Virus record (IMG/VR): IMGVR_UViG_3300047546_001263
Location: 37,261-101,260 of that record
Strand: one strand, 5' to 3'
Length of the DNA stretch: 64,000 bases
From: a virus
This document shows positions 1 to 64,000 of the stretch, one piece after another. The first letter of the stretch is position 1. Each line of letters begins with the position of its first letter. The translations under genes were made by a program, and so were the position numbers. The notes under the pieces were generated by a model. The model did not search any database, had not been told where the DNA came from, and worked only from the letters and a program-made list of their open reading frames with translations.

Positions 1-2152
1 AATCTTCGTTTCTCACAAGCTCATTCTTTATTCTATTTCTTGCATATACAACCCCTTTAGCTTGCTCTTTAGGTGTAAAAATAATTCTTAAATTTGGAAA
101 GTTATACTCTTTCAATTTAGTATAAGCTTCTTCTGTGTCTTGTATATTTACTCCTACAAAAACTCTACTAGGGTCAATAGCTTCTTCATATAAACTTTTT
201 AAAGTATCTATAAGTTGAGAATCGCAGTAACTTGCTATTGATACGAATATGTTACCATTTCCAAAACTCCAACTATCGTTATACTCTCTAAACCAGTTAC
301 CTTTAAAATGACACTCTGCAATAAATGGTATTTGATGTCCTAGGTTAAATTTTTCAGTATTAATATAGTAATTTTTATCCTCAATGTCAGACATATATCC
401 TCTCATTCTATAAATGTAAGAAGACAGTGTTGAATGACTATTACCTATAAACTTAATACTACGAGTACATATAAACTGCTCAATAATAGGAATCCAGTTA
501 TTATCAAATTCATTATAGATACTAACTTGATTCTTTAAATCTTCATAGAAAGAAACTCGATAAAGACCCATAAGAGGTCTAAAAAATTCTTTATCTCTAT
601 GGTCTGTTGCAATGTAAAGCTTACTTCCCTGAGGGATTATATCTTTTATATTCTCTAAAATTTGCTCACAGCTAATAAATAATTCTTTATATTGAAAGTC
701 ATTTCTACGAATATGAATAGAGTAGTAATCTCTATCTCCTAACTTATTAATAAATTGCCAAGCTAAATCAAAAATATCTGTACGATATCTTACATGTTTA
801 GCGATAAGTTTTTTGATCTCTACATCTAAACTTGTAAACAAGGTCTGATGAGTAACACCTAGAAGATTAGATTCAAGGAAAATAAATTCTTCATCTGTAA
901 AGTATTCTTCACTTCTTAATACTGGGCGGTGTTTATGAAACTTAACAGGCGGGTTAATTTTTTCAAAATTCATAACGTGTAAAACTGCATCATAATCTAA
1001 TACTTTACAAATACTTTTTACACTGTCGTAATTATGTTCTAATCCTTTTTCTTCACAGAACTTACTAAACGGTATGGAAATTACTCCTAAATCTGAAGTA
1101 TCAAAAAAAGATTCCATACTAGAGTTCCCTTCTAGTAAGTACATTTTATATTCTGGTGTTAAAACAAGCTTTCGATTAGTTAAGTATGCTATACATACTG
1201 CTAACTCTAACGACATTCTTATATTGTTGAAACCACCAGGCCAAGGTCTAAATAAAATATAACCTTTACTACCATCATAGAATTTAAAGATGCTAGAAAA
1301 ATCCCACTTATTGTAGTATATATAATCTGTTCTATACTGATCTACACTCGTAACCATCTTATTACTTGCTTCGCTTATTATATTTGATAAATCGTATTTT
1401 TGTGTTTGATCAAAGGTATGATCTTGCTTAAAGAACAGCTTGTTTCCTTGCTTATCTGAAATTACATTAGGGTAATGTAGTATACTTCCTATTGTAGACC
1501 TACCGGTATCGTTCCATGCAGTACAGGTTCCAATATCCTCAACTAAATCAACTTTTATATTAGAATCTTTAATTGCATAATCTAATCCCCACATTTCTGC
1601 TTCCCATCTTCCTTCTTTCTTTCTGATCTGCTCACAATACTCTGTATATTTTTTGTAAAATTTCTTTAGAGTATTAAACTTTAAAGCAAATGGGTACATT
1701 ATCCCTTGTGCATTATGGATATCTTTTTCTCGATCTTCCCATCCGTTTAGTGGAACAAAGTGAATGAACTTTTGACCGATGATATGATTGTCTTCTAATT
1801 CAAAATCAACTGCTTTTATAAACAGCATATCTGGGTCCAGGAATAATAACTTATCATTATCTTGGAAGTAGTTATTTTCGCATAACCATTCTACAGATTT
1901 ATATTTATTAGGGATACCACCCCACCAGTCATCGTTAGCTGTTTGCCAATTATGAGCATAGTCTGGTTGATCTATTACTATAGCGTCAGATAAAAAACTA
2001 AAATCTGGGTTTTCATGTCTGTGTCCGTAATCTCCGGAGAGTAGAACGACTAATTTACCTTTTTGATTTACCTTCTTTAAGGACCAGTGTAATAGTTTTA
2101 ACTGCCATGCTTGATACTCACATCTACTAGTTCCGACAACAATATAGTCCAT
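1..2152 (-). CDS. Three-domain glycosyltransferase, partial (runs off the left edge)
   Basis: The frame is open from an ATG at 2152 to position 1 with no stop, giving about 717 codons, so the C-terminus lies outside the window. Three parts can be read. Residues 1-300 look like a GT-A nucleotide-sugar transferase, with a DPDM (DxD-type) motif near residue 113. Residues about 300-620 resemble protein O-fucosyltransferases: a GGFNNIR motif near 307, HIRRNDF near 480, then IATD and an STLSS..RMRG stretch near 570. From about 635, IFVSIASYCD...RVFVGV and YARNRI..ELVRNED match the start of the GlcNAc transferase family (GT60 type). The ATG follows directly on the stop of the upstream oxygenase gene, which suggests translational coupling. 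A role in decorating virion or host glycans is inferred; substrates are unknown. Confidence 0.8.
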   Translation of the reverse strand, partial: MDYIVVGTSRCEYQAWQLKLLHWSLKKVNQKGKLVVLLSGDYGHRHENPDFSFLSDAIVIDQPDYAHNWQTANDDWWGGIPNKYKSVEWLCENNYFQDNDKLLFLDPDMLFIKAVDFELEDNHIIGQKFIHFVPLNGWEDREKDIHNAQGIMYPFALKFNTLKKFYKKYTEYCEQIRKKEGRWEAEMWGLDYAIKDSNIKVDLVEDIGTCTAWNDTGRSTIGSILHYPNVISDKQGNKLFFKQDHTFDQTQKYDLSNIISEASNKMVTSVDQYRTDYIYYNKWDFSSIFKFYDGSKGYILFRPWPGGFNNIRMSLELAVCIAYLTNRKLVLTPEYKMYLLEGNSSMESFFDTSDLGVISIPFSKFCEEKGLEHNYDSVKSICKVLDYDAVLHVMNFEKINPPVKFHKHRPVLRSEEYFTDEEFIFLESNLLGVTHQTLFTSLDVEIKKLIAKHVRYRTDIFDLAWQFINKLGDRDYYSIHIRRNDFQYKELFISCEQILENIKDIIPQGSKLYIATDHRDKEFFRPLMGLYRVSFYEDLKNQVSIYNEFDNNWIPIIEQFICTRSIKFIGNSHSTLSSYIYRMRGYMSDIEDKNYYINTEKFNLGHQIPFIAECHFKGNWFREYNDSWSFGNGNIFVSIASYCDSQLIDTLKSLYEEAIDPSRVFVGVNIQDTEEAYTKLKEYNFPNLRIIFTPKEQAKGVVYARNRIKNELVRNED

Positions 2153-3406
2153 TTATTGAGGTACAAATTTATAATCTGCTAATGTATAATGTAAAAAGAA
2201 ATTTCTAAAGAATTCTCCTTCAAAAGGTTCAATACGTCCATGTTTGTTAGTAGCAGATTCATATAGAATCATTTCCCCTGGTTCTGCATAAACTTTATGC
2301 CATCTACCTAAATGGTCTTGAATATCTAATGGCCAATCTCTATCTACCTGCTTATCTATTATTACTATAGATGATATGTGGTGAGTTACTAAAGTATCTG
2401 TATGTGGTTCTAGTATAGCCCCTCTTTTATAAGATCTGATACCGTAAATCCATTTCGGTACTAAACGTTCTTTATTACCTATAAACTCTTCGTGGATAGG
2501 TTGTAACTCTTCTGCAATAATCTCTCTAATACGGGTAAAAGCATCCATACTAAAGATTTCTACCGGTGCATTACCTTGATTATCGTGTATAAAATCAGTA
2601 ATACCGTTCCAATGTTCTGCTCGTACTGTAGGTTTCAGTAAGTTGTATGCTTCTGTAATCAACTGGAAGGTCTTTTCAGGTACTTTTACAACTTTAAATC
2701 CTAGTTCAGAAAGCTTTGGTAAATCTTCTTTCTTTGAAAATACTTTTTGTACTGGTTGCTGTGGTTGTGTCATTTCTTGATATTCTTTTGCAAGTCTAGC
2801 ATCTTCAGCACTATTGAATACATTTTCTCTAAACCATTTTGTAATAATTACTTTTCTACCTTTTCTTACAGGTAAACCTGCATGTAAAGCGGCTGAGTTT
2901 TCAGTTCCTGTACCGTTAGAGTTTTTCCAAACTACTGCAGTACCTTTTACTGGTGTAAATGTCTTTTGTAAGGTAGGAAAATCTGTTTCACCTCCTTCTT
3001 CAACATCATTAAGGTATATCATAAACGTCCATGTTCTTTGGCCGCTAGACAAACAATGGTTATGGTATGCTTCTTTTCCAAAAGCATCTTGGTGGTGTCT
3101 AAATTCTTGACCTACCTCATATATTTGACCTTGTGTTGGTTCTGAATAAGGAGCTTCTATTCCTAATTCTGTATACATTTTTTGATTAACACTACTGATA
3201 ATCGGATCTGTATCATGTAAAACTGCTGTAGAACTAGTACGGCCTTCGTCGTATTTTACAGATTGGGCTCCACTACCTGCTACGCTTGATCGAACACTTC
3301 CGTGTTCTGTTAGTCTTACAATATGATCACATTCTTCGTTTGTTAAGAACTGAGGGATTGTGAATATTTCCAATCCATGGCTGTTTTCTATATATACTCT
3401 TTCCAT
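2153..3406 (-). CDS. Tandem 2-oxoglutarate/Fe(II) dioxygenase (prolyl-4-hydroxylase-like)
   Basis: This 417-residue protein carries two oxygenase domains. The N-terminal one is of prolyl-4-hydroxylase type: iron ligands H105 and D107 in an HQD motif, H175 in ALHAG, a GGETDFP strand near 138, and a basic residue near 185 that could bind 2-oxoglutarate. The second domain has H335-T-D337, H389 and arginines near 391 and 401. Both sets of iron ligands are present, so both domains may be active. Members of the family hydroxylate protein side chains or small molecules; the substrate here is not visible. It sits between the ribonucleotide reductase genes and a multidomain glycosyltransferase. Hydroxylation of an amino acid that is then glycosylated is possible but only inferred. 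No Shine-Dalgarno is seen before the ATG. Confidence 0.85.
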   Translation of the reverse strand: MERVYIENSHGLEIFTIPQFLTNEECDHIVRLTEHGSVRSSVAGSGAQSVKYDEGRTSSTAVLHDTDPIISSVNQKMYTELGIEAPYSEPTQGQIYEVGQEFRHHQDAFGKEAYHNHCLSSGQRTWTFMIYLNDVEEGGETDFPTLQKTFTPVKGTAVVWKNSNGTGTENSAALHAGLPVRKGRKVIITKWFRENVFNSAEDARLAKEYQEMTQPQQPVQKVFSKKEDLPKLSELGFKVVKVPEKTFQLITEAYNLLKPTVRAEHWNGITDFIHDNQGNAPVEIFSMDAFTRIREIIAEELQPIHEEFIGNKERLVPKWIYGIRSYKRGAILEPHTDTLVTHHISSIVIIDKQVDRDWPLDIQDHLGRWHKVYAEPGEMILYESATNKHGRIEPFEGEFFRNFFLHYTLADYKFVPQ

Positions 3407-3423
3407 ATAAGGGTGTTTTATTA

Positions 3424-5139
3424 TTAACCATCACAAGCTACACAATCTTCTGCAGTTCTACTACCAATGTCTCCGTTAATTACAGAATCTGTTCTTAGAT
3501 AATATAAGGTTTTTATACCTAACTTCCAAGCCGTCTGGTGAACTAAGTTGATAAATCTTGGACTATCAGTTGGATCAAATGCTAAGTTTAAAGACTGAGT
3601 CTGATCGATATACTGCTGGCGGATTGCAGCTTGTTCTACCAACTGTAGCTGGTTAATTTCAGCAAATGTTAAGAAGATTGGTTTATCCTCTGCAGGCATA
3701 ACATCTTCTGGTAAATTTGCAATAGAACCTCTATCTTTCATAATCTGGTCCCATACTTCTTCTGTATTATGACCTCTTTCTAATAAATAGTTTTCTAGTT
3801 CAGGATTTTTACGAATAAAAGTTCCCTTTCCTGAATTAAATGTGTAGATATTCGCCGGTAATGGTTCAATACCTGCTGATACACCTCCTGATATAGTTGA
3901 ATTTGAAACTGTTGGTGCAATTGCAAGCAAGTGAGTGTTTCTCATACCTGTACCTTTACACCATACTGGTTCTCCATATTCATCAGCTAACTTTCTAGAA
4001 GCAGCTTCTGCTTGTGACTTAATTTGAGAGAATATCTGATGTGTAAAGCTATTTGCTGCAATACTAATAAAAGGTATCTTCTTTTGTTGTAATAATGTAT
4101 GCCATCCTAGAACTCCTAACCCAATAGCTCTACCTTTCTTAGCTGAACGATGTGCTCTGATTAAAGACTCTTTTCCGTTGGTCTTTACTAAAAACTCTTC
4201 CATTACTCCATCTAAGAAGTAGATTGCAGTTTCAATTAAATCAGTAGATTTCCATTCATCCCATTTAGCTAAGTTAACCGAACTTAAGCAGCAAATAAAA
4301 CTGTGCTCTTCGTCAGTATGTAAAGTAATCTCTGAACATATATTAGTCATTGTTACTTCTAAATTATTCTTAATATATGCCGGAGGGTTAGCATTGTTTA
4401 CATTATCTTTAAACATAATATAAGGTTCCCCTGTCTCAACTCTAGCCTTTAGTATTTCTACCCAGACTTCCATTGCCTCAGGGTCTCTACGCTCGATCTT
4501 TTGCATAAAGTTATCATCCACTACAACGCATTGATGTAGGTTAAGACACTGTCTATTCGGATCTCCTTTAGGTCGTCTAATCTGTAAAAATTCCTTAATA
4601 TCTGGATGGTTAATGTCTAGATTTACGGAAGCCGCTCCTCTTCGAACTGCTCCTTGATTTGTTGCAATAATAGTAGAATCGTAAATCTTAGCCCAAGGAA
4701 TAACTCCTTCTGACTGTCCTAGATCTCCGTTACCAATTTTGGAACCTCTTCCTCTAATTTTAGAAAGACCAATACCTACACCACCTCCTAACGAAGTCAA
4801 TCTCATCAATTCAGCATTTGTTAATCCAATACCTCTAATAGAGTCTGGAGTATCAATACCAAAGCAGGAAATAGGTAGTCCTTTGTCTGTACCCGTGTTA
4901 GATAAAACTGGAGAAGCTAAATTCAACCAACCTTTCCACATATACTTAAAAAACTTGGCTGCTAAATCAGGTCGATCTAATCTTGCTGCAACTGTATCTG
5001 ATACTCTCTTATATGCTTTTCGAGGAGTCTCTCCTGGAAGGAGATATCCTTTAGATATTGTTGATAAAGAAATTTCGTTCATCCATTCAGGATAATCTTT
5101 TCCTGCTTCCCATGCGGAAGTATCTACTTGTAGTGCCAT
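3424..5139 (-). CDS. nrdA: Ribonucleoside-diphosphate reductase, large subunit
   Basis: Catalytic subunit of class I ribonucleotide reductase, making dNTP precursors for phage replication. The protein has 571 residues, much shorter than the roughly 760 of E. coli or T4 NrdA, and begins directly in the catalytic region with no N-terminal ATP-cone. Visible catalytic parts are the redox cysteine C92 (ISCFG), the N266-I-C268-S-E270 active-site triad region, its partner cysteine at 283 or 284 before LSS, a YYLRT motif carrying the radical-transfer tyrosine pair, and a C-terminal CVAC pair (C566, C569) for re-reduction. Without the cone, overall activity control by ATP/dATP is expected to be lost unless NrdB supplies it, and the NrdB here has no cone either. 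It lies 22 bases downstream of nrdB, so the two are probably co-transcribed. Confidence 0.95.
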   Translation of the reverse strand: MALQVDTSAWEAGKDYPEWMNEISLSTISKGYLLPGETPRKAYKRVSDTVAARLDRPDLAAKFFKYMWKGWLNLASPVLSNTGTDKGLPISCFGIDTPDSIRGIGLTNAELMRLTSLGGGVGIGLSKIRGRGSKIGNGDLGQSEGVIPWAKIYDSTIIATNQGAVRRGAASVNLDINHPDIKEFLQIRRPKGDPNRQCLNLHQCVVVDDNFMQKIERRDPEAMEVWVEILKARVETGEPYIMFKDNVNNANPPAYIKNNLEVTMTNICSEITLHTDEEHSFICCLSSVNLAKWDEWKSTDLIETAIYFLDGVMEEFLVKTNGKESLIRAHRSAKKGRAIGLGVLGWHTLLQQKKIPFISIAANSFTHQIFSQIKSQAEAASRKLADEYGEPVWCKGTGMRNTHLLAIAPTVSNSTISGGVSAGIEPLPANIYTFNSGKGTFIRKNPELENYLLERGHNTEEVWDQIMKDRGSIANLPEDVMPAEDKPIFLTFAEINQLQLVEQAAIRQQYIDQTQSLNLAFDPTDSPRFINLVHQTAWKLGIKTLYYLRTDSVINGDIGSRTAEDCVACDG

Positions 5140-5161
5140 TATGTAATTTAATTAAATGTTT

Positions 5162-6139
5162 TTAAAATGCTTTTGACCAATCCATATGACCCTTAGAGTA
5201 GTTTGTTACTCTACTTGCAAAAAAGTCAGTATGCTGTTTGCCTGCAATTACTGCATCAAACCACTTCATTGTCTTTAATGCTCCTGCATCAATCTGGTCA
5301 GAAGGGATCAAAGGTTTTAAGCCTAGATCTCCCATTTTAGTATTAACCCTATGTTTAATAAAGTTTTTAAGATCATCTTTAGATAAATTCTCTAGATCTC
5401 CTAATTCAAAAACTTTATCGATAAAATCGAACTCTAATTTTAAAGCTAAGTGAGCTGCTGTTTCGATTTCACCTTGTAACTTTTCTGTATTAATCTCTGG
5501 GTACTCTGAAAGTAGCTGACGGAATAACCAACAACCTGCTTCTGAGTGTAGAGATTCATCTCGTACGGACCATTCAACAATCTGTCCAATACCTTTCAAT
5601 TTATTTCTCATCTTAAACGATAATAATACCGCGAAAGAAGAAAATAAATTAACTCCTTCAGTAAATGCTGAGAAGATAGCTAAAGATTTAGCTCGTTCAT
5701 GCCAATCTGGAGTACCGTCATGACTATCTCTAACATTCATTAGAGATTCAATCTTTGCTTTAGTAGCTTCGTCTTCTAAGAATTCTGCAAAGTTATCTAA
5801 ACCTAACTGCTCGTTAAGTAGAGAATAAGCTTCTGCATGTATAGTTTCAAAAGATCCAAAAGTAACACCCATCATAATAATCTCAGGCTTTCTAAACCAG
5901 CTAGTTACTAGTCCTGTCCAGTAATCGTTAACTACCGTCTCAGTCTGAGCAAAGCCTTTTAATATACCGCCGACTACATTCTTCTCGTGATCTTTTAGAT
6001 TAGATTTCCAATCTGTAACATCTTGTGCCATTGGTACTTCTGTGTGTAGCCAATGAGCTTGTTGTTGCTTTAACCAATAATCATACGCCTTTGGGTATTC
6101 AAATGGTTTATAAACAACTCTTTCATCTCTTAGTCCCAT
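5162..6139 (-). CDS. nrdB: Ribonucleoside-diphosphate reductase, small (radical) subunit
   Basis: Ferritin-like radical subunit of class I ribonucleotide reductase, 325 residues. Metal ligands by spacing with E. coli R2 are E67, E98, H101, E161, E195 and H198 (ETIH and RDESLH motifs). The radical tyrosine position is kept (Y105, four residues after H101). The first ligand is Glu rather than the Asp of E. coli R2; the 31-residue spacing to E98 matches exactly. There is no N-terminal ATP-cone. The C-terminal tail would dock on NrdA, encoded just downstream. A stem-loop at 6169-6206 lies upstream of the gene and may insulate it from the helicase transcript. Confidence 0.95.
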   Translation of the reverse strand: MGLRDERVVYKPFEYPKAYDYWLKQQQAHWLHTEVPMAQDVTDWKSNLKDHEKNVVGGILKGFAQTETVVNDYWTGLVTSWFRKPEIIMMGVTFGSFETIHAEAYSLLNEQLGLDNFAEFLEDEATKAKIESLMNVRDSHDGTPDWHERAKSLAIFSAFTEGVNLFSSFAVLLSFKMRNKLKGIGQIVEWSVRDESLHSEAGCWLFRQLLSEYPEINTEKLQGEIETAAHLALKLEFDFIDKVFELGDLENLSKDDLKNFIKHRVNTKMGDLGLKPLIPSDQIDAGALKTMKWFDAVIAGKQHTDFFASRVTNYSKGHMDWSKAF

Positions 6140-6168
6140 AGTATATTTTTAGTGTGTTAAATAATAAA

Positions 6169-6206
6169 ATCCCCGGTTGAGTTTAGCAGAAAATGCTTCC
6201 GGGGAT
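6169..6206 (-). terminator. Rho-independent terminator between helicase and nrdB
   Basis: A perfect 8-bp stem (ATCCCCGG with CCGGGGAT, 6169-6176 and 6199-6206) has an inner AGCA/TGCT pairing within its loop. On the coding strand it is followed by TTTTATTATTT. It sits in the 101-base gap after the helicase stop and before nrdB. An attenuator is an alternative. Confidence 0.75.
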
Positions 6207-6240
6207 GTAGAAATAAATAGCATCTTCCTCTAAGTTGGTC

Positions 6241-7575
6241 TTAATTTTCTTCAAAAAATTTCTTAGCAATCTCAAAATGTGTACCTTGAGAACTGCTACC
6301 TCCTTCATCTAGAATAGCTTTACTCTCTATCTCGATATGACCATTATTTGTATCCATTTTAACATTATAAGTCATACCGTCTTGTCCGTATCTATTCTTC
6401 ATAACGTGAAGTCGACCTGTACCTAATACCTTGTCTTCTTTCTGTCTAGATAAAGATAAGCATATATCGGCCACCATCATCTTATCATAAGAACCTGCTG
6501 CTTTATCACCTTCAATTACATTATCTTTAGCACCCATTCGGTTTACCTGAGATGGTGTAAGTATAGGTATTTTTAATTCTTTAGCTAAGCTCTTTGTAGC
6601 AATGAATACATCATCAATTTCATCCTTACGTTCAGAGAATTTACCTCGTGACGGTGCTTTAAGATAGTCGACATAGTCGATGACAATCATGTCAGGTTTA
6701 TGTCCCATATCAATACACTTCTGAACGTGACTCTTAATGTTATTTACTGTCGCTGCTTTAGGAGCATATTCTTTTACGATAAGCTTACCTTTCAAATTAT
6801 TTATTTGAGCTTCTACGTCCTTTCTATGCTTATTTACTTCGTCGATAGAATAGCCTGTAAAGTAGCAGTCAAATCGTTTACCTACGTAATCTTCTCCTAA
6901 CTCTAAGGTATAATAGTTTACCTTGAAGCCTAACTTTACAGCATGTGCTGCTGCTGCCACCATCGTCCAAGATTTACCGCCACCTGGGTTACCGAATACG
7001 ATAATCAAATCACCAGGGCCCCATCCTCCTTGAATTGTTTCATTCATAGCAGGCCATGGTGTAGGTATAGTAGGTCTATAGTCTGTTCTATATCTAGACT
7101 CTACATCTTTATCATACTCATGTCCGATATTTTTATCCATAGCAGCTTTCATAGCTTTTTCGATAAGGTTTCTGATACCTTCGAAATCGCTTTGCTTTAA
7201 CAAGTCTGCTGAGGATAGAATAGCAGCTTTCATTTCTTGATTCTTACAGAAGGTAGTAAACTCCTCTTCTACGTAAGCTAAATCATCTTGAGAAGCTGCA
7301 TAAGAATTTCTTAACTCTTCTTTTAATGCAACCTGTAATACTTCGTTATCTACTTTTTGTAACTCTACTTTTAATACATCCATAGTAACGGTAGTATGGT
7401 ACTTATCGAAGTACTTTATAATCTGCCCTACAATCCATTTATGTGTATCAGCATCAAAATACTCCTCTCTCAAAACATCTCTTACCGTAAGTAAGAAACC
7501 TTTATCTGTTAGTAAGGCGCCGATAACTTTAATTTGAAAAGCTTTACCGTACTGTGTTAACTTCTGCAATGTCAT
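6241..7575 (-). CDS. Replicative DNA helicase, DnaB/gp41-like
   Basis: Hexameric 5'-3' helicase of the DnaB/T4 gp41 class, 444 residues. The N-terminal helical domain (about 1-150) precedes a RecA-fold ATPase: Walker A GNPGGGKS at 195-202, Walker B-like MIVIDYVDYL at 296-305, and a TPSQVNR stretch followed by an arginine-rich region typical of the family. It would unwind DNA at the fork ahead of the polymerase encoded upstream at 11.0-12.3 kb. The gene follows the 5'-3' exonuclease by five bases and closes the replication block, with a hairpin terminator behind it. No primase gene is visible in the window. Confidence 0.92.
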   Translation of the reverse strand: MTLQKLTQYGKAFQIKVIGALLTDKGFLLTVRDVLREEYFDADTHKWIVGQIIKYFDKYHTTVTMDVLKVELQKVDNEVLQVALKEELRNSYAASQDDLAYVEEEFTTFCKNQEMKAAILSSADLLKQSDFEGIRNLIEKAMKAAMDKNIGHEYDKDVESRYRTDYRPTIPTPWPAMNETIQGGWGPGDLIIVFGNPGGGKSWTMVAAAAHAVKLGFKVNYYTLELGEDYVGKRFDCYFTGYSIDEVNKHRKDVEAQINNLKGKLIVKEYAPKAATVNNIKSHVQKCIDMGHKPDMIVIDYVDYLKAPSRGKFSERKDEIDDVFIATKSLAKELKIPILTPSQVNRMGAKDNVIEGDKAAGSYDKMMVADICLSLSRQKEDKVLGTGRLHVMKNRYGQDGMTYNVKMDTNNGHIEIESKAILDEGGSSSQGTHFEIAKKFFEEN

Positions 7576-7580
7576 ATAAC

Positions 7581-8603
7581 TTATTGTTTAAAAACCGTTA
7601 ATGTTCTAAAATTCTCTAACCAGCCTTCCGTGTTCTTAGTTATACCTTCTATCTTATCTATGTCTAGTAGGTGTAAAAAAGCTCCTGTTTGTAGAGGTGG
7701 AATAGGCTCTTTTAGTACACTTAATATATGAAGAATTTCTTTATCATCCAACTGGCCTTCATGTAAATTCATCAGTTGGTAGTTAGTTTTTACCCGATCC
7801 CAATTGTGTATAATTTTAGCAAAAATAGATTTACCGTCTAAGTTCTGCTCACATACTGAATAGATATCTTGTAGTTCGTAGTTAGGATTAGTAAGTAATC
7901 CTGGGAACTCTTTTGTTAGTGTTTTTAACCCCAATCCTTTTACTCCAGAAAGATTATCTGAATTATCTCCTAGTAAGGCCTTCACTATGTTATAGTTTTG
8001 TGGAAGTACTTCTAATTCTTGTACGATATTTTCCTTTGTGTATAAAGTTTTCTTAATAGGAGAGTATACTGAGATACATCCATCAATCAACTGTAAGAAG
8101 TCTTTATCTGAAGATACAATTGTAACCTGTTTCCCAGATGCTGAAGCACCTAAAGCTAAGTCTGCAATAATATCATCTGCCTCTAACTTCTCCATTGTTA
8201 GACTCTGTACTGGTAAGCATTCAAGATAGTCTTTTAATCTATCTAATTGAGCAGAAAGTGATTCATACTCTTCTTGCTTATTCTCATACATACCCCAATT
8301 AGTAATCCTTGTATGTTGTCTTTGTGCTTTATAGTTTGGATCTATATTCTTTCTATTAGTAGAAGAACCTTTACCATCAAACACGCAAACTACTCTTGTA
8401 GGGTCTACTGTACGTACTAAAAATCCTAGAGATCTAAGGAAGCCTACAAGACCACCGATATGGTGGCCTTGAGGATTCATTGCTCTGAGTGTTGAGAAGC
8501 TACGAATAAATGTATTCATAGAATCTATGATCAAGATATGATCGTTTAACTCTCTAGGCGGGGACTCTTTAAGGTTGTTTATAATTTTGCTATAGTCTGT
8601 CAT
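7581..8603 (-). CDS. 5'-3' exonuclease / flap endonuclease (T4 RNase H type)
   Basis: Structure-specific nuclease that would remove RNA primers and 5' flaps from lagging-strand fragments. The 340-residue protein has the family's acidic metal-binding set: D27 in LIIDSMN, D76 in VFDGKG, EADD at 141-144, SSDKDFLQL with D166 and D168, and GDNSDN with D213 and D216. The last is followed by the helix-hairpin-helix VKGLGLKT. Its start overlaps the uvsX stop by one base (TAATG), indicating coupled translation. Placement with SSB, UvsX, polymerase and helicase supports the replication role. Confidence 0.92.
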   Translation of the reverse strand: MTDYSKIINNLKESPPRELNDHILIIDSMNTFIRSFSTLRAMNPQGHHIGGLVGFLRSLGFLVRTVDPTRVVCVFDGKGSSTNRKNIDPNYKAQRQHTRITNWGMYENKQEEYESLSAQLDRLKDYLECLPVQSLTMEKLEADDIIADLALGASASGKQVTIVSSDKDFLQLIDGCISVYSPIKKTLYTKENIVQELEVLPQNYNIVKALLGDNSDNLSGVKGLGLKTLTKEFPGLLTNPNYELQDIYSVCEQNLDGKSIFAKIIHNWDRVKTNYQLMNLHEGQLDDKEILHILSVLKEPIPPLQTGAFLHLLDIDKIEGITKNTEGWLENFRTLTVFKQ

Positions 8604-9676
8604 TAATCGTCTAATAGGTTTGGTAGGATTTCATCTTCTTCCATGTCACCTTCTTCGACTAGACTAAAATCAATAGATCCTAAAAGTTTCAACCAGTGAT
8701 CCTTATGAGAATCTTTATATTTATCGATTGCTTTCTTATCGTCTGCAATAAAACCATGAGGGGTCATTACAATTCGTCCTCTTGTCTGTACACCTTCAAT
8801 ATGATTCTTTTCGATTTGTATATTTGTTCTTTTAGCAAATTCAACCTGTAAGCCACTTTTAATAGCTTTAATCTTAGAAGTTCCTGGGTTAGTGATGTTA
8901 CCGAATGTAATTACTAATGTTGCATCATACCACATCGACATACCGCCTTTATTTTGTAATTTTGGCTGTGACATCGGTGAGTCTGGTTTCTGTGTCCATA
9001 CTTTATTAATAGCTACTAGAGTATTAGTGTATGGAGATCCTTCTTTTCGAGATAATAGAATCTTCTGATTGAGGTTATTACCAAACTGAGTAGACATTGC
9101 ACCTGCGTTCCATTCGTTATTATTCTTATTAGATCTAACAGATAGATCACACGGTACAGATCCTACTGAATCCCAGAAGAAACATAAATCATGAGGTAGG
9201 TTTCCTTTAGCTTGTTCGTCTAAAAGGTCTGCTATGTACGATGCTACATCTTCAATAGTATTTAACGTACCTCTATCAGCGTAAAGGAAAAAACCTTCGT
9301 AGTCTGTAATCTCACCAGTTGCTTGATCTACAACTTCTTCAAACTGTAGACCCATTTCTTTAGCGTGACTCCAAGACCATTTCATCTCAGTGATGATTAA
9401 TACCGGGAGTATTCCCATCTTTTGAGCGGATACTGCTGCTTCAAGTAATGCAGTAGTCTTGCCGGTGTCGCTATGCCCACGGAGCAGGGTAATATGCCCC
9501 GTAGGTATGCCCGGTATAGACGTAATGTCTTGAAAAGCTTTTGATAGAGGAATCCATCCTTGCTCTTTGAACTTTACCGAAGCATTAGCGAAACCTTTTT
9601 TCTTCTTAAAATTTCCTAAGTTAAATCCACCCTTTACTATAGCAGATGCTTTTTCTGCTGTTGCGCTTTTTGCCAT
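8603..9676 (-). CDS. uvsX: UvsX-like RecA family recombinase
   Basis: Strand-exchange ATPase for recombination-dependent replication and repair. The 357-residue protein has Walker A GHSDTGKT at 67-74, a Walker B-type hydrophobic stretch ending FFWDSVGS near 165-173, and a glutamine/asparagine-rich segment with NLNQKI, in the usual RecA-like order. The C-terminus is acidic (EEGDMEEDE), as in many recombinases. It lies six bases after the gp32-like SSB gene and overlaps the exonuclease start. Confidence 0.92.
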   Translation of the reverse strand: MAKSATAEKASAIVKGGFNLGNFKKKKGFANASVKFKEQGWIPLSKAFQDITSIPGIPTGHITLLRGHSDTGKTTALLEAAVSAQKMGILPVLIITEMKWSWSHAKEMGLQFEEVVDQATGEITDYEGFFLYADRGTLNTIEDVASYIADLLDEQAKGNLPHDLCFFWDSVGSVPCDLSVRSNKNNNEWNAGAMSTQFGNNLNQKILLSRKEGSPYTNTLVAINKVWTQKPDSPMSQPKLQNKGGMSMWYDATLVITFGNITNPGTSKIKAIKSGLQVEFAKRTNIQIEKNHIEGVQTRGRIVMTPHGFIADDKKAIDKYKDSHKDHWLKLLGSIDFSLVEEGDMEEDEILPNLLDD

Positions 9677-9681
9677 TTATT

Positions 9682-10482
9682 TTATTCGTTAAAAAGGTCA
9701 TCAAATTTACTTACCGTGTCTTTCAAACCAGGAGCTGCAGTTTCTAAAGTAAAGTCAGTTGAATGACTACCTAAAGTCTGAGTCAGGTTGTCTGCTGGAG
9801 GAGCTGCTGGAGTTTCCTCATCTGCTGAACCAGGAGTTAAGTAATTTTGTAATTGCTTTTTAATGAACTCATAATCGTATTGAGTATGAATCTCAACAGG
9901 GTGTGGTTGGTTCTTTAACCATAAGTCAACTTGTGCTGCATTATCTGATAATGGAGTTTGCTTAGGTCGAATACGAACCGATGTGGTTGGGTATGGGTTA
10001 CCAGCAGCAACTTCTACTACTAAGTCCCATCCATTCATTACGTCTGTGTAATCTCCTACCTCTTCGTCTTGAGCTAATGCTAATAACGCTTTGTAGATCG
10101 TCACACCAAATCCCCATAAACGAACACCTTTCTCTTCTTCACCTTTTACGATTACTGGAGCGAAAATACGTGTCTTGGGGTTAAGTTTACCGGCTAATGT
10201 CCAGTTATCCTTATCTGAAGTCTTCTTTAATTCCTTAATGAATTCTTCAATAGGATCTTGTTTTCCGAAGTTAGATAAAGCGGCCATAGGGTATTTACCA
10301 ATTCCATAGTGAAACTTTACTTCCTTAAATGGAAGATTAGGATCATACATAGAAGGTACAATACGAATAGTGCTTTTTCCAATTTCAGGTTTCCAGAAGG
10401 TAGCTGAATAGTCTACTTTCTCTCTTTCTTGTCCGCCGTTATTCAACGCAGACAGCTTTGCTTTGATTGCATCTAGATTCAT
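9682..10482 (-). CDS. Single-stranded DNA-binding protein, gp32-like
   Basis: T4 gp32-type SSB, 266 residues. The N-terminus is basic and helical (MNLDAIKAKLSAL). It is followed by the conserved core with FWKPEIGKSTIRIVP and an OB-fold-like region up to about 200, then a low-complexity linker and an acidic tip (KFDDLFNE) that in this family recruits replication partners. The protein contains no cysteine at all, so the zinc site of T4 gp32 (three Cys and one His) is absent. Genes for the polymerase and UvsX flank it, fitting a replication/recombination role. Confidence 0.88.
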   Translation of the reverse strand: MNLDAIKAKLSALNNGGQEREKVDYSATFWKPEIGKSTIRIVPSMYDPNLPFKEVKFHYGIGKYPMAALSNFGKQDPIEEFIKELKKTSDKDNWTLAGKLNPKTRIFAPVIVKGEEEKGVRLWGFGVTIYKALLALAQDEEVGDYTDVMNGWDLVVEVAAGNPYPTTSVRIRPKQTPLSDNAAQVDLWLKNQPHPVEIHTQYDYEFIKKQLQNYLTPGSADEETPAAPPADNLTQTLGSHSTDFTLETAAPGLKDTVSKFDDLFNE

Positions 10483-10515
10483 AATATAACTTTAATTGTT
10501 TATAACTTATTAAAT

Positions 10516-10526
10516 ATACGAAATTA
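10516..10526 (-). promoter_or_regulatory. TTCGTA-type element upstream of the SSB gene
   Basis: The coding strand reads TAATTTCGTAT about 33 bases before the ATG. Similar TTCGTA strings lie upstream of the polymerase, gp53-like, GT-A and gp26-like genes. It resembles the Bacteroidota -7 element (TAnnTTTG) but is not identical. Confidence 0.3.
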
Positions 10527-10529
10527 CTC

Positions 10530-10988
10530 TCAATTCTCCAACTCTACGATCTTAAATAATTTAGTATTTACTCTTTTTAATTCCGGACCTTTCGTTAATA
10601 GAATACAATTCTTGTAATCAGTCCAGTTAATCTTAAAAGAAGTATCTAACACTCCGTTATTAAGTTCTTTGATTAGGGTATTAAGTGCGTTAATCGTATA
10701 AAGGGTATTTGCTTCTTTCTTGCGATGTACTAGAATAGTATTATCGATGAAGTTAGAAACGTTGCCAAAATCTACATTATAAGTACAGATGTATTCATCT
10801 TGGCTTTTTGAATATAAAACAAATATCTTATTGTAGATTATTCTATATTTTTGTACTATATTTTCTATTGTTGCATCCAATTCCTCTCCTGTGGAGAAAG
10901 TGCAGAACAGTTTATTACTCATATCCTCAGTTAAATATATTTGATCGATATCGTAATCGAATCGACTTTGAGACATAACATTTTCCAT
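10530..10988 (-). CDS. Protein of unknown function in the replication block
   Basis: A 152-residue protein that I do not recognise. It is soluble-looking, with an alternating acidic and hydrophobic N-terminus and a basic C-terminal segment (KGPELKRVNTKLFKI). It has two or three isolated cysteines and no obvious catalytic motif. Met1 and Met5 are both possible starts; neither has a clear Shine-Dalgarno. The position between the DNA polymerase and SSB genes suggests a role in replication or its control, as with RegA or clamp-loader proteins in T4, but I see no sequence match to those. Confidence 0.65.
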   Translation of the reverse strand: MENVMSQSRFDYDIDQIYLTEDMSNKLFCTFSTGEELDATIENIVQKYRIIYNKIFVLYSKSQDEYICTYNVDFGNVSNFIDNTILVHRKKEANTLYTINALNTLIKELNNGVLDTSFKINWTDYKNCILLTKGPELKRVNTKLFKIVELEN

Positions 10989-10996
10989 TGTGTAAT

Positions 10997-11004
10997 TATA
11001 AATA
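10997..11004 (-). promoter_or_regulatory. TATTTATA box upstream of 10988
   Basis: Coding-strand TATTTATA ends 8 bases before the ATG of the unknown replication-block gene. It matches the box found before many structural genes. Confidence 0.35.
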
Positions 11005-11014
11005 TTAAAAGGTT

Positions 11015-12337
11015 TTACAAAACCAGGTTTTCTGATGTTTTTATTTTAACTGGGTATTTCTTATTTTCGCTTAGTATCAATGCTAATTCGTTAAGTATAT
11101 GCTCTCCATCTTCTTTAGCATAGTCAAAAAGTATTGCATCGTAAGTATATAAAGCTATTTTAGTCTTTTTATCTCTAAGATACTTTAACACTTCTTTTAA
11201 TATAAGGACATTTCTTGCAGTTTCCAACGATTGCATAATATAATTCATAAGTTTCTGCGGATGCATATCTTTTAGATTCTGATTAAACGGCTTATTGCTG
11301 ATAGGAGTACGTGCTTCTCCTTTAGAAAACTCACTCCATAAGTAGTTAATATAATTTTGAATCTTGATAAAAATCTCTAAATTTTTATATCCTTCTGGTA
11401 TTCTACCGTAGATAGCCTGGAAGTTTATCTGTTTAGCTTCCTGGTATTCTTCTTGAGTAATATCTTCTTTACCAAAGTAGTACTTTCCTAAGGCTTTGTG
11501 AGCTGATTCTCCTTCTATCTTAAAGTCAATCTGCTCTGATAATAATCGTAGATGGTACCCGTCAAAATCAAATTCAACAAAGCAATCATATTGAGGAATA
11601 ATAGCTTTTCTATACTCTTCTTCTTTAGGTATAGCTGCAAAGTTTACACTATTAAATGCGTTAGTAGGTCTTGAAGTACTATTATATAGGTTGTAGTATG
11701 TATAAGCTATATTATCCTGTATATTAAACCGTGGTGTATTTGGTTTAAATAAGTCTATAAACGGTTGATATATAACTCTTAATCCATGCTGTTCTAGTAA
11801 GTAAAATACCTTAACAGCAACATCGTTATAGAACTTAAAAGTCTCTTCTTTAGGTTCTTCAATATACTTCTCTATTACATCAAATACTTTTTCACTCTGT
11901 TCATGTAGTTTAGATAAAGGTATTATCTGATTTACATTATCAAAGTCTTTAAACTTATTATAGAACCAATTTATTGTTGATAATTTACTAGGTAGTTCAA
12001 GCTTTTCGTAATACCAGAAAGCTCTCCAAAGGTTAATATCAATTGCGTCTATAAGCGGAAAATGATACAGTAGGTTCTTTTTATCTAAAACATAGACTTT
12101 CCTGTAAGTCTTAAGTATCTCAAATACTTCTGCTTTTTCTACGTTTAATCCTTCATCATGGTTTATAGGGATAATGTACCCTCCGGTATCATCCAAGGGC
12201 CTAATGTAGACTGCTACAGTTGTAGTAAGTTTGGGATGGAAGTTATCGTTAGATGAAATTACATCTACATAAACATCGGTATCCGGATAGCTTCGCAGTC
12301 TATCTAGCTGCTGCTTATTTTCTACTATATAAAACAT
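11015..12337 (-). CDS. Family A-like DNA polymerase, compact, exonuclease site degenerate
   Basis: The 440-residue protein matches the core of DNA polymerase I enzymes. It has a TSRPTN..N..NF..IP stretch at 221-237 (like TGRLSS..PNLQNIP), motif A EFDFDGYHLRLL at 255-266 with a catalytic Asp, and motif B AKQINFQAIYG at 301-311. The MNYIMQSLETARN helix is at 364-376, and motif C YTYDAILFD at 397-405 has Asp400, with the usual His replaced by Tyr. The N-terminal 100 residues follow the pattern of the 3'-5' exonuclease fold (YVDV...GGYIIPINH), but the catalytic DxE is replaced by DVIS, so proofreading is probably lost. T4-type phages normally use a family B enzyme. It is the only polymerase in the window and starts the replication block, so it is probably the replicative enzyme. 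Confidence 0.8.
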   Translation of the reverse strand: MFYIVENKQQLDRLRSYPDTDVYVDVISSNDNFHPKLTTTVAVYIRPLDDTGGYIIPINHDEGLNVEKAEVFEILKTYRKVYVLDKKNLLYHFPLIDAIDINLWRAFWYYEKLELPSKLSTINWFYNKFKDFDNVNQIIPLSKLHEQSEKVFDVIEKYIEEPKEETFKFYNDVAVKVFYLLEQHGLRVIYQPFIDLFKPNTPRFNIQDNIAYTYYNLYNSTSRPTNAFNSVNFAAIPKEEEYRKAIIPQYDCFVEFDFDGYHLRLLSEQIDFKIEGESAHKALGKYYFGKEDITQEEYQEAKQINFQAIYGRIPEGYKNLEIFIKIQNYINYLWSEFSKGEARTPISNKPFNQNLKDMHPQKLMNYIMQSLETARNVLILKEVLKYLRDKKTKIALYTYDAILFDYAKEDGEHILNELALILSENKKYPVKIKTSENLVL

Positions 12338-12360
12338 TTATTATAACCTTTTACTTAAGA

Positions 12361-12370
12361 TACGAACTAT
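12361..12370 (-). promoter_or_regulatory. TTCGTA-type element upstream of the polymerase gene
   Basis: The coding strand reads ATAGTTCGTA about 23 bases before the polymerase ATG, in the 49-base gap between baseplate and replication genes. It shares TTCGTA with four other upstream regions. Confidence 0.3.
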
Positions 12371-12386
12371 TTTGTTAAGATCAAAC

Positions 12387-13541
12387 TTAACATTGTTTTA
12401 TATCATAAAGTTTTCCGTCTCTATCAATCTTTGCAGTATAGTCTCCATATCCTTCTACGCGAATAGTGTAGTAGAGGTTGTAAGATTCTGGTGACTGTAT
12501 CTTTGGGTTGATATTAGGTATCCTTCTAACCGGGTAGTATACGTTCCCGCTAACGGCATTTTTAGTTCTGTAGTACTTAACATCTTTCTTAGGATTACCT
12601 TCATCATCTAATAAAGGTCCTTCTTGATTGTATATCTTCATACTTACTGGAACGAAAGAACCACATGATCTTTCGGCACTAGGATTTCCTACTTGAGCCT
12701 GATACCATGTTAATGATTTAGCGTATGCTGATGTTGAATCGGCACTTTGTGCTCCTTCGTTTGCAGCTGCTTCTCCAGCATTGGCTTCTGATTGAGGAAG
12801 CTCAGGAAGCGGAGGTAATTCTTCTTGCTCTATTACTTTTTTATTAGATGCGTTGACTACAGTAAGTCCTCTAGTCTCTAAGGTAGTAACTTCGTTCTTT
12901 TCTTTCTTTAATTGCTTGAATTTAGAAGCTTCTTCAACTACAAATTGTTTTAGGTCTGATAAAAAGTCTGTCATACCGGGTATAACTTCTTCAGCTTGTA
13001 ATACAACGTCTCTATTCCTTGCTATTGCTCCAGGATATATGTACCCATTTACTGTTTCATCTTCGGAGGGTCCTAGGAGGTTCCACTCTAACTTAGTTCT
13101 TCTATAGTAGCCCTTATCCGCTATACTCCTATATGTTTCTGATGTTATTTCTTTTATTTCTCCGTTTCTAACATCTTGTAAAAAATACCTTCTAAAAGTT
13201 CCTTGTATATAATCTTCTTCAGTTGGTTTTGGGTAGTAGAAAGCTTCTGTTGATTTATTCTTTATACCCGGAGGGACCATGTTGTATGCAGGGTTAGATC
13301 CTACATTTTCTAGGAGTAATGTAGCTTTCGCAAAGTTACCTTTTAGTAGATCTTCTAAAGCTACCTTATATTTACTTCCCCAAGAAGTTGCTACCCCTAC
13401 TAAGTCATCAACTGGTTTATTTAGTATATCAGTATACTTAGCATAATCATTAGATGCTTCTCCTGTAGCTTGTCCAAGTGCTTCAATAACATATTGAGAA
13501 CCGGGTACGTAGCTTAATATATCGCTTTTAATATCTGCCAT
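12387..13541 (-). CDS. Baseplate-region structural protein, unknown
   Basis: A 384-residue protein that I cannot assign to a family. The N-terminus is helical. A central region contains many aromatic and charged residues, followed by an Ala/Glu/Ser-rich linker (about 245-275). The C-terminal part reads like a beta-rich domain (YYTIRVEGYGDYTAKIDRDG). The start lies 2 bases after the stop of the large baseplate-hub gene, so it is translated with it. It is the last gene of the tail block before replication genes. A baseplate or tail-tip role is inferred from position only. Confidence 0.6.
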   Translation of the reverse strand: MADIKSDILSYVPGSQYVIEALGQATGEASNDYAKYTDILNKPVDDLVGVATSWGSKYKVALEDLLKGNFAKATLLLENVGSNPAYNMVPPGIKNKSTEAFYYPKPTEEDYIQGTFRRYFLQDVRNGEIKEITSETYRSIADKGYYRRTKLEWNLLGPSEDETVNGYIYPGAIARNRDVVLQAEEVIPGMTDFLSDLKQFVVEEASKFKQLKKEKNEVTTLETRGLTVVNASNKKVIEQEELPPLPELPQSEANAGEAAANEGAQSADSTSAYAKSLTWYQAQVGNPSAERSCGSFVPVSMKIYNQEGPLLDDEGNPKKDVKYYRTKNAVSGNVYYPVRRIPNINPKIQSPESYNLYYTIRVEGYGDYTAKIDRDGKLYDIKQC

Positions 13542-13543
13542 CT

Positions 13544-16489
13544 CTACAATACTATTTCTTTGTTGTTAAGTAATACGTAAGAAAATTTATTCGATTTAGT
13601 AGCTTTTTGACTCTTATTCGACAATTCCATTAGTCTGTTATGTTGCTTTTCATTTGCAAATACTTGACAACCTGCTGACCAGTTATCTACAGTTTTATTA
13701 GCTGCTGTAGATGCTCCTGAGTTGTGTAGTTGCATACCGCCACCGTCTTGGAATAAACCTGCTAGATTTGCACCTAAGCTTCCTTGTGGGGTAACTGCTA
13801 AAGTTAACCAGTTATCGCTATAGTTTTTATCTCTATGAGCAGATTGGGAAGACACTGATCGTAAAGCAAGGTGCGGCTTAGCACTTCCACCATGGTGCAT
13901 ACCAGGAGTATACTGATTAATATATTGCTTTTCTTTCATTATACCTACTCCATTTGCATTTTTTGATTGAGCAGCAAATTTACTATTAGTAGATAAAGAG
14001 AAACTTGCCCCCGGTACTGTAGTAGCAGGATAACTTTCAGCAAACTTTTGACCGTTTTCTATCCATGCAACTATTACTATATCGGTAAATCTATTAGTAA
14101 GTGGATGCTTAACTCCACCTGCTCCATCACTAACTTGTCCGGACGTATTTCTTACTCCTACTATGTTTAACTGCAATTCTCCGCTAAACCATTGATATTT
14201 CTTTCTTTCAACAGCTGCTTTTACTTTATCATAAGAAACGTTTGTTCCTAATGCTGTTTGAGTCTGTAACTTATCTGTAGCATTTGGATCTGCTGCTGCT
14301 GCATCTGCAGGTACAGGTTTTGTTTGTGGTTGAGTTGTACCACCTGAGGCTGATGCTTTATTTAAGACAGAGGTATCCACCCCTGTAATTTTTTTCAAAT
14401 TATACATTAATGCTCCAACTTCGGTTTTCCAACCTCCATCACCTATACTATGGTCAACCCTTGTAATAATAAACCCTATATTTCCTCCAGAATATGCCTT
14501 AGGAAGCACTTTCATGGAATTAGCAGAAAGTTTAAATACTTCTCCTATTCTGAATCCTCCAATTCCATGTAATGTAAAGGATAATTCTACCGGGATTGTA
14601 CCAGGTGCTGGCATACCTTCTTGGCTGCATATAGCTGGAACCATTGCTGCCTGGTATTTCTGATGACCTGATTGAATACCTTTAAATAAATCCGGATCAT
14701 ATTGCTGGTCTGTAAACCATCCGGTTCCGTTAAATTTTTCAAATGCTTCTTTGCATCTATCGTTCCATTCTGCTTTTTCGTCTGCTTCTTTTGCAGTTAC
14801 ATCTTCCGTAGGTGAGGCTTGTGTTGCGCCTTCATTTTTTCGTGGAAAAATTCTATCAGAATGTCCTCTATTCCACTGCAACATTTCAGCTACGTTTTGT
14901 TTAGTTCCAGTACCGCTAGCTTGAGCTGCTATAGAAACCTGGCTTGCTAATTTATTAGTAATTTTAGATTCAGTCTTAATATCATAAGCAAATGAACCTA
15001 AACCTATTAAATCTATCTCTTTTACAGAATCTAAAGCTTCTCCTTTAATTTTACATTTTCTATCTACTATAGCCCATTCATCTTTATCTTCATCATAGTT
15101 TACATCAAATTCATTAACTCCTCCTAATGCTTCATTGAGTCCTCCTAGTATTGCCTTTACTACATCTAAGACACCTGGTTCATTTTCTTTTGCCTGGTCA
15201 TCATCGTATATTGCATCTAGTTTTTCATAGAGGTATAAGTTAGAGACACAGATATTTAAGACGTCATCTGATGGTGTAAGAGCGGCAGTTATTCCTGGGT
15301 GTAGTGCTATACCGGCTGGTTTAGATTCCCATTGACTATTCTTAGGATTAAGATTAGGAGTAACACATACAAAAGGGTTTATACTATGGTGCTGTGCGTG
15401 TGTGAAAAATCCGTTATACTCTTCTTTACTTGTCTTGAATTTTACAGCTCTTTGATCATTACCCACCCACATCATTGATGTATTTAAAACAGCTAAAACC
15501 GTTCTCAACGAAATATAAATAAAAGTAGTCTTATCATCAAAAAAGCTTGTAGGTGATTTAATATCAAACCCAGGTGCTGCTGCTGCGTAACATTCTTCAG
15601 GTTTTAATAAAGCTGCTAATCCAGGTGCTTTACCTGTTTTAAGTGCAGATATAACTCCTTCCCCATTCATTTCTCCTGATTTCTGGGATAGTTCTATTCG
15701 TTTACAGAAAAAGTGTAGCAAACTTTTTCTTTCAGATTTATCATTAAAACCAGCTGCCAAATTTCCAGCATTCTTCTCTACCATAGCTGGGTCAAAAGAT
15801 GACTTAATAGATTCTATCACCTCACCTTTTGATATCAACATTAGGTTTATATCATATGTACCGTCGGCATTAAAAGTCCAATTGAAGTTTTTACATATTG
15901 CTACTATAGCATCATAATTATAGTTCGTACTAACTCTAGCAGATCTAATAGACTCCATAATAGAGTCATACTTAGCACCAGCTAAAAATTTGTTAGCAGC
16001 TTCTCTATGTTGCATAGTTTTTTGATTACCTGAATCGTCTATGTACATAGAATGTCCCCATTCTAACAAGAAGCTAAAACCTGGGCGACAATAAAGATCG
16101 TAGATAATATCAAGGTCGCCTACATTATAAGCTTTAACTGTAATCTCTACATCTCTTAAAGCACCAAAAGTTCCTTTTGTTTTGACTTTAGCATCTATAA
16201 TACCTGGACGTGGAGTAAAAAGTCTTTCATCATCCCCGGCTGCGGTTAATTTGTAACCTACCGGGTCGCCTGTTTTAATATCGTTTTGAAAAGCTAATCC
16301 TCCTTCTAACTTAAAATCACTTGTACTATAAGTAGGGTGAACTACGCTTGAATATAAATTTAAAAAAGGGTTGTTACCGTGTAAAGCAGAAAGTCCATCC
16401 TTATAACTGTCGCCTCTAAGGAACTTAGATCTTGCGTTTAACTGGGTTGATACGCCAGGTTGTAAACTACCTCCTAAAAACTTTGCCAT
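13544..16489 (-). CDS. Baseplate hub/tail-tip protein with L,D-transpeptidase-like C-terminal domain
   Basis: A 981-residue protein. The first 700 residues have the feel of a phage hub or tail-spike base, with alternating beta segments (FGALRDVEITVKAYNVGDLDIIYDLYCRPGFSFLLEWG region). A Thr/Gln/Pro-rich linker follows near 740-760. The last 200 residues contain QLHNSG with H922 and, 16 residues later, WSAGCQVF with S938 and C941. This spacing resembles the HX(15)SxGC active site of YkuD-type L,D-transpeptidases and relatives. A peptidoglycan-active tip domain would be the counterpart of the lysozyme domain in T4 gp5. The gene overlaps the gp53-like gene by one base. The hub call rests on size and position; the cysteine site is seen directly. 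Confidence 0.6.
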   Translation of the reverse strand: MAKFLGGSLQPGVSTQLNARSKFLRGDSYKDGLSALHGNNPFLNLYSSVVHPTYSTSDFKLEGGLAFQNDIKTGDPVGYKLTAAGDDERLFTPRPGIIDAKVKTKGTFGALRDVEITVKAYNVGDLDIIYDLYCRPGFSFLLEWGHSMYIDDSGNQKTMQHREAANKFLAGAKYDSIMESIRSARVSTNYNYDAIVAICKNFNWTFNADGTYDINLMLISKGEVIESIKSSFDPAMVEKNAGNLAAGFNDKSERKSLLHFFCKRIELSQKSGEMNGEGVISALKTGKAPGLAALLKPEECYAAAAPGFDIKSPTSFFDDKTTFIYISLRTVLAVLNTSMMWVGNDQRAVKFKTSKEEYNGFFTHAQHHSINPFVCVTPNLNPKNSQWESKPAGIALHPGITAALTPSDDVLNICVSNLYLYEKLDAIYDDDQAKENEPGVLDVVKAILGGLNEALGGVNEFDVNYDEDKDEWAIVDRKCKIKGEALDSVKEIDLIGLGSFAYDIKTESKITNKLASQVSIAAQASGTGTKQNVAEMLQWNRGHSDRIFPRKNEGATQASPTEDVTAKEADEKAEWNDRCKEAFEKFNGTGWFTDQQYDPDLFKGIQSGHQKYQAAMVPAICSQEGMPAPGTIPVELSFTLHGIGGFRIGEVFKLSANSMKVLPKAYSGGNIGFIITRVDHSIGDGGWKTEVGALMYNLKKITGVDTSVLNKASASGGTTQPQTKPVPADAAAADPNATDKLQTQTALGTNVSYDKVKAAVERKKYQWFSGELQLNIVGVRNTSGQVSDGAGGVKHPLTNRFTDIVIVAWIENGQKFAESYPATTVPGASFSLSTNSKFAAQSKNANGVGIMKEKQYINQYTPGMHHGGSAKPHLALRSVSSQSAHRDKNYSDNWLTLAVTPQGSLGANLAGLFQDGGGMQLHNSGASTAANKTVDNWSAGCQVFANEKQHNRLMELSNKSQKATKSNKFSYVLLNNKEIVL

Positions 16490-16791
16490 TATCGTTCTCT
16501 ATTTACCTTTTCAAAAGACAGTAATACAGCATTTTTATCATGAGGTATTCTTAACTGTACTCCTGGTGTTGGTATTAAATTAAATCTACTATGTGTATTA
16601 GCACTTGCAATAATCCACCATAATGAAGCATCTTTATAATACTGTAAGGCAAGAGTATCGTAGCGATCTCCTCCTGTTGTTATAACATAAAAATCATCCT
16701 CATGTTCTGGTATATCTGGGTAGATAGGATTGCGTTTATATCGCATTCCTTCTGCTGTTTTATATTCCTTAATATGAGTATATCTATCCAT
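16489..16791 (-). CDS. Baseplate wedge protein gp53-like (LysM-like)
   Basis: A 100-residue protein with the tail protein X/LysM-like pattern. GGDRYDTLALQYYKDASLWWIIASAN spans about 40-65, followed by NLIPTPGVQLRIP at about 71-83. In T4-like phages this module is found in gp53, a wedge subunit that completes baseplate ring closure. It sits between a tail-junction-like protein and the large hub gene, which supports a baseplate role. A TTCGTA-type element lies just upstream (16801-16810). Confidence 0.75.
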   Translation of the reverse strand: MDRYTHIKEYKTAEGMRYKRNPIYPDIPEHEDDFYVITTGGDRYDTLALQYYKDASLWWIIASANTHSRFNLIPTPGVQLRIPHDKNAVLLSFEKVNRER

Positions 16792-16800
16792 TATCTTAAT

Positions 16801-16810
16801 TTACGAAATT
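16801..16810 (-). promoter_or_regulatory. TTCGTA-type element upstream of the gp53-like gene
   Basis: The coding strand reads AATTTCGTAA 9 bases before the ATG. It may be a promoter element or chance in AT-rich DNA. Confidence 0.25.
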
Positions 16811-18588
16811 TATCGCTTAAATCCAAAATATTCCTTACCTGTTTGTGCTACTTTAGGAGTAAATGTATGAATTACTGTCATATCAAGAGCTACAGATAAC
16901 ATATGTGGTACTTCTTCGAATCCTTTTAGTTCAAAATCTATTTCCCAAGGTGTGCTAACATCCCAGGTTAACCCGACACTATTTAAAAGTACCGGTTGGT
17001 TATAAAAATACGTACCAATGTCTAGTATAACATAAGTACCTCTCATGAAAATATTACCTGAACCGTAAGTTGGTGCTGTAGCAGAAGCTAATTTGTTTAG
17101 TCTCTCATAATACATCATCAACTCTTTTTGATTCTTACCAGCCATTTTAAAACCTAAAGAAGCTTTTCTCTCAAATCCTCCGTAGTTGTAGAACTGTTCA
17201 CCACGGCCTACATATCTTTGTCCGTTCCATGTAGCATTAAAGTTATCACTTAAGCTATCTAAGTAAGCCCAAAAATGTAATGTTTCTTTTGCTTCTGGGG
17301 TTACTATGGTAAAAGTAAAAGGAATCATTTCATCGTTCCTTTGTACATCAGTACCGTTAGGTTCTTCTAACTTACTACCTTTACCTTGAACTGCTATACT
17401 CTTTGTTGTATAATCACCAGCTCCTCCTGATCCTTTTTGTCTAGAATCTCTCTTAGGTGATTCACCTCCTACGTAAGACTTACCTCCTCCAAATCCTAAT
17501 TCAGAAGGTTTTTTACCCGGTGCTGTATCTCCTTGTAAAGGTTCTCCTCCAGGTTGTAGGTAGGGCTGTAGTTTATTTTCTTTTACAGTAGCACCTACTT
17601 TAGGTGTCTTAGTACTTGTGACTGCTCCTGTACCTGTTCCTCCATCTGCCTCTTGTGGATTTAGTTTATTTGTAGATTTCTGGAAAGGGTCTTTATTATC
17701 TCTATTTCTAGCAGCTGTGACATCATACCCTTCTTCTTTATCTACTTTTAAATCTGCTAAAGGTGATTGGAATTTATCTACTACTTCAGTAGGATCATCA
17801 TCAATTCTAACAGGTACATTTGCATCTATACTAGTACCTTCTGTTCCTTTAATTAATACCCTACCATCCTGTCTCAGATAGGTATCATCAATGTTTGTTT
17901 TTAATTCTTGATCAACTCTATCTAAACCTTCATTAGCGGTTCTGTAACCATCTAAACCAGTATTATCAGGTATTACTTTTCCATTCTCTTTTGCAAGTAC
18001 TTTTCCTTCTTGTTTGATATAAGATTGTGCTATATCAATAGGACGGGCATCTTTAAACTCAATCTCATCTGTAAATTGAGTATCTATCATAGGTCTATAA
18101 CCCTCTTCACCTCTGTGATCGAGAATTACATTCTTACCGTTTAAGACAGATTTAGCTCCATTTACTCCTCCGGTGCCTGCGGTAGTTTTTAAGAACCTAT
18201 CTAACCAGGTACTTCTTTGACCACCTTGCTTTAAATACTCGTTTCCTCCAAAGCCAATAACAAAGTGAGTACCTGTTCCATTTACAGGTACTTGCGCTAA
18301 AGTACTTCCGATGACTTTTGCAGTATTGCCGAGGCTGTTTAGTAATTTTCTCCCAAAGCCTTTCTTTTCATTAAAAGCAAAGTTTAACTCTGCTTGATGT
18401 AAAGTCCACTTTAATCCAGGAGTGTCAACAAGTAGTTTACTTATTCTTCTAAGATCATCTACTCGTGCAGTTACTTCGTTACCTAAGACATTATACCGAG
18501 GAGGATTATTTATATCTTTTTCAATATAAGGTCCTGCATCGCCGTACTTTAAACTCTTAAGATTTGTCTGAAGAGGTAGTAAAGGCAT
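16810..18588 (-). CDS. Tail/baseplate junction protein, possibly gp48/gp54-like
   Basis: A 592-residue protein. The middle (about 190-420) is low in complexity, with repeated Lys/Glu/Gly/Asn segments and two copies of a YIKQEGKVL / YLRQDGRVL motif. The last 170 residues are ordered and beta-rich: MIPFTFTIVTPEAKETLHFWAYL, then GTYVILDIGTYFYNQPVLLNSVGL, and finally PHMLSVALDMTVIHTF. This C-terminal pattern (a strand set ending in V-x-M-x-VIH-F) is one I associate with tail-tube/baseplate junction proteins of T4-like phages such as gp48 or gp54; the match is by eye. It lies between the tape measure and gp53-like genes, where T4 also keeps 48 and 54. Confidence 0.5.
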   Translation of the reverse strand: MPLLPLQTNLKSLKYGDAGPYIEKDINNPPRYNVLGNEVTARVDDLRRISKLLVDTPGLKWTLHQAELNFAFNEKKGFGRKLLNSLGNTAKVIGSTLAQVPVNGTGTHFVIGFGGNEYLKQGGQRSTWLDRFLKTTAGTGGVNGAKSVLNGKNVILDHRGEEGYRPMIDTQFTDEIEFKDARPIDIAQSYIKQEGKVLAKENGKVIPDNTGLDGYRTANEGLDRVDQELKTNIDDTYLRQDGRVLIKGTEGTSIDANVPVRIDDDPTEVVDKFQSPLADLKVDKEEGYDVTAARNRDNKDPFQKSTNKLNPQEADGGTGTGAVTSTKTPKVGATVKENKLQPYLQPGGEPLQGDTAPGKKPSELGFGGGKSYVGGESPKRDSRQKGSGGAGDYTTKSIAVQGKGSKLEEPNGTDVQRNDEMIPFTFTIVTPEAKETLHFWAYLDSLSDNFNATWNGQRYVGRGEQFYNYGGFERKASLGFKMAGKNQKELMMYYERLNKLASATAPTYGSGNIFMRGTYVILDIGTYFYNQPVLLNSVGLTWDVSTPWEIDFELKGFEEVPHMLSVALDMTVIHTFTPKVAQTGKEYFGFKR

Positions 18589-18590
18589 AC

Positions 18591-18797
18591 TTAAACTGGA
18601 GGATTATCTAAATACTTAGCAGGTGTAGCACCGTTTAAGTCTAGACCTGAAGTTGCTTTTGTAAACTCCGGTATGTTGTTAATAGAAGAAGTCTTGTGTT
18701 GAGTAGATTTTCCAGTTGCACCTACCGGTACTTTTGGAGTCTTACCCTTCAATCCTAATCTAGAATTTGGAGTTTGATTGTCTAAAATTCCTTTCAT
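18591..18797 (-). CDS. Small tail-region protein, unknown
   Basis: A 68-residue basic, Thr/Ser/Gly/Pro-rich protein with no predicted helix-rich core or catalytic motif. It looks disordered, suggesting a small virion linker or assembly peptide. It has its own upstream TATTTATA box and ends 2 bases before the start of the junction-protein gene. Function unknown. Confidence 0.55.
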   Translation of the reverse strand: MKGILDNQTPNSRLGLKGKTPKVPVGATGKSTQHKTSSINNIPEFTKATSGLDLNGATPAKYLDNPPV

Positions 18798-18820
18798 TGT
18801 TTTTAATTTATTAGTTCGTT

Positions 18821-18828
18821 TATAAATA
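18821..18828 (-). promoter_or_regulatory. TATTTATA box upstream of 18797
   Basis: Coding-strand CTATTTATA ends 23 bases before the ATG, in the gap behind the tape measure gene. Confidence 0.45.
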
Positions 18829-18836
18829 GTTTGTTA

Positions 18837-21800
18837 TTACGTATTGGTAGCAGCTACAGCTAATGTACCGCCTACCTTTCTACCGTCCATATTGATATTC
18901 TTACCTTGTTTAACTGCAACAATTAATTCGTCGATTTTTGCAATAAGTTTCTCATTACTTTCTGATTTTCCTGATTCTTCTCCACCACCGGCGATACCTG
19001 AAATCATATCTCCTATTGCACCTGCAGCGGCTATTGCTGGAGCAGCGAAAGCTGTAGTCATTATCAGACCTTGCATTTCATCTAATTTCTCAGTATCCAT
19101 TGTTGCTAAAGCAGCTCCAATTCCACCTAAAGCGGCAGCTATTGCTGTTAAAGAACCAGCTACTGATTGTAATGGACCGGCCATTGCTGCTAAATTCTGA
19201 AGATCTTCCATTATTCCACCACCTGTAAACAATGATGTAAGTCCTGATACTAAACTTCCGCCTGCTAAAGCTGCGGCAAAGACTGCTAATCCTCCTGCAG
19301 CTGCTATTAATCCAACACCCGCCATCATTAAACCAGGCCCCATTTCAGCTAACATTGAAAGCTTATCAACTACTCCTTGTATATCTGCTCCGGCCATAAT
19401 ACCAAATGCTGTTGCTGCTGGTATCAAAGCTAAACCTAATACTGTTAATGCAGCAGCGCCTGCCATTATAAATGGAGCTACGAATCCTAATCCTGCAGTA
19501 GCTAATGCTAATAAAGGTAGTGCAATTGAGAATGCCATAATTGAAGCTGTATCTACCCCCTGTAATAAACTAAAGGCGAATGCTGCTGGTATCATCGCCA
19601 TAGCTAATATACCTATTGCGGCGGCTCCTGCTAATACCATTGGACCTGTCATTCCAATAAGTGCTGCTGCTCCTCCTAATACTACTAAACTAGCTACCAT
19701 GGCTGTTATTGCCATTGGATCAACAGAACCTAGTAAACTAAATGCATAGGCTGCCGGAATCATAGCTAGTGCTAATACTCCTATTGCAGCTGCGCCTGCT
19801 AATACCATTGGACCTGTCATACCCATTATCGCGGCGGCTGCTCCTAATGCTATTAAACTTCCTGTCATAGCTATAACTGCCATTGGGTCTACGCTTCCTA
19901 AAAGGCTAAATGCATAAGCTGCTGGTATTAAAGCTAATGCTAAGATACCTAGAGCTAATGCTCCCATAATTATCTGTCCTCCTAAGTTACCCATAAGAGC
20001 TGCAGCGATACCTAAAGCTATTAAGCTTCCAGATAAAGCAACTACTGACATTGGATCAACTCCTGCCATAAGACTAAATGCATAAGCTGCTGGGATCAAG
20101 GCAACGCCTGCTATACCCATTGCTATAGCTCCTTTGATTGCGTCATTTCCTAACTTACCTACTAATGCTAACGAAGCTCCAAAAATTCCTATAGAACCGG
20201 CAAATGCTAACATAGTGACTGGATCAACATCTTGTACCATTTTAAGTGCTAATGCAAATGAACCGCCTAGTGCTAGACCGGCAATACCTAATGCTAATGC
20301 ACCTTTTACCACATCGCCAAACTGTTTACCAATTGAAGCTAAACCGTCGCCAAGTCCTTTTAAAAATCCACCTGGTCCGTCACCTTTTGCATCTTTTGTT
20401 TTATCTGCTAAATCACCTGTTTGGTCTGCGGCTTTTTCTGTTAACTTATCTTTTGCTTTACTAGCTACATCAGCAGCCTTATCTTTACCTTTACCTAATA
20501 ACTTATCTTTTAATCCACCTGCCATCTTACCTATGCCGCCAAAATTCTTTTTTAGGTTTTCAAAGAATCCTCCAGCAACTGATGGATTAAATGCGTCTTT
20601 GAGAGATTTTGCAATCAGTAAAATACCTCCTCCAACAGCAAGTTTAGTTACTATTGATAATATTTCTCCAAAAGTACCTCCAATTCCTTTCAATGCATCA
20701 GCCCATTTCATTAAGTAACCTATAGGGGTTGCAATCATTCTGATTATAGTACCTAATACCTCTGCTATCGGTACTAGTATTTCCAACATAGGGGCAATAG
20801 CTTGTGAAAGTTTATCTAGAGATTTTTGAAGATTCTCTTGAATATCCATTCGTTTTGACTCTTCTAAAGTCACCCCTCTAATCTTTGCTTTTTCTTCATC
20901 TGACATTCCGTTAAGTATTCCTTTCTGGATAGCCATTTCAGCTAGCTGGTCTCTAGACATTCCTAAAGATTTAGCATATGCTTCTTGTTGAATTCGATTC
21001 ATCTTACCGAATTCCGTTACATCTTGAGCATTTTTAAATAACTCATTAGCAACTCCTTCTATATCATTAGACAAAGCTAACTCTCTAGCTTTGTTTAAAT
21101 TTAATTCTTTACCTGTTAATAATTCTGCTTCCATCTCAGCAGCGATAGAATCTTCGAAATTTAGCAAACCGTCCATTATACCTTCCATATCCTTCAACTC
21201 CATACCAATCTTACGAGCAGCAGCTGCGGCTTTTGCTAAACCTCCTGGATATTGTGAGAACTGAGCTTGTACTGCTTTACTTGCCTTACCCATATCTCGG
21301 ATTACTTGAGTACTAGATACTGCAGAATCTGTTGTATTGTTAAATTCATCTGTTGCAGCTTGTACTTGGCTTTCTAAACCTTCCATAGACATACCTGCAA
21401 GTTTAGCATTAACTGCTAACATACCAGCGTTTTCCGCAGAAAGTCCTAATTCGTTTTTAAGTCCGGCTGCTGCTGCTACAAGATCTGGTCCTAACGCTAC
21501 TACAGCATTAGTTCCTATCTGAGTAGATAGTTCACCAGCTGTTTGTAAAAAATCCACTGATGTAGCAAGTTCTGAGTTTGCACCAGCTAGAGCGTCAGCA
21601 TTCATACCTGTTTGCTGTTGGAACTTAGTTCCGGCTTTGTTCAACTCAAAGAAACTACTTACTATTTTTCCTAGTACTACAGCAGGATCTGTTAATCCTT
21701 TTGCAAGTGTACCTATAAGGGGACCTAATCCCTTCATAGCTACTTCCATTTTAGAAACTTCCTTACCTGAACGAGCTGCCTCATCGGCAAACTCTTCCAT

Positions 21801-22574
21801 AGCTTTTTCAGCTTTACTAAGACCATCGGATACTGATGTGCTATCGAAACCTAATTTTGACATCAATCCACCAGCACTTTTTACAAGATCCCCTGTGATA
21901 CCCATTTTTTCATTGATATCTTTTTGAATCTCTCCTTCTTTTGTAGTTATGTCAACATTTTTTTGAGCCTGTTGAACTAACTGTGTTGCTAGTGATAAAC
22001 GTTGAGTATCTGCATCAGCTAGTTTTAAATGTGTATCTAAACTAGATTCTACAGATGCTAATTGATCTTCTCTCTTAGCTATATCCTCTTTTAACTTCTT
22101 TGCTGCTTCCTCATCAGCTGTTGCAAGCTTATCATACAGATCATCGATTTCTGAAATGATTTCTTGACGTTTGAGCTGAGCTTTTGCTATTTTATCAGCT
22201 GCTTGTATTTGTACAGCATTTAACCCTTTGGCATTTATTAACTGTTCTCTTCTAGCGCTTTCTAAAATTTTCTCGTTTTTGAGAATTTCTTTAGATATTT
22301 CTTTATTACGACCTAACTCTACTGCGTTTTTTTGAGCTTGTGTAGTGATATCTCTTGATAATCCTAATAATGCCTTATCGTAGTCGTTTCTCTGTCTAGA
22401 AAGTCCTAGCATATCACGAAGCTCCTGACCTAGATTTCTAGTCTGTTCTGTTGTTTCAGCAGCTATTTTTCTACCTAATTCAAGAAATTTATTCTCTTCA
22501 GCTGAAAGACGATTAGTCTCAGCTTTAGCTTTATTAAGATCTTGTTGGTTCTTTATGTCGTCTTTATTAGCCAT
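18837..22574 (-). CDS. Tail tape measure protein with tandem hydrophobic repeats
   Basis: At 1245 residues this is the second-longest protein of the window. Residues 1-230 are a charged coiled-coil region. The middle contains helical, Ala/Gly-rich segments and at about 600-690 a hydrophobic stretch. A Lys/Asp-rich hinge follows near 720, then about six tandem units of 56 residues at roughly 757-1093, each carrying IPAAYAFSL and GVDPM/GSVDPM-type motifs. The C-terminus ends in a short polar tail. Long helical proteins with transmembrane-like repeats are typical of tape measures, which set tail length and enter the host envelope with DNA. Position behind the sheath, tube and gp26-like genes supports this. 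T4 gp29 is shorter and lacks such repeats. Confidence 0.8.
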   Translation of the reverse strand: MANKDDIKNQQDLNKAKAETNRLSAEENKFLELGRKIAAETTEQTRNLGQELRDMLGLSRQRNDYDKALLGLSRDITTQAQKNAVELGRNKEISKEILKNEKILESARREQLINAKGLNAVQIQAADKIAKAQLKRQEIISEIDDLYDKLATADEEAAKKLKEDIAKREDQLASVESSLDTHLKLADADTQRLSLATQLVQQAQKNVDITTKEGEIQKDINEKMGITGDLVKSAGGLMSKLGFDSTSVSDGLSKAEKAMEEFADEAARSGKEVSKMEVAMKGLGPLIGTLAKGLTDPAVVLGKIVSSFFELNKAGTKFQQQTGMNADALAGANSELATSVDFLQTAGELSTQIGTNAVVALGPDLVAAAAGLKNELGLSAENAGMLAVNAKLAGMSMEGLESQVQAATDEFNNTTDSAVSSTQVIRDMGKASKAVQAQFSQYPGGLAKAAAAARKIGMELKDMEGIMDGLLNFEDSIAAEMEAELLTGKELNLNKARELALSNDIEGVANELFKNAQDVTEFGKMNRIQQEAYAKSLGMSRDQLAEMAIQKGILNGMSDEEKAKIRGVTLEESKRMDIQENLQKSLDKLSQAIAPMLEILVPIAEVLGTIIRMIATPIGYLMKWADALKGIGGTFGEILSIVTKLAVGGGILLIAKSLKDAFNPSVAGGFFENLKKNFGGIGKMAGGLKDKLLGKGKDKAADVASKAKDKLTEKAADQTGDLADKTKDAKGDGPGGFLKGLGDGLASIGKQFGDVVKGALALGIAGLALGGSFALALKMVQDVDPVTMLAFAGSIGIFGASLALVGKLGNDAIKGAIAMGIAGVALIPAAYAFSLMAGVDPMSVVALSGSLIALGIAAALMGNLGGQIIMGALALGILALALIPAAYAFSLLGSVDPMAVIAMTGSLIALGAAAAIMGMTGPMVLAGAAAIGVLALAMIPAAYAFSLLGSVDPMAITAMVASLVVLGGAAALIGMTGPMVLAGAAAIGILAMAMIPAAFAFSLLQGVDTASIMAFSIALPLLALATAGLGFVAPFIMAGAAALTVLGLALIPAATAFGIMAGADIQGVVDKLSMLAEMGPGLMMAGVGLIAAAGGLAVFAAALAGGSLVSGLTSLFTGGGIMEDLQNLAAMAGPLQSVAGSLTAIAAALGGIGAALATMDTEKLDEMQGLIMTTAFAAPAIAAAGAIGDMISGIAGGGEESGKSESNEKLIAKIDELIVAVKQGKNINMDGRKVGGTLAVAATNT
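19295..20306 (-). repeat. Six tandem 168-bp (56-residue) repeats in the tape measure gene
   Basis: Near-identical protein units of 56 residues follow one another, most alike in the middle four. Nucleotide identity is still visible, for example GCTAATACCATTGGACCTGT on the plus strand near 19.64 and 19.80 kb. The array suggests growth by unequal recombination. Confidence 0.8.
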
Positions 22575-22594
22575 TAATAGAGTTACTTATATTA

Positions 22595-22602
22595 TATAAA
22601 TA
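22595..22602 (-). promoter_or_regulatory. TATTTATA box upstream of the tape measure gene
   Basis: Coding-strand CCTATTTATAT ends 20 bases before the tape measure ATG. Confidence 0.5.
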
Positions 22603-22615
22603 GGTAAAGCTCGCT

Positions 22616-22921
22616 TTATGGGCGAGCCTTAGTACTATAAGATGGTTTTCTTACTGCAGGTCCTTTTGGAGCTGATTTGCTAGGTGCTTTACTCTTAGCT
22701 TTATTCATAGCTTCCTGTTCCTTTTCGTAATATTCATTCATTTTTTGATAAGTGAAATTACGTAACCATATAGGCATTGCATAAACAGTATCATGATCAT
22801 ACCCTCCCTTTCCGTGGAAAACTATTTCATGAATCTGATTGAAGATGCTTGCTCTATACGTTGGCGTCAGGCCAAAGAAAGTTAACCCCGATTGGAATGT
22901 CAACCCCTCCTTCTGGTCCAT
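22616..22921 (-). CDS. Tail assembly protein overlapping the gp26-like gene in the +1 frame (gp51-like position)
   Basis: A 101-residue reading frame that overlaps the last 68 bases of the gp26-like gene. It reads GLTPTYRASIFNQIHEIVF, then an aromatic region with MPIWLRNF, and ends in a basic tail (KAKSKAPSKSAPKGPAVRK). It has an ATG at 22921 but could equally be reached by a +1 shift from gp26, for example at TTT-C just before the overlap ends. A small overlapping frame directly before a tape measure gene is the classical position of tail assembly chaperones; in T4, gene 51 follows gene 26. I cannot say from sequence which expression mode is used. Confidence 0.65.
   Translation of the reverse strand: MDQKEGLTFQSGLTFFGLTPTYRASIFNQIHEIVFHGKGGYDHDTVYAMPIWLRNFTYQKMNEYYEKEQEAMNKAKSKAPSKSAPKGPAVRKPSYSTKARP
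22854..22921 (-). promoter_or_regulatory. 68-base coding overlap with possible +1 frameshift site
   Basis: Both frames read through this segment. The coding strand contains GAAGGAGGGG early on and, about 25 bases later, AAC TTT CTT TGG (gp26 frame). A TTT-to-TTC or CTT-to-TTT slip of +1 would continue as F-G-L-T-P-T-Y-R. It may instead be simple coupled initiation at ATG 22921. Confidence 0.35.
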
Positions 22922-23594
22922 TTTCAGGATAGAATCTCAAATCTACATCTGGTTGAAATTCTGCAACATATTTTCTGAATGCACGTGTATCTCTCGCTAG
23001 GAAATGGTTGTCTACGAAATCTCTAATACTCTTAGAATCGTTAGCTCCATTTACAGAAGTAATCATGTGTTTTAACCTAGTTGATAATTCTGGAGAAGAG
23101 TCTTTATGTATCTTCTTAAGTCCTTTTACTTCTTGTTGAATTTTTTGTTCATCACCATGAGTAAGTAACTTAAAAGTAATTGTGTTGCCAGTAGAAGGTA
23201 ATTCGAAAGAAAATTCATTCTTTCTATCTTGGAATAAACTTTCATCAAAAACTTTATTCTCAATTAAAGATAAATCTACAGTCTCAACCTGTCCTTGATA
23301 ATTGAATTCATAATCTTTACCGTACCCTAGTACTCTTGCTGCAATTAAGATAGCATTCTTGTCACCTACTAAAAGATCATCATAGTTAAACTTGGTTACA
23401 ATCAAAGACTGTAATAGCTTATCAATTACTACTCCTCTTTCAATAAAGCCTTGGTTAGTTAAGATGTCCTCTTCTTTAGCTGTCATGTACTTCATTTCTA
23501 CTGTACCTGATGCTAGTGGATGGTCTATCGGGTAAAGTAACCCTTTAGAAGGTAGGTCTACAATTTCTGTAGGGAATTTTTGTGCTTGTTCCAT
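22854..23594 (-). CDS. gp26-like baseplate hub/assembly protein (T4 baseplate family)
   Basis: A 246-residue protein with the signature of T4-type gp26 proteins: an N-terminal LPSKGLLYPIDHPLASGTVEMKYM segment (about 14-37) followed by TAKEEDILT and a helical core. In T4 this protein takes part in building the baseplate hub. Its C-terminal DIPIGVNFLWP overlaps the next reading frame by 68 bases, and the stretch contains a GAAGGAGGGG Shine-Dalgarno-like run. It has its own TATTTATA box 28 bases upstream, after the terminator that follows the tube gene. Confidence 0.75.
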   Translation of the reverse strand: MEQAQKFPTEIVDLPSKGLLYPIDHPLASGTVEMKYMTAKEEDILTNQGFIERGVVIDKLLQSLIVTKFNYDDLLVGDKNAILIAARVLGYGKDYEFNYQGQVETVDLSLIENKVFDESLFQDRKNEFSFELPSTGNTITFKLLTHGDEQKIQQEVKGLKKIHKDSSPELSTRLKHMITSVNGANDSKSIRDFVDNHFLARDTRAFRKYVAEFQPDVDLRFYPENGPEGGVDIPIGVNFLWPDANV

Positions 23595-23622
23595 AAATTT
23601 TATTTTGAATAACGTTATTTCA

Positions 23623-23630
23623 TATAAATA
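23623..23630 (-). promoter_or_regulatory. TATTTATA box upstream of the gp26-like gene
   Basis: Coding-strand ATATTTATAT ends 28 bases before the ATG. A TTCGTA element immediately precedes it (23631-23640). Confidence 0.45.
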
Positions 23631-23660
23631 TACGAAAAATAACTTTTGATAACAACAAAA

Positions 23661-23684
23661 AACCCGGAAATATTTCTCCGGGTT
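23661..23684 (-). terminator. Terminator behind the tail tube gene
   Basis: An 8-bp stem, AACCCGGA with TCCGGGTT, has an 8-base loop. On the coding strand it is followed by TTTTTGTTG. The other strand also has a T run, so it could stop transcription from both sides. Confidence 0.8.
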
Positions 23685-23708
23685 CTTTTTTTATATATTT
23701 CAGGCAGA

Positions 23709-24194
23709 TTAGTAGTTAAGTACGCAGTAGTCCATCGCTACAGTAATTGTTAATTCAACACCATCGCTAGTTGACCAGTCCAAAGAACCTTGGGCCATGT
23801 TTACGATAAATGCTCCTTTAACAATCCACTCTGATACGATATCACCTACTGGACCTAAAAGATTCAAAGTCAAATCTTTTTTATAGAAATCTGAATAACC
23901 AGCTCTACCGGTTACTGATTCGTATGATTGACGAGCCCAGTCCATTACTGCTTGAGCGCCTGATGGGTTAATTGGATCGTACAATGTCATATCCATGTTT
24001 TCCCAGTTTCTTTTCCCACGAATCTTTCTATAAGAGTTGATGTGATCTAATTTGATCTCCTCATCTGTGAAAGATGGTGCAGTTACCGCCTTAACCATGA
24101 ATGATGGTATAGCGTCACTGTATAGGATAAATCTATTCTGTACCTTCGGTTCGAAGGCTCTGAACATAATTTCGTTAGAATCTAATACTGCCAT
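23709..24194 (-). CDS. Tail tube protein, gp19-like
   Basis: A 161-residue protein, the size of T4 gp19 (163). It polymerises into the inner tail tube. Characteristic parts are the N-terminal FEPKVQNRFILYSDAIPSF, the central KIRGKRNWENMDMTLYDPI (about 57-75), a helix with AVMDWARQ, and the C-terminal DWSTSDGVELTITVAMDYC strand pair. It follows directly on the sheath gene, as in T4. An own TATTTATA box and a strong terminator bracket it, fitting a highly expressed gene. Confidence 0.93.
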   Translation of the reverse strand: MAVLDSNEIMFRAFEPKVQNRFILYSDAIPSFMVKAVTAPSFTDEEIKLDHINSYRKIRGKRNWENMDMTLYDPINPSGAQAVMDWARQSYESVTGRAGYSDFYKKDLTLNLLGPVGDIVSEWIVKGAFIVNMAQGSLDWSTSDGVELTITVAMDYCVLNY

Positions 24195-24210
24195 TTTATT
24201 ATCTGTTTTA

Positions 24211-24218
24211 TATAAATA
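24211..24218 (-). promoter_or_regulatory. TATTTATA box upstream of the tail tube gene
   Basis: Coding-strand GATATTTATAT ends 16 bases before the ATG, within the 37-base sheath-tube gap. Confidence 0.5.
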
Positions 24219-24231
24219 TCAATTATTTTAA

Positions 24232-25977
24232 TTATGCTACAAATGTTGCACCTGTTGGTTCAATTGTGAAGTCAAGTACTACGAATTCTGCAGTCTTAGC
24301 TGGTTGGATAAAGATCTGACCAACAATCTGATTTCTGTCTACGATATCAGCTGTGTTGTTAGAGTCATCCATTACAACTCTGTAAGCATATAAACCTTGA
24401 CGTTGAACTACTGATTCTAAGTAAGGGTTAACGATTGCTAAGAATTTGTTTCTTGTAGCTATTGTGTTTTGTTCGAATACTAAGTTATTTGCCTGACCAC
24501 CGATGAAGCGTTTCAATTCGATTAATAAACGGCGAACGTTTACTCTATCTAAAGCTGAAGCTTTCTTCTGTAAAGTCTTCTGACCGTATACTGCAATACC
24601 TTGTCCAGGGAATGTAGCAATTGGGTTAACATTAGAGCGATATAATAAATCACGTTGCTCACGGCTAACTTTACGTTCTGCTTGGATTACGTTAGGAATA
24701 CCTCCCTTAACTAAACCTGCTGGAGCAAACCATGGAGCTGCTGCACTATCAGTGAAGGCATACACACCTGGGATAACTGTTGAAGCAGGAACCCATTCGT
24801 TCTTACCTGTAGCAGATTGTGTTTGTAACCAAGGCCAGTAAGCTGCTGCATAAGAAGAGTTTACTGTACCAGCTGCTGCTGTTACGTTTGATACTGTAGC
24901 ACCGTATTGTTCTAAATCAATTACTGCAATTGCATCTCCTCTACCCTCTACTAATGAGATGATAGAATCTAATTGTGTCTTATGAGTACCGAAGTCATAG
25001 ATAAGACCTGGAGCAGTAACGATATTAAATTGATACTCGTCTTTATTATTTAAGATTGAGATAGCGTCTGCATAGTTGCTAGCTACTAAACCTTGTGTAT
25101 CTGTATTACTAATGTTCTTGAAGAACTTAGCTACTTTTCCTGTTGGGAATGCTGTTCCGGTTGCATTGTAGAATGAACCTGATTGAGCTACTGGTAAATA
25201 GTTGTTGTAGCTATTGTTTACTGTAACGCCGTCGTTAGCTAAGTAGTTAAGTGTAGGATGATTTACTGCTTTAACTCTAATATAGTTAGATTTATTAGCA
25301 TACTCTCCTGTTACTGATACGAATACTTCTGAACCCTCTACTGTTTTAGAAACAGCTTGGTTACCGATTACTCTTTCAATGTAGTTTTCTGAGTTTGGAT
25401 CTAAAGATAAATCGTTGAAAGTTTCTAAGATAATCTTATTCTTTCTACTATCATCACCTCTACGTACTAACAATGAGAATGTACCAGAACTACTATTAAC
25501 GTTTGTAATTTCAAATCTGATATTATCAGCTTTACCTAAAGCGATTGAACCATCTGCATTATGAGCTGCTGTTGTATGAGCAGATCCTGTAGCGTTATTG
25601 TAGATATCACCTTTACCTATTGTTTCTAATTTGAAAGGATTAGTGATAGATCCACCTACTGTAATTAAAGTTGTGTTCTCTGCTGCTGTATAAGAGCCAG
25701 ATACTACTCTAGTAACTAATGCTGTGTTTCCTCCTTGTTCAAAGTAACTCTTTACTGCGATTGATGTTAAATACTCATAGCTATTAGAACCAGAAGTAAT
25801 TGTGGTTCCAAATAATCTTTGGTACTGTCCGTAAGAAGTTACTACTGTAGGTTGCTCTACCGGGCCTTTTACTGTTGGACCAATAAACGCTGCACCTACT
25901 GCAGCCGCTTGTGGTTGGATAAACGAAATATCATTTTCTCTCGTTAATACACCTGGTGAAATTAATGTTTCTGCCAT
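24232..25977 (-). CDS. Tail sheath protein, gp18-like
   Basis: A 581-residue contractile sheath subunit. The N-terminus MAETLISPGVLTREND and the following AAVGAAFIGPTVKGPVEQPTVVTSY are diagnostic for sheath proteins. The C-terminal domain with the VNVRRLLIELKRFI helix and YRVVMDDSNNTADIVDRNQIVGQIFIQPAKTAEFVVL strands is the conserved polymerisation region. The middle is a variable, Gly/Ser/Asn-rich outer domain. Followed by the tube gene. The ATG is preceded by AT-rich sequence without Shine-Dalgarno. Confidence 0.95.
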   Translation of the reverse strand: MAETLISPGVLTRENDISFIQPQAAAVGAAFIGPTVKGPVEQPTVVTSYGQYQRLFGTTITSGSNSYEYLTSIAVKSYFEQGGNTALVTRVVSGSYTAAENTTLITVGGSITNPFKLETIGKGDIYNNATGSAHTTAAHNADGSIALGKADNIRFEITNVNSSSGTFSLLVRRGDDSRKNKIILETFNDLSLDPNSENYIERVIGNQAVSKTVEGSEVFVSVTGEYANKSNYIRVKAVNHPTLNYLANDGVTVNNSYNNYLPVAQSGSFYNATGTAFPTGKVAKFFKNISNTDTQGLVASNYADAISILNNKDEYQFNIVTAPGLIYDFGTHKTQLDSIISLVEGRGDAIAVIDLEQYGATVSNVTAAAGTVNSSYAAAYWPWLQTQSATGKNEWVPASTVIPGVYAFTDSAAAPWFAPAGLVKGGIPNVIQAERKVSREQRDLLYRSNVNPIATFPGQGIAVYGQKTLQKKASALDRVNVRRLLIELKRFIGGQANNLVFEQNTIATRNKFLAIVNPYLESVVQRQGLYAYRVVMDDSNNTADIVDRNQIVGQIFIQPAKTAEFVVLDFTIEPTGATFVA

Positions 25978-26062
25978 GTCTCTATTATTTGTTAGTTGGG
26001 TTCTAAAATAAATATCTTAATAAATTCGAAACCCTTTTCAAAAGATTTAATTTAACTACGTA

Positions 26063-26070
26063 TATAAATA
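26063..26070 (-). promoter_or_regulatory. TATTTATA box upstream of the sheath gene
   Basis: Coding-strand CCTATTTATAT lies 85 bases before the sheath ATG, implying a longer leader than at other genes. The 128-base gap 25978-26105 otherwise holds only AT-rich sequence and a weak GGGTT...AACCC pairing. Confidence 0.45.
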
Positions 26071-26105
26071 GGTGTATTCGGCTGAAACACTCTACTCATT
26101 ATTTT

Positions 26106-26363
26106 TTAAGCTTCTGTTATATCTCCTGTTTCTAAATTAAGGTGGACTTTCTGAAATCCGTATTTAATTTGTAAATCTGAAGCTATATTTTTTTCTGCTT
26201 CCTTCAAAGAATTATAAAAATTTTCAGCTGCTTGTCTGCGAGTATTCAATTCAAATTCTGCTAACGAAATAGCTGCTAATTCTTCGTTTAATTTAATCTT
26301 TTGAGTCTGTATCATTTTGATACTATCAATCTCTTCTTGTTGTAACTTTTGATCTGTTGACAT
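26106..26363 (-). CDS. Small coiled-coil protein, unknown
   Basis: An 85-residue protein made almost entirely of charged helix (about 5-65) with hydrophobic heptad spacing, then a short beta-like tail (KVHLNLETGDIT). It is the last gene of the glycan cassette before the sheath gene. It has no enzyme motif. A chaperone or trimerising adaptor role is conceivable but unsupported. Confidence 0.55.
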   Translation of the reverse strand: MSTDQKLQQEEIDSIKMIQTQKIKLNEELAAISLAEFELNTRRQAAENFYNSLKEAEKNIASDLQIKYGFQKVHLNLETGDITEA

Positions 26364-26374
26364 TTTTATAACTT

Positions 26375-27025
26375 TTAGTTTTTACAATTTGGTAATTTGA
26401 GAGTTAGGTCTTGTATTATTCCTAGCTTTCTTTCTTTTATATAATTAGTCCAAAGGATGCTCCCTTCGTACTTTTGTGTATACTTTTTTTCAAGATAAGA
26501 ATTAAGTGCATATATATCATCAAAAAAATCAGTATAACTTCTTTTAAATAACTTCTCAATTCCTTCTGGGTAAGTAGTAAACATTCTCTCGTCTAATGTC
26601 TTATATAGATATCTTCCGTATATAAAGTCTTCTTTCTTTCTTCCATTTAATAAAGGGTGTGCATGAATAGCTGCTTCTTGAAAATACTGCTCTACATTCT
26701 TATCGTATTCTATACGTCTTGTTTCTAAGTCTGGTTTAAACTTTATGATAGTTGAGTATTTAGAAAGATCTGAAATTAAATTTGCAGCTTGATATGTAGA
26801 GTGTAGTATTAAGTACTTTTTCTCTTCATACATTGGAACCTCTAAGTTAATAGTAATCCTTGTATTGTTTTGATACCTCATTAACTTATTAACCCACCTT
26901 AGATTCTCAGGAGTATTCCAACTATGAACGTAGGTGTCTACTTCTTCTCCTAAATCTTCTATAAACTTAATAAAGTTATCTGAAAAGTTAGTAAGTAGCC
27001 CTGATATTATTATTGCTTTAGCCAT
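26375..27025 (-). CDS. Putative glycosyltransferase-like / polysaccharide biosynthesis protein
   Basis: A 216-residue protein. The start KAIIISGLLTNF, then VDTYVHSWNTPENL at about 29-43 and a KFKPDLETRR stretch near 93, follow the pattern of a group of surface-polysaccharide proteins. These begin ISGQLRxF, then DVFIHTW, then a RxDL/KPD motif. The enzymatic function of that group is not well defined. The gene overlaps the sugar-nucleotide dehydrogenase gene by 8 bases and belongs to the glycan cassette. Confidence 0.5.
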   Translation of the reverse strand: MAKAIIISGLLTNFSDNFIKFIEDLGEEVDTYVHSWNTPENLRWVNKLMRYQNNTRITINLEVPMYEEKKYLILHSTYQAANLISDLSKYSTIIKFKPDLETRRIEYDKNVEQYFQEAAIHAHPLLNGRKKEDFIYGRYLYKTLDERMFTTYPEGIEKLFKRSYTDFFDDIYALNSYLEKKYTQKYEGSILWTNYIKERKLGIIQDLTLKLPNCKN

Positions 27026-28193
27026 TCAGTAATCTAGTATTCCCGTAGTGTATAACCCTGTTAATATCTGATTTATATTCCCTCCATGGATCTATAATAA
27101 CTGAGCCTTTAGGAAAATCAAAATCATGATGTTTCTTATAATGAGCTAGTAGGTAAATTGCTGGTACTGGATCTTCAATGTCGTATAGAACTTCGTACCC
27201 TTGTTCTTCTACATAATAACCTACTAATATAGATGAAGATCCGTCTTCGAAATGTACTCCTGGTTTATAAGATTTACCTAATATAACTACAGGTAATTTA
27301 CGAACTTTTGCGTAAAGAACCAACTTATTTGCTAGATTTTTTGCTTGTTTTTCTCTAGCTTTCATAATGGAATCGAATAAATCGTAACCTAATCTAAGCT
27401 TTTCAGATAAGAATCTTAGTGCTATATTGTCACGAGGGTGGCATCCACCGCCATCTCCCATTCCGGCTTTCATATACGCAGGGCCTAAGATGCGCTGGGT
27501 GCTTCGTTCTAAAGCTCCTGTAACTACGTCTGTGTTTATATTTCCATTTTTTTCAGCAACATCTTGAATCATGTTTACAAGAGCAACTTTGGTTGATATA
27601 AACGTATTGTAAAATATCTTTATTGATTCAGCTTCATCCCAAGTACCTATTTCAATTCTAGTAGAAGGGTTTATAAATGTATTATAAAAGTCTATAAGTA
27701 ACTTAGCGTCCCCTGTTTCTGATCCATCTTCAGTTCCTATAATAACCATTTCTGGGTTGACCATATCATACTTAACCGATCCCATTGCGATTAAATAAGG
27801 ATTGTATATAAACCTAAAGTTATTAACTAGTGGAATAAATTCTCGTCGTATTGTTCCGGGCAATACTGTAGATATTAAAACTACAAGTTGATTAGTATTT
27901 GTGTACTTGTCTACTTTAGTAAGTACTTCTTTTACTATCCCGTAATCAAAATCTTTGTTTTGTAAGTGAGAGGTGGGAAAGCGACCATCGTAGTCTGGGT
28001 GATGCGGTGTAGGTACAGCTATGAAAATGAGATCTTTATCTTTACATACTTTTTCTACATCACTAACCATAGGAAAGTTTACTGTTGCTGCTACACTTTT
28101 ATTTGTATCATACCCTTCAACGTAATGCTTTTCTGACATTACTTCTGCAGCTTCTTTACCTAATTTACCTACCCCTATAAAACCTATTTTCAT
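27018..28193 (-). CDS. UDP-glucose/GDP-mannose dehydrogenase family protein
   Basis: NAD-dependent four-electron oxidation of a nucleotide sugar to a uronic acid form is the family reaction. The 391-residue protein has the N-terminal Rossmann motif GFIGVGKLG (4-12), IFIAVPTP at 57-63, STVLPGT at 108-114, a central helix with ESIKIFYNTF (K192), the catalytic cysteine C251 in GGGCHPRD, and the C-terminal LGKSYKPGV..DGSS region. These cover all three expected parts. It would supply an activated sugar acid to the neighbouring transferases. The exact sugar cannot be read from sequence. Confidence 0.9.
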   Translation of the reverse strand: MKIGFIGVGKLGKEAAEVMSEKHYVEGYDTNKSVAATVNFPMVSDVEKVCKDKDLIFIAVPTPHHPDYDGRFPTSHLQNKDFDYGIVKEVLTKVDKYTNTNQLVVLISTVLPGTIRREFIPLVNNFRFIYNPYLIAMGSVKYDMVNPEMVIIGTEDGSETGDAKLLIDFYNTFINPSTRIEIGTWDEAESIKIFYNTFISTKVALVNMIQDVAEKNGNINTDVVTGALERSTQRILGPAYMKAGMGDGGGCHPRDNIALRFLSEKLRLGYDLFDSIMKAREKQAKNLANKLVLYAKVRKLPVVILGKSYKPGVHFEDGSSSILVGYYVEEQGYEVLYDIEDPVPAIYLLAHYKKHHDFDFPKGSVIIDPWREYKSDINRVIHYGNTRLLNG

Positions 28194-28196
28194 TTA

Positions 28197-28694
28197 TTAT
28201 TTTGCTTTATAGTCAGATACTAGTAAATTTCCTGCAAAAATCGAATGGTTCTTTGCAACTGTGATATGAGCTACTCTACCTTGGCAAGCTGTAATGCTTA
28301 TCTGATCTATGTTAACCCATACTTGACCGTCAAACATTTTATGTTTATCAGCAGTAACTTTAACTAATTTTTCTGGAGCAATTCCTTCTATTTCAGGAGC
28401 TACTTCTGTAAAGTAACCTAAGTATGTTTCACCTTCAAAATCTTCTCTTACGTATATAATAGAATCTAATGTTAGTACTTGAGGTAAATAGTTAATCTTA
28501 ATACCTTGATAGTATTTTTCATAATCTGCATCAGGGTCAATTTCTACAGAAACAATTTCAGATATTTCAAAGGTAGATTCATCTGTGTTGTATGTAATAA
28601 TAGACTCTCCTGCTTGTAATTCTTCTAAAGTTTTTCTAACAGATCCTAGATCAACTGAAGTATCGAAAGAAAGGGTGTATTTTACGTTGCTCAT
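28197..28694 (-). CDS. Hint (hedgehog/intein)-like domain protein, putative
   Basis: A 165-residue beta-rich protein. GESIITYNTDESTFEISEI (about 29-47), VTADKHKMFDGQVWVNIDQI (about 113-132) and AHITVAKNHSIFAGNLLVSD (about 143-162) line up in order with the N-terminal, TxxHxxx..G.W and 'NHxFFANGILVHN' blocks of Hint folds. The nucleophilic cysteine expected at an active N-terminus and the final His-Asn are missing, so self-splicing is not expected. It has its own TATTTATA box 13 bases before the ATG. The match is by eye and could be a fold analogy only. Confidence 0.4.
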   Translation of the reverse strand: MSNVKYTLSFDTSVDLGSVRKTLEELQAGESIITYNTDESTFEISEIVSVEIDPDADYEKYYQGIKINYLPQVLTLDSIIYVREDFEGETYLGYFTEVAPEIEGIAPEKLVKVTADKHKMFDGQVWVNIDQISITACQGRVAHITVAKNHSIFAGNLLVSDYKAK

Positions 28695-28707
28695 TTTAAT
28701 AATTTTA

Positions 28708-28715
28708 TATAAATA
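28708..28715 (-). promoter_or_regulatory. TATTTATA box upstream of the Hint-like gene
   Basis: Coding-strand TCTATTTATAT ends 13 bases before the ATG and overlaps the gap behind the esterase gene. Confidence 0.45.
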
Positions 28716-28717
28716 GA

Positions 28718-29644
28718 TTAAATTAACTTTGGTATTTTATTTGAGGTTCTCTTTTCGGAAAAAGTGGTTAAGTGTTCTAAGATTTGATTAGCAAATAATT
28801 CTTGACTAAGTGGTCCTGGGTGAGCGCCGTCTCTAGCAAATCCATCTTTTATATTTTTATGATTTTCTAAAAATTCAAAGTAAGGTAGTGTTTGTTTTTT
28901 AGTCAAGTATTTTTTCTTTAGATACTCATATAAGGGAAAATCCCACGAGCTGTAGAATGTTTCAATATTATTAGCTTTTGCAATTGCATCAATATGAGAA
29001 ACATTTTTTATTGCATTATAGATTTGTACTTCTTCTGTAGCATACGTATAATACTGTTCCCACTTATCTTCTATATGGTGAGGGTGTACATTCGGAATTA
29101 AGTTATAGTAATGCGTGCCCCTCTTTTGCACATGTTCTACATATTCCTCTCTCCAGTGTGTAGGTAATAGGAAGATTGCTATATCTATCTGATATACATC
29201 AGTAAGGTATTTAAAAAGTTTTAAAGATTTTGTAATACTACCGCCTGGGTATCCTAAATTAATAAGTTGAATTGGTTTATCTGTTTTTAACGACTGTTTA
29301 ACTAAAGCATGCCAAGTTTTATCTTCGTCTATACCTACACCGAATGTAAAACTACAACCAAATACTGCGATTTTTAAATGATCTGGTTTTGGATTGTTTA
29401 TAGACCAATCTCCTCTACACGCATAATCATTTATATAATACCTGACATCTTCAAATCTCAATTTCGTTTTATTATCTTCTATAGCTTTTATTGTCTGAGT
29501 CTGTTCAGAATAAGAAGTAAATTGAGTAAATCGATTTAACGCTCCTGTAGCCCAAGGATCTAAGGTCATAATAGTCTTATACTCTAACCTTAAAACTTCA
29601 CAGAAGTGTTTAATACTTTCTATATTCCAAATTATATCATTCAT
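28718..29644 (-). CDS. SGNH/GDSL-family hydrolase, putative carbohydrate esterase
   Basis: A 308-residue protein with the SGNH blocks. GCSFTFG at 96-102 carries the nucleophile Ser98, LGYPGGS gives block II, FLLPTH is near block III, and DGAHPG at 272-277 carries the Asp272/His275 pair. Family members remove acyl groups from sugars, lipids or peptidoglycan. Within this glycan cassette, acetyl removal from (or transfer to) a polysaccharide is a sensible guess. The first 85 residues are an extra helical segment. The start overlaps the radical-SAM gene's stop by one base. Confidence 0.8.
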   Translation of the reverse strand: MNDIIWNIESIKHFCEVLRLEYKTIMTLDPWATGALNRFTQFTSYSEQTQTIKAIEDNKTKLRFEDVRYYINDYACRGDWSINNPKPDHLKIAVFGCSFTFGVGIDEDKTWHALVKQSLKTDKPIQLINLGYPGGSITKSLKLFKYLTDVYQIDIAIFLLPTHWREEYVEHVQKRGTHYYNLIPNVHPHHIEDKWEQYYTYATEEVQIYNAIKNVSHIDAIAKANNIETFYSSWDFPLYEYLKKKYLTKKQTLPYFEFLENHKNIKDGFARDGAHPGPLSQELFANQILEHLTTFSEKRTSNKIPKLI

Positions 29645-30918
29645 TAAAAGTAGGGTTTAAATTCTGGGTTGAGTTTTAGAAAATCCTGGTTGCGAACTTT
29701 ATCTAAATCTTTTGTTACTGTTATAAATCGTTTGAAAAACTCAGGGTTACCTTCTTTCTTATTCATGATATCTAATAATGATTCCCATCCGGAAAATGGT
29801 ATGCCGTATTTATTTTCCATACTTCTACCGTACTTAGTTATCTTTTCTGTGGCTAATTCTTTTAACTCGTTTGGTAGAGTTTCTAAAGCGTAGTACATCG
29901 GAAAGAATACCGGGTTGATATGAAACCTACTAGTAAAGTAATGACTAGGATCAAAAGGATATTGCTCGTGAGGCTTTTTGTGAATAGGAATTAGCCCCAT
30001 ATCAAAAAACTCTTTATGCATTTGATCTATTCGAAATATATTCAAAAGGCTAATTGTAGGGTGTAGCCAGAAATCAATACCTGCTTCGTTTATCTTTAGT
30101 AGATTTTCTTTCGTCTTAGCCCACTTTCCGTTGTGTCTAACTAGTTCAAAAAGATCTCCAGTCCCGTCTATAGATAAACTAAGATGGACATGCTTAAACT
30201 TTTTCCAAATATCAATAATGTTTCTACCTTTATTTTCCAACATTGTAGCATTAGTAGAATACTTTAACTTAACATCGTATAAGTTACGTTCTTCTAACAT
30301 CTGTATAATTTTCCAATGCTCGGGCATAATTAGAGGTTCACCTCCTGCGAAATGTATTTCTTTTGCACTATGAATAGTCTCTTCTATATTCTGCCAAAAA
30401 CTATCCGCATTATCTAGATTTATTAATCCTAAGTGTTCAGACTTGTCCCCAAACACTTGAATAAAATCTTTAGTCCAAGCTGTACTAAATAGAGGTGAGC
30501 AGGTTCTACATGCTAGGTTACAGTAGTTACTAAATCTAAAATCCCAATAAAGTAATCTAAGTTCATCAATACTCCCATCTTCCTTAGTATTCTCAACTAA
30601 GTCCTCTATCTGATCGAACCAATGATCATTCATACCAATTCTCATACTTCCCATTCCGGACTTTTCTTTACTTACACATCTATGACAAGATGCCGGTAAA
30701 GGTTTTCCTTCAAGCATTCCTTTGCGCATTGATTTAGCCTTCTCACTATTCATGATATCGAATAAAGAAGTATCGTTCACGTTCCCTAAAGTAGACTGGT
30801 TATCTACTGGGGTCATACAACATGGATATGTTCTACCGTCATTCACTACGTGTAAGTGCATCCATAATGCAGAGCAGAAATTTTCTGATTTTTTATAATC
30901 TTTAGTTGAATTGCTCAT
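29644..30918 (-). CDS. Radical SAM protein with N-terminal cysteine cluster (SPASM/twitch-like)
   Basis: A 424-residue protein. The radical-SAM cluster motif CX3CX2C is C133, C137 and C140 (YCNLACRTC), followed by an FAGGEPL motif that binds SAM. Before it, C15, C33, C34, C78 and C81 form a likely auxiliary iron-sulfur site; this inverted order (auxiliary part first) is known from twitch/SPASM-type proteins of unknown reaction. Substrate unknown. It sits between the esterase and a glycosyltransferase-like gene and is related in layout to the radical-SAM proteins at 32.2-33.9 and 34.4-35.8 kb. Confidence 0.85.
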   Translation of the reverse strand: MSNSTKDYKKSENFCSALWMHLHVVNDGRTYPCCMTPVDNQSTLGNVNDTSLFDIMNSEKAKSMRKGMLEGKPLPASCHRCVSKEKSGMGSMRIGMNDHWFDQIEDLVENTKEDGSIDELRLLYWDFRFSNYCNLACRTCSPLFSTAWTKDFIQVFGDKSEHLGLINLDNADSFWQNIEETIHSAKEIHFAGGEPLIMPEHWKIIQMLEERNLYDVKLKYSTNATMLENKGRNIIDIWKKFKHVHLSLSIDGTGDLFELVRHNGKWAKTKENLLKINEAGIDFWLHPTISLLNIFRIDQMHKEFFDMGLIPIHKKPHEQYPFDPSHYFTSRFHINPVFFPMYYALETLPNELKELATEKITKYGRSMENKYGIPFSGWESLLDIMNKKEGNPEFFKRFITVTKDLDKVRNQDFLKLNPEFKPYF

Positions 30919-32248
30919 TCAATATTCTTTTTAATATAAATACTTCAGCTCTACTAGCTTGTATCATATGTTTATAATTATGTGTAAGTATATTACTCAT
31001 CTGTTTAGTCATCTCTAGTAACTCTTTAGGAGTTTTCTCAACTAAATCTTTCATAATATCTATAATCTTTTCTAACCTTTTGCTAAAGTTCTTTTCTTTA
31101 TCATAAGATTCATCCCAAAAGTCCCCAAATGTTTTAAACCCTAGTTTCTGTAATTCTTCAAGAGTTCCCGGGTTACCAAGAACGATAAAAGGTTGGCAGC
31201 AAAAAATAGGTTTAAATATCTTTTCAGATAAAAATATAGTATCTTCTTCAAACAATGTTTCTGTAAATACGTTTACAAAAGTATTTAGATGAAGAGTTTC
31301 GTTTAGGTTAAAAGCTAGGTTGTAGTTTAAGTTTGAATCTACAAAGTAGTCTTCGTTATTATCGTAGTTGTTAATAAAATCTAATCCCGATTGTTTGTTG
31401 TGTTTATAGTTATCAGGTACAAATGCATCATATAAAGTCATCCAAGGATTATCGTATAGTCTATCCCAATGGTGTTTATCTGCTGATTGATTAGCGTCTA
31501 AGTTACGACTACCCATGCTTAAGACTGTCGAATCTTTTAGTTGCGGGTCTTTTGCAATTTCTGTAAATAATAAAATCCTATGTGTTCTAGGTCTTCTATT
31601 TAGTGAGAGAAATCTTTTAGGCTTTGGGTAAGTTGTAACATACTTTCTTTTATCTTCAAAAGCGATTTGAAGTAACTGGTCGTTACTTTCATCTAGAAGG
31701 TCTTCTTTAATAAACCATGGATTAAGTAAAAAGTAGTTACAGGTTTTTACTGTAAAAAGAGCATTGTCGGGTTCTTCGTAATTCCACTTTAAGTTATTGG
31801 ACAATACTAATACGTCTTCTTTCTGAAAATTATACTTTAATGCAAACTTATTGAGAGCTTCTATTTCATTTACATCTGTTTTTTTAAAATCTCCTTCAAA
31901 TAAATGACTTAAAAGAATCTTAGCTTGTTTATTTTTAACCGCATTAACAATCGTATCGCTCAGCTTATAGTAAGTTTCATCACTAAGTCTACTGAAAGCA
32001 ACTTTATCTCTCAATAAAATAGCGTACATAAACTTTTCAGAACCTTTTATTAAATTATCCACAGTATCATGTCCAAAGCCATGCTCTCGGTAGTCTAAGT
32101 GTTTCTTAAAAAGAAAACCATATACATTATACTTTGCTAATTCATTATAAGTTCGAGGTAAATCTTCTGCCCCTACCTTCCCATTTGGGAGTGGATAGGG
32201 GTTTGGATATTCTTCTAAGTCTACGTATTTGTCAAATCCGAATTTCAT
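30902..32248 (-). CDS. Putative glycosyltransferase (GT10/exostosin-like C-terminal half)
   Basis: A 448-residue protein. The C-terminal half has FVNVFTETLFEEDTIFLSEKIFKPIFCCQPFIVLG (about 325-360) and GFKTFGDFWDESYD, a pattern seen in GT-B transferases such as fucosyltransferase-like GT10 and exostosin-type proteins, where E.x.SEK.xxP binds the nucleotide sugar. A LSLNRRPRTHR motif near 215-225 fits such families too. The N-terminal half is not recognisable. It overlaps both flanking radical-SAM genes (17 and 4 bases), so all three are translationally coupled. Confidence 0.6.
   Translation of the reverse strand: MKFGFDKYVDLEEYPNPYPLPNGKVGAEDLPRTYNELAKYNVYGFLFKKHLDYREHGFGHDTVDNLIKGSEKFMYAILLRDKVAFSRLSDETYYKLSDTIVNAVKNKQAKILLSHLFEGDFKKTDVNEIEALNKFALKYNFQKEDVLVLSNNLKWNYEEPDNALFTVKTCNYFLLNPWFIKEDLLDESNDQLLQIAFEDKRKYVTTYPKPKRFLSLNRRPRTHRILLFTEIAKDPQLKDSTVLSMGSRNLDANQSADKHHWDRLYDNPWMTLYDAFVPDNYKHNKQSGLDFINNYDNNEDYFVDSNLNYNLAFNLNETLHLNTFVNVFTETLFEEDTIFLSEKIFKPIFCCQPFIVLGNPGTLEELQKLGFKTFGDFWDESYDKEKNFSKRLEKIIDIMKDLVEKTPKELLEMTKQMSNILTHNYKHMIQASRAEVFILKRILNEQFN
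30935..30942 (-). promoter_or_regulatory. TATTTATA box upstream of the radical SAM gene at 30918
   Basis: Coding-strand TATTTATA ends 16 bases before the ATG but lies inside the preceding coding region. Confidence 0.35.
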
Positions 32249-33867
32249 ATCAACTTATGTTTAATGCCCGGTCCGTTTAGATCAGATTCTTTCTTTAGCA
32301 AGTCAATCAAATCAATCATATCGTCTTGCTGCTGATTATCTGGTTCTATGTAATCTTGTGAACCTGGGTTATGCCATTGTGGATTTAATACCCATCCTTC
32401 TTCTTTAGCTTTCTTTAAAACGTCGTGTACGTATCTGTTTGATTTAGCATCATCTCCGTCTATTACCTCTTTAAGAGCATCTAGCTTAGTCTCAGGTATA
32501 GTATCCCACCATTTTTTAATTTCTGGGAAAGCTTTAATGATATCTTTATTTCGTCTTACATCGTACTGAGCATAAAAAGATTTAAAATCTCTTTCTCTAC
32601 TTTCCAAAGACGAAGTAAAAGCATGACCTGTATCTACCTGTTTGATATATTCTATCATCCTAAGTATACCGTCTCTTTCCATATCTAATAATCCGTTAGA
32701 GCCTCCTTTCCAGTTTGCTTCTAACCATTTTTCAATATGAGCTGCTCTCTCCATTCTGATATAAACAGGAAGTGTTACTATAGACTGGAATGAAGGAAAA
32801 CGTAATATATTAAATGACATAATAGCCGCATGAGCTCCATGTTTTGCTTTTAACTTTAACATCTCATCCATAAATTCTGTAATTGAGAATAAACATAATC
32901 CGTTTATAGTCATCATTACGTTTACAGATTTCACATTTGCTTCTTCGTTAACTCGGTACATATTTTGTAACCAAGTTTTCCACTCAAGTCCGTATCTAAT
33001 ATACTCAGCTTGTAGACCTGTAGCTTCACAAGATGTATATAAGTTAAATTCTTTAAAACTATGAGTAGCATCTATAAGAGCATCTAATAGTTCTTTCTTT
33101 TGACCTAAGTTCGAGTTTACTGCAAATGGTACTTCACATTGTGGGTTTTTCTTCCACCAATCCATTAACTTCCAAAAGTCAGGAGACATAGTAGGCTCTC
33201 CTCCAGTTACTCTTAACTCTCGTAAAGAGAATTGTAATTCTGCTTCCCACCATTTCCAAAATGCTTCAATATAGGGATTACCTTCATTCTTTCTTCCATA
33301 AGGCATTGCATGTCTTCCATCGTGTTGAAAGGCTCCAGCGCCGTCTGAGACTAAGTTCTGATACGGCCCAAACTTCTTTATATCATTTTGCCATGTAGTC
33401 GAAAAAGAAGCATTACAGTAAGAGCATCCAAAATTACAATTAGGATCAAAAGCAATCTCAAGTGTCTTAAGGTCAACATCTTCTGTATAACCTAAACTAC
33501 CTTTAGCTTCTTTTAATTCCTCATCTGTATAGATTACTGATTTATATACCCTATCTGATACTTTATCAGGTCCTAAGTCTTCTATCTTCCAACAGTATTC
33601 ACATTCTTTAGGTCGCTCACCTTCCATCATTTGCTTTCTAATAGCTTTCTTGTAGGTAGTGTTGTGAATTGCTTTGTATGACTTAGCAACTTCTTCTAAA
33701 GGTATCTTATGTGCAGGTGGGTGATGACAACTGGCTGTTGTACCGTTACCTAACCATATGGTAGCATTGTACCATTTAGCACCACAAAAGGATTGGGATA
33801 GTTTATTTATAACCCTTTCTCTATATTCTTGGAACGATTCATCGTCCTTTTTTGCGAAAACTCCCAT
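32245..33867 (-). CDS. Radical SAM protein, CHHP-type N-terminus (paralogue 1)
   Basis: A 540-residue protein. C144, C148 and C151 (NCNFGCSYC) form the radical-SAM motif, and RVTGGEPTMS follows as the SAM-binding strand. The N-terminus holds a second cysteine set: C28, C47 in SCHHPPAHKIP, then C89 and C92 in ECEYCWK, probably an auxiliary cluster. The whole N-terminal block recurs in the protein encoded at 34435-35805, so the two are paralogues. The reaction is unknown. Neighbours suggest a target in glycan or surface-protein modification. Confidence 0.85.
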   Translation of the reverse strand: MGVFAKKDDESFQEYRERVINKLSQSFCGAKWYNATIWLGNGTTASCHHPPAHKIPLEEVAKSYKAIHNTTYKKAIRKQMMEGERPKECEYCWKIEDLGPDKVSDRVYKSVIYTDEELKEAKGSLGYTEDVDLKTLEIAFDPNCNFGCSYCNASFSTTWQNDIKKFGPYQNLVSDGAGAFQHDGRHAMPYGRKNEGNPYIEAFWKWWEAELQFSLRELRVTGGEPTMSPDFWKLMDWWKKNPQCEVPFAVNSNLGQKKELLDALIDATHSFKEFNLYTSCEATGLQAEYIRYGLEWKTWLQNMYRVNEEANVKSVNVMMTINGLCLFSITEFMDEMLKLKAKHGAHAAIMSFNILRFPSFQSIVTLPVYIRMERAAHIEKWLEANWKGGSNGLLDMERDGILRMIEYIKQVDTGHAFTSSLESRERDFKSFYAQYDVRRNKDIIKAFPEIKKWWDTIPETKLDALKEVIDGDDAKSNRYVHDVLKKAKEEGWVLNPQWHNPGSQDYIEPDNQQQDDMIDLIDLLKKESDLNGPGIKHKLI

Positions 33868-34451
33868 TATAATTTATGTATAAAATTTAGGTTACCGGAA
33901 ATGTCAACAGACTTGTCAAATATAAACTCTTCAAAAGTATGATGAGATATGACTCCTGTTATTCCTTTTAATATAAATTCATGAAGATCTAAATCTACAT
34001 AATTAAGGTTGAAGTTATTTTTAGGGAAGTTGCCTGCTCCAAATATAATATGCGGGCTATTATCTATTCCAAAAACCTTATTATCTAAATTAATTTCTTC
34101 AATTAATTGCTTATTAATAAATATTCTTAAATACTTATTTGGCAGGTGTGTTAATGTTAGTAAAACTTCTTCTCCTTCCTTGATTAAAGAAGGTAAGTTG
34201 ATATACGAAGTTTCTTCTTCTGTAGTATATGCAAAAACCATTCCTTCTGAATGGATATCTAATCCTGTATATTTAGGTAATAGTGCAAATATAGTTTTTC
34301 TTTCTACAGGTTTTTCTTTTAATGTAAACCTGATATCAAACTCAAAATAGCAATCTCCTCTTAATATCCTATTTCCAGGATTTTCAGGAAAGGTATCACA
34401 GATACTACTTGGCCAAAATACCCATGGTTCCCCTTTATTTAATTTTAACAT
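33867..34451 (-). CDS. LamG/concanavalin A-like lectin domain protein
   Basis: A 194-residue protein that reads as a single beta-sandwich. YFEFDIRFTLKE (about 35-46), a central TSYINLPSLIKEGEEVLLTLTHLPNKYLRIFINKQLIEEINL region and IIFGAGNFP are typical of LamG/concanavalin A-like modules, which bind sugars. The final residues (FDKSVDISGNLNFIHKL) resemble the end of such a domain in fibre proteins. It sits between the two paralogous radical-SAM genes and overlaps both, so it may present or recognise their glycan substrate. Confidence 0.6.
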   Translation of the reverse strand: MLKLNKGEPWVFWPSSICDTFPENPGNRILRGDCYFEFDIRFTLKEKPVERKTIFALLPKYTGLDIHSEGMVFAYTTEEETSYINLPSLIKEGEEVLLTLTHLPNKYLRIFINKQLIEEINLDNKVFGIDNSPHIIFGAGNFPKNNFNLNYVDLDLHEFILKGITGVISHHTFEEFIFDKSVDISGNLNFIHKL

Positions 34452-35805
34452 AAAATTCGTTTAGTTCAGGGAATGTCTCTAAAAAGTTAGTTCCTCTTCT
34501 TTTATCTAACTCATCTACAAATATAACAAAATCTTTTCTATTTCTTTCTATATCAAAATCATCTTCTGAAGTAGCGTAGTCATAAATGCGTTTTATTTTT
34601 TGAATCTCTACATTAGAGAATCCGTAATTGTCTTTTGTAAATTCCTTTATACCGTAATATAAGGCTTTTTCTGCAGACTTCAAAATTAATGTTTTATGTT
34701 CTGGTTCTAATATCTTAACAGAAAGGTGTGTTGGCCACCTCAAGTAAGATGTATCTAGTTGTAAAGCAGATATCCAATACCTTTGTCCATTAGCATGTTT
34801 CTTTTTCATCTCAAAAGTCTTATCAATCAACTCGTCGTAACTAAATACAGAAAGTGCATTGAATGTCGCCATGATATTGATAGTAACTTTTGGTAAGGCG
34901 GTTAATATCTTATCTACATTACTCCAGAACCTATCATACTCTAATCCATACCTTGTATACTCTGCTTGAGCACCTTTTGCTTCTACTGAAGTAAAGATAG
35001 TTAATTCTCTTACTTTATCATTTTCACAAAGGTCTTTAGCAATTTCAATAAACCTGTCAATTAGGTTATCCGGGACGCCAAGGTTAGAGTTAATTGATAA
35101 AGATAGATTTGGATTCTTATGGTAATGATCTTGTATGTATTCTAGAACTTTAAAAGTATCTTTTGATAATAAAGGTTCACCACCTGTAATTCTAAAGGTA
35201 TGTAAATCTTTGTATAAGTCCGGCCACCATTTCCAAAATGCTTCTACATAAGGATTAAGATCGGAATGTTTATAAGGCATCTCTCCTCTTGCCTGTATAT
35301 TGCTGATATCATTAAAATTGTAGCTAGTTGGGTATGCCCCGTGTTTCTCAATCTCTTCTACCCATTTGGATGAATACTGTGGCCCACAATAAGCACACTT
35401 GAAGTTACAGGTATTTGAGAAAGATACTTCTACATATCTTGGATTGTAATCTTCTCTCCAGTGGCTATCTTTTATCTTATCAAATTGATCTAATGACCAT
35501 GGTTCTGAAGATTTAAAAACTCTATCGGAAAATGAATTAGAACTTTCTTCTACTTTCCAGCAATAGTTACATTCTTCTGGTTTTCCTCCTTCCAACATTT
35601 CTCTCCTCTTCTGCTTTTTATAGGAAGTGTTATGTAGAGCAGAAGGATTTCTTTCTACCTCCTTTAAAGGTATTTTATGTGGTGATGGGTGGTGACAAGA
35701 GTGTGTCATTCCCATTCCTAAGTGCATAGTAACTTGAGTCCATTTTGCTAAACAAAACCCACATCCTACTCCGTCTAGTTTATTTTTTACTTCTTGTAAA
35801 CTCAT
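34435..35805 (-). CDS. Radical SAM protein, CHHP-type N-terminus (paralogue 2)
   Basis: A 456-residue protein. C133, C137 and C140 (TCNFKCAYC) form the CX3CX2C motif, followed by FRITGGEPLLS. N-terminal cysteines are C15, C18, C37 in SCHHPSPHKIP, and C79 and C82 in ECNYCWK. The block closely matches the protein encoded at 32245-33867, pointing to a duplication. The C-terminal 120 residues diverge between the two. It overlaps the upstream galactosyltransferase-like gene by 4 bases. The reaction is not known. Confidence 0.85.
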   Translation of the reverse strand: MSLQEVKNKLDGVGCGFCLAKWTQVTMHLGMGMTHSCHHPSPHKIPLKEVERNPSALHNTSYKKQKRREMLEGGKPEECNYCWKVEESSNSFSDRVFKSSEPWSLDQFDKIKDSHWREDYNPRYVEVSFSNTCNFKCAYCGPQYSSKWVEEIEKHGAYPTSYNFNDISNIQARGEMPYKHSDLNPYVEAFWKWWPDLYKDLHTFRITGGEPLLSKDTFKVLEYIQDHYHKNPNLSLSINSNLGVPDNLIDRFIEIAKDLCENDKVRELTIFTSVEAKGAQAEYTRYGLEYDRFWSNVDKILTALPKVTINIMATFNALSVFSYDELIDKTFEMKKKHANGQRYWISALQLDTSYLRWPTHLSVKILEPEHKTLILKSAEKALYYGIKEFTKDNYGFSNVEIQKIKRIYDYATSEDDFDIERNRKDFVIFVDELDKRRGTNFLETFPELNEFYVKIK

Positions 35806-37220
35806 AGGGTTATATTTAACATTTTAGCCCAAGGAGTTAATTGCTTTTCTTCTACTAGGGTATATTGAACTTGTTTTATTCCGTCTTCTTTATAGTTAAC
35901 TTCTCCTTGCTGCATCTGTAGTACATAACGTCTTTCATTAGCGGCTGTGGTTTCTCCTTTTACAAACCTACCGTTTACGATTCCCTCATCTGGGTGTGGT
36001 AAGCATCTGAATTTACCTTCTACTCTGTACGGTATAATTGAATTAGGTATTCTAAAAGTCTCTTCTTTTTCTTCTACTCCATAACACTCAATTGTTGTTC
36101 TAGGATAATCTACATCTAAGTTTAAAATAAGATCACCTTTAGGTAGATTTAGATGCATAGAAGCTACCTCTGCAGGAGATAAAGCTCGCTTCCAAGCAAA
36201 TACTTTGGCAATATCTCCTTTAAAATACTTTACAGGATTACCTTCTTCTAACGAAGGAGTCATACCTAGGTAAGCAGAGTTTATTCCATAGCTTTTTAAT
36301 TTACCTTCCCATTCTAGTGGGGAAGGGCTTCCAAAGCCTCCTTTAGAGTCTACTTCCGTTCCGTTTAAGTAGAAGTGGGCAGTTTTTGTACTTTCGTTTA
36401 TAACTGCTGTAACCCAGCTCCACTGATTATCATATCTTTTAACCCACATGTAATTATGTGCATCAAAGTTATTCCAAAAAGTTAGAGTCATAGCTCTAGA
36501 ATTATTAAAAGAAATACCGTAATCATATCCCGGTAATCTAAAAATAGGGTATTCTACGTACTTATTATTAGCATCACCTAATAAAAATATAGGGTTCTTT
36601 TCTGGTTGTTGGAATGCTCGTGTTAATACTGAAATAGTATGACTACCTGCTGTTAATCCTCTCATCTCTCTATGAAAAGGAATTTTTACATACGAATCTT
36701 CTCCATTGAATCTCCAGTACTTTTGCTTTAATGGTTGAGGTCCTAGATATGTAACTCGTGTTAAACCTTCTACATGACATCTCCAAAAGAGATCGTCGTC
36801 TTCCATTCCCCAATCCCAGTAGTTATTAGAATACCCATTTGTAGCTTCTACATGTTCTTTAGTAAATAAAACTGCTCCACCAAAGTATTCATGATACTTG
36901 AGTTGATAGTCCATTTGTGAAATCTTAGTAGCAATATGTCGTGGTCCACTTTCAGGGTATGAATAGTCACAATCTTCTTCTGGGATCATATCAATATCAT
37001 GCCATACTATATAATCACATCCGTCTTCGAATGCATGCTTTGCAGCTATATTTTTTGTAGCTCCTCTATTAAACAACTTATCATCTACTTGGTGACAAAA
37101 GTACATCTGAAAGTCTATACCCTGTTCTTTTAAGTATTTACCTACTTTAGGTATAAACTCATGTAGATGTAGTTCTCTATTTCGATAAGGAACACATACC
37201 CCCAATTTATGCTTTGTCAT
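35802..37220 (-). CDS. GT7 (beta-1,4-galactosyltransferase-like) enzyme with inserted LamG domain
   Basis: A 472-residue fusion. Residues 1-160 match GT7 beta-1,4-galactosyltransferases: VPYRNRE, NRGATKN, the metal-binding HDIDMIP (74-80), YFGGAVLF, and the acceptor-site motif NGYSNNYWDWGMEDDDL (128-144). Residues about 170-375 form a LamG-type sandwich. The last 60 residues (DGIKQVQYTLVE....WAKMLNI) look like the end of the GT7 domain, so the lectin is inserted rather than appended. The enzyme would move a sugar, probably galactose or GalNAc, onto a glycan that the lectin part may hold. Confidence 0.8.
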   Translation of the reverse strand: MTKHKLGVCVPYRNRELHLHEFIPKVGKYLKEQGIDFQMYFCHQVDDKLFNRGATKNIAAKHAFEDGCDYIVWHDIDMIPEEDCDYSYPESGPRHIATKISQMDYQLKYHEYFGGAVLFTKEHVEATNGYSNNYWDWGMEDDDLFWRCHVEGLTRVTYLGPQPLKQKYWRFNGEDSYVKIPFHREMRGLTAGSHTISVLTRAFQQPEKNPIFLLGDANNKYVEYPIFRLPGYDYGISFNNSRAMTLTFWNNFDAHNYMWVKRYDNQWSWVTAVINESTKTAHFYLNGTEVDSKGGFGSPSPLEWEGKLKSYGINSAYLGMTPSLEEGNPVKYFKGDIAKVFAWKRALSPAEVASMHLNLPKGDLILNLDVDYPRTTIECYGVEEKEETFRIPNSIIPYRVEGKFRCLPHPDEGIVNGRFVKGETTAANERRYVLQMQQGEVNYKEDGIKQVQYTLVEEKQLTPWAKMLNITL

Positions 37221-38632
37221 AACGTAACTACTAAGTGGTGATAATTATCTTTATTTTTACTCGAAATTGTTTTGTAACGTAATGTACTTAGACCATCGGA
37301 GTCTAAAGTTAGGCCGTCTTTAAGTTTTTCATAGTATCTCATTTGGTTTTCTCTACTAGCCCAGTTAACCCAATAGCCATCTTTATAACCATTTTCTTTA
37401 TGTTTTAATACTTCAAAAGTACTATACCTTCTACTAGGTACTAACTGGATGTATTCTTGAGGTTGGTAGGTTTCTACTAAACTACAATCAATAAGTTGAC
37501 CATCGTTGTTATTACCTGAGAGGTCTTTTATACTATTACCAACTGTATGTCTTCCGTCATAATAGACTTCTAGATCTGTTTGAGGAGAATACTCTCCAAA
37601 CTCTTGAGTCAATCCATACCTTGAGTTATTATTTAATGTTTTAATTTCAACTGTAGTTAATTCTCTACTAAAGATAGCAAATTCTGTAATGTATCCATAA
37701 AAGTATTTTTGCTTCTCTTCACGTAGCGGATTACCGACTCCTAAGTACATATACTTTTCATCCCAGTAAGGATATAGTAAGTCTTTAATTCCTTTTCTAC
37801 CTATTTTTTCTCCATTCAAATAAAACTCTATTTGCTTAGTTCTCGGGTTAATTGTAACAACACTCTTACAAGCTATTGGAGGTAAGTTTTTAGTATGTAT
37901 AGAATGAGGCTCTCCGTACTTATTAAAAGTTTCGAATTTGTAAGTATTAAATGAATTATAAGATAGATTTAGATCCTGCCCTGGGATTGAGTAGATTGCA
38001 AACTCATCTGTAATTTCTGTTGGTGTAGTTTTTACTCTATACGGTTTAAATGTAGTATAGATCGTCAAAGGTTTTCTAAAGTTACAGACATTAGGAAATC
38101 TAACAAGAGAAGTTTCTCCGTTAAATTCTATTCCTATACCGTTAACTCCGTTTTGCTTATAGAACTTATTTCCAAGAGGTATACCTTTTTCTCGACATCT
38201 AGCTAATAAGTCATTATCTTCAAAGCCCCATCCCCAATATTCATTTGAATATCCGTTAATATCTTCAAATTGTGAAATAGGAAATAGAGTAACTCCTCCA
38301 AAATAATCATCTGTAATAGTTCTTTGCACACCTTCTTCGTATACAAATCTATTAGCTAATTGAGTTGGTTTATCTACCGGACTATAATCTACTTTTACAG
38401 GATGCATATCAACGTCATGAAAACACACGTAGGTACACCCTAAAGCTTTAGCTTTTTGAAATCCTATGTTAAGTAATTTACCTCTATTAAAACTTTTAGT
38501 ATCATTTTGTTCTACGATAATGAGTTCATAGTTGATATTAAGTTCAGTAAGGTAACTAGAAATCTTTAATTTAAAATCAAAAAGCTGCTGAGGTCTATTC
38601 TTATAAGGTACTATAATACCAAGTTTATCCAT
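37217..38632 (-). CDS. GT7 (beta-1,4-galactosyltransferase-like) enzyme with inserted LamG domain, paralogue
   Basis: A 471-residue paralogue of the next gene downstream. GT7 motifs are VPYKNRPQQL, NRGKLLN, FHDVDMHP (71-78, DxD at 73-75), YFGGVTLF and NGYSNEYWGWGFEDNDL (126-142). A LamG-like module with FYLNGEKIG and YGYITEFAIFSREL follows, and DGLSTLRYKTIS near the C-terminus is the usual GT7 ending. Catalytic residues are intact. It overlaps its neighbours by 4 and 8 bases. Two such enzymes side by side imply two linked transfer steps or two acceptors. Confidence 0.8.
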   Translation of the reverse strand: MDKLGIIVPYKNRPQQLFDFKLKISSYLTELNINYELIIVEQNDTKSFNRGKLLNIGFQKAKALGCTYVCFHDVDMHPVKVDYSPVDKPTQLANRFVYEEGVQRTITDDYFGGVTLFPISQFEDINGYSNEYWGWGFEDNDLLARCREKGIPLGNKFYKQNGVNGIGIEFNGETSLVRFPNVCNFRKPLTIYTTFKPYRVKTTPTEITDEFAIYSIPGQDLNLSYNSFNTYKFETFNKYGEPHSIHTKNLPPIACKSVVTINPRTKQIEFYLNGEKIGRKGIKDLLYPYWDEKYMYLGVGNPLREEKQKYFYGYITEFAIFSRELTTVEIKTLNNNSRYGLTQEFGEYSPQTDLEVYYDGRHTVGNSIKDLSGNNNDGQLIDCSLVETYQPQEYIQLVPSRRYSTFEVLKHKENGYKDGYWVNWASRENQMRYYEKLKDGLTLDSDGLSTLRYKTISSKNKDNYHHLVVTL

Positions 38633-38834
38633 TTATTGTTGGATCTTTTGGTTGCGCCATTTTATGGAATTCAGTTAAGTAGAATTGGATACGTTCGCTC
38701 CAGTCATCTTTATCTACTTCTTCAAACCAAATAGTTAATGCATCCATAGATGCTGCAATCTTTTCTAAAGCTCTAACCTTTCTTTCTTCTAAAGCGATTA
38801 GATCTAATTCGTCTTGTTTTAGCGTTTTGCTCAT
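38625..38834 (-). CDS. Small helical protein, unknown
   Basis: A 69-residue protein with one long amphipathic helix (about 5-55) and no catalytic motif. It overlaps the GT7 gene by 8 bases and the upstream transferase by 4. It is of unknown function; it may be an adaptor or simply a small conserved phage protein. Confidence 0.5.
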   Translation of the reverse strand: MSKTLKQDELDLIALEERKVRALEKIAASMDALTIWFEEVDKDDWSERIQFYLTEFHKMAQPKDPTING

Positions 38835-39670
38835 ATTGTAACAATTTTATCTCTTAATAAATTCCATTTAGAGTAATCCATATAATCAATATACGAAAAA
38901 TTATTCAATTTTTCAACTTTAAATTCAGGATTACATATATCAATTTTCCAGTCAAATACTTTTATAGCATTGTACATTGTTTTATACTCGGCGGAATATG
39001 CATAAGGTTTATCAATATCAGCTACTTCTTTTATTCTTTCCACACAAGTAGCATCCCATTTAAAATGATGCACCTGGGTAAATACTTCTTCAATAGGCAT
39101 TCTCTTCGGGTGAGCTTTCCCCCAGCTGTTTGTTCCATCTTTAAAAGTAGCATAATGCTGTCCTGAACATACATCTTGAAAACCTTTCATTAGGGTCACT
39201 TTATTAGGACATGCTTTAGACATTAGGTGTCTAAAAAAACCTGCGTAAGGAAAAGCAGAATGAATATCTGTTTCTCTAGTTACTTTCGGAAAGATTCCGT
39301 CAGGTCCTATTCTATCTAAAAAACCTCCTGTTACAAAATCGTATTTATACTTTTCACATTCTTTTATTATGTCTGGTATCTCATACGGGTAAACTTGTAG
39401 TTCGTCATCATCAGATACTATCCACCAGTCATTAGGTTTAGTCTGTTTAATAAAGTTATAAACAGCGGTTACTCTTTCCCAGTTGTACTTCTCATCTGTA
39501 ATAACAATATAGGGTTTAATTCCTAAATCTAAAACTTCTTCAAGTACGCCGTCGTTTTCATCTTGTCGGTAAACAGCTACATAAATCTTATCAACCTTAC
39601 CTTCATAATGCTTTAACATATGAGGGAGTAGGTGGGTATTTCGTCCTACGACTGTTACTAAATTAAGCAT
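38831..39670 (-). CDS. GT-A-fold glycosyltransferase (family 2/92-like)
   Basis: A 279-residue protein. An N-terminal LVTVVGRNTHLLPHML, a middle strand with VYRQDENDGVLEEVL, and the metal-binding SDDDE at 86-90 follow the GT-A plan of family 2 or 92 transferases. A later RHHFKWD-like segment (VHHFKWDATC) fits the usual catalytic end. Donor and acceptor are unknown. It overlaps the methyltransferase gene by 8 bases. Confidence 0.7.
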   Translation of the reverse strand: MLNLVTVVGRNTHLLPHMLKHYEGKVDKIYVAVYRQDENDGVLEEVLDLGIKPYIVITDEKYNWERVTAVYNFIKQTKPNDWWIVSDDDELQVYPYEIPDIIKECEKYKYDFVTGGFLDRIGPDGIFPKVTRETDIHSAFPYAGFFRHLMSKACPNKVTLMKGFQDVCSGQHYATFKDGTNSWGKAHPKRMPIEEVFTQVHHFKWDATCVERIKEVADIDKPYAYSAEYKTMYNAIKVFDWKIDICNPEFKVEKLNNFSYIDYMDYSKWNLLRDKIVTI

Positions 39671-40385
39671 GCTGAATAAGAGTTATACCTGTAGAAGATG
39701 GTTTATTTTTTACAATACCTTCGTTAAAGAAGTTAAAGAGGCGCCATTCTGGTCCAAGCTCTGTTATTAATTTAGAAGGTCCAGAGAAACTATGGTGATC
39801 TTTTTTAGCATCTTCTGATATAATTAAAGATTCTTCATACTGCTTATCTGTATCGTGAATTGCAATTATACCGTTTTTCTTTAGTATTGTTGAATAGAGT
39901 TCAAAATCTTTCTTAACTCCTTCGTAAGAATGATCACCGTCTATGAATAAAAAATCTATTTGAATATCTTGTTTAACAAAAAAGTCATAATAGGCGTCGA
40001 TAGAAGTCGATTTGATAAACCTAGGATAAAACGTCTTCCGGAAGAATGATTCTTCATTATCCAAATCGTTAGGACCGCCAATACCATTACAAGCGTCAAT
40101 GAGATAAGTAACACCGATGTCACCCCAATTATAGTCTCCATTTCCTTCAAAAATACCTTGGTTATATAAGTCAATTCGAGCTTGTGTCATTATACGGGGA
40201 ATAAACCCGCTACCAGACCCGATACATACACATACCTTTGCTCGCATCATCTGTATGATGCTATAAACTAATAAGCCGTCTCCGAGATGTTTATCTGTTG
40301 CGCCATGCGTCCATCTATAGTCTACTGGGGTTCCGTTATTAGTAGTTATTTTTTCTTGTATGTATTTTAAATCTACTATTGACAT
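39663..40385 (-). CDS. SAM-dependent methyltransferase (class I)
   Basis: A 240-residue Rossmann-fold methyltransferase. The SAM-binding loop VCIGSGSGFIPRI (53-65) is followed by an LIDACNGIGG acidic strand, FLFIDGDHSYEGVKKDF near 145-161, and GIIAIHD. The FIDGDHSYEG pattern is typical of a group that O-methylates sugars, as in CmcI-like and glycan-modification enzymes. Position among transferases suggests O-methylation of a phage- or host-made glycan. It starts at the base after the neighbouring transferase stop. Confidence 0.82.
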   Translation of the reverse strand: MSIVDLKYIQEKITTNNGTPVDYRWTHGATDKHLGDGLLVYSIIQMMRAKVCVCIGSGSGFIPRIMTQARIDLYNQGIFEGNGDYNWGDIGVTYLIDACNGIGGPNDLDNEESFFRKTFYPRFIKSTSIDAYYDFFVKQDIQIDFLFIDGDHSYEGVKKDFELYSTILKKNGIIAIHDTDKQYEESLIISEDAKKDHHSFSGPSKLITELGPEWRLFNFFNEGIVKNKPSSTGITLIQHA

Positions 40386-41240
40386 CTACATTACCGTCAT
40401 AAACGATAGGTCTAAGTTAGGCATATTTACGCAATTTTCCAACTCTTTTATTTCCCTTTCGTAATTCTGATCTCCTTCGTTCTTTATAATCCAAGATTTT
40501 AAAGGTCCGTAATGTTTAAAGTATTGTTGAGATTCCTCAAAAGTCCATATACCATTTTCGTGATCCTCACCCCATTGCCATGCTTGACAATCCCAGTAAG
40601 TCCTGATTAACCCTTTTAATGGTTTATTTTTTATCTCTAAGAGATGTCGAAGAAGTAGTTGTTCTGAAAAGATTAAATACTGTGGATTTGGTGCTCCTAA
40701 AGCTGTAAGTTCTTCCATCATATCTAAACTCATATTAGCATACAGTCTAGTAAATTCTGGATCTGGAAGGTGTAAGAAAGCTACACAAGCTGAGTCTGTT
40801 TTCCATCGAGGACGGTAGCTAAGTTTTTTTATTATCTCATCATAACCTGTAGGATAGTATCCTCTTCCTTTCTCTAGATTACATACATATGTTGTATCTT
40901 TTTCTAAAAGGTGTGCAATAGGTTTATAGACTAACGTATCATTATCCATAAGGATAACCGGCTCTGTTTGTTGGGAAAGAACTCCAACTTTGCTAGCCGC
41001 CCAGAATACGTTTCTATCAATGTTTCTTGTGTGGGTGTATTCTTCTATACTATCCCATAAATGAGTAATAGAGAGACGCTCTAAATACTGTAGGGTTAGT
41101 TTATCACAGTACATCACGCAGTTGTGAGTAGGGTGATTTTTCTTCCATAATTGTATAGAAGCAATAAGCATGAGAGTGTTTAGTTTTCCGTAGATTCTCT
41201 CATCATTTTTTATATTTTCTAAAACCCAAATTACTTTCAA
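40386..41240 (-). CDS. GT-A-fold glycosyltransferase (DND-type)
   Basis: A 284-residue protein; the first gene of the glycan cassette. PVILMDNDTLVYKPI (94-108) gives the DxD at 99-101, preceded by a helix with WAASKVGVLSQQ as in GT8-type transferases. A GWGxxD-like WQWGEDHENGIW segment near 215-230 may form part of the acceptor site. Substrates are unknown. Upstream are a sense-strand TATAAATA (41276-41283) and a TTCGTA string; it probably starts the 15-kb cassette transcript. Confidence 0.65.
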   Translation of the reverse strand: MKVIWVLENIKNDERIYGKLNTLMLIASIQLWKKNHPTHNCVMYCDKLTLQYLERLSITHLWDSIEEYTHTRNIDRNVFWAASKVGVLSQQTEPVILMDNDTLVYKPIAHLLEKDTTYVCNLEKGRGYYPTGYDEIIKKLSYRPRWKTDSACVAFLHLPDPEFTRLYANMSLDMMEELTALGAPNPQYLIFSEQLLLRHLLEIKNKPLKGLIRTYWDCQAWQWGEDHENGIWTFEESQQYFKHYGPLKSWIIKNEGDQNYEREIKELENCVNMPNLDLSFMTVM

Positions 41241-41263
41241 AACTAAGTTAATTAATTATTAAA

Positions 41264-41283
41264 ATTACGAACTTTTATTTATA
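41264..41283 (-). promoter_or_regulatory. Putative promoter of the glycan cassette (TATAAATA + TTCGTA)
   Basis: The coding strand carries the canonical T4 late box TATAAATA at 41283-41276, 35 bases before the ATG, and AGTTCGTAAT at 41273-41264. This is the only intergenic site where I saw the box in the T4 orientation. Confidence 0.4.
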
Positions 41284-41293
41284 TATCCAACTA

Positions 41294-41758
41294 TTATGCG
41301 TAAGGATTCAAGTGAGTAGTTGTGAAGTAAGCCCAGTAGTCAGAATAATCCGCATCAGTTCCGTTAGTAATAGTAAAGGTAGATGAAGCTGATATCTGTA
41401 CACCACCTGCGCCTGATGCTGATCTCCATGAATGAAATGTCCAAGGGTATGTAGCTGTTGCTACTATTGTGATGTTGTAAGCATTTAAAAAAACGTTCTG
41501 AACGGTTATATTACTACTTGTAGCAGCGACCGTATAAGGTGCAGTTATTGCAACAGTCCCTCCAGTTTGCGGGCGAATTGTTCCTTTAAAGATTGTACTA
41601 TTTCTTATTTCACTTGCACTAAACGGAGCTGTATTCGCCGGGAACATATTGTTCATAGCAGTAGCTATTGAAGTATTGCTATCTGCAGAAATGGAGTTAG
41701 ACCATTCGTCAAAAGACCCCCAATTTATATTCGATGCACCGTACGTTTTTCTTGACAT
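41294..41758 (-). CDS. Small fibre/adhesin-like virion protein
   Basis: A 154-residue Ser/Thr/Ala/Asn-rich protein with little charge, as is common in fibre tips. The N-terminal SRKTYGASNINWGSFDEWSNS is followed by many beta-prone segments and an aromatic C-terminus (DYSDYWAYFTTTHLNPYA). There is no recognised family. It is the last of the fibre block and could be a receptor-binding tip protein; that is inferred from composition and position. Confidence 0.55.
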   Translation of the reverse strand: MSRKTYGASNINWGSFDEWSNSISADSNTSIATAMNNMFPANTAPFSASEIRNSTIFKGTIRPQTGGTVAITAPYTVAATSSNITVQNVFLNAYNITIVATATYPWTFHSWRSASGAGGVQISASSTFTITNGTDADYSDYWAYFTTTHLNPYA

Positions 41759-41759
41759 T

Positions 41760-42311
41760 TTATTTTACTGTTTCGATATTATCTTTAGGAAACCATTTCG
41801 CTAATTCTACTCTTAAGGCATTATAAGCGAACTCTGCTAATCTATTTGAAACCCCGTAATCAATTACTTTTTTTACTTCTTTTTTAACTCCTACTTGAAC
41901 TTGTTTCTCTTCAGTTATAGTTCTGTACAAAGTTACTTCCTCTCCATTCTCGTCAAAACTTACATACGGAACTTCTCTTTTTGCTAGTTTAGTTTCGTAT
42001 ATAGGAATATCTACTTCTTCTTCGTTTACTGCAAATATATCTAGGTATTGCGGTAAAAATATTTCTACTTCTTCTGTGCTTTCGGCTGGGTAATACATTA
42101 CTTTATCATATATTAACCCAACCATATTTCTTGGTCCTTCATCCAAAAAAGTCCTAGTGGCCTTTATTGCATGGTTTCTATCTACCCAGTATGTAATTTG
42201 AAACATTACTGCTGCGGTATGTTTATTATAACTGATGCCTTCTATTCGAGCATAGACCTCTTGTGAAGGTCCTAGGCTCGTCTCTAGATCGACATTTAAC
42301 TGTAAACCCAT
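41760..42311 (-). CDS. Fibre-associated protein, unknown
   Basis: A 183-residue protein of mixed beta strands with charged linkers. It has EVYARIEGISYNKHTAAVMFQITYWVDRNHA near the start and an unusual run of IYETKLAKREVPYVSFDENGEEVTLYR in the middle. I see no family match. It abuts the giant fibre gene and a small adhesin gene, so an assembly or cap protein for the fibre is plausible. Confidence 0.55.
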   Translation of the reverse strand: MGLQLNVDLETSLGPSQEVYARIEGISYNKHTAAVMFQITYWVDRNHAIKATRTFLDEGPRNMVGLIYDKVMYYPAESTEEVEIFLPQYLDIFAVNEEEVDIPIYETKLAKREVPYVSFDENGEEVTLYRTITEEKQVQVGVKKEVKKVIDYGVSNRLAEFAYNALRVELAKWFPKDNIETVK

Positions 42312-42312
42312 T

Positions 42313-45300
42313 TTATTTATTTTTTAGTTCTGCTAATTCTGCTTTTAATTCTTCAATTTGTTTTTGTTGCTCTTTTATTGCTTCGATAAATAATGGAGCT
42401 AATTTTTCGTACTGAACAGTTAAGTAATTCTCTCCTGATCTAGATCCTCCGTTTTCGTCTAAGTCAAAAGGAGCTGGTTTAACTGCTTGTGGTAATACTG
42501 CTTGTACTTGCTGTGCTAATACCCCAGCATCACCTTCTTTGATCTTAGGATTAAATCCTGCATCGAAAGCTTCTTGTTTCCAGTCAAAAGTTACACCATT
42601 TAAAGATAATACTTTATCTAAAGCGTTTGGTATATTTTTTATATTTTCTTTTAATCTTTCGTCGGAAGAGTATGCTGTAACATCTCCAGGGAATGTAGTG
42701 TTACCAGATCCGTCTAACAAAGTAGCTGTTCTACTTAAAGTAGTAAATACTCCTGAGTATTGTCTAACGTGGATTGGTTCAGTAGCGTCGTCTGCTGTTG
42801 CTATTTCGACAAAACCAGCATTTGAAGCTGTACCGCCAATTCTGATACGGAACTGGTCATTATCTGCCATGTTACCGTAAACTAAATCTGCTGAGTTAGT
42901 ACTAGTTACTGTATTCTCTACCTTGGCAACAGTACCTGATGAAGTTTGGTATCCAGAGTTATTAGTCCATTGTGAAATGTTACCCGACTTATTAGTCAGT
43001 GTATCAGTAGAAGAAGCTGTAATATATCCTGCACCGTTAGTTAACTGGTTAGTATTTGTTACGTTAGTAGCTCCTGCTGCAATTCCATCTAATTTATCTC
43101 TACGAGTTGTAGTAAAGTTTACCGCTGTTAATCCGCCATCACCTACTGAGTAAGTTGTATCTGTCCAAGGTACGTTGACTACACCTTGTAAAGAAGCATT
43201 TAACTGTAATCCGTAAGTTCTACCAGCTGTAGCTGATACAGCATTAGCTGCTACCGTTTGAGTAGTATCGCTGGCTAACTCTATACCACCTAATGCTGTT
43301 GAAGTTGCTGTAGGTAGTGAGTAGTTATTTGCATTAGCTGCAATTCCATCTAATTTATCTCTACGAGTTGTAGTAAAGTTAACTTGAGTTAATCCACCAT
43401 CACCTACTGTTAAGTTACCTCCGTGGTAGATTGTATTACCACCGTATGTTAAAGCTCCAGTACCGGTTCTACCTAAAGCAGTTGCGTTACTATTACCAAA
43501 AACAATATATCCTTGAGTAGCATCTTGTACACCCTGTATTCTAAATGTGTTAGCTGCATTTATATCACCAATCCAAGCATCATCACCTATTCTAACATTT
43601 GTACCGTTTCCGTTATTACCAGTAATCACTGAGTCAAATGTAACTTGAGCGCTGGTAGCTACTGATTGCCCGATTGAGAAGGTTACTGCTCCGGTAGCTG
43701 CACTTACACCAACACCTGTACCAGCTACTGCTGAAGTTACACCAGCATTACTAAATGTAGTGCCTGTTAATGTAATACCTGTTCCAGCAGAGTATGTTGT
43801 ATTTGTATCGGTTGCAGTAATTGTAATTGTATCAGTAGTAGCATCGGTAGTAATTGTTACGTTACTGCCTGCAGCTAAAGTTAAAGTATCATCATTTGTA
43901 TCAGCTACTACTGTAGTTTGACCTGCTACTGCTATATTTTTAAATATATTTTGAGATGAACCTCTATCTGAGTTAGTAATTGTTACTGCACCGGTTGCAC
44001 CAGAAACTGATATACCAGTTCCTGCTACGTTAGAAGTTACACCTGCGTTTGTTAAAGTTACAGAAGATCCTAAAGAAACAGCTCCTCCTCCACTCATTCC
44101 AGTTCCTGCTGTTACAGTTACTGAAGAGTTAGCTAATTTAGCGTTAGTTACAGAAGCATCTACTAATTGAGAAGCATTGATTGTCTTGTTTGTTAATATC
44201 TGTGCCCCTGATAATGTTACTACTGAGCTGTCGATACTAAAGGCTGTACCTGTTAAAGATAAACCTGTAGATGCTGTATATGTAGTATTTGTATCTGTTG
44301 ATGCAATTGTAAAGCTAGGATAAGTACCAGTTATAGTTACGTTAGATCCTGCTGTTAATACAACTGTCTGGTCAGGTGCGGAGTTTGTAATCGTTGGTGT
44401 AGCTCCTTCTCCTGTGTTATTGGCTAAAGTGATTCCAGTACCTGCTACTAAACTTGCTACATAATTACCTGTTGTGTCAGTTCCTAAAGCAACTGAATCT
44501 GCTGCAATTGTAGCTGTTAAGGTTACGCCTGCAGATCCATCAAAGGAAACGTTACCGGTTAAATCACCACCTAATGTAATTGTTCTAGCAGTTGCTAATT
44601 TAGAAGCTGTAGAAGCATTACCTGATAGAGATCCTGTGATACTTGTTGCAATTAAATTAGAAACCTGTAATGGAGCTAATTCAAAAGAAGCGTGAGTTGT
44701 ATCTATGTAAATACTTGCATCTGGTTCTGGGTCATATCCTCTGAAGAATTTCCAGATGTTATCAGAAGCATCTCTAAATAAACCAGCATGGTGGTAAGTA
44801 CCGTCATTATATCCACCAGCAAATCCTAAGTCAGGGTTTGTTCCTGATTTAGCTCTTGCTATTCCTCCTGATACATAACTAGTAGTTGTACTACCGCTTA
44901 TGCTAAATGTTGTATGTGTTTGACCTGCGTGAGATTTTGTGCCTACCGCAGTAATTGTTTGGCTTGTTACGTTATATGCTGTTGGATTAACTCCTGTTAC
45001 AGTTACTACCATTCCTACTACGTAGTTATGATTTTCTTCTGTTGTATACGTTATAGTAGTTCCATCACCATTAATATCTAGAATAGTAGTCTGCGCTCCA
45101 TTATTTAAGTATATTAAGTTATCTGATACTGCTAAATTTTGAACGCTGATTGAAGTTGTTGTACCTGATACAAATAAGTTTCCATCAACAAAAACACTAC
45201 CGTTAAAAGTACCATTTCTAAAAGTAACATTATCTGTAGTACCTAAACCAGTTGCTACGGCTGTTATAGTCCCACTAGTATTAGTGAAGTTAATTCCGGC

Positions 45301-46449
45301 CTGTCCTGAGGTATCGTTAAATGTTAAACCTGATTGATAAGATCCTGTAGCGGCTTCTAGAGCAGCTAATCTAGTATTTTGAGTATTATTTACACTTGTA
45401 GCTGTTGATGTTGATGATTCAATAGGGACAATTCTTGATGCAAAAGAACTAGATACAGAAGCTAATTCACTATCTGTAGCATAAGTTGATCCTAAGTTAT
45501 TAATTGTAGTATTGATGTTATCAATCCTAGTTGCAAACGATCCTGAGTTAATTCTCGCTATTTGAACGTTTGTACTTGTAGTAGAAGCAAATGAACTAGA
45601 TACTGATATTAAGCTAGCATCGGTAGCATACGTATTATCTAAGTTATTTATCGCTGTATTAATATTATCTATTCTATTTGCAAGAGATCCAGATACAGTA
45701 TTAAGGTGTGTATTAACCCCGATAATGTTAGAGGATAAAGAAGAAGATAATATAGTAATATCAGAGTGTATATCAGCATCTACTGCAATAAGAGAAGCTG
45801 AAAGCGCGGCTAATTGACTATCAGTAGCATAAGTATTATCTAGACCGTTAATTGTATTGTTAATACTTACGATATTCGAAGCTAAAGAAGCAGATACTAC
45901 TGCTAGTTCAGAATCTGTAGCGTAGGTATTGTATATGTTAGCTATATTAGAAGCTAAAGAAGAGGAAACGTTAGTAAGCTCTGTATCTGTAGCGTACGTA
46001 CTGTATATGTTAGCTATATTAGAAGCTAAAGAAGCAGATACTGCTGCTAATTCAGAATCTGTAGCGTAGGTATTAAAGATTGTAGCAACATTACCGGCTA
46101 AAGAAGAAGAAACGTTAGCTAATTCTGTATCTGTAGCATAAGTGTTATAGATATTAGTGATATCTCCTGCTAAAGAAGAAGAAACGTTGCTTAATTCACT
46201 ATCAGTAGCGAAACCTGTACCTAGATTATCAAATCTAGTAGCAAATGATGCAGAAACTGCACCAAATGATCCAGATATCTGGGATGCTATTTGCGCTGAA
46301 CCTGATAATAAGGTTGGTTTATTAAGAACGTTTGCGTACTCTACGTTAGAGGCAGCTACGTTAGTTAAGCCGCTTCCGTTCCCAAAGAAAGACCCACTAA
46401 AGGATCCTGTCAGTGCGGCGTTAATACCTATTGGATTGTCAATTCTCAT
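42313..46449 (-). CDS. Long tail fibre with C-terminal S74 intramolecular chaperone
   Basis: A 1378-residue fibre. It opens with ALTGSFSGSFFGNGSGLTNV, a module shared with the next fibre genes. Residues about 80-340 contain 24-residue repeats starting [FY]ATDxELxxVSxSLA that should form a trimeric coiled rod. The middle is beta-rich (TAGSNVTI and GDGGLTxVNFTTTRRDKLDGIAA units occur more than once). The end (about 1261-1378) is a peptidase S74 chaperone: SSDERLKENI with Ser1261/1262 and Lys1267 as the likely self-cleavage dyad, GVLAQQV, and a helical KEQQKQIEELKAEL tail. The chaperone normally trimerises the fibre and then cuts itself off. Host recognition is the expected role. Confidence 0.9.
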   Translation of the reverse strand: MRIDNPIGINAALTGSFSGSFFGNGSGLTNVAASNVEYANVLNKPTLLSGSAQIASQISGSFGAVSASFATRFDNLGTGFATDSELSNVSSSLAGDITNIYNTYATDTELANVSSSLAGNVATIFNTYATDSELAAVSASLASNIANIYSTYATDTELTNVSSSLASNIANIYNTYATDSELAVVSASLASNIVSINNTINGLDNTYATDSQLAALSASLIAVDADIHSDITILSSSLSSNIIGVNTHLNTVSGSLANRIDNINTAINNLDNTYATDASLISVSSSFASTTSTNVQIARINSGSFATRIDNINTTINNLGSTYATDSELASVSSSFASRIVPIESSTSTATSVNNTQNTRLAALEAATGSYQSGLTFNDTSGQAGINFTNTSGTITAVATGLGTTDNVTFRNGTFNGSVFVDGNLFVSGTTTSISVQNLAVSDNLIYLNNGAQTTILDINGDGTTITYTTEENHNYVVGMVVTVTGVNPTAYNVTSQTITAVGTKSHAGQTHTTFSISGSTTTSYVSGGIARAKSGTNPDLGFAGGYNDGTYHHAGLFRDASDNIWKFFRGYDPEPDASIYIDTTHASFELAPLQVSNLIATSITGSLSGNASTASKLATARTITLGGDLTGNVSFDGSAGVTLTATIAADSVALGTDTTGNYVASLVAGTGITLANNTGEGATPTITNSAPDQTVVLTAGSNVTITGTYPSFTIASTDTNTTYTASTGLSLTGTAFSIDSSVVTLSGAQILTNKTINASQLVDASVTNAKLANSSVTVTAGTGMSGGGAVSLGSSVTLTNAGVTSNVAGTGISVSGATGAVTITNSDRGSSQNIFKNIAVAGQTTVVADTNDDTLTLAAGSNVTITTDATTDTITITATDTNTTYSAGTGITLTGTTFSNAGVTSAVAGTGVGVSAATGAVTFSIGQSVATSAQVTFDSVITGNNGNGTNVRIGDDAWIGDINAANTFRIQGVQDATQGYIVFGNSNATALGRTGTGALTYGGNTIYHGGNLTVGDGGLTQVNFTTTRRDKLDGIAANANNYSLPTATSTALGGIELASDTTQTVAANAVSATAGRTYGLQLNASLQGVVNVPWTDTTYSVGDGGLTAVNFTTTRRDKLDGIAAGATNVTNTNQLTNGAGYITASSTDTLTNKSGNISQWTNNSGYQTSSGTVAKVENTVTSTNSADLVYGNMADNDQFRIRIGGTASNAGFVEIATADDATEPIHVRQYSGVFTTLSRTATLLDGSGNTTFPGDVTAYSSDERLKENIKNIPNALDKVLSLNGVTFDWKQEAFDAGFNPKIKEGDAGVLAQQVQAVLPQAVKPAPFDLDENGGSRSGENYLTVQYEKLAPLFIEAIKEQQKQIEELKAELAELKNK
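45425..46212 (-). repeat. 24-residue (72-bp) tandem repeats in the long fibre gene
   Basis: At least five consecutive 24-residue units ([FY]ATDSELxxVSxSLAxxIxxIxNT) run from 46212 to about 45852, then more widely spaced copies to about 45425. Nucleotide similarity between copies is high (GTAGCGTAGGTATT-like strings recur on the plus strand). Confidence 0.8.
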
Positions 46450-46485
46450 GTTTTTCTTCTTTTATAGTCTTTTTGCTACGTTATT

Positions 46486-46493
46486 AATAAATA
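46486..46493 (-). promoter_or_regulatory. TATTTATT box upstream of the long fibre gene
   Basis: A near-match (coding strand TATTTATT) 36 bases before the ATG, within the end of the neighbouring fibre gene's spacer. Confidence 0.35.
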
Positions 46494-46494
46494 T

Positions 46495-47367
46495 CTACTT
46501 ATTTACTACTACACTTCCTGAAATATAAGTACTAAACTCTAATACTACTGCATTACTTGAAGCAGATAATATCTTAGCCGGTAATACTTGCTCTCTCTGA
46601 GCAGTATACACCTGTACTACTGGAAAATCTTCAGATAGATTATGAGTTATAGTAAAAGGTCCACTACCTTCAATATTTTGTCTATAAGAAGTAGATGGTA
46701 TATTTGTAAAGTTGGTATAATTAAGGTAATACGACGGTAATTGACCGCCTAACTTTGTAGAATCGGCGGCTGAACCAGAAACAATATGTCCAGCTTTACC
46801 AACTACTACAAATCCTGTTGTTGCAGGATTAAAAGTAACAGTTACTGTATTTAAGTTAGCTACATTTACGGATTGTGGTATAATTTGGTTATACTGATTA
46901 TCGTAAACTGAAACTAATATGTTTCTGGTGTTAAAATTATGGGTAACTACTTTAGAAGTAGCGTTTGTGAAGGTATCTGTAACGGTTGTTACTTGATCTA
47001 TCTTAGCATTACCTCCTACAATATGACCTCCTTTAGCAACTACAACTGTACCTGTTGTTAGTTGATTAAATGTAATAGTAACGTTGTTGTTATCTGTTAA
47101 ATTAACAGTTGCTGGAATAATTTGATTATCATTCTCATCATAAACACTTATAACAAGGTTCTTAGATGAAAAATTATGATTAACTACCTTAGTTAAGGTG
47201 CTAGTAAAAGAATCTGATACAGTAGCTTGTTCAGATATTGTAGAATTTACATTAGTTAAACCTGAACCGTCTCCTACGAAGTACGAAGCAGTTACAGCGC
47301 TAGCTACATTAAGATTATATAAGTGTGCACTCGACCCACTTACAATGAGTTTTTTCCAGTTTGGCAT
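46495..47367 (-). CDS. Fibre/adhesin protein with three beta repeats and WKKL-VSGS N-terminus
   Basis: A 290-residue protein. The start MPNWKKLIVSGSSAHLYNL and the TASYFVGDGSGLTNV that follows recur in neighbouring fibre proteins. The rest is three repeats of about 75 residues built from V-x-HNFxSxNxxVSVYDxxxNQIIP..V, NxVTxTF and TTGxVVVxKxGHIV; the third is divergent. This looks like a short beta-rich fibre. A terminator, a TATTTATA box and a 69-base leader precede it. Confidence 0.7.
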   Translation of the reverse strand: MPNWKKLIVSGSSAHLYNLNVASAVTASYFVGDGSGLTNVNSTISEQATVSDSFTSTLTKVVNHNFSSKNLVISVYDENDNQIIPATVNLTDNNNVTITFNQLTTGTVVVAKGGHIVGGNAKIDQVTTVTDTFTNATSKVVTHNFNTRNILVSVYDNQYNQIIPQSVNVANLNTVTVTFNPATTGFVVVGKAGHIVSGSAADSTKLGGQLPSYYLNYTNFTNIPSTSYRQNIEGSGPFTITHNLSEDFPVVQVYTAQREQVLPAKILSASSNAVVLEFSTYISGSVVVNK

Positions 47368-47436
47368 TCGTGTTACTATTACGGTTGGTTACACCAATGT
47401 GCGGTGCCCACTTCCCTTTCGGGCCTATAATGTACA

Positions 47437-47444
47437 TATAAATA
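47437..47444 (-). promoter_or_regulatory. TATTTATA box upstream of 47367
   Basis: Coding-strand GCTATTTATAT lies just after the terminator at 47451-47466 and 69 bases before the ATG. The leader between them contains a GGCCCGAAAGGG-type hairpin. Confidence 0.5.
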
Positions 47445-47450
47445 GCAAAA

Positions 47451-47466
47451 GGACCTATTAAGGTCC
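47451..47466 (-). terminator. Short hairpin terminator
   Basis: A 6-bp stem GGACCT/AGGTCC with a 4-base loop. The coding strand continues TTTTGC. It lies behind the 60-residue gene and directly before the next promoter-like box. Confidence 0.65.
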
Positions 47467-47474
47467 CTTCACTA

Positions 47475-47657
47475 CTAATTGTTTTTTTCTAATTCGTTTG
47501 TTAGTTTTACCCAGATGTTATAGAAGGCTTCGAATTCATCACCCTTATAGGTAGCTGTTCGAAGTTTTGCGAGTAAAAACTCGATCTCCTTCTTTGTAAA
47601 CCCGGATTGAGATTCAGGTTTACTTGGTTTACCTCCAATCTTATCTAATAACCCCAT
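47475..47657 (-). CDS. Small conserved-looking protein, unknown
   Basis: A 60-residue protein: a Gly/Lys/Pro/Ser N-terminus, then a single helix-rich domain (FTKKEIEFLLAKLRTATYKGDEFEAFYNIWVKLTNELEKNN). It lies between two fibre genes. Function unknown; a clear frame, separate spacing and a terminator behind it support it as real. Confidence 0.6.
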   Translation of the reverse strand: MGLLDKIGGKPSKPESQSGFTKKEIEFLLAKLRTATYKGDEFEAFYNIWVKLTNELEKNN

Positions 47658-47671
47658 AACTTTATTTTATT

Positions 47672-48733
47672 TTATACGTAAATGAATATATCCTCTCCTT
47701 CTACTCTAATGTTTCCAACGTGATCTGCTTCTGCTGTAGCAGCATCTGCTGAAGTACCTGCAAATACACCTCCTATATAGTAAGATGGAGTTTGTGCTCC
47801 TGTTGCATTAGAAGCCATGTTACCAACAATTGCAAGACGTCCGTCGTTGCTGTTGTAACTAGCATCCCATATTAAACCAGCACCTGATTGAGCAGTACCG
47901 TTAGAACCACCAAATACGAAACCTGAATCCGCTGTTGCAGCTGAACCAGAGTTTAATAAAATGAAAGCATCTTCTACATCTAAGTTAGTTGTATTGATGT
48001 TTGTTACAGTACCTTGTACGTCTAAGTTACCTTGTACTGATAAATTACCTGTAATGTTTACATTATCTGGTAATCCAATAGTGATTGTCTGTCCAGAAGC
48101 AGCTGCAGTTACTTCGTTAGCTGTACCTACGATAGATAATGTTTGATTACCTAAAGCTACTGAACCTCCACCTGTTGAACCAGAAATGTTTAATGTAGTA
48201 CTAATGTTTGCAGTACTAGCAGCAGTTAAACGACCGTCAGCATCTACTGTGAATGTAGGGATTGCTGTAGCACTACCGTAAGAACCTGCAGTTACTGCTG
48301 TAGCTTTTAAGCTAATTTTATTACTACCATCAAATTCGATAGAAGTTCCGTCTACTGAAGCAGAAACTTGTAAGTTATTACCGCCAATAGTACCAGAAAC
48401 TACTATACCTTTACCTGCTGTTAAACCAGTACCTTCAATAGCTGTAATCTGAGAATCTAATCCCGAGATTGCACTATCAACAGAAGCTGTATAAGCAGTA
48501 AATCCTGTAGTTTGTGAAATTGTAATCTGAGAAGATCCAGATACTAATGTAGGTTTACCTGTAATGTTAGCAAATGCTACTGAATCAGCTGATAAACCTG
48601 TTAATCCTGAACCGTCTCCTTTAAATGAACCGGTGATAGACTGGTTAGCCACCCCGTTTCTTGCATAATTTAAGTCGTTTACTAACTGGCTTATATTACT
48701 ACCAGAAACGACGAGTTTTTTCCACTGTGCCAT
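47672..48733 (-). CDS. Tail fibre protein with WKKL-VSGS N-terminus
   Basis: A 353-residue protein. It begins [17 protein letters not shown] and continues [39 protein letters not shown], which is nearly the same module as in the long fibre. The body is rich in small beta repeats, including [19 protein letters not shown] and the [16 protein letters not shown] segment typical of fibre shafts. It has no chaperone domain at the end. It is likely a short or side fibre sharing a docking site with the neighbours. Confidence 0.75.
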
Positions 48734-48762
48734 GTTATGTTTTTAAGTTAATTTTCGTTGTT

Positions 48763-48770
48763 AATAAATA
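48763..48770 (-). promoter_or_regulatory. TATTTATT box upstream of 48733
   Basis: Coding-strand ATATTTATT ends 29 bases before the ATG in the 46-base gap; one mismatch to TATTTATA. Confidence 0.35.
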
Positions 48771-48779
48771 TAGTTAATT

Positions 48780-49142
48780 TTACAATCCAAAATAAAAAGC
48801 ATTATCTGCTCCATAATATATACTACCTGTAATCGGTGTAGGAGGTACTGAAAAAGGATGTAATACTACAACACCTTGTTCATTTACTTTAAATTTATCT
48901 TTACCGTCTACATTTACTGCAAAATACTTCGAAACTCCATCTAGTTTTAATCTAAAAGACCCTGTTATGTGTATATCTGTAGTAGCTGATGCGTAAGATC
49001 CTGTTTTATTAAAGACAGAAGCATCAATAGTAGAGATAGGCTGTCCGTTTAGGGTAAAACTACCTAATACATTCAATGAACCTGTTAAATCTCCAGATCC
49101 ACTAAGGTGAGGACTAATCTGTTTCCACTGTATTAATGCCAT
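48780..49142 (-). CDS. Short fibre-like protein
   Basis: A 120-residue protein starting MALIQWKQISPHLSGSGDLTGSLNVLGSFTLNG, a variant of the WKKL-SGS opening seen in the next two fibre genes, followed by beta-rich segments (DIHITGSFRLKLDG, FAVNVDGKDKFKV). It ends in SIYYGADNAFYFGL, similar to fibre-shaft units. It is probably a fibre hinge or adaptor. It lies just after the gp15-like gene. Confidence 0.6.
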   Translation of the reverse strand: MALIQWKQISPHLSGSGDLTGSLNVLGSFTLNGQPISTIDASVFNKTGSYASATTDIHITGSFRLKLDGVSKYFAVNVDGKDKFKVNEQGVVVLHPFSVPPTPITGSIYYGADNAFYFGL

Positions 49143-49143
49143 C

Positions 49144-50379
49144 TTATGCTAGTTTTCCAATTAAAGTATATTCATCAATAGATTCGATGGCAAAACCTAA
49201 GGTATTGTTAAAAGTAACTACCAAATTACCACCAACTTGCTCTATTGTATCGATTGCATCTGTTTCAACAATCATACCGTTAATAAATACTTGGAAATTA
49301 GATTTATTTAATGGAGGGAATCCTGCAGGAGTCTCTGCTAACTGCTGTCCTGTAAAGGTTAGTGTTTTTGCTCCTGTATTTACTACTGTATTTACAGAAT
49401 TACTTGTAATTACTTTCTGTAATGTTACGTATGCTTTTTGTTCTGATGTCATAGACTCTTCGATTGTTGTTAAATTTAAAGTCTCACTTGCTTTATCGTA
49501 AAATCTTGCTTTTCCTTTCACGGCTTGTGTGGCTGTTTGTGTTTCGATATTAGAAACCATTTCAAAACCGAAGTTAACTGCAGATTTAGAGTAAAATTTA
49601 TTCATACCTCTTACAGTTGCATTTATAGAGTCAGGAACTATATGTCCTAACAGCTTTATAGTAAAAGTAGTCTTTACAGTACGGTCATTACCGGCTGCTA
49701 ACTCTGTAGTTTGTGCATAACTATCAATCATTGCTCTAAAACTAAACCTTTCCGGGTCTCCCCAGTAAGAATCTGATGCAAAGTTGATAGCTTCAACTAA
49801 TTTATTCATCTGTTCTACATAATCTGTAAAGATTATACAGGAATATGTGATATCTACGAAGTCTGGCATAACTACTGCGTAGAATTCTTTGACTTCATCT
49901 CTATTATTTAATAAACTAAAGCGGTCATATACGTTTTTCTTAGAAAACTTCTTTTCAAATACACCATAGTTTAGTGGATTGTTAGCATCTAACTTGTTTC
50001 CGTAGCTTCTATTCTTTTCTACAGAGTCTCTTTTAAACATTATCAAAGGAGTTTGTATTTTTCCTCCTTTATCTCTATAGAAACCATCTTTCTGTACTGC
50101 TGCCCAACGTTCTGGTGAACCGTATAGTAATGGAACTTCTTTTTTTATACCATTCTGTATTACTGATGGTCTTATTACTTTAGTAAAGTAGTAGAATATA
50201 GTCTCATCTATGTCCTTTAACCCTAAAGAGAATTGTTTCACATCATCATTCTTTACAGTCTTCTGTAATTCTCTTCTTTTATTATCAACAGATAGCGATT
50301 TACCTGTATTCAGTAACGGATCCACATGACTTTGTGCAATCTCTAACTGTGTTTTAGGTATAGGTTTATTATTAGACAT
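49144..50379 (-). CDS. Tail completion/terminator protein, gp15-like
   Basis: A 411-residue protein. Residues about 50-260 follow T4 gp15: FTKVIRPSVIQNG, VPLLYGSPERW, QTPLIMFKR, VDITYSCIIFTDYVEQMNKLVEAINFA and TFTIKLLGHIVP line up in order with the gp15 strands and helices. gp15 caps the tail and joins it to the neck. About 130 extra C-terminal residues form a separate beta-rich domain (FQVFINGMIVETDAIDTIEQVGGNLVVTF). The gene follows gp14-like and precedes the fibres, in keeping with T4 neck order. Confidence 0.65.
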   Translation of the reverse strand: MSNNKPIPKTQLEIAQSHVDPLLNTGKSLSVDNKRRELQKTVKNDDVKQFSLGLKDIDETIFYYFTKVIRPSVIQNGIKKEVPLLYGSPERWAAVQKDGFYRDKGGKIQTPLIMFKRDSVEKNRSYGNKLDANNPLNYGVFEKKFSKKNVYDRFSLLNNRDEVKEFYAVVMPDFVDITYSCIIFTDYVEQMNKLVEAINFASDSYWGDPERFSFRAMIDSYAQTTELAAGNDRTVKTTFTIKLLGHIVPDSINATVRGMNKFYSKSAVNFGFEMVSNIETQTATQAVKGKARFYDKASETLNLTTIEESMTSEQKAYVTLQKVITSNSVNTVVNTGAKTLTFTGQQLAETPAGFPPLNKSNFQVFINGMIVETDAIDTIEQVGGNLVVTFNNTLGFAIESIDEYTLIGKLA

Positions 50380-50382
50380 CTA

Positions 50383-50871
50383 TTATATAGTTACTTGTGT
50401 TATTCCTACCTTTTCTGCTCTTGTTAGGTGACATTTAACTATAATAGATACAGAACTTCCGAATCTAGATCCATATTCTGTGAAATTATAGCTACTATCT
50501 CTACCTAAGAATAGTTGATTCTCTACAACAGTATCTACTTCGTAGTAGTTTTCATGCCAAAGTAAGATATCTCCTACTTCCGGTACTACATTTACATCAA
50601 CTAAGTCTTGTCTTATGAAAGCAAAAGATGCTTCTCTTGTTAAATCTGGTCCAAAGTCATCATCTGTTATTACTTGATCGCCTCTAGTAATGAAACAGTT
50701 TAATTTTACTGCATCCCAGAAAGACTTTGTAAGAGCTTCTCCGTAAAGATTAGCTTCAGTATCTTCTACACTGAATTTATAGTATAGAATCTCTTGCTCA
50801 ATTATATCTTTGAGTAGTTCTCTACCTATATTAGTTAGTAATCCAAAGTCTCTTGTACTTCCAAATATCAT
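50383..50871 (-). CDS. Neck protein, gp14-like
   Basis: A 162-residue protein. NLYGEALTKSFWDAVKLNCFI (about 42-62), then FGPDLTREASFAFIRQDLV (73-91) and VPEVGDILLWHENYYEVDTVVENQLFLG (96-123) give the gp14 pattern (LYGE, xFxIxRxD, PxxGDxxxWxxxxxExxxVE). It is shorter than T4 gp14 (256). In T4 this protein forms the neck ring with gp13. It overlaps the small protein upstream by 4 bases. Confidence 0.65.
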   Translation of the reverse strand: MIFGSTRDFGLLTNIGRELLKDIIEQEILYYKFSVEDTEANLYGEALTKSFWDAVKLNCFITRGDQVITDDDFGPDLTREASFAFIRQDLVDVNVVPEVGDILLWHENYYEVDTVVENQLFLGRDSSYNFTEYGSRFGSSVSIIVKCHLTRAEKVGITQVTI

Positions 50872-51173
50872 TTTACCTCAATTGTTTTAGGTGCAAACTC
50901 AAATTTGGTTATTTGAGGGATTTTTGATAACGAAACTTGCTTCAACTTAGCAAAAGCTGGTTCAGCTTGTTGTTTTGTAATGATTTTCATCTTCATTACT
51001 GCTGTATTGTTAGCATCATTATGAGATACCTGAGTTACTGTTATAACTCCTGGTAAAGCTCTCATTAATTCACCTGTTTCTTGTATAGTTACATCAGGGT
51101 TTATAGTAATTCTTACTAAACCTTGGTATGTATTATACTCCTCTTCAGTTAATATGTTAAGTAATTTTATCAT
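50868..51173 (-). CDS. Small neck-region protein, unknown
   Basis: A 101-residue protein with an ACT/ferredoxin-like arrangement by eye (GLVRITINPDVTIQETGELMRALPGV, then NNTAVMKMKI). It lies between gp13- and gp14-like genes and overlaps both by 4 bases. Possibly a small neck or adaptor protein. No firm family. Confidence 0.55.
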   Translation of the reverse strand: MIKLLNILTEEEYNTYQGLVRITINPDVTIQETGELMRALPGVITVTQVSHNDANNTAVMKMKIITKQQAEPAFAKLKQVSLSKIPQITKFEFAPKTIEVK

Positions 51174-52360
51174 CCTACGTATATCATCATTGGTACACCC
51201 TGTAGAGTGTCGTTTAGGAATTTAGCTTCACTTGCTTTTGCTTCTAATAGAGAAGTCATATTAGTAGAAGCTAAATTAGCTCTAAGACTTTCTATTAAAC
51301 TTGTTTTTTCTGTTCTAGCATCTTGTAATAAGTCTGCTTGGTTTAAAGTAGCTTCAGATCCAGGTACCGGTAGTGATGTATACTTACCTCTTATGTAAGC
51401 TAACATCTCCTTAGCAACTGCTGCTGCATAATTATATACCCAAGCTTTTGCTGGAGCATTAAAATCTGAATATACCGGGTTTGAATACGGTACGTTAGAT
51501 ATGTTAGTAATAATGTTATTTGAGTTTGTAGAACCTCCGTAAGAAGATCCTGCTGATCCTCCTCCCAACATTACTGAATCATCAATATATCTCTTATCTG
51601 TATTTTTATAATACTCAAAAAATAATTTACCACCGTTCTTAGGAACCGGGAATAGTTTTAACTGATTACCTACTAGTTCAAAAGAATATGCTGAACGTCT
51701 TACTTGATCGTTAAATTCAATTGCTTGAACTTTTAACATATCAAAAGAAGTTGGCATTAGTAAGAAGTTTACACCCGGGCTATAAGAACCAAAGTCAAAA
51801 GCATCCATTAATGACTGGACACCTGTTCCAGTACCAGCGTATGGGTCAAAATAACGTAAGATAGCAGGAGGTGCTTCGTAGAATACTTTTCTAATTTCAA
51901 TACCCCCGGTAATACCTTGTTGTGTAGCCCATAAATTCAAATCATAAGTTTGTTGATCTGGTATAGTATCTAAAGAGCCTGAATATTTTCTAACTGTTCC
52001 ACCTACTCCTGCTTCTGTACCGTAGTTCTTGCTTATTTCAATCATTCTATTTAATGATGGTCGAACTAGGGTAGCGTTTAGGTTTATTGATGAATTACCT
52101 CCTTGTACTGAAAGGAAATTTTGTTGTATTTGCTGTTGGTATAATTCGTTCCCGTATTGTGTAATAGCTTCTTCGAATGCAGCATAGAACGAACCTGATG
52201 TAAGTTCAACATCCATCAAAGGCCAACCTAATTTTATAGCACAGTATTTCGCTACTTTATCAGCTTCGGCTGCAAATTCAACGTCTGTGTCATAAAATCC
52301 GAACGGCGTCTGCCCTGGTGCAAACTGAGATGATCCGTTCCATATCTGTATATTAGCCAT
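51170..52360 (-). CDS. Neck/head-completion protein, gp13-like
   Basis: A 396-residue protein. KYCAIKLGWPLMDVELTSGSFYAAFEEAITQY (about 38-69) and EIRKVFYEAPPAILRYFDPYAG (about 155-176) resemble gp13-type neck proteins of T4-like phages, which close the filled head with gp14. The C-terminal half is Ala/Ser/Asn-rich and ends in helices (KTSLIESLRANL) before a GVPMMIYVG tail. It lies directly ahead of the gp14- and gp15-like genes. A near-match TATTTATT lies 16 bases upstream (52377-52384). Confidence 0.65.
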   Translation of the reverse strand: MANIQIWNGSSQFAPGQTPFGFYDTDVEFAAEADKVAKYCAIKLGWPLMDVELTSGSFYAAFEEAITQYGNELYQQQIQQNFLSVQGGNSSINLNATLVRPSLNRMIEISKNYGTEAGVGGTVRKYSGSLDTIPDQQTYDLNLWATQQGITGGIEIRKVFYEAPPAILRYFDPYAGTGTGVQSLMDAFDFGSYSPGVNFLLMPTSFDMLKVQAIEFNDQVRRSAYSFELVGNQLKLFPVPKNGGKLFFEYYKNTDKRYIDDSVMLGGGSAGSSYGGSTNSNNIITNISNVPYSNPVYSDFNAPAKAWVYNYAAAVAKEMLAYIRGKYTSLPVPGSEATLNQADLLQDARTEKTSLIESLRANLASTNMTSLLEAKASEAKFLNDTLQGVPMMIYVG

Positions 52361-52376
52361 TCTTCTTTATTTTATT

Positions 52377-52384
52377 AATAAATA
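52377..52384 (-). promoter_or_regulatory. TATTTATT box upstream of the gp13-like gene
   Basis: Coding-strand ACTATTTATT ends 16 bases before the ATG in the 34-base gap behind phoH; one mismatch to TATTTATA. Confidence 0.35.
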
Positions 52385-52394
52385 GTAACTAACT

Positions 52395-53081
52395 CTAGTC
52401 CCTATAAGTTTCATAAACCTTAAGTACTGGAGCTACTATATCATGCCTATGGTTCTTCTCTAAAGTTACTACTCTAAATCCTTTAACTTGTTCTTCTATT
52501 CGAGTTAGGAAAGAAAACCCTGTATCTTTTTTATAGTTCAAATCTATTTGAGCCATATCTCCACAGATTACCATCTTACTTCCTTTTCCTAAACGTCCTA
52601 TTACAGCTTCCATTTGGGAATGGGTAACGTTTTGGGCTTCATCTACTATTACAAAAGCATCTACAAAAGTACGTCCTCTCATAAATGCAAATGGAACAAT
52701 TTCTATTCTACCATTCTCTAAATCTTTATCTATCTTAGCCTTGTCATATAACATGTATAGATTGTGATAGATTGGTGCCAACCAAGGATCCATCTTCTCT
52801 TTAATATCTCCTGGTAAGAAGCCTATATCTTCCTTAGCTACAGTTGGTCTGGTAATAACAATTCTTTCTACTTCTCGGTTATACAGTAAATCTAGTGCTG
52901 CTTGAGCTGCTACTAATGTCTTTCCGGAACCTGCAGCTCCTCGTATTGCTGTTATTGGATTTTCTACTATGATTGCTTTCGCTAATTTTTGCTCTTCGTT
53001 TAGTTGTATTTGAAATTTAATCGGGCTTTTAGGTTTACGTTTTTCAACATACACCTCGTCGGTATGCGGTTTTGATGTCAT
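52395..53081 (-). CDS. phoH: PhoH-like ATPase
   Basis: A 228-residue P-loop ATPase of the PhoH group, common in marine phages and found with RNA metabolism genes in bacteria. Walker A GAAGSGKT (48-55), RPTVAKEDIGFLPGD (78-92), an arginine in FMRGRTF, and Walker B VIVDEAQN (144-151) are present, along with GDMAQIDL. Its exact role in infection is not known. It lies between the capsid and neck genes, an unusual place in T4 itself. A TATTTATA box is 33 bases upstream, just after the capsid terminator. Confidence 0.93.
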   Translation of the reverse strand: MTSKPHTDEVYVEKRKPKSPIKFQIQLNEEQKLAKAIIVENPITAIRGAAGSGKTLVAAQAALDLLYNREVERIVITRPTVAKEDIGFLPGDIKEKMDPWLAPIYHNLYMLYDKAKIDKDLENGRIEIVPFAFMRGRTFVDAFVIVDEAQNVTHSQMEAVIGRLGKGSKMVICGDMAQIDLNYKKDTGFSFLTRIEEQVKGFRVVTLEKNHRHDIVAPVLKVYETYRD

Positions 53082-53114
53082 AGATCTTCTTTTAGTGAAA
53101 CAACTTTATACTCT

Positions 53115-53122
53115 TATAAATA
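53115..53122 (-). promoter_or_regulatory. TATTTATA box upstream of phoH
   Basis: Coding-strand TCTATTTATAA ends 33 bases before the ATG, downstream of the capsid terminator, so phoH probably has its own start. Confidence 0.5.
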
Positions 53123-53151
53123 GACGAGAATAATCTATATAAACAAAAAAA

Positions 53152-53169
53152 AGAGGCCCGAAGGCCTCT
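53152..53169 (-). terminator. Strong terminator behind the capsid gene (UUCG loop)
   Basis: A perfect 7-bp stem AGAGGCC/GGCCTCT closed by the stable TTCG loop on the coding strand, followed by TTTTTTTTG. It is 22 bases after the capsid stop. Confidence 0.92.
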
Positions 53170-53191
53170 CTTTCTATTATACTATCCTAGA

Positions 53192-54793
53192 TTAGATTTG
53201 CTCTAAATCTGTGATGTAGATCTTACCATAGAATTCTGGACGGATCATTTTCTTAGCGTAACGAGTCATCAAACCTTTACGTGGAGTAAATGTTTCTGGA
53301 TCGTACACTAATGGAGTCATCATCAATGGAACGTAAGGAGCGTAAACCGCACCAGCCTCCAAGAATTGACCACCACGGAAGCCCATTAAGATGGTATTTT
53401 CAGTCATGTAAGGGTTTTTGTAAACCTTAAAACGGCTGTTTAAGTTACCAACTTTCTGAACACCCATTGCAAACTCCATTTTGTCGCCGTTTGTATCAGC
53501 AGCATATCCTGGAATAGATTCTAAGATAGTTGCAACGTTAGGAGAACATACTAAGAAGTTAGCACCACCACGTAATGTCTTTTGGTGAATTTTGTTAGAT
53601 ACTTTTTGGATTTTAGTACCTAAAGTTTGGAACCACTGACCTTGTGTGTTGTAGAAGTCAGAAGTTGAAGTAGTCCAAGCTGAACCATTCCAAATTTTGT
53701 TGTTTTCTACAGACCATTTTTCAGTAGTACGAGCATCTTGAATCAACATGTCGATCAATTCTAAGTCGATCTCCATAGAGATATATTCGCTCAACAATGA
53801 AGTCAATTCAGCTTCAGCGTCAATGCTATGGTAAGCATTTAAGTCTTGAGCGAATTCTGGAGTCCATTGTGCTTTCAATTTACGAGTCTTAGCAACAACT
53901 GCTTCAGAACGTAATTGAACGTCGATTTCAGGGATTGTGATAGAAGTATCTACTGCAGCAGAAGAGTTAGCTTCGAAATCACCACGTGCATTATCAACTG
54001 GTTGTTTGTGGTAAACAACGTCGAAGTTAGATGAACCAGCAGAACCAGTAGCACCAGCTGCTTTAGTGATAGCTGAACCTAATACTACGAAAGATACAGT
54101 TGAAGTACCGTTTGTAGAAGTATAAGCTTTTAATGTGTTAGCGTCAACGTTAACAGAAGCAGATACTAATGCAAAAGCACGAACACCTTTAGCATCGAAG
54201 TTAGTAGCAGCAGGTAAAGTAGCTGTAACTACTACGTAGTCGCTAGGATTAACACCGCTTTCAAATCCGATAGATGCTGAAGTTGCAGCAGATACTGCGT
54301 AAGCTACGTCTTCTTGAGTCTTTGTGTTCAAAGAGTAAGAGAAACGACCTACACCGTAAAGACCGCCTGTAGGATCTTGATCTTGAGTATCCAAAGTACC
54401 GTACATGTTATCGCCGTCACCGAATGGAGACTTAGCAGTACCGTATTTGAAATCCAAATAGAATACAAGACCTGAAGGTAAGTTCATTGGTTGAACTGAT
54501 AAAAAGTCTTTTGCAGAGATCTGAGCGAATACTTTACGTACTAAAGGTAAAGCAACACCAGCCCATTGTTCACCGTTACCAGCAGTAAATGTACCACCAG
54601 TACCAGTTGTGTTAGCTTCAGCAACGATTTGCTTAGCTTGGTTTTCTAGGATCATAGCCATGTTAGTCTTTTCTTTCTCTCCAGAAAGACCTTCTAACAA
54701 GCCTGATTGGCTCCACTTCTCAGCCAAACGAACTGCATCAGCAGCTTGGCTTTTGTAAGTGTTTGAGCTTTCCAATAATGAATTAATTTCCAT
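53192..54793 (-). CDS. Major capsid protein, gp23-like
   Basis: A 533-residue protein (T4 gp23 has 521). The N-terminal 59 residues are helical and hydrophilic, followed by IVAE-ANTTG; Glu59 is a plausible prohead-protease cut site, near the E65 of T4. Core features include WAGVALPLVRKVFAQISAKDFLSVQPM (about 77-103), PFGDGDN, the IDLELIDMLIQDA helix and the C-terminal RKGLMTRYAKKMIRPEFYGKIYI. It has clear shell-protein character and a strong terminator behind it. No Shine-Dalgarno precedes the ATG. Confidence 0.95.
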   Translation of the reverse strand: MEINSLLESSNTYKSQAADAVRLAEKWSQSGLLEGLSGEKEKTNMAMILENQAKQIVAEANTTGTGGTFTAGNGEQWAGVALPLVRKVFAQISAKDFLSVQPMNLPSGLVFYLDFKYGTAKSPFGDGDNMYGTLDTQDQDPTGGLYGVGRFSYSLNTKTQEDVAYAVSAATSASIGFESGVNPSDYVVVTATLPAATNFDAKGVRAFALVSASVNVDANTLKAYTSTNGTSTVSFVVLGSAITKAAGATGSAGSSNFDVVYHKQPVDNARGDFEANSSAAVDTSITIPEIDVQLRSEAVVAKTRKLKAQWTPEFAQDLNAYHSIDAEAELTSLLSEYISMEIDLELIDMLIQDARTTEKWSVENNKIWNGSAWTTSTSDFYNTQGQWFQTLGTKIQKVSNKIHQKTLRGGANFLVCSPNVATILESIPGYAADTNGDKMEFAMGVQKVGNLNSRFKVYKNPYMTENTILMGFRGGQFLEAGAVYAPYVPLMMTPLVYDPETFTPRKGLMTRYAKKMIRPEFYGKIYITDLEQI

Positions 54794-54825
54794 TTTTGTA
54801 AGATTTAATTTGTTTGATTGTTATT

Positions 54826-56061
54826 TTAAATAATTCCTGCCAATTTTTGCATTCTACGAACTGTTTCAGATACTTCGTTAATTACACCTGGATTACTTGC
54901 AGTAGTTCCAGTTGCTTTACTAGCGAACCCTCTTGATTCTTTGATAGTGTTAGTTTCTTTTTTAGTTACTAAGCTCTCGCAGATAGTTTCGAATACTAAT
55001 TTTACTTCCTTAACTGTCTCAGCTTTGTCAAAGGCAGCAATGACATTTACTTGTTGTGTTTCAGATAAGTTATTTGCTTTTAATACTTTGTTTAAATAAA
55101 GTAATTTAGCGTTTAATAAATTTACTTCAGATAAGTCCTTCTTTAAAGATTGGATTGTTTCTAAAGCTTCATTCATTGAAGAAGTTTCTTCTTCTTTCTT
55201 TTTTTCTTCTAAACTCTTATACTGGTAGTCGTCAGAATGCATTCCATGTCCTTTAACAGGGTTCCATTTGCCTAACTCTTCACCGGATGGAGATTTAGCT
55301 ACCATGTAGCCATTCTCTTGTTCGAATTTAGTTCCTTCTTTGAAAGAATTTTTCCATTCTTGGAAGTTTCCATACACGCCTTCGCGGTATCCTTCCCCTA
55401 CTGGTGATTCTTCTTTTTTGTCTCCTTTTAATTCAGCTAATTTAGCTTCTAATTCAGCAATTTGTGCTTCTTTAGTTAAACCTGCTTCTTCTTCTTCTGG
55501 AGCTGGTGCACCTGCTGGAGCACCCATACCTTCTAGTTCTTTTAAAAGCTCTTCTAAGTCGATTTCTTCGCTGTCTGCAACATCTGATGCTGCTGGACCT
55601 TCTAAGTCACCGCCTGCTGGCATTTCTTCGCCAGGAATAGCTTCTTCTTCACCTGCTGGAGCGCCTGCACCCATTTCTTGAGCGATGATGTCACGAATTA
55701 GATTTTTAAAGTCTTCAACTGATAAGTCGCTTACTTCTTTATCTTCATCGGCTTCACCTTCTTCTTCTGGAGCTGCTTCACCTTCTGGTGCTTCTTCTGC
55801 TGCAGCATCGTCTTCAGATTCTTCTGAATCATCCTCCGCTGCTTCACTGAATCCTAAGTCACTTTCTGCTACTAATCCTTCTTCTGCAATTACCTCTTCT
55901 TTTTCTTCTGAACCTTCTAGTTCTTGAAGTTTAGCGGCTAACATATCTTTTAAATGAGGAGTTAAACTCTCTTCTAAAGATTGTTTTGCATTAGCGATAG
56001 CGGCTTCACGGACAGATTTGGCTTCAGCAATAGCTTGCTTGAATAAATCTTTGTTTGCCAT
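54826..56061 (-). CDS. Prohead scaffolding core protein, gp22-like
   Basis: A 411-residue acidic protein. The N-terminus is helical; residues about 50-230 are an extreme Glu/Ala/Pro/Gly-rich tract; the C-terminal 130 residues return to helices (NEALETIQSLKKDLSEVNLLNAKLLYLNKVL). Such composition and position directly before the capsid gene match the T4 scaffold gp22, which is removed by the prohead protease. Several Leu-x-Glu and Ile-x-Glu sites could be cut. A long leader with two hairpins precedes it. Confidence 0.85.
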   Translation of the reverse strand: MANKDLFKQAIAEAKSVREAAIANAKQSLEESLTPHLKDMLAAKLQELEGSEEKEEVIAEEGLVAESDLGFSEAAEDDSEESEDDAAAEEAPEGEAAPEEEGEADEDKEVSDLSVEDFKNLIRDIIAQEMGAGAPAGEEEAIPGEEMPAGGDLEGPAASDVADSEEIDLEELLKELEGMGAPAGAPAPEEEEAGLTKEAQIAELEAKLAELKGDKKEESPVGEGYREGVYGNFQEWKNSFKEGTKFEQENGYMVAKSPSGEELGKWNPVKGHGMHSDDYQYKSLEEKKKEEETSSMNEALETIQSLKKDLSEVNLLNAKLLYLNKVLKANNLSETQQVNVIAAFDKAETVKEVKLVFETICESLVTKKETNTIKESRGFASKATGTTASNPGVINEVSETVRRMQKLAGII

Positions 56062-56086
56062 TTTACAATAAAATTGTTGTGATTTG

Positions 56087-56105
56087 TACGATTATTAGAA
56101 TCGTA
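56087..56105 (-). promoter_or_regulatory. Leader hairpin 1 upstream of the scaffold gene
   Basis: A 7-bp stem TACGATT/AATCGTA with a 5-base loop, inside the 125-base gap 56062-56186. It lacks a U-tract, so a terminator is unlikely. Confidence 0.5.
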
Positions 56106-56125
56106 ATAGAAATTTGTAGTGTAGA

Positions 56126-56145
56126 ATACCGTATAAAAACGGTAT
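56126..56145 (-). promoter_or_regulatory. Leader hairpin 2 upstream of the scaffold gene
   Basis: A 7-bp stem ATACCGT/ACGGTAT with a 6-base loop, starting 8 bases after the TATTTATA box; if that box is a promoter, the hairpin forms the start of the mRNA. Confidence 0.5.
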
Positions 56146-56152
56146 ATTTGTA

Positions 56153-56160
56153 TATAAATA
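56153..56160 (-). promoter_or_regulatory. TATTTATA box upstream of the scaffold-capsid pair
   Basis: Coding-strand ATATATTTATATAC; 91 bases before the scaffold ATG, giving a long structured leader. Confidence 0.5.
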
Positions 56161-56186
56161 TATACTATTTCCGAAAACAGTAAAAA

Positions 56187-56732
56187 TTAGAAAAATTTAG
56201 TCAAATATTCCTTTACTTCACCACCTTTAACAGCGGCTAAAGCACTTTCTAAACTTGCTAAACTAATATTTTTTGCTTGTAAAGCCTTAACAGCAGTCAC
56301 ACCTGAAGCAATTAAGAAGATTGCTACTATGACATGAAAGATAGCGTTAGCAATATTATGAGCTTTTTTAGGATCTTTAACAAACTTATGTACAATTGCC
56401 TCAATAGGTCTAACATACAAATGATGTAATTGATCAGCTAATTTTCCCATATCTTGGAAATACTTCTCAGCTGCAGAAGGATCTTCGGGTTTAGCACCAA
56501 AGTACTGTCGTACTATTTTAGAAGCGTTTCTTCCTAAACGTGCAATTAACCCTAAAATGGCAGGTAATGCTACTATAAGACTGGCTGTAGTTATTAATCC
56601 CTCTTTAGGATCATCTGCTTTATCAAATTCTACATCAATACCTTTTGCTAGTGTTTTAAACTCACTACCTAAAGCAGCAGCTAATTGATTTACTTTGTTA
56701 TCGTCTTCTAATAGAATTTCTGCTAATTTCAT
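56187..56732 (-). CDS. Prohead-region protein with capsid-targeting-like N-terminus and two hydrophobic helices
   Basis: A 181-residue protein. MKLAEILLEDDN at the start resembles the capsid-targeting peptides of T4 internal proteins (MKTYQEFIAE). Two hydrophobic segments follow: TTASLIVALPAILGLIARLG (about 48-67) and NAIFHVIVAIFLIASGVTAV (about 129-148). A central helix carries a basic face. It overlaps the prohead protease gene by one base. Location inside the head and delivery with DNA are inferred from the N-terminus and gene position. Confidence 0.6.
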   Translation of the reverse strand: MKLAEILLEDDNKVNQLAAALGSEFKTLAKGIDVEFDKADDPKEGLITTASLIVALPAILGLIARLGRNASKIVRQYFGAKPEDPSAAEKYFQDMGKLADQLHHLYVRPIEAIVHKFVKDPKKAHNIANAIFHVIVAIFLIASGVTAVKALQAKNISLASLESALAAVKGGEVKEYLTKFF

Positions 56733-57307
56733 TACGCTCTTAGTATGTCGTTTATAATACTGTCTAATTTGCTAAATTTAGATACAGCTTGAGTGCTTTC
56801 ATTTAATGATATAGGATTCATAAAAGCTCCATGTGTAGATGGATTAGATACGAAATCCCAGCAAACTAGTTCAAAGTCTGGTTGTACTTCTAAAGTACCT
56901 TCATTTGTTTGTTGAACCGAACCAGTACCTCTAGATGAAATACCTATCGTATGTCCTGCCTTTATAATTTCTTTTACAATGTTACCTGAAGGAGTATTAA
57001 GTAATTCTACTCTACCAAATAGCTCATCTCCTTTCCACCATAATTCTTTTATGATATGAGAAGCATTTTTTAGAGAGACTATAGCTGATTCTGGATGGTC
57101 TAATTCTCCGTATGCATTGCCATTCTTTACAAATTCTTGTATATACTTATCAACTTCACGTTGTAAGATACGTTTATCGTAAACACGTCCGTTCTGGTTT
57201 TTAGCTCCAGCACGTTGCATAATACCCTCTACTTCGAATACTCCAGGTCTTTCCTTAGATTCTCTAAGAATAGGTCTAAAGCTATGTACTTCTACTAATA
57301 ATGCCAT
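56732..57307 (-). CDS. Prohead core protease, gp21-like (peptidase S77)
   Basis: A 191-residue serine protease that would mature the prohead by cutting scaffold and capsid proteins at Leu/Ile-x-Glu sites. NGRVYDKRIL (39-48), the catalytic histidine H71 in GELDHP, a central ELWWKGDELFGRVELLNT strand set, and the serine in GISSRGTGS (122-130) match the gp21 family. Its place between portal and scaffold genes is the same as in T4. Confidence 0.92.
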   Translation of the reverse strand: MALLVEVHSFRPILRESKERPGVFEVEGIMQRAGAKNQNGRVYDKRILQREVDKYIQEFVKNGNAYGELDHPESAIVSLKNASHIIKELWWKGDELFGRVELLNTPSGNIVKEIIKAGHTIGISSRGTGSVQQTNEGTLEVQPDFELVCWDFVSNPSTHGAFMNPISLNESTQAVSKFSKLDSIINDILRA

Positions 57308-57309
57308 GC

Positions 57310-58188
57310 TTATTTACTTTTTAAAATTTTGCCTTCTCTTAACGAAAACGTTGCTCCGCTTGAGTTTTTACCGAAACCTAATTGTTCTAACTCTTCTGGA
57401 GATAAACGTCTAGATTTAGGAGTCTCTATAGCAAAATACTTAGCCATTACTGGTTTTAAATCTTCCTTAAATGCATTAGATACAGCTGGTGCCATAAAAG
57501 AACCAATGTCTTCATAAATAGCTTCAATATCTTCTCTTGTATCTAAATACATTTTTTCAATCTTAGCAATATGAGCTGCTAATTCTGTAGCTCCTTTTCT
57601 TATTCTTGCTGCTAAATCTTGATTATCTGAATTCTCGTAATTAATATACTGTTCTAACTTTTCAGCAGCTGCTTCATTCAAAGGTTGTTTATCTTCTAAT
57701 AAGTTTACAATTACCTTCTTCATAGCTTCTTTTAGCTGAGCTTTTTTCATACCGTTAAAAGTATCTACTTTATTATTATCTTTTACGGCTACCATTTGAT
57801 CATGTTTATCTACTTTTGGAGATTCTTTAGCCATTAAATTTAAGTAGTGATTACAATCCTTCTCTAAGTTAGCCATAGCTTTTTTCTTAGCTTTATCGTA
57901 ATCTTTTTCTTCTACCTTACCTGCAGAATCAATACCCATTGCATCTAATTCAGCATCAACAGCACGTCTAATAGTCTCCGGAGAGTAACTATCTTCTGAT
58001 TTATTGTCATATACTACTTCTTTTACCTCGGCAATCAAACCTCTATTTTTAAAGATTTGAACTGCGTCTTCGTATCCATTAAAGCGAGTTATAAACTGAG
58101 GATATTGTCTCTGAGCATCTCGTAAGAATTCAGCTTTTGTGTATCTGTTCTCGTTTACAGCGTTAAACTTTTCCTGTAGTGTTTTCAT
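57310..58188 (-). CDS. Morphogenesis-region protein, unknown
   Basis: A 292-residue, highly charged helical protein with many Lys/Glu/Ala runs (for example KKAQLKEAMKKVIVNLLEDKQPL near 148-170) and a Gly/Ser/Arg-rich C-terminus. I recognise no family. It lies between the portal and protease genes, where T4 has gp67/gp68 scaffold parts, so a core component is possible. It overlaps the small gene upstream by 26 bases. Confidence 0.6.
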   Translation of the reverse strand: MKTLQEKFNAVNENRYTKAEFLRDAQRQYPQFITRFNGYEDAVQIFKNRGLIAEVKEVVYDNKSEDSYSPETIRRAVDAELDAMGIDSAGKVEEKDYDKAKKKAMANLEKDCNHYLNLMAKESPKVDKHDQMVAVKDNNKVDTFNGMKKAQLKEAMKKVIVNLLEDKQPLNEAAAEKLEQYINYENSDNQDLAARIRKGATELAAHIAKIEKMYLDTREDIEAIYEDIGSFMAPAVSNAFKEDLKPVMAKYFAIETPKSRRLSPEELEQLGFGKNSSGATFSLREGKILKSK

Positions 58189-58417
58189 TTAGATAGTCTA
58201 TTAATTTTGTATTCGAAGGTCTGCTTGGGCGGCTCACTTTTTTAAAGCCTAGCTTTTTCGCATAATTCGTAGCTTTGTTATCTTTTTTTCCTCCGAAAGC
58301 GTAACGAGTTGCGAATGCATCATTTGCTCCAGGAGTGTAAGTAGAACCACCAACATTAGTAACATTGGCTTCTTGTAGTACTTCTTGTACTAATTTACGT
58401 AGTTCACTTAGTTTCAT
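58163..58417 (-). CDS. Small protein with capsid-targeting-like N-terminus
   Basis: An 84-residue protein. MKLSELRKLVQEVLQEANVTN has a VLQE-A site resembling prohead protease cuts (Leu-x-Glu, then Ala). The rest is basic and Gly/Asn-rich (YAFGGKKDNKATNYAKKLGFKKVSRPSRPSN). If cut at Glu16, a short basic peptide would remain in the head with DNA. It overlaps the next gene by 26 bases and the previous by 4. Confidence 0.55.
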   Translation of the reverse strand: MKLSELRKLVQEVLQEANVTNVGGSTYTPGANDAFATRYAFGGKKDNKATNYAKKLGFKKVSRPSRPSNTKLIDYLNENTTGKV

Positions 58418-59268
58418 ATCGTTTCAAGTTCATGTACTAATTCATAGTACTGCATAAGGTTAACTAAATGGGTATCTCCTATCTTCTCCTTGTTAGACAC
58501 AGGTTTAATAGCTTTCTTTACCTCTTCTAGTTTAATCTTAATAACCTGATCAGAAACCTTCTGAGACATTTCTTGTACCTTCTTAGCTATCTTTTCTAAT
58601 TCTTCATTTACTATTGTTCTAAGACGGGTAGTTGAATTTACAGAAGTTATGAACTCTTTTAATATATTTTTTTGTTCCGGAAGTAGATCTTTATAGTTAT
58701 CGTTAAATTTTTCTAATAAGATCTTAAATGTAAGTAATCTTAAATCTTTATCGTATTTTGAATACTCTTCGATTAAGGTATCTTTTACATCTTCCTCATT
58801 TTGTATTTTAGATGTTAAGTGTTCTAGAATTGTTGTTTTATTTTCAATTAAAGAACTAGGATCAACATTTTCTGCATTATTTTGTGTTTCTAATAAGCAG
58901 TATAAAGCAGCTAGTGCTTTGTAGTCTCTTACCTGAATTGCAAAGAACTCGTCTACGTTATAGTGAGTTTTTATTTCTGCAATTAACTCATACTTTTGTT
59001 TCTTAATAGCAGCTTGATCTAACTTACGAGAGATCTCTGTTATTGTAGATAATATTGCTTCTGCTTTTAAAGGAGATACATTATTATTTTTTGAGATAAA
59101 TTCATAGAGTTTATACTCTTTAGCTAAAGAAGATTTTCCTGCATAGAATTTTTTTAAGATACTAACTGCTGGTGAGTCCTTTTTAGATAGAGTATCTGAT
59201 GCGATTTGCTTAACAAGCAATTCGAATATTAACCCTGTGTTTTTATACTTTGAATGTTTTACTTTCAT
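58414..59268 (-). CDS. Portal-adjacent helical protein, unknown
   Basis: A 284-residue helical protein starting KYKNTGLIFELLVKQI; similar small proteins next to the portal are frequent in marine T4-like phages but have no assigned function. The middle has charged coiled-coil segments and the end TNKEKIGDTHLVNLMQYYELVHELE-like helices. It has an own TATTTATA box 16 bases before the ATG. Confidence 0.6.
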   Translation of the reverse strand: MKVKHSKYKNTGLIFELLVKQIASDTLSKKDSPAVSILKKFYAGKSSLAKEYKLYEFISKNNNVSPLKAEAILSTITEISRKLDQAAIKKQKYELIAEIKTHYNVDEFFAIQVRDYKALAALYCLLETQNNAENVDPSSLIENKTTILEHLTSKIQNEEDVKDTLIEEYSKYDKDLRLLTFKILLEKFNDNYKDLLPEQKNILKEFITSVNSTTRLRTIVNEELEKIAKKVQEMSQKVSDQVIKIKLEEVKKAIKPVSNKEKIGDTHLVNLMQYYELVHELETI

Positions 59269-59284
59269 CTTATAGGTTTCCTAT

Positions 59285-59292
59285 TATAAATA
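59285..59292 (-). promoter_or_regulatory. TATTTATA box upstream of 59268
   Basis: Coding-strand GCATATTTATAAT ends 16 bases before the ATG, right behind the portal gene. Confidence 0.5.
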
Positions 59293-59296
59293 TGCT

Positions 59297-61204
59297 TTAT
59301 TCACCTAAATCTCTAATATTGTCTTCTTTTAGTAGATTTGAGTCATCTTTCTTTTGAGTATTAAAAACCATTTCCTTTAATACTTCTTTATTTCGATGAT
59401 ATATAGCCTTTGTATTTAAGCCTTCCATTACGTTTTCATTATCGCTTGGATAACCGCCTTTCATACCGTGGCTACCTAGTGGGTCGCGTCCTCCTAAAGG
59501 ATTGTCATTAGTGTGGTATATAGACATATTCGTTCTAGGTCTTCCTCCTTCTTCCCCCGGGTCCATTAAACCCTTTGGTGGTGATGGATGATCTTCATAA
59601 CCTGGAGGTACTGAACCTGGACTTGCTCCTGATAATCTATCTGTAGCAGTAGAACGTCTACCGTACATTGAAGCTAGATCGTGAGGAGTACCGTATGATC
59701 TTCCTGACTGTGCTGGGTCATTACCTTCACCTTCAATTTGAGCTAATCTGAAGTTTCGTTTGAAATCTTCTCTAATTAATTCTCTCATCTCGTTGTACTT
59801 ATCCTCTGATAAGTGGAAGATATTATCGTAGATATAATCTGTTGAGAATAACTTAGTATCTAACATTTGAGCTGCTAAGTCAATCTTTTCTTTCATTAAT
59901 GCTACTCTCTCTTGTTCGTAAACAATAGAAGGGTTTGTTAATTTGATTTCAAAGTTAACTAAAGATTCACCTGTAAAGCCTTGAGAGTATAAATGTACTA
60001 ATGCAATCTTAGTTAATTCAGATTCCATTATCTTCTGTACTCTTTCTACCGTTCTAGCAAAACGAATATCTTCTGCAGCTAATGTTGCTTTACCTTGCAA
60101 CTCTCCTTCATATCCAAAATAAGCTTTAGGTATTTTTAAAGCAGCAAATAACTTATCTCTTAAGTAAACAACGTCGTTTGTTCCGTCGTACTCTAAACCT
60201 TTCGTAGTCTCAATACGAGTAGAAGTATCACCACCTCTTACAGGTAGGTAAAAATCTTCCATCATATTTTGAAGGTTAAATCGTAAGTTGTACTGACCAT
60301 CCTGACCCATATATGGAGTCTTTTTCATAGTGTTGATAGTCTTTTGCATGAACTGTTCAACTTCTGCTGGAGGTATTTGACCTACGTTAATATAAAACAT
60401 TCTCTTTTCTGGAGCTCTCATGATACGGTGTATTAACATCGCATCTTCCATTAAAGTTAGTTGTTTAAAAATCTTACGAGCTGGTTCTAGATAAGAACGT
60501 CCATAAGGTAGGTAATTAGTATCTGAGATTAACCTGAAGTGAGCTACTTCGTAGTTATCTAATTTAATTACTTTTTTATTTGTATTTGGAGTATAGTTAG
60601 GACTTTGAGAAGTAGCTAGACCGTCTAAGTCAATTTGGAAAGTAACTTTTGTCGGGTTTTCATGATCTTCTCCTTCGTGACGAGAAACATGATAAACTGT
60701 GTAAGGTAGTATATTATATACTCCTAAGCCTTCTGCTATCTCTAACTTCAAAAAGAAGTCACCGTACTTAACCATGTTACGAGTCCAAGACCATAAATTA
60801 AATTCGATATTAAGTACATCGTAAAATAAATTATAAAGAACTCTTTGTATATTTTCGTCAGAAGATCTAATTGCTAAAACCTCACCAAAGTCGTTTTTTA
60901 CAGTAGCTTCATCAGCTATAATATCTAATGCAGAAGCTAAAATAGGATCTGTATCCATTGCTTCGTAGTCAGAGTATAACTGTATTCTTAGAGTTTGAAA
61001 GTTTAAGTTTGGATTGAATATATTTCTATTGTTATAGATATATAATCTACTAAACCTATCTATAAGAGAATTGGTCTGGTATTTACCGGTTGTCTGTATT
61101 TGATTAGGATCGATTACTTTTAACTCATCACCCCCTACATTACGTATAATAACGTCTGTAGCGAATAGTCGTTGTAATCTACTAAATAAGCCTTTATCTG
61201 CCAT
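59297..61204 (-). CDS. Portal protein, gp20-like
   Basis: A 635-residue head-vertex ring subunit through which DNA is packaged. The stretch FSRLYIYNNRNIFNPNL..TLRIQLYSDYEAMDTDPILASALDIIADEATVKN (about 49-104), then WNxxxN-type helices, VYHVSRHEGEDHENPTKV and LFAALKIPKAYFGYEGE near 348-365 match gp20 proteins. The C-terminal tail (about 490-635) is Gly/Arg/Pro-rich and looks disordered, making this longer than T4 gp20 (524). It follows directly on the terminase gene, as in T4-like phages. Confidence 0.95.
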   Translation of the reverse strand: MADKGLFSRLQRLFATDVIIRNVGGDELKVIDPNQIQTTGKYQTNSLIDRFSRLYIYNNRNIFNPNLNFQTLRIQLYSDYEAMDTDPILASALDIIADEATVKNDFGEVLAIRSSDENIQRVLYNLFYDVLNIEFNLWSWTRNMVKYGDFFLKLEIAEGLGVYNILPYTVYHVSRHEGEDHENPTKVTFQIDLDGLATSQSPNYTPNTNKKVIKLDNYEVAHFRLISDTNYLPYGRSYLEPARKIFKQLTLMEDAMLIHRIMRAPEKRMFYINVGQIPPAEVEQFMQKTINTMKKTPYMGQDGQYNLRFNLQNMMEDFYLPVRGGDTSTRIETTKGLEYDGTNDVVYLRDKLFAALKIPKAYFGYEGELQGKATLAAEDIRFARTVERVQKIMESELTKIALVHLYSQGFTGESLVNFEIKLTNPSIVYEQERVALMKEKIDLAAQMLDTKLFSTDYIYDNIFHLSEDKYNEMRELIREDFKRNFRLAQIEGEGNDPAQSGRSYGTPHDLASMYGRRSTATDRLSGASPGSVPPGYEDHPSPPKGLMDPGEEGGRPRTNMSIYHTNDNPLGGRDPLGSHGMKGGYPSDNENVMEGLNTKAIYHRNKEVLKEMVFNTQKKDDSNLLKEDNIRDLGE

Positions 61205-61224
61205 TTAATTAAAATGTCTTTAGT

Positions 61225-61232
61225 TATAAATA
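61225..61232 (-). promoter_or_regulatory. TATTTATA box upstream of the portal gene
   Basis: Coding-strand TCTATTTATAA ends 20 bases before the ATG, in the 35-base gap after the terminase stop. Confidence 0.5.
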
Positions 61233-61239
61233 GATTCGT

Positions 61240-62814
61240 TTAAAATAACCAGCTAATATCTTCTTTCTGCTGGCCACCCATGTCTATAAGATACGGATTA
61301 TTTCGGTGGGATCCAACTGTTGATATAACAGCTTGGTTTTTTGCATTAAGATTTCCAAAAGAGGAAAGCTGTGCTCTAGCTAAATCCATCCCTTGTTGTC
61401 TCAACCTTAACGCTGTATCTCTTACGTACAGTGAGGTAGCGAAGGCCATAACTAAATCGTCATTATAATTCGTCTGAGCTTGAGCTTTTCCGTTCTTCCA
61501 AACAAATACTCTCATTTCCTGAATAAGTCTTTTAGATTGGATAGTTACTCCTTTTTCCCTTATATACTCAGTCATCTTCGCTATTACTAAAGGACGTGTT
61601 CTCATCGACATTGTAAAGCCGGGAACAAGTTTTTCTCTTTCGTACTTAGACATATAAGATTCTACTGTATCCATATTAGAAGTAGAACTGTAATACATAT
61701 TTTTATATTCTCTTTCAAGTATCTGTTCTATAGTAGACCACCCGATATTTGCGTTTTCTACCACTAATAAAGCGTCATTATACTCAGATGCAATTCCTAC
61801 AAGGACGTTCCCAAATTCCTTTGGAGATAACTTTCCTTTATATTCTGCTACCTGAACACAACTCTCTATATCCATTACGTGAAACGTAGAATAGTCAGTA
61901 GAGTCACCTCTAGATACGTCGGCTGTAACCATATAGGATTTTGAGTAATCAGGACTTTCCCATACCCATAAATTGCCGTCAACTCCTCTTTTCTCTGTTG
62001 GATCTTTCTGATAAGTTTCTTCATAGAATATTAAATCTTCTGGTTCAAATACTGTTTCACCTGATGATAAGAAGTCACAATCACATTCCTGTGCAGCCAT
62101 TCTTGGTCCCAAGTCTCTATCTTGCATATCTCTCCAAGTCTGATTTCTTTCAGGGTGGACAGTCCAGGGTAGTTTGATAGGAACAAAGGAATTTTCACCT
62201 GTTTCTGCTTTAGCATAGGTAGAATGGAACCAATTACCAATACCGTTTGGAGTTGATAAAGCCATACATTGACCCCCGGTAGCCAACGTTTGTTGTGCTG
62301 CGGTAAAGGTTTCTTCAATGTTATCAATAAAGGCGGCCTCATCTATTAAAAGTAAGGATACCGCTTCAGAACGAGCAGCATCAGAGTTACTTGATTTTGC
62401 TTGAATTTTTGAACCGTTCTTTAATCTTAACGATAATTTATTCTTCTCTACTGCCTGTAAACGTAACCATTTAGGTAACTGGTCGTACATGAATTGTACC
62501 TTTGTTACTAGGTTTCTTGCAGTTGCTTGTGTAGTTGCAAGAGCTAATACGTTCTTGTCTTTATGAAAGACCATTAACCATAAAGAGTAACCAGCTGCTA
62601 AGGTAGATATACCAAGCTGTCTAGACTTTAAAGTAATAAGAAATTGATTATCTCTAAATAAATGTAGTACTTTCTCTTGAAATGGATATAAATTAAAGAG
62701 AATTCTACCCCTTGTTGGGTGTTGTATATAGCAATACTTCCTCATGAAGTACGCTGGATCTTTAGCACACTTGATGTACTCTTGTGCTATTATGCTTTTA
62801 ATATCTTGCGACAT
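61240..62814 (-). CDS. Terminase large subunit, gp17-like
   Basis: A 524-residue DNA-packaging motor with ATPase and nuclease domains. The ATPase has KSRQLGIST (63-71) as its Walker A, LLIDEAAF (155-162) as Walker B plus catalytic Glu, and STPNG at 187-191 as coupling motif. The nuclease domain carries TADVSRGDSTD (D299), VVENAN (E353) and NDDLVMA (D452/D453). All key residues are present. No small terminase is recognisable next to it; the 389-residue upstream gene is not an obvious gp16. T4 gp17 is slightly longer (610). Confidence 0.96.
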   Translation of the reverse strand: MSQDIKSIIAQEYIKCAKDPAYFMRKYCYIQHPTRGRILFNLYPFQEKVLHLFRDNQFLITLKSRQLGISTLAAGYSLWLMVFHKDKNVLALATTQATARNLVTKVQFMYDQLPKWLRLQAVEKNKLSLRLKNGSKIQAKSSNSDAARSEAVSLLLIDEAAFIDNIEETFTAAQQTLATGGQCMALSTPNGIGNWFHSTYAKAETGENSFVPIKLPWTVHPERNQTWRDMQDRDLGPRMAAQECDCDFLSSGETVFEPEDLIFYEETYQKDPTEKRGVDGNLWVWESPDYSKSYMVTADVSRGDSTDYSTFHVMDIESCVQVAEYKGKLSPKEFGNVLVGIASEYNDALLVVENANIGWSTIEQILEREYKNMYYSSTSNMDTVESYMSKYEREKLVPGFTMSMRTRPLVIAKMTEYIREKGVTIQSKRLIQEMRVFVWKNGKAQAQTNYNDDLVMAFATSLYVRDTALRLRQQGMDLARAQLSSFGNLNAKNQAVISTVGSHRNNPYLIDMGGQQKEDISWLF

Positions 62815-62824
62815 AACTAATTAA

Positions 62825-63994
62825 TTATATTTCTATTCCTCGAATCTTATCTAAAGTTCCGAATCTAGACTGAGTTGAGTTACTTCCTTCTTTTTTAGTA
62901 AAAATACGACGTAGTATTACTCCGTTAATATCTTGTTGTGAGTTTGTGAAGTAAAAATCTCCATCTCTTTTTCTAATGTGGGCATATAAAGTACCGCCGT
63001 GCTCCTCTATAAATGTATCAATAGGAACAAACTTTCCATTCTTAAAATGAACTGTGTTTCCTTCTACTTCGAACTTAACTTCCATATCACCTTGGTAGTA
63101 GTAGTCAATAGGTCCGCCCATTGGTATAGTACCTTGAATGATAGGTTTTATTAGTTCTGCAGGTATTTTCCTAGATACATCCGGTATTAGTTTATTTCCT
63201 GCTAAGTTTACTCCTTCTAAGTTATTTGCTTCAACTCTATCTTGATAAAACTGATATGCATCTTCATAAAAGTCTGTTAACCATTCTCGTATTTTATCAT
63301 TAGTTGATGACATTGCTGTCATACCTTTAATACCTCCCCCGGCTAATGTAGGTGCTTGATTACCCTTTGCAGATACTTTTACATCTGCTCCTTTTACTTT
63401 CAATATAACATCTGCGTAAGGTTCTGTGTTAAATGAATTTAACCCATCTACCTTCTCAGCTGCTTGAACTCCGGTTATTTCAACATTATTAGTTCCTTTT
63501 AATGTCTTTACACCGGGTACTGCATTTATAGCATCTATAATACCATGTTCTTGTCTTTCTGTAGTTTCAATCTTACTTCCCCCAGAGCCTCCAAATTCTT
63601 TAGTTTTTTGTAGAGCACTAAAACTAACATCATTTCCTTCACTATCTTTGAAGAAAGGAAACTGATTTATTCTAGTACCTCCTATCTTCTTTATTGCATC
63701 TACCTCCATCGAGTGAAAGAGTGGTGCATAAGAATCATCAGCATACGTTAAAGTACTTTGACTTCCATCTTTAAATTCAAAAGGGGATTTATTCTCTATC
63801 TTATTATCAATAACCTGTAATCTAGAATACTTTCTACTAGCATCACTAAAGTCATTCCATTTGAGAACTCCTTCATCTAATCTGAATCCAAATAAAGATT
63901 CAAAGAGATTCATATCCTTTTCGTTAGTAACATCAGGATATCCTTTCTCACATCTATAAGACCATTCTAGTATTATTCTTTCTACTAAGTTCAT
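62825..63994 (-). CDS. Unknown protein with possible nuclease (PD-(D/E)xK-like) core
   Basis: A 389-residue protein beginning MNLVERIILEWSYRCEKGYPDV. In the middle, TEPYADVILKVKGADVKVSAKGN (about 190-212) has a D-(x)n-S-x-K arrangement on adjacent strands, as in restriction-endonuclease-like folds. YYYQGDMEVKFEVEG later could give another acidic strand. The assignment is tentative. It lies ahead of the large terminase, where a small terminase would be expected, but a 389-residue length does not fit. The start is 6 bases from the right edge of the window; an upstream start beyond it cannot be excluded. Confidence 0.55.
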   Translation of the reverse strand: MNLVERIILEWSYRCEKGYPDVTNEKDMNLFESLFGFRLDEGVLKWNDFSDASRKYSRLQVIDNKIENKSPFEFKDGSQSTLTYADDSYAPLFHSMEVDAIKKIGGTRINQFPFFKDSEGNDVSFSALQKTKEFGGSGGSKIETTERQEHGIIDAINAVPGVKTLKGTNNVEITGVQAAEKVDGLNSFNTEPYADVILKVKGADVKVSAKGNQAPTLAGGGIKGMTAMSSTNDKIREWLTDFYEDAYQFYQDRVEANNLEGVNLAGNKLIPDVSRKIPAELIKPIIQGTIPMGGPIDYYYQGDMEVKFEVEGNTVHFKNGKFVPIDTFIEEHGGTLYAHIRKRDGDFYFTNSQQDINGVILRRIFTKKEGSNSTQSRFGTLDKIRGIEI

Positions 63995-64000
63995 TATTTT

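Follow-up and report, generated by a model that had tools for sequence, protein, structure and literature searches.

Fused glycosyltransferases next to a prolyl 4-hydroxylase suggest that proteins of some phages are hydroxylated and then coated with sugars by the phage itself, much as plants treat cell-wall proteins

To our knowledge, hydroxyproline glycosylation is known only from eukaryotes. In plants, the hydroxyproline O-arabinosyltransferases (HPATs, family GT95) transfer L-arabinose onto hydroxyproline (Hyp) (PMC6322572). The Skp1 pathway, with the prolyl 4-hydroxylase (P4H) PhyA, Gnt1 and the bifunctional glycosyltransferase (GT) PgtA, yields a Hyp-linked glycan with GlcNAc and Fuc; Gnt1 initiates on Hyp and POFUT2 on Ser/Thr (PMC6939170). 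P4H is also among the commonest auxiliary genes of aquatic viruses, recorded at 62% of Baltic Sea water stations, and its viral use "remains cryptic" (PMC9301287). The P4H of chlorovirus PBCV-1 and its peptide substrates have been characterised, according to the account of Eriksson 1999 given in PMC9301287. The phage cassette described here provides a concrete, testable answer on viral P4H, namely hydroxylation as the first glycosylation step on phage Pro/Thr-rich (PT-rich) proteins. It was found at the left edge of a 64,000-nucleotide stretch of DNA (the window; G000:C1:37261-101260 of a 101,260-bp virus record) from a Flavobacterium-type phage and continues into the rest of the source contig (Table 1).

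Table 1 Features of the cassette on the source contig
Feature	Size or residues	Window position	Other position	Strand	Remarks
Tri-domain glycosyltransferase (tri-GT) gene	917 aa in full	1..2152	contig 36659-39412; L002:9398-12151	(-)	
tri-GT domain 1	residues 1-285	1298..2152		(-)	HPAT-like GT-A glycosyltransferase; DPDM = DxD motif
tri-GT domain 2	residues 298-587	392..1261		(-)	O-fucosyltransferase (O-FucT)-like; GGFNN..R, HIRRNDF
tri-GT domain 3	residues 634-917	1..253 (start only, edge-cut)		(-)	GT60/GlcNAc-transferase-like; QVDSHSRF
Two-domain 2OG-Fe(II) oxygenase	417 aa	2153..3406		(-)	Abuts tri-GT start, zero gap
P4H domain	residues 16-197	2816..3361		(-)	By phmmer
Second 2OG-oxygenase-like domain	residues 272-411	2174..2593		(-)	phrog_2954, E 7.5e-18
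O-carbamoyltransferase 1			contig 35110-36657	(-)	Downstream of tri-GT
Stand-alone GT60	308 aa		contig 34191-35117	(-)	
O-carbamoyltransferase 2			contig 32636-34198	(-)	
GDP-mannose 3,5-epimerase			contig 31660-32631	(-)	E 1e-97 to Arabidopsis 2c59
PT-rich protein	966 aa		contig 28722-31622	(-)	TPAP/TPSP/TAAP repeats
PT-rich protein	257 aa		contig 27674-28447	(-)	TPAP/TPSP/TAAP repeats, tandem
PT-rich protein	251 aa		contig 26911-27666	(-)	TPAP/TPSP/TAAP repeats, tandem

The fused glycosyltransferase and its distribution

The first-pass annotation had described three glycosyltransferase types in one partial protein, of which 717 open codons lie in the window and the last ~200 codons beyond its left edge. 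The source contig supplied the C-terminus, and the tri-GT stops after 917 aa with the order HPAT-like GT-A (residues ~1-285), O-FucT (298-587) and GT60/GlcNAc (634-899). The 917-aa frame and the Pfam matches confirmed the three types more strongly than first claimed. The middle part matched the whole O-FucT model PF10250 (profile 1-326 of 326, E 3.1e-24, 86.6 bits, cut-off 31.5), and its residues 469-587 aligned to human POFUT2 (4ap5/4ap6, E 7.7e-5). The GT60 core was present in the continuing sequence, where the Pfam GlcNAc model PF11397 covered residues 682-899 and a preceding stretch of the completed protein (E 7.8e-39, 134.6 bits, cut-off 21); PHROG 24687 "glycosyltransferase" covered residues 634-866 (E 6e-23).

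The N-terminal part, previously called GT-A-like, was upheld as such and refined to HPAT-like. The window copy scored below the cut-off of the HPAT model PF23452 (16.9 bits, E 0.0042, cut-off 23.9). Among 13 diverse homologues (34-87% identical), ten matched the model at E <= 1, with a best E of 1.6e-12; the cut-off was exceeded by the full proteins of L067 (43.4 bits) and L151 (41.9 bits) and by a free-standing bacterial copy in L158 (38.1 bits). DPDM was invariant in all 13 aligned sequences. An AlphaFold2 model built from the 13-homologue alignment showed a GT-A fold (pLDDT 79, pTM 0.80), its best PDB neighbours being GT6 and glycogenin (Z ~16 over ~200 residues). Since no HPAT structure was among the Foldseek/VIA matches of this model, the fold search gives GT-A and cannot decide on HPAT; the domain 1 profile had no match among PDB sequences. 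On the basis of the HPAT matches of its homologues and the predicted fold, domain 1 is by sequence a GT-A enzyme, probably of HPAT ancestry, with hydroxyproline arabinosylation as a candidate activity.

A chance open frame was ruled out, because dN/dS was ~0.05 per domain (0.04-0.07; approximate values, with synonymous sites close to saturation), even over the three domains and indicative of strong purifying selection, and because the GGFNN..R, HIRRNDF and DPDM motifs were invariant across ten homologues. A sequencing artefact was likewise ruled out by the recurrence of the fusion in many independent contigs. An AlphaFold2 prediction for all 917 residues reached a pLDDT of 41 and was discarded. 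In three relatives the gene is broken by a stop codon or frame change (L009:8401-11151, L018:10001-12662 and L020:7125-9858, the last between HPAT-FucT and GT60), so these copies are decayed or misassembled.

The tri-GT, whole or cut, was found in 20 viral contigs at 83-99%, and the order RNR - P4H - tri-GT - carbamoyltransferase was constant in them as far as each contig reaches. Some close relatives insert a Nucleotid_trans gene (PF03407, E 1e-8; L005:8381-9202) between carbamoyltransferase and GT60. The order HPAT-FucT-GT60 was kept in most diverged phages, with domain 1 at 34-60%. Larger forms also occur. The neighbouring GT60 is joined to the fusion in L070, L071, L073, L074, L075 and L188, giving four-GT proteins of 1205-1260 aa, and a 1519-aa viral protein (L183:338-4894) carries HPAT-like, O-FucT, GT60, GT60 and GT_PLOD domains, the first of them identified by a profile built in this analysis. 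GT_PLOD (collagen-type GT) genes also accompany some cassettes.

A search of genome contigs with the single window sequence gave no match; the diverse alignment found four bacterial contigs. In the Bacteroidota-assigned contigs L155 and L156, a P4H gene is followed by fusions of 1516 and 1532 aa. A 940-aa protein with two GT_PLOD stretches and a histo-blood-group type GT6 adjoins the P4H and the multi-GT fusion in L155, a Saprospiraceae MAG (L155:5859-8678). P4H and HPAT-like domains are separate neighbouring genes in L157 (a Myxococcota MAG) and L193 (a virus, with a weak O-FucT-like match). The search for HPAT/domain 1 recovered only the query genome itself from 395 Bacteroidota genomes (1/395) and nothing from 282 genomes of the phylum of the Myxococcota MAG (0/282; nothing scored anywhere). 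Against cultured phages, tblastn with domain 1 gave only a hit of E 0.7 in Lactobacillus phage SAC12B.

The oxygenase, the downstream enzymes and the acceptor

The hydroxylase gene that the first-pass annotation had placed before the tri-GT proved to be an abutting gene for a P4H with a second oxygenase domain. By phmmer, the P4H domain matched the Bacillus P4H structures 5iax/3itq (E 1.2e-24) and the human and Chlamydomonas P4H (1e-19 to 6e-17). Its HxD...H iron ligands and 2OG-binding Lys were kept in nine aligned diverged sequences, as was a second motif set, HTD...HGR, in the C-terminal half. The PHROG label "ferrochelatase" (phrog_2954, phrog_3531) matches the 2OG-oxygenase-like domain and looks wrong.

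An oxygenase beside glycosyltransferases might also serve DNA hypermodification, in which a base is hydroxylated and then glycosylated, as in TET/JBP-TAGT phages. The GT60 domain of L071/L075 matched TAGT below threshold (22 bits, cut-off 27.5), and the phage has apparent 7-deazaguanine DNA-modification genes, read by eye. However, the window oxygenase matched P4H and gave no match to Tet_JBP in the Pfam search, the GlcNAc/GT60 scores beat TAGT by tens of orders of magnitude, and we know of no DNA acceptors for O-FucT or HPAT enzymes. Because the oxygenase is not of the TET/JBP type, this explanation is extremely improbable. The members of the 7-deazaguanine set, again assigned by eye, are FolE-, QueE-, QueD- and QueC-like proteins and a DpdA-like transglycosylase homologue (L003:418-1128, 2937-3719, 3731-4192, 9718-10557; L004:6217-7020). 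Elsewhere in the window, several radical-SAM-like genes (29644-35805) may form a second modification cluster; they adjoin two GT-like genes (35802-38632) whose products are extended far at the C-terminus.

Adjacent enzyme genes of the cassette abut or overlap by ~8 bp on one strand, an operon-like packing. The epimerase was assigned with a wide separation, the next best family reaching only 1.9e-26 against E 1e-97, and its gene recurs next to the cassette in L070, L175, L183, L168 and L156. GDP-mannose 3,5-epimerase together with carbamoyltransferase resembles the bleomycin sugar genes, which would fit a cassette for building or decorating either a polysaccharide of the host surface or a carbamoylated secondary metabolite, using a small-molecule or lipid-linked glycan acceptor and leading to an altered host envelope or an antibiotic-like compound. 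In line with this, the O-FucT, 2OG oxygenase, carbamoyltransferase and GDP-sugar genes of cyanophage S-SCSM1 are separate and stand beside other GTs, cyanophage clusters that combine carbamoyltransferase and 2OG oxygenase were interpreted in a survey of jumbo phages as secondary-metabolite or capsule modifiers (PMC7824862), and pelagimyophage GTs have been interpreted as O-chain modifiers (PMC7029224). We nevertheless regard such a role as unlikely. The oxygenase is by homology a peptidyl-proline hydroxylase, all three fused domains match protein-acceptor families, PT-rich proteins cluster with the cassette, and we noticed no gene for a lipid carrier, a flippase or a polymerase in the ORFs that were read. 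A polysaccharide or metabolite product leaves unexplained why a peptidyl-prolyl hydroxylase precedes protein-type GTs beside PT-rich proteins. A protein acceptor of the tri-GT is the best-supported reading.

Pro/Thr-rich proteins and the proposed pathway

No ORF of the 101-kb contig was [AST]P-rich except the three for PT-rich proteins downstream of the epimerase gene, and these three proteins had no match among PHROG families. In the 966-aa protein, 195 residues are Pro, of which 161 follow Ala, Thr or Ser and two follow Pro; such AP/SP/TP spacing is typical of plant arabinogalactan-protein (AGP) glycomodules. No membrane-span-like hydrophobic stretch was found in the proteins tested, a result consistent with modification in the cytoplasm from nucleotide sugars.

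When 13 lineages (70% clusters) were compared, 6/53 ORFs within 1.5 kb of the cassette and 0/76 beyond were [AST]P-rich (Fisher p 0.004, weakened to 0.046 by clustering at 90%; the cut-offs for "PT-rich" and "near" were set after some loci had been inspected). Flavobacterium phage immuto, a cultured relative with 77% DNA identity in the RNR region, had no tri-GT match, different genes beside its RNR genes and no [AST]P-rich ORF among the 118 of at least 150 aa in its 160 kb. Two cases count against a pathway acting on PT-rich proteins: the L168 lineage has the cassette without a PT-rich ORF in its available sequence, and in L068-type phages the PT-rich ORFs lie ~5 kb from the cassette. In L185 they belong to a gene block with a tail-fibre-type protein, and the repeat protein of L066 ends in a short C-terminal tail, GPPGPPGPPG. 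Other repeat proteins were seen near related genes. In L102, L104, L106, L110, L123, L127 and L137, a GT60 gene is preceded directly by an [AST]P-rich protein and the full fusion cassette is absent. L192 encodes a collagen-like (GPT repeat) tail-fibre protein near its cassette (L192:8740-9585; PHROG 5073, E 9e-50) and carries a GT_PLOD gene as well, making collagen-type glycosylation in a phage possible.

The repeats could also be glycosylated in mucin-like fashion on Thr/Ser; hydroxylation of the prolines would then be a modification of its own with a structural role, as in collagen, and would not provide the site of sugar attachment. In the seven PT-rich proteins pooled, 38% of the 739 prolines come directly after a Thr, and POFUT-type enzymes act on Ser/Thr (PMC6939170). 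Furthermore, L070, L175 and L183 retain GTs and Thr-rich repeats without the two-domain P4H, an absence that also counts against the hydroxylation-plus-glycosylation line proposed below; in L070 and L183 a small oxygenase (E 1e-4 to 7e-6) is all that is present. A Thr/Ser linkage without Hyp is thus a serious rival, notably in these lineages. For the cassette as a whole we consider it rather unlikely, given the HPAT-like domain and a GT60 of the Skp1 type, two features that indicate Hyp, and given the position of P4H immediately before the fusion in most lineages.

During infection the enzyme might instead act on proteins of the host, such as those that are secreted or lie on the cell surface, and apparently secreted phage proteins are encoded next to the cassette. 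This is very unlikely, as candidate acceptors are encoded beside the enzymes and nothing points to a host target. At L003:15092-19043, phage proteins with apparent signal peptides occupy the place of annotated C-type-lectin and cohesin-domain genes in immuto.

Domain identities, the P4H, the epimerase, the carbamoyltransferases, gene packing, PT-rich proximity and selection together favour a cytoplasmic hydroxylation-plus-glycosylation line that decorates phage-encoded PT-rich proteins; this is the best explanation and, judged from sequence, a fairly probable one. We infer its acceptor, linkage, sugars, virion location and purpose as follows. In the first step, the P4H domain would hydroxylate prolines preceded by Ala, Thr or Ser in the phage repeat proteins, and the second oxygenase domain would hydroxylate another site or residue. 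In the second, the tri-GT and the adjacent GT60 would attach sugars to Hyp and/or Ser/Thr in these repeats and possibly lengthen those sugars. The HPAT-like domain would use a UDP-sugar, the O-FucT-like domain a GDP-sugar (probably GDP-L-galactose/L-gulose from the phage GDP-mannose 3,5-epimerase, or GDP-fucose), and the GT60 domain would add GlcNAc or a related UDP-sugar. In the third, the carbamoyltransferases would O-carbamoylate the glycan or the glycan donor. We would expect the product to be a stiff fibre or sheath coated with sugars, similar to mucin or extensin and probably carried on the virion, that serves in host attachment or shielding. The three domains may work in series on one short glycan, the assembly line that the first-pass annotation had proposed for one protein. 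The data agree equally well with three parallel attachments, because Gnt1, POFUT2 and HPAT are all initiating enzymes.

More tentatively, and with some doubt, phages and a few bacteria may own a complete Hyp-linked glycosylation system, in which a multi-headed GT of three to five domains acts on mucin-, extensin- or collagen-like fibres; such a system would be a counterpart in prokaryotes, and possibly a source, of glycosylation of the plant HPAT and protist GT60 types. If the proposed pathway is true, hydroxyproline glycosylation extends to phages. Heavily glycosylated phage fibres are predicted, and multi-GT single-chain enzymes would be useful for glycoengineering.

Comparison with known systems

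Each enzyme family of the cassette is already known. Searches of the accessible literature, which lacked most subscription journals, turned up neither the fusion nor its four- and five-domain forms, nor its association with P4H and repeat proteins, and no account of phage proteins in which HPAT, O-FucT or GT60 domains are fused. Chlorovirus PBCV-1 shares a viral P4H with the phage cassette and differs in being a eukaryotic virus; we know of no GT fusion in it. The sugar cluster of Synechococcus phage S-SCSM1 is similar in placing an O-FucT between 2OG oxygenases and in having a carbamoyltransferase and a GDP-mannose 3,5-epimerase, but its genes are separate and have no HPAT or GT60 match.

Among protein-modifying enzymes, POFUT2 and the O-FucT family resemble domain 2 by a whole-domain match, with HxRRxDF and GxSxSTxS aligning to human POFUT2, whereas the donor of the phage enzyme may be GDP-L-galactose/gulose. 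The plant HPAT (GT95) system shares family kinship with domain 1 and a P4H partner, and the AP/SP/TP repeats of the candidate acceptors resemble the AGP glycomodules of plant hydroxyproline-rich glycoproteins. Plant HPATs, in contrast, are Golgi enzymes without these fusions, lie at a large sequence distance from domain 1 and use UDP-L-Araf as donor. As in the Skp1 pathway of Dictyostelium and Toxoplasma, a cytoplasmic P4H would act first, and then a GlcNAc transferase of the GT60 type and a GT with several domains. The likeness is one of working principle only, and no Skp1-like protein was noticed among the listed phage ORFs. Unlike the phage cassette, Skp1 has a single target proline, and the GTs acting after Gnt1 belong to other families; the phage has GT60, O-FucT and HPAT-like domains fused in one chain, accompanied by carbamoyltransferases and repeat proteins.

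Follow-up and report, generated by a model that had tools for sequence, protein, structure and literature searches.

A compact family-A-like polymerase, predicted to lack a thumb, accompanies a separate replicase in T4-type phages

We questioned whether a compact, polymerase-like protein of 440 residues (hereafter P), encoded by a T4-type phage, serves as the replicase of that phage or works beside another polymerase. The window analysed here, a stretch of 64,000 nucleotides, holds its open reading frame at positions 11015-12337 on the minus strand, with an ATG start; feature coordinates below are window positions unless stated otherwise, and those of P and its operon lie on that strand. Assignment to the T4 type, already made in the initial annotation, is borne out by gp23-like head, portal, T4-type terminase, sheath, gp32 and DnaB/gp41-like genes in the window. 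Roux et al. (2015, PMC4360716) described contigs of far-T4 phages carrying DNA polymerase, primase and queuosine genes, and by gene content this phage appears to resemble clade 1 of that study.

Fold and active site of the compact polymerase

P is a real gene under selection, with a dN/dS of about 0.05 against near relatives that indicates strong purifying selection. The Pfam DNA_pol_A model (PF00476) matched residues 231-316 with E 6e-7 and 29.2 bits against a curated cut-off of 34.3, which some relatives of P exceed. As a single sequence P matched Pol I in the PDB weakly (E 2.5e-4), a profile built from 74 relatives matched Klenow at E 3.4e-7, and hhalign of the P profile against E. coli Pol I gave E 1e-8 (95.7%). 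Together with the conserved motif residues described below, these searches uphold the initial description of a family-A-like protein of 440 residues with motifs A, B and C, from which template-directed DNA synthesis is predicted. The structural comparison with Pol I that had been proposed at the same time gave the same answer: the AlphaFold2 model (pLDDT 94.6, pTM 0.92) found only family A polymerases among its top PDB matches, with E values down to 6.5e-18, and it matches Pol I/Klenow, with the palm, the fingers and an exonuclease-like domain of the Pol I fold. That fold also rules out a TOPRIM primase of the gp61/DnaG kind.

To assess the active site we counted residues across 152 representatives of P with at most about 85% mutual identity, mapping Pol I numbering by hhalign. 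By these counts the catalytic centre is conserved: R223 (Pol I R668; 11669-11671), the motif A catalytic aspartate D257 (D705; 11567-11569), the motif B residues K302, F306 and Y310 (K758, F762 and Y766; 11408-11434) and Q369 (Q849) are present in 152 of 152, and D400 of motif C (D882) in 151. Two neighbouring positions are changed throughout. The initial annotation had noted the loss of the motif C histidine, which is indeed replaced by tyrosine (Y399 for H881, 152/152; motif C pair at 11138-11143), and we additionally found that H262 (11552-11554) stands in all 152 in place of E710, the glutamate that forms the steric gate in family A polymerases (PMC10639073). Lying beside the metal site, the glutamate-to-histidine and histidine-to-tyrosine substitutions could alter the chemistry of the enzyme. 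They adjoin catalytic positions and are accompanied by large deletions relative to Pol I, as might be expected of a polymerase-like protein that serves the replisome as an inert scaffold; however, the residues for two-metal catalysis and dNTP binding are kept in essentially all members, unlike in typical dead paralogues, and we consider an inert scaffold very unlikely.

Closer comparison with Klenow shows how much has been removed around this centre. P shares with the E. coli enzyme the palm and fingers fold and the equivalents of R668, D705, K758, F762, Y766, Q849 and D882, and differs from it in the E710 and H881 substitutions, in length (440 versus 605 residues), and in having no thumb and no working exonuclease. 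Right-hand polymerases grip the primer-template with the thumb, the absence of which from P had gone unremarked in the initial annotation, as had the exchange at E710. In both profile alignments, the PDB profile search and hhalign, P jumps from Klenow residue ~556 to ~650, so that a short linker of residues ~198-206 (11720-11746) occupies the site of the Pol I thumb (~557-649), and no helical thumb insert was found at the linker in the AlphaFold2 model. As judged from these two alignments and the predicted secondary structure, the thumb is missing. Among canonical PolA enzymes of the phage collection the closest to P, from the Herelleviridae phage Quidividi (Sepunavirus), has ~130 residues at the gap and keeps both the motif A glutamate and the motif C histidine. 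Lacking the thumb, P may have too little affinity for DNA to function, except where another factor, such as the partner protein described below, compensates.

The N-terminal part (residues ~1-160; 11858-12337) resembles an exonuclease domain by position and strand order in the model, and the fold matches include polymerases that bear one. The DxE motif had been described as replaced, and it reads DVI here; when the four DEDD columns were counted across relatives, the acids were not conserved. In one sub-lineage of 332-344 aa the first 73-91 residues, corresponding to the N-terminal half of the exonuclease-like domain, are gone, and no trace of them was found in the flanking reading frames. Because the DEDD acids are unconserved and the N-terminus is deleted in one sub-lineage, P is predicted to contain no working proofreader.

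A separate replicative polymerase

The virus record from which the window is drawn is 101,260 bases long, and at record position 1135-3450, outside the window, it encodes a 771-aa polymerase of family A with both a PF00476 match (E 8e-60) and a PF01612 exonuclease match (E 8e-11). This full-length PolA is probably the replicase of the phage. A complete gp43-type polymerase elsewhere in the genome was the finding that the initial annotation had named as speaking against its proposal; the complete polymerase present here is of family A, and the implied view of P as a substitute for gp43 does not hold. The gene for the 771-aa enzyme lies near a QueF-like gene.

The same arrangement recurs in every long record examined. 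All 13 P-bearing records of at least 90 kb encode exactly one replicative-type polymerase besides P, with none encoding both family A and family B and none encoding neither, a count that rests on long records only, since most virus records are fragments. The replicase belongs to family A in six of these (this genome, immuto and four others) and to family B in seven (Mel-JY01, LR756508 and five others). Ten shorter records of 59-80 kb yielded one family A and four family B enzymes, and the five with no detected replicase are as expected of fragments. Because every long record with P also has one replicative polymerase, P is therefore a second, accessory polymerase of family-A ancestry and not the phage replicase. 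Its place in a replication operon with helicase and SSB genes would suit a main replicative polymerase, but a complete exonuclease-bearing enzyme of family A or B accompanies it in every long record and P itself has neither thumb nor proofreading, making this role highly improbable. It follows that in many T4-like phages from the environment a second polymerase operates next to the replicase; in surveys that use polA as a marker the P gene should not be taken for "the" phage polymerase.

P is not a recent duplicate of the phage's own PolA. The hhalign probability against the full-length enzyme of the same genome is 0.4%, and in a polymerase-domain tree all 30 compact proteins form one clade (100/100), separate from the full-length enzymes; as the canonical rows include long branches, we take from this tree no more than that the compact proteins belong together. 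A separate 3'-5' exonuclease acting in trans, as in the Rhodothermus phage RM378, is unnecessary where the replicase carries its own. RM378, which is also T4-related and has an unusual polymerase arrangement, had been described in the initial annotation as carrying a family A polymerase split in two; the two-gene split stands and the family does not, as the exonuclease gene matches DNA_pol_B_exo1 and the polymerase gene DNA_pol_B, both of family B. No compact PolA homologue was found in RM378. Its RM378p012 (NC_004735), which matches PF02739, is a 5'-3' exonuclease despite the annotation "similar to DNA polymerase I".

A conserved operon and a small linked protein

P lies in a run of replication and recombination genes. 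It is followed by h, a protein of 152 aa and no known family (10530-10988) that we regard as its partner from their linkage, by a gp32-like single-stranded DNA binding protein (9682-10482; PF08804 E 1e-11, and synteny), by a RecA/UvsX-like recombinase (8603-9676), by a 5'-3' exonuclease of the RNase H/flap-nuclease type (7581-8603; PF02739 E 1e-33) and by a DnaB/gp41-like replicative helicase (6241-7575; PHROG 19 E 1e-73, PF03796). The recombinase scores below the cut-off here (PF00154 E 6e-5), its Mel-JY01 orthologue matches PF00154 at E 4e-51, and the immuto counterpart is annotated "recombinase". Relatives keep the order P, h, gp32, UvsX/RecA, 5'-3' exonuclease, helicase on one strand throughout: among 63 P loci that extend at least 8 kb further downstream, h is found in 62, gp32 in 61, UvsX and the exonuclease in 60 each and the helicase in 56. 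In many marine relatives one large gene of ~630-660 aa and no known function sits between P and h. Quidividi shows a comparable order, in which PolA is followed by a small gene of no known function, an SSB-like gene and recA; that small gene, tried as a homologue of h, gave no match.

The partner protein is more conserved than P itself and bears the signature NTISLHRKKxTNTLYTINALN. Pfam and PHROGs gave no convincing match for the h family, and its structural model (pLDDT 89) matched no solved fold, the best E being 0.16. Linkage to P is obligate: of 50,697 phage records, the six that contain P are also the six that contain h, and when viral contigs were scanned independently for h, P lay no more than 2.6 kb upstream of it in every locus that could be judged (58/58), 22 others having too little upstream sequence. 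Across the phage records and these 58 loci, h was found only together with P.

Cultured relatives share this organisation. The nearest is Flavobacterium phage vB_FspM_immuto (Immutovirus), whose gp001 is 58.7% identical to P over its full length and is already annotated "DNA polymerase family A"; the operon order is the same, gp199 is a second, full-length PolA, and nothing essential differs between gp001 and P, so that immuto provides a cultured member of the family. A search of the open-access literature returned no characterisation of gp001. Mel-JY01, a Microcystis phage, encodes a protein 28% identical to P (WWT39333, annotated "hypothetical protein") in an operon arranged as here, with additional sequence between h and gp32, and its family B replicase lies far from this operon. 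Neither a thumbless family A enzyme nor a second phage polymerase of this kind was found in the open-access literature set, and the searched passages of a review of phage polymerases (PMC8775771) do not mention such an enzyme.

Possible roles and distribution

The reading we favour, with moderate confidence, is that P is an accessory family-A-derived polymerase that has kept its palm and fingers centre, has lost thumb and proofreading, and works with h. We infer that the enzyme is most likely active, distributive, non-proofreading and dependent on h, serving in gap filling or D-loop extension. It would make short patches of low processivity, with h holding it on DNA or docking it to gp32 or UvsX. 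The gene neighbourhood suggests that P may fill lagging-strand gaps once the adjacent 5'-3' exonuclease has removed the primers, or alternatively that it may extend D-loops or primers made by UvsX during recombination. Both halves of bacterial Pol I would thus come from separate genes of one operon, along with an SSB and a recombinase. A bolder form of this proposal, to which we give limited credence, makes P and h the two subunits of one polymerase: h would provide the DNA grip of the thumb in trans, and the histidine gate would let ribonucleotides be used, or RNA or recombination primers be extended. If true, T4-type replisomes, with a family A or a family B replicase alike, would divide their work in a way not previously described.

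We also weighed two functions that differ from accessory synthesis with h. An open, thumbless polymerase could serve damage tolerance, bypassing lesions or modified bases: the loss of thumb and proofreading fits low-fidelity enzymes, P coexists with a proofreading replicase, and 7-deazaguanine genes are at hand (queuosine/DpdA-type in immuto, QueF in this genome). Translesion synthesis is nevertheless unlikely given that P always sits in a core replication and recombination operon and occurs in diverse phages whose replicases differ. Alternatively, P might start or extend RNA primers for the neighbouring gp41-type helicase as a primer-making or ribonucleotide-using enzyme. The invariant histidine at the glutamate gate (PMC10639073), the nearby helicase gene and the failure to find a TOPRIM primase in some long records, such as those of 174 kb and 132 kb, are in keeping with this, but a gp61-like TOPRIM primase gene lies beside P in immuto, Mel-JY01, LR756508 and four other records. 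These genes weaken the case for P as a primase replacement, and we regard a primer-making role as distinctly unlikely.

Environmental relatives of P number ~600 or more, with at least 571-592 confirmed. They make up a widespread phage clade in which the thumb is absent, the catalytic centre is kept, the sugar-selecting residue is changed and the protein is tied to the small protein h, and P accordingly poses a testable question: how little of Pol I suffices, and what can replace its thumb. P was found in 6 of the 50,697 phage records and, across 84,980 species genomes, at only seven loci, all in MAGs. We rejected a bacterial origin, as these seven are probably phage contigs binned with the MAGs. 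MAG contigs with P carry the labels Flavobacteriales, Rickettsiaceae, Winogradskyella and Nitrosopelagicus, and were probably binned with their hosts or misbinned. The suggestion that phages of this kind infect Bacteroidota-like hosts is plausible for this phage, in that the nearest cultured relative infects Flavobacterium.

Elsewhere in the window, positions 27018-37220 hold a run of radical-SAM genes, at least three of them with matches, beside a UDP-glucose dehydrogenase-like gene, perhaps a cluster for sugar or surface modification. Positions 2153-3406 encode a protein that has an Fe(II)/2-oxoglutarate oxygenase domain and, at its C-terminal end, a part similar to phage "ferrochelatase" families.
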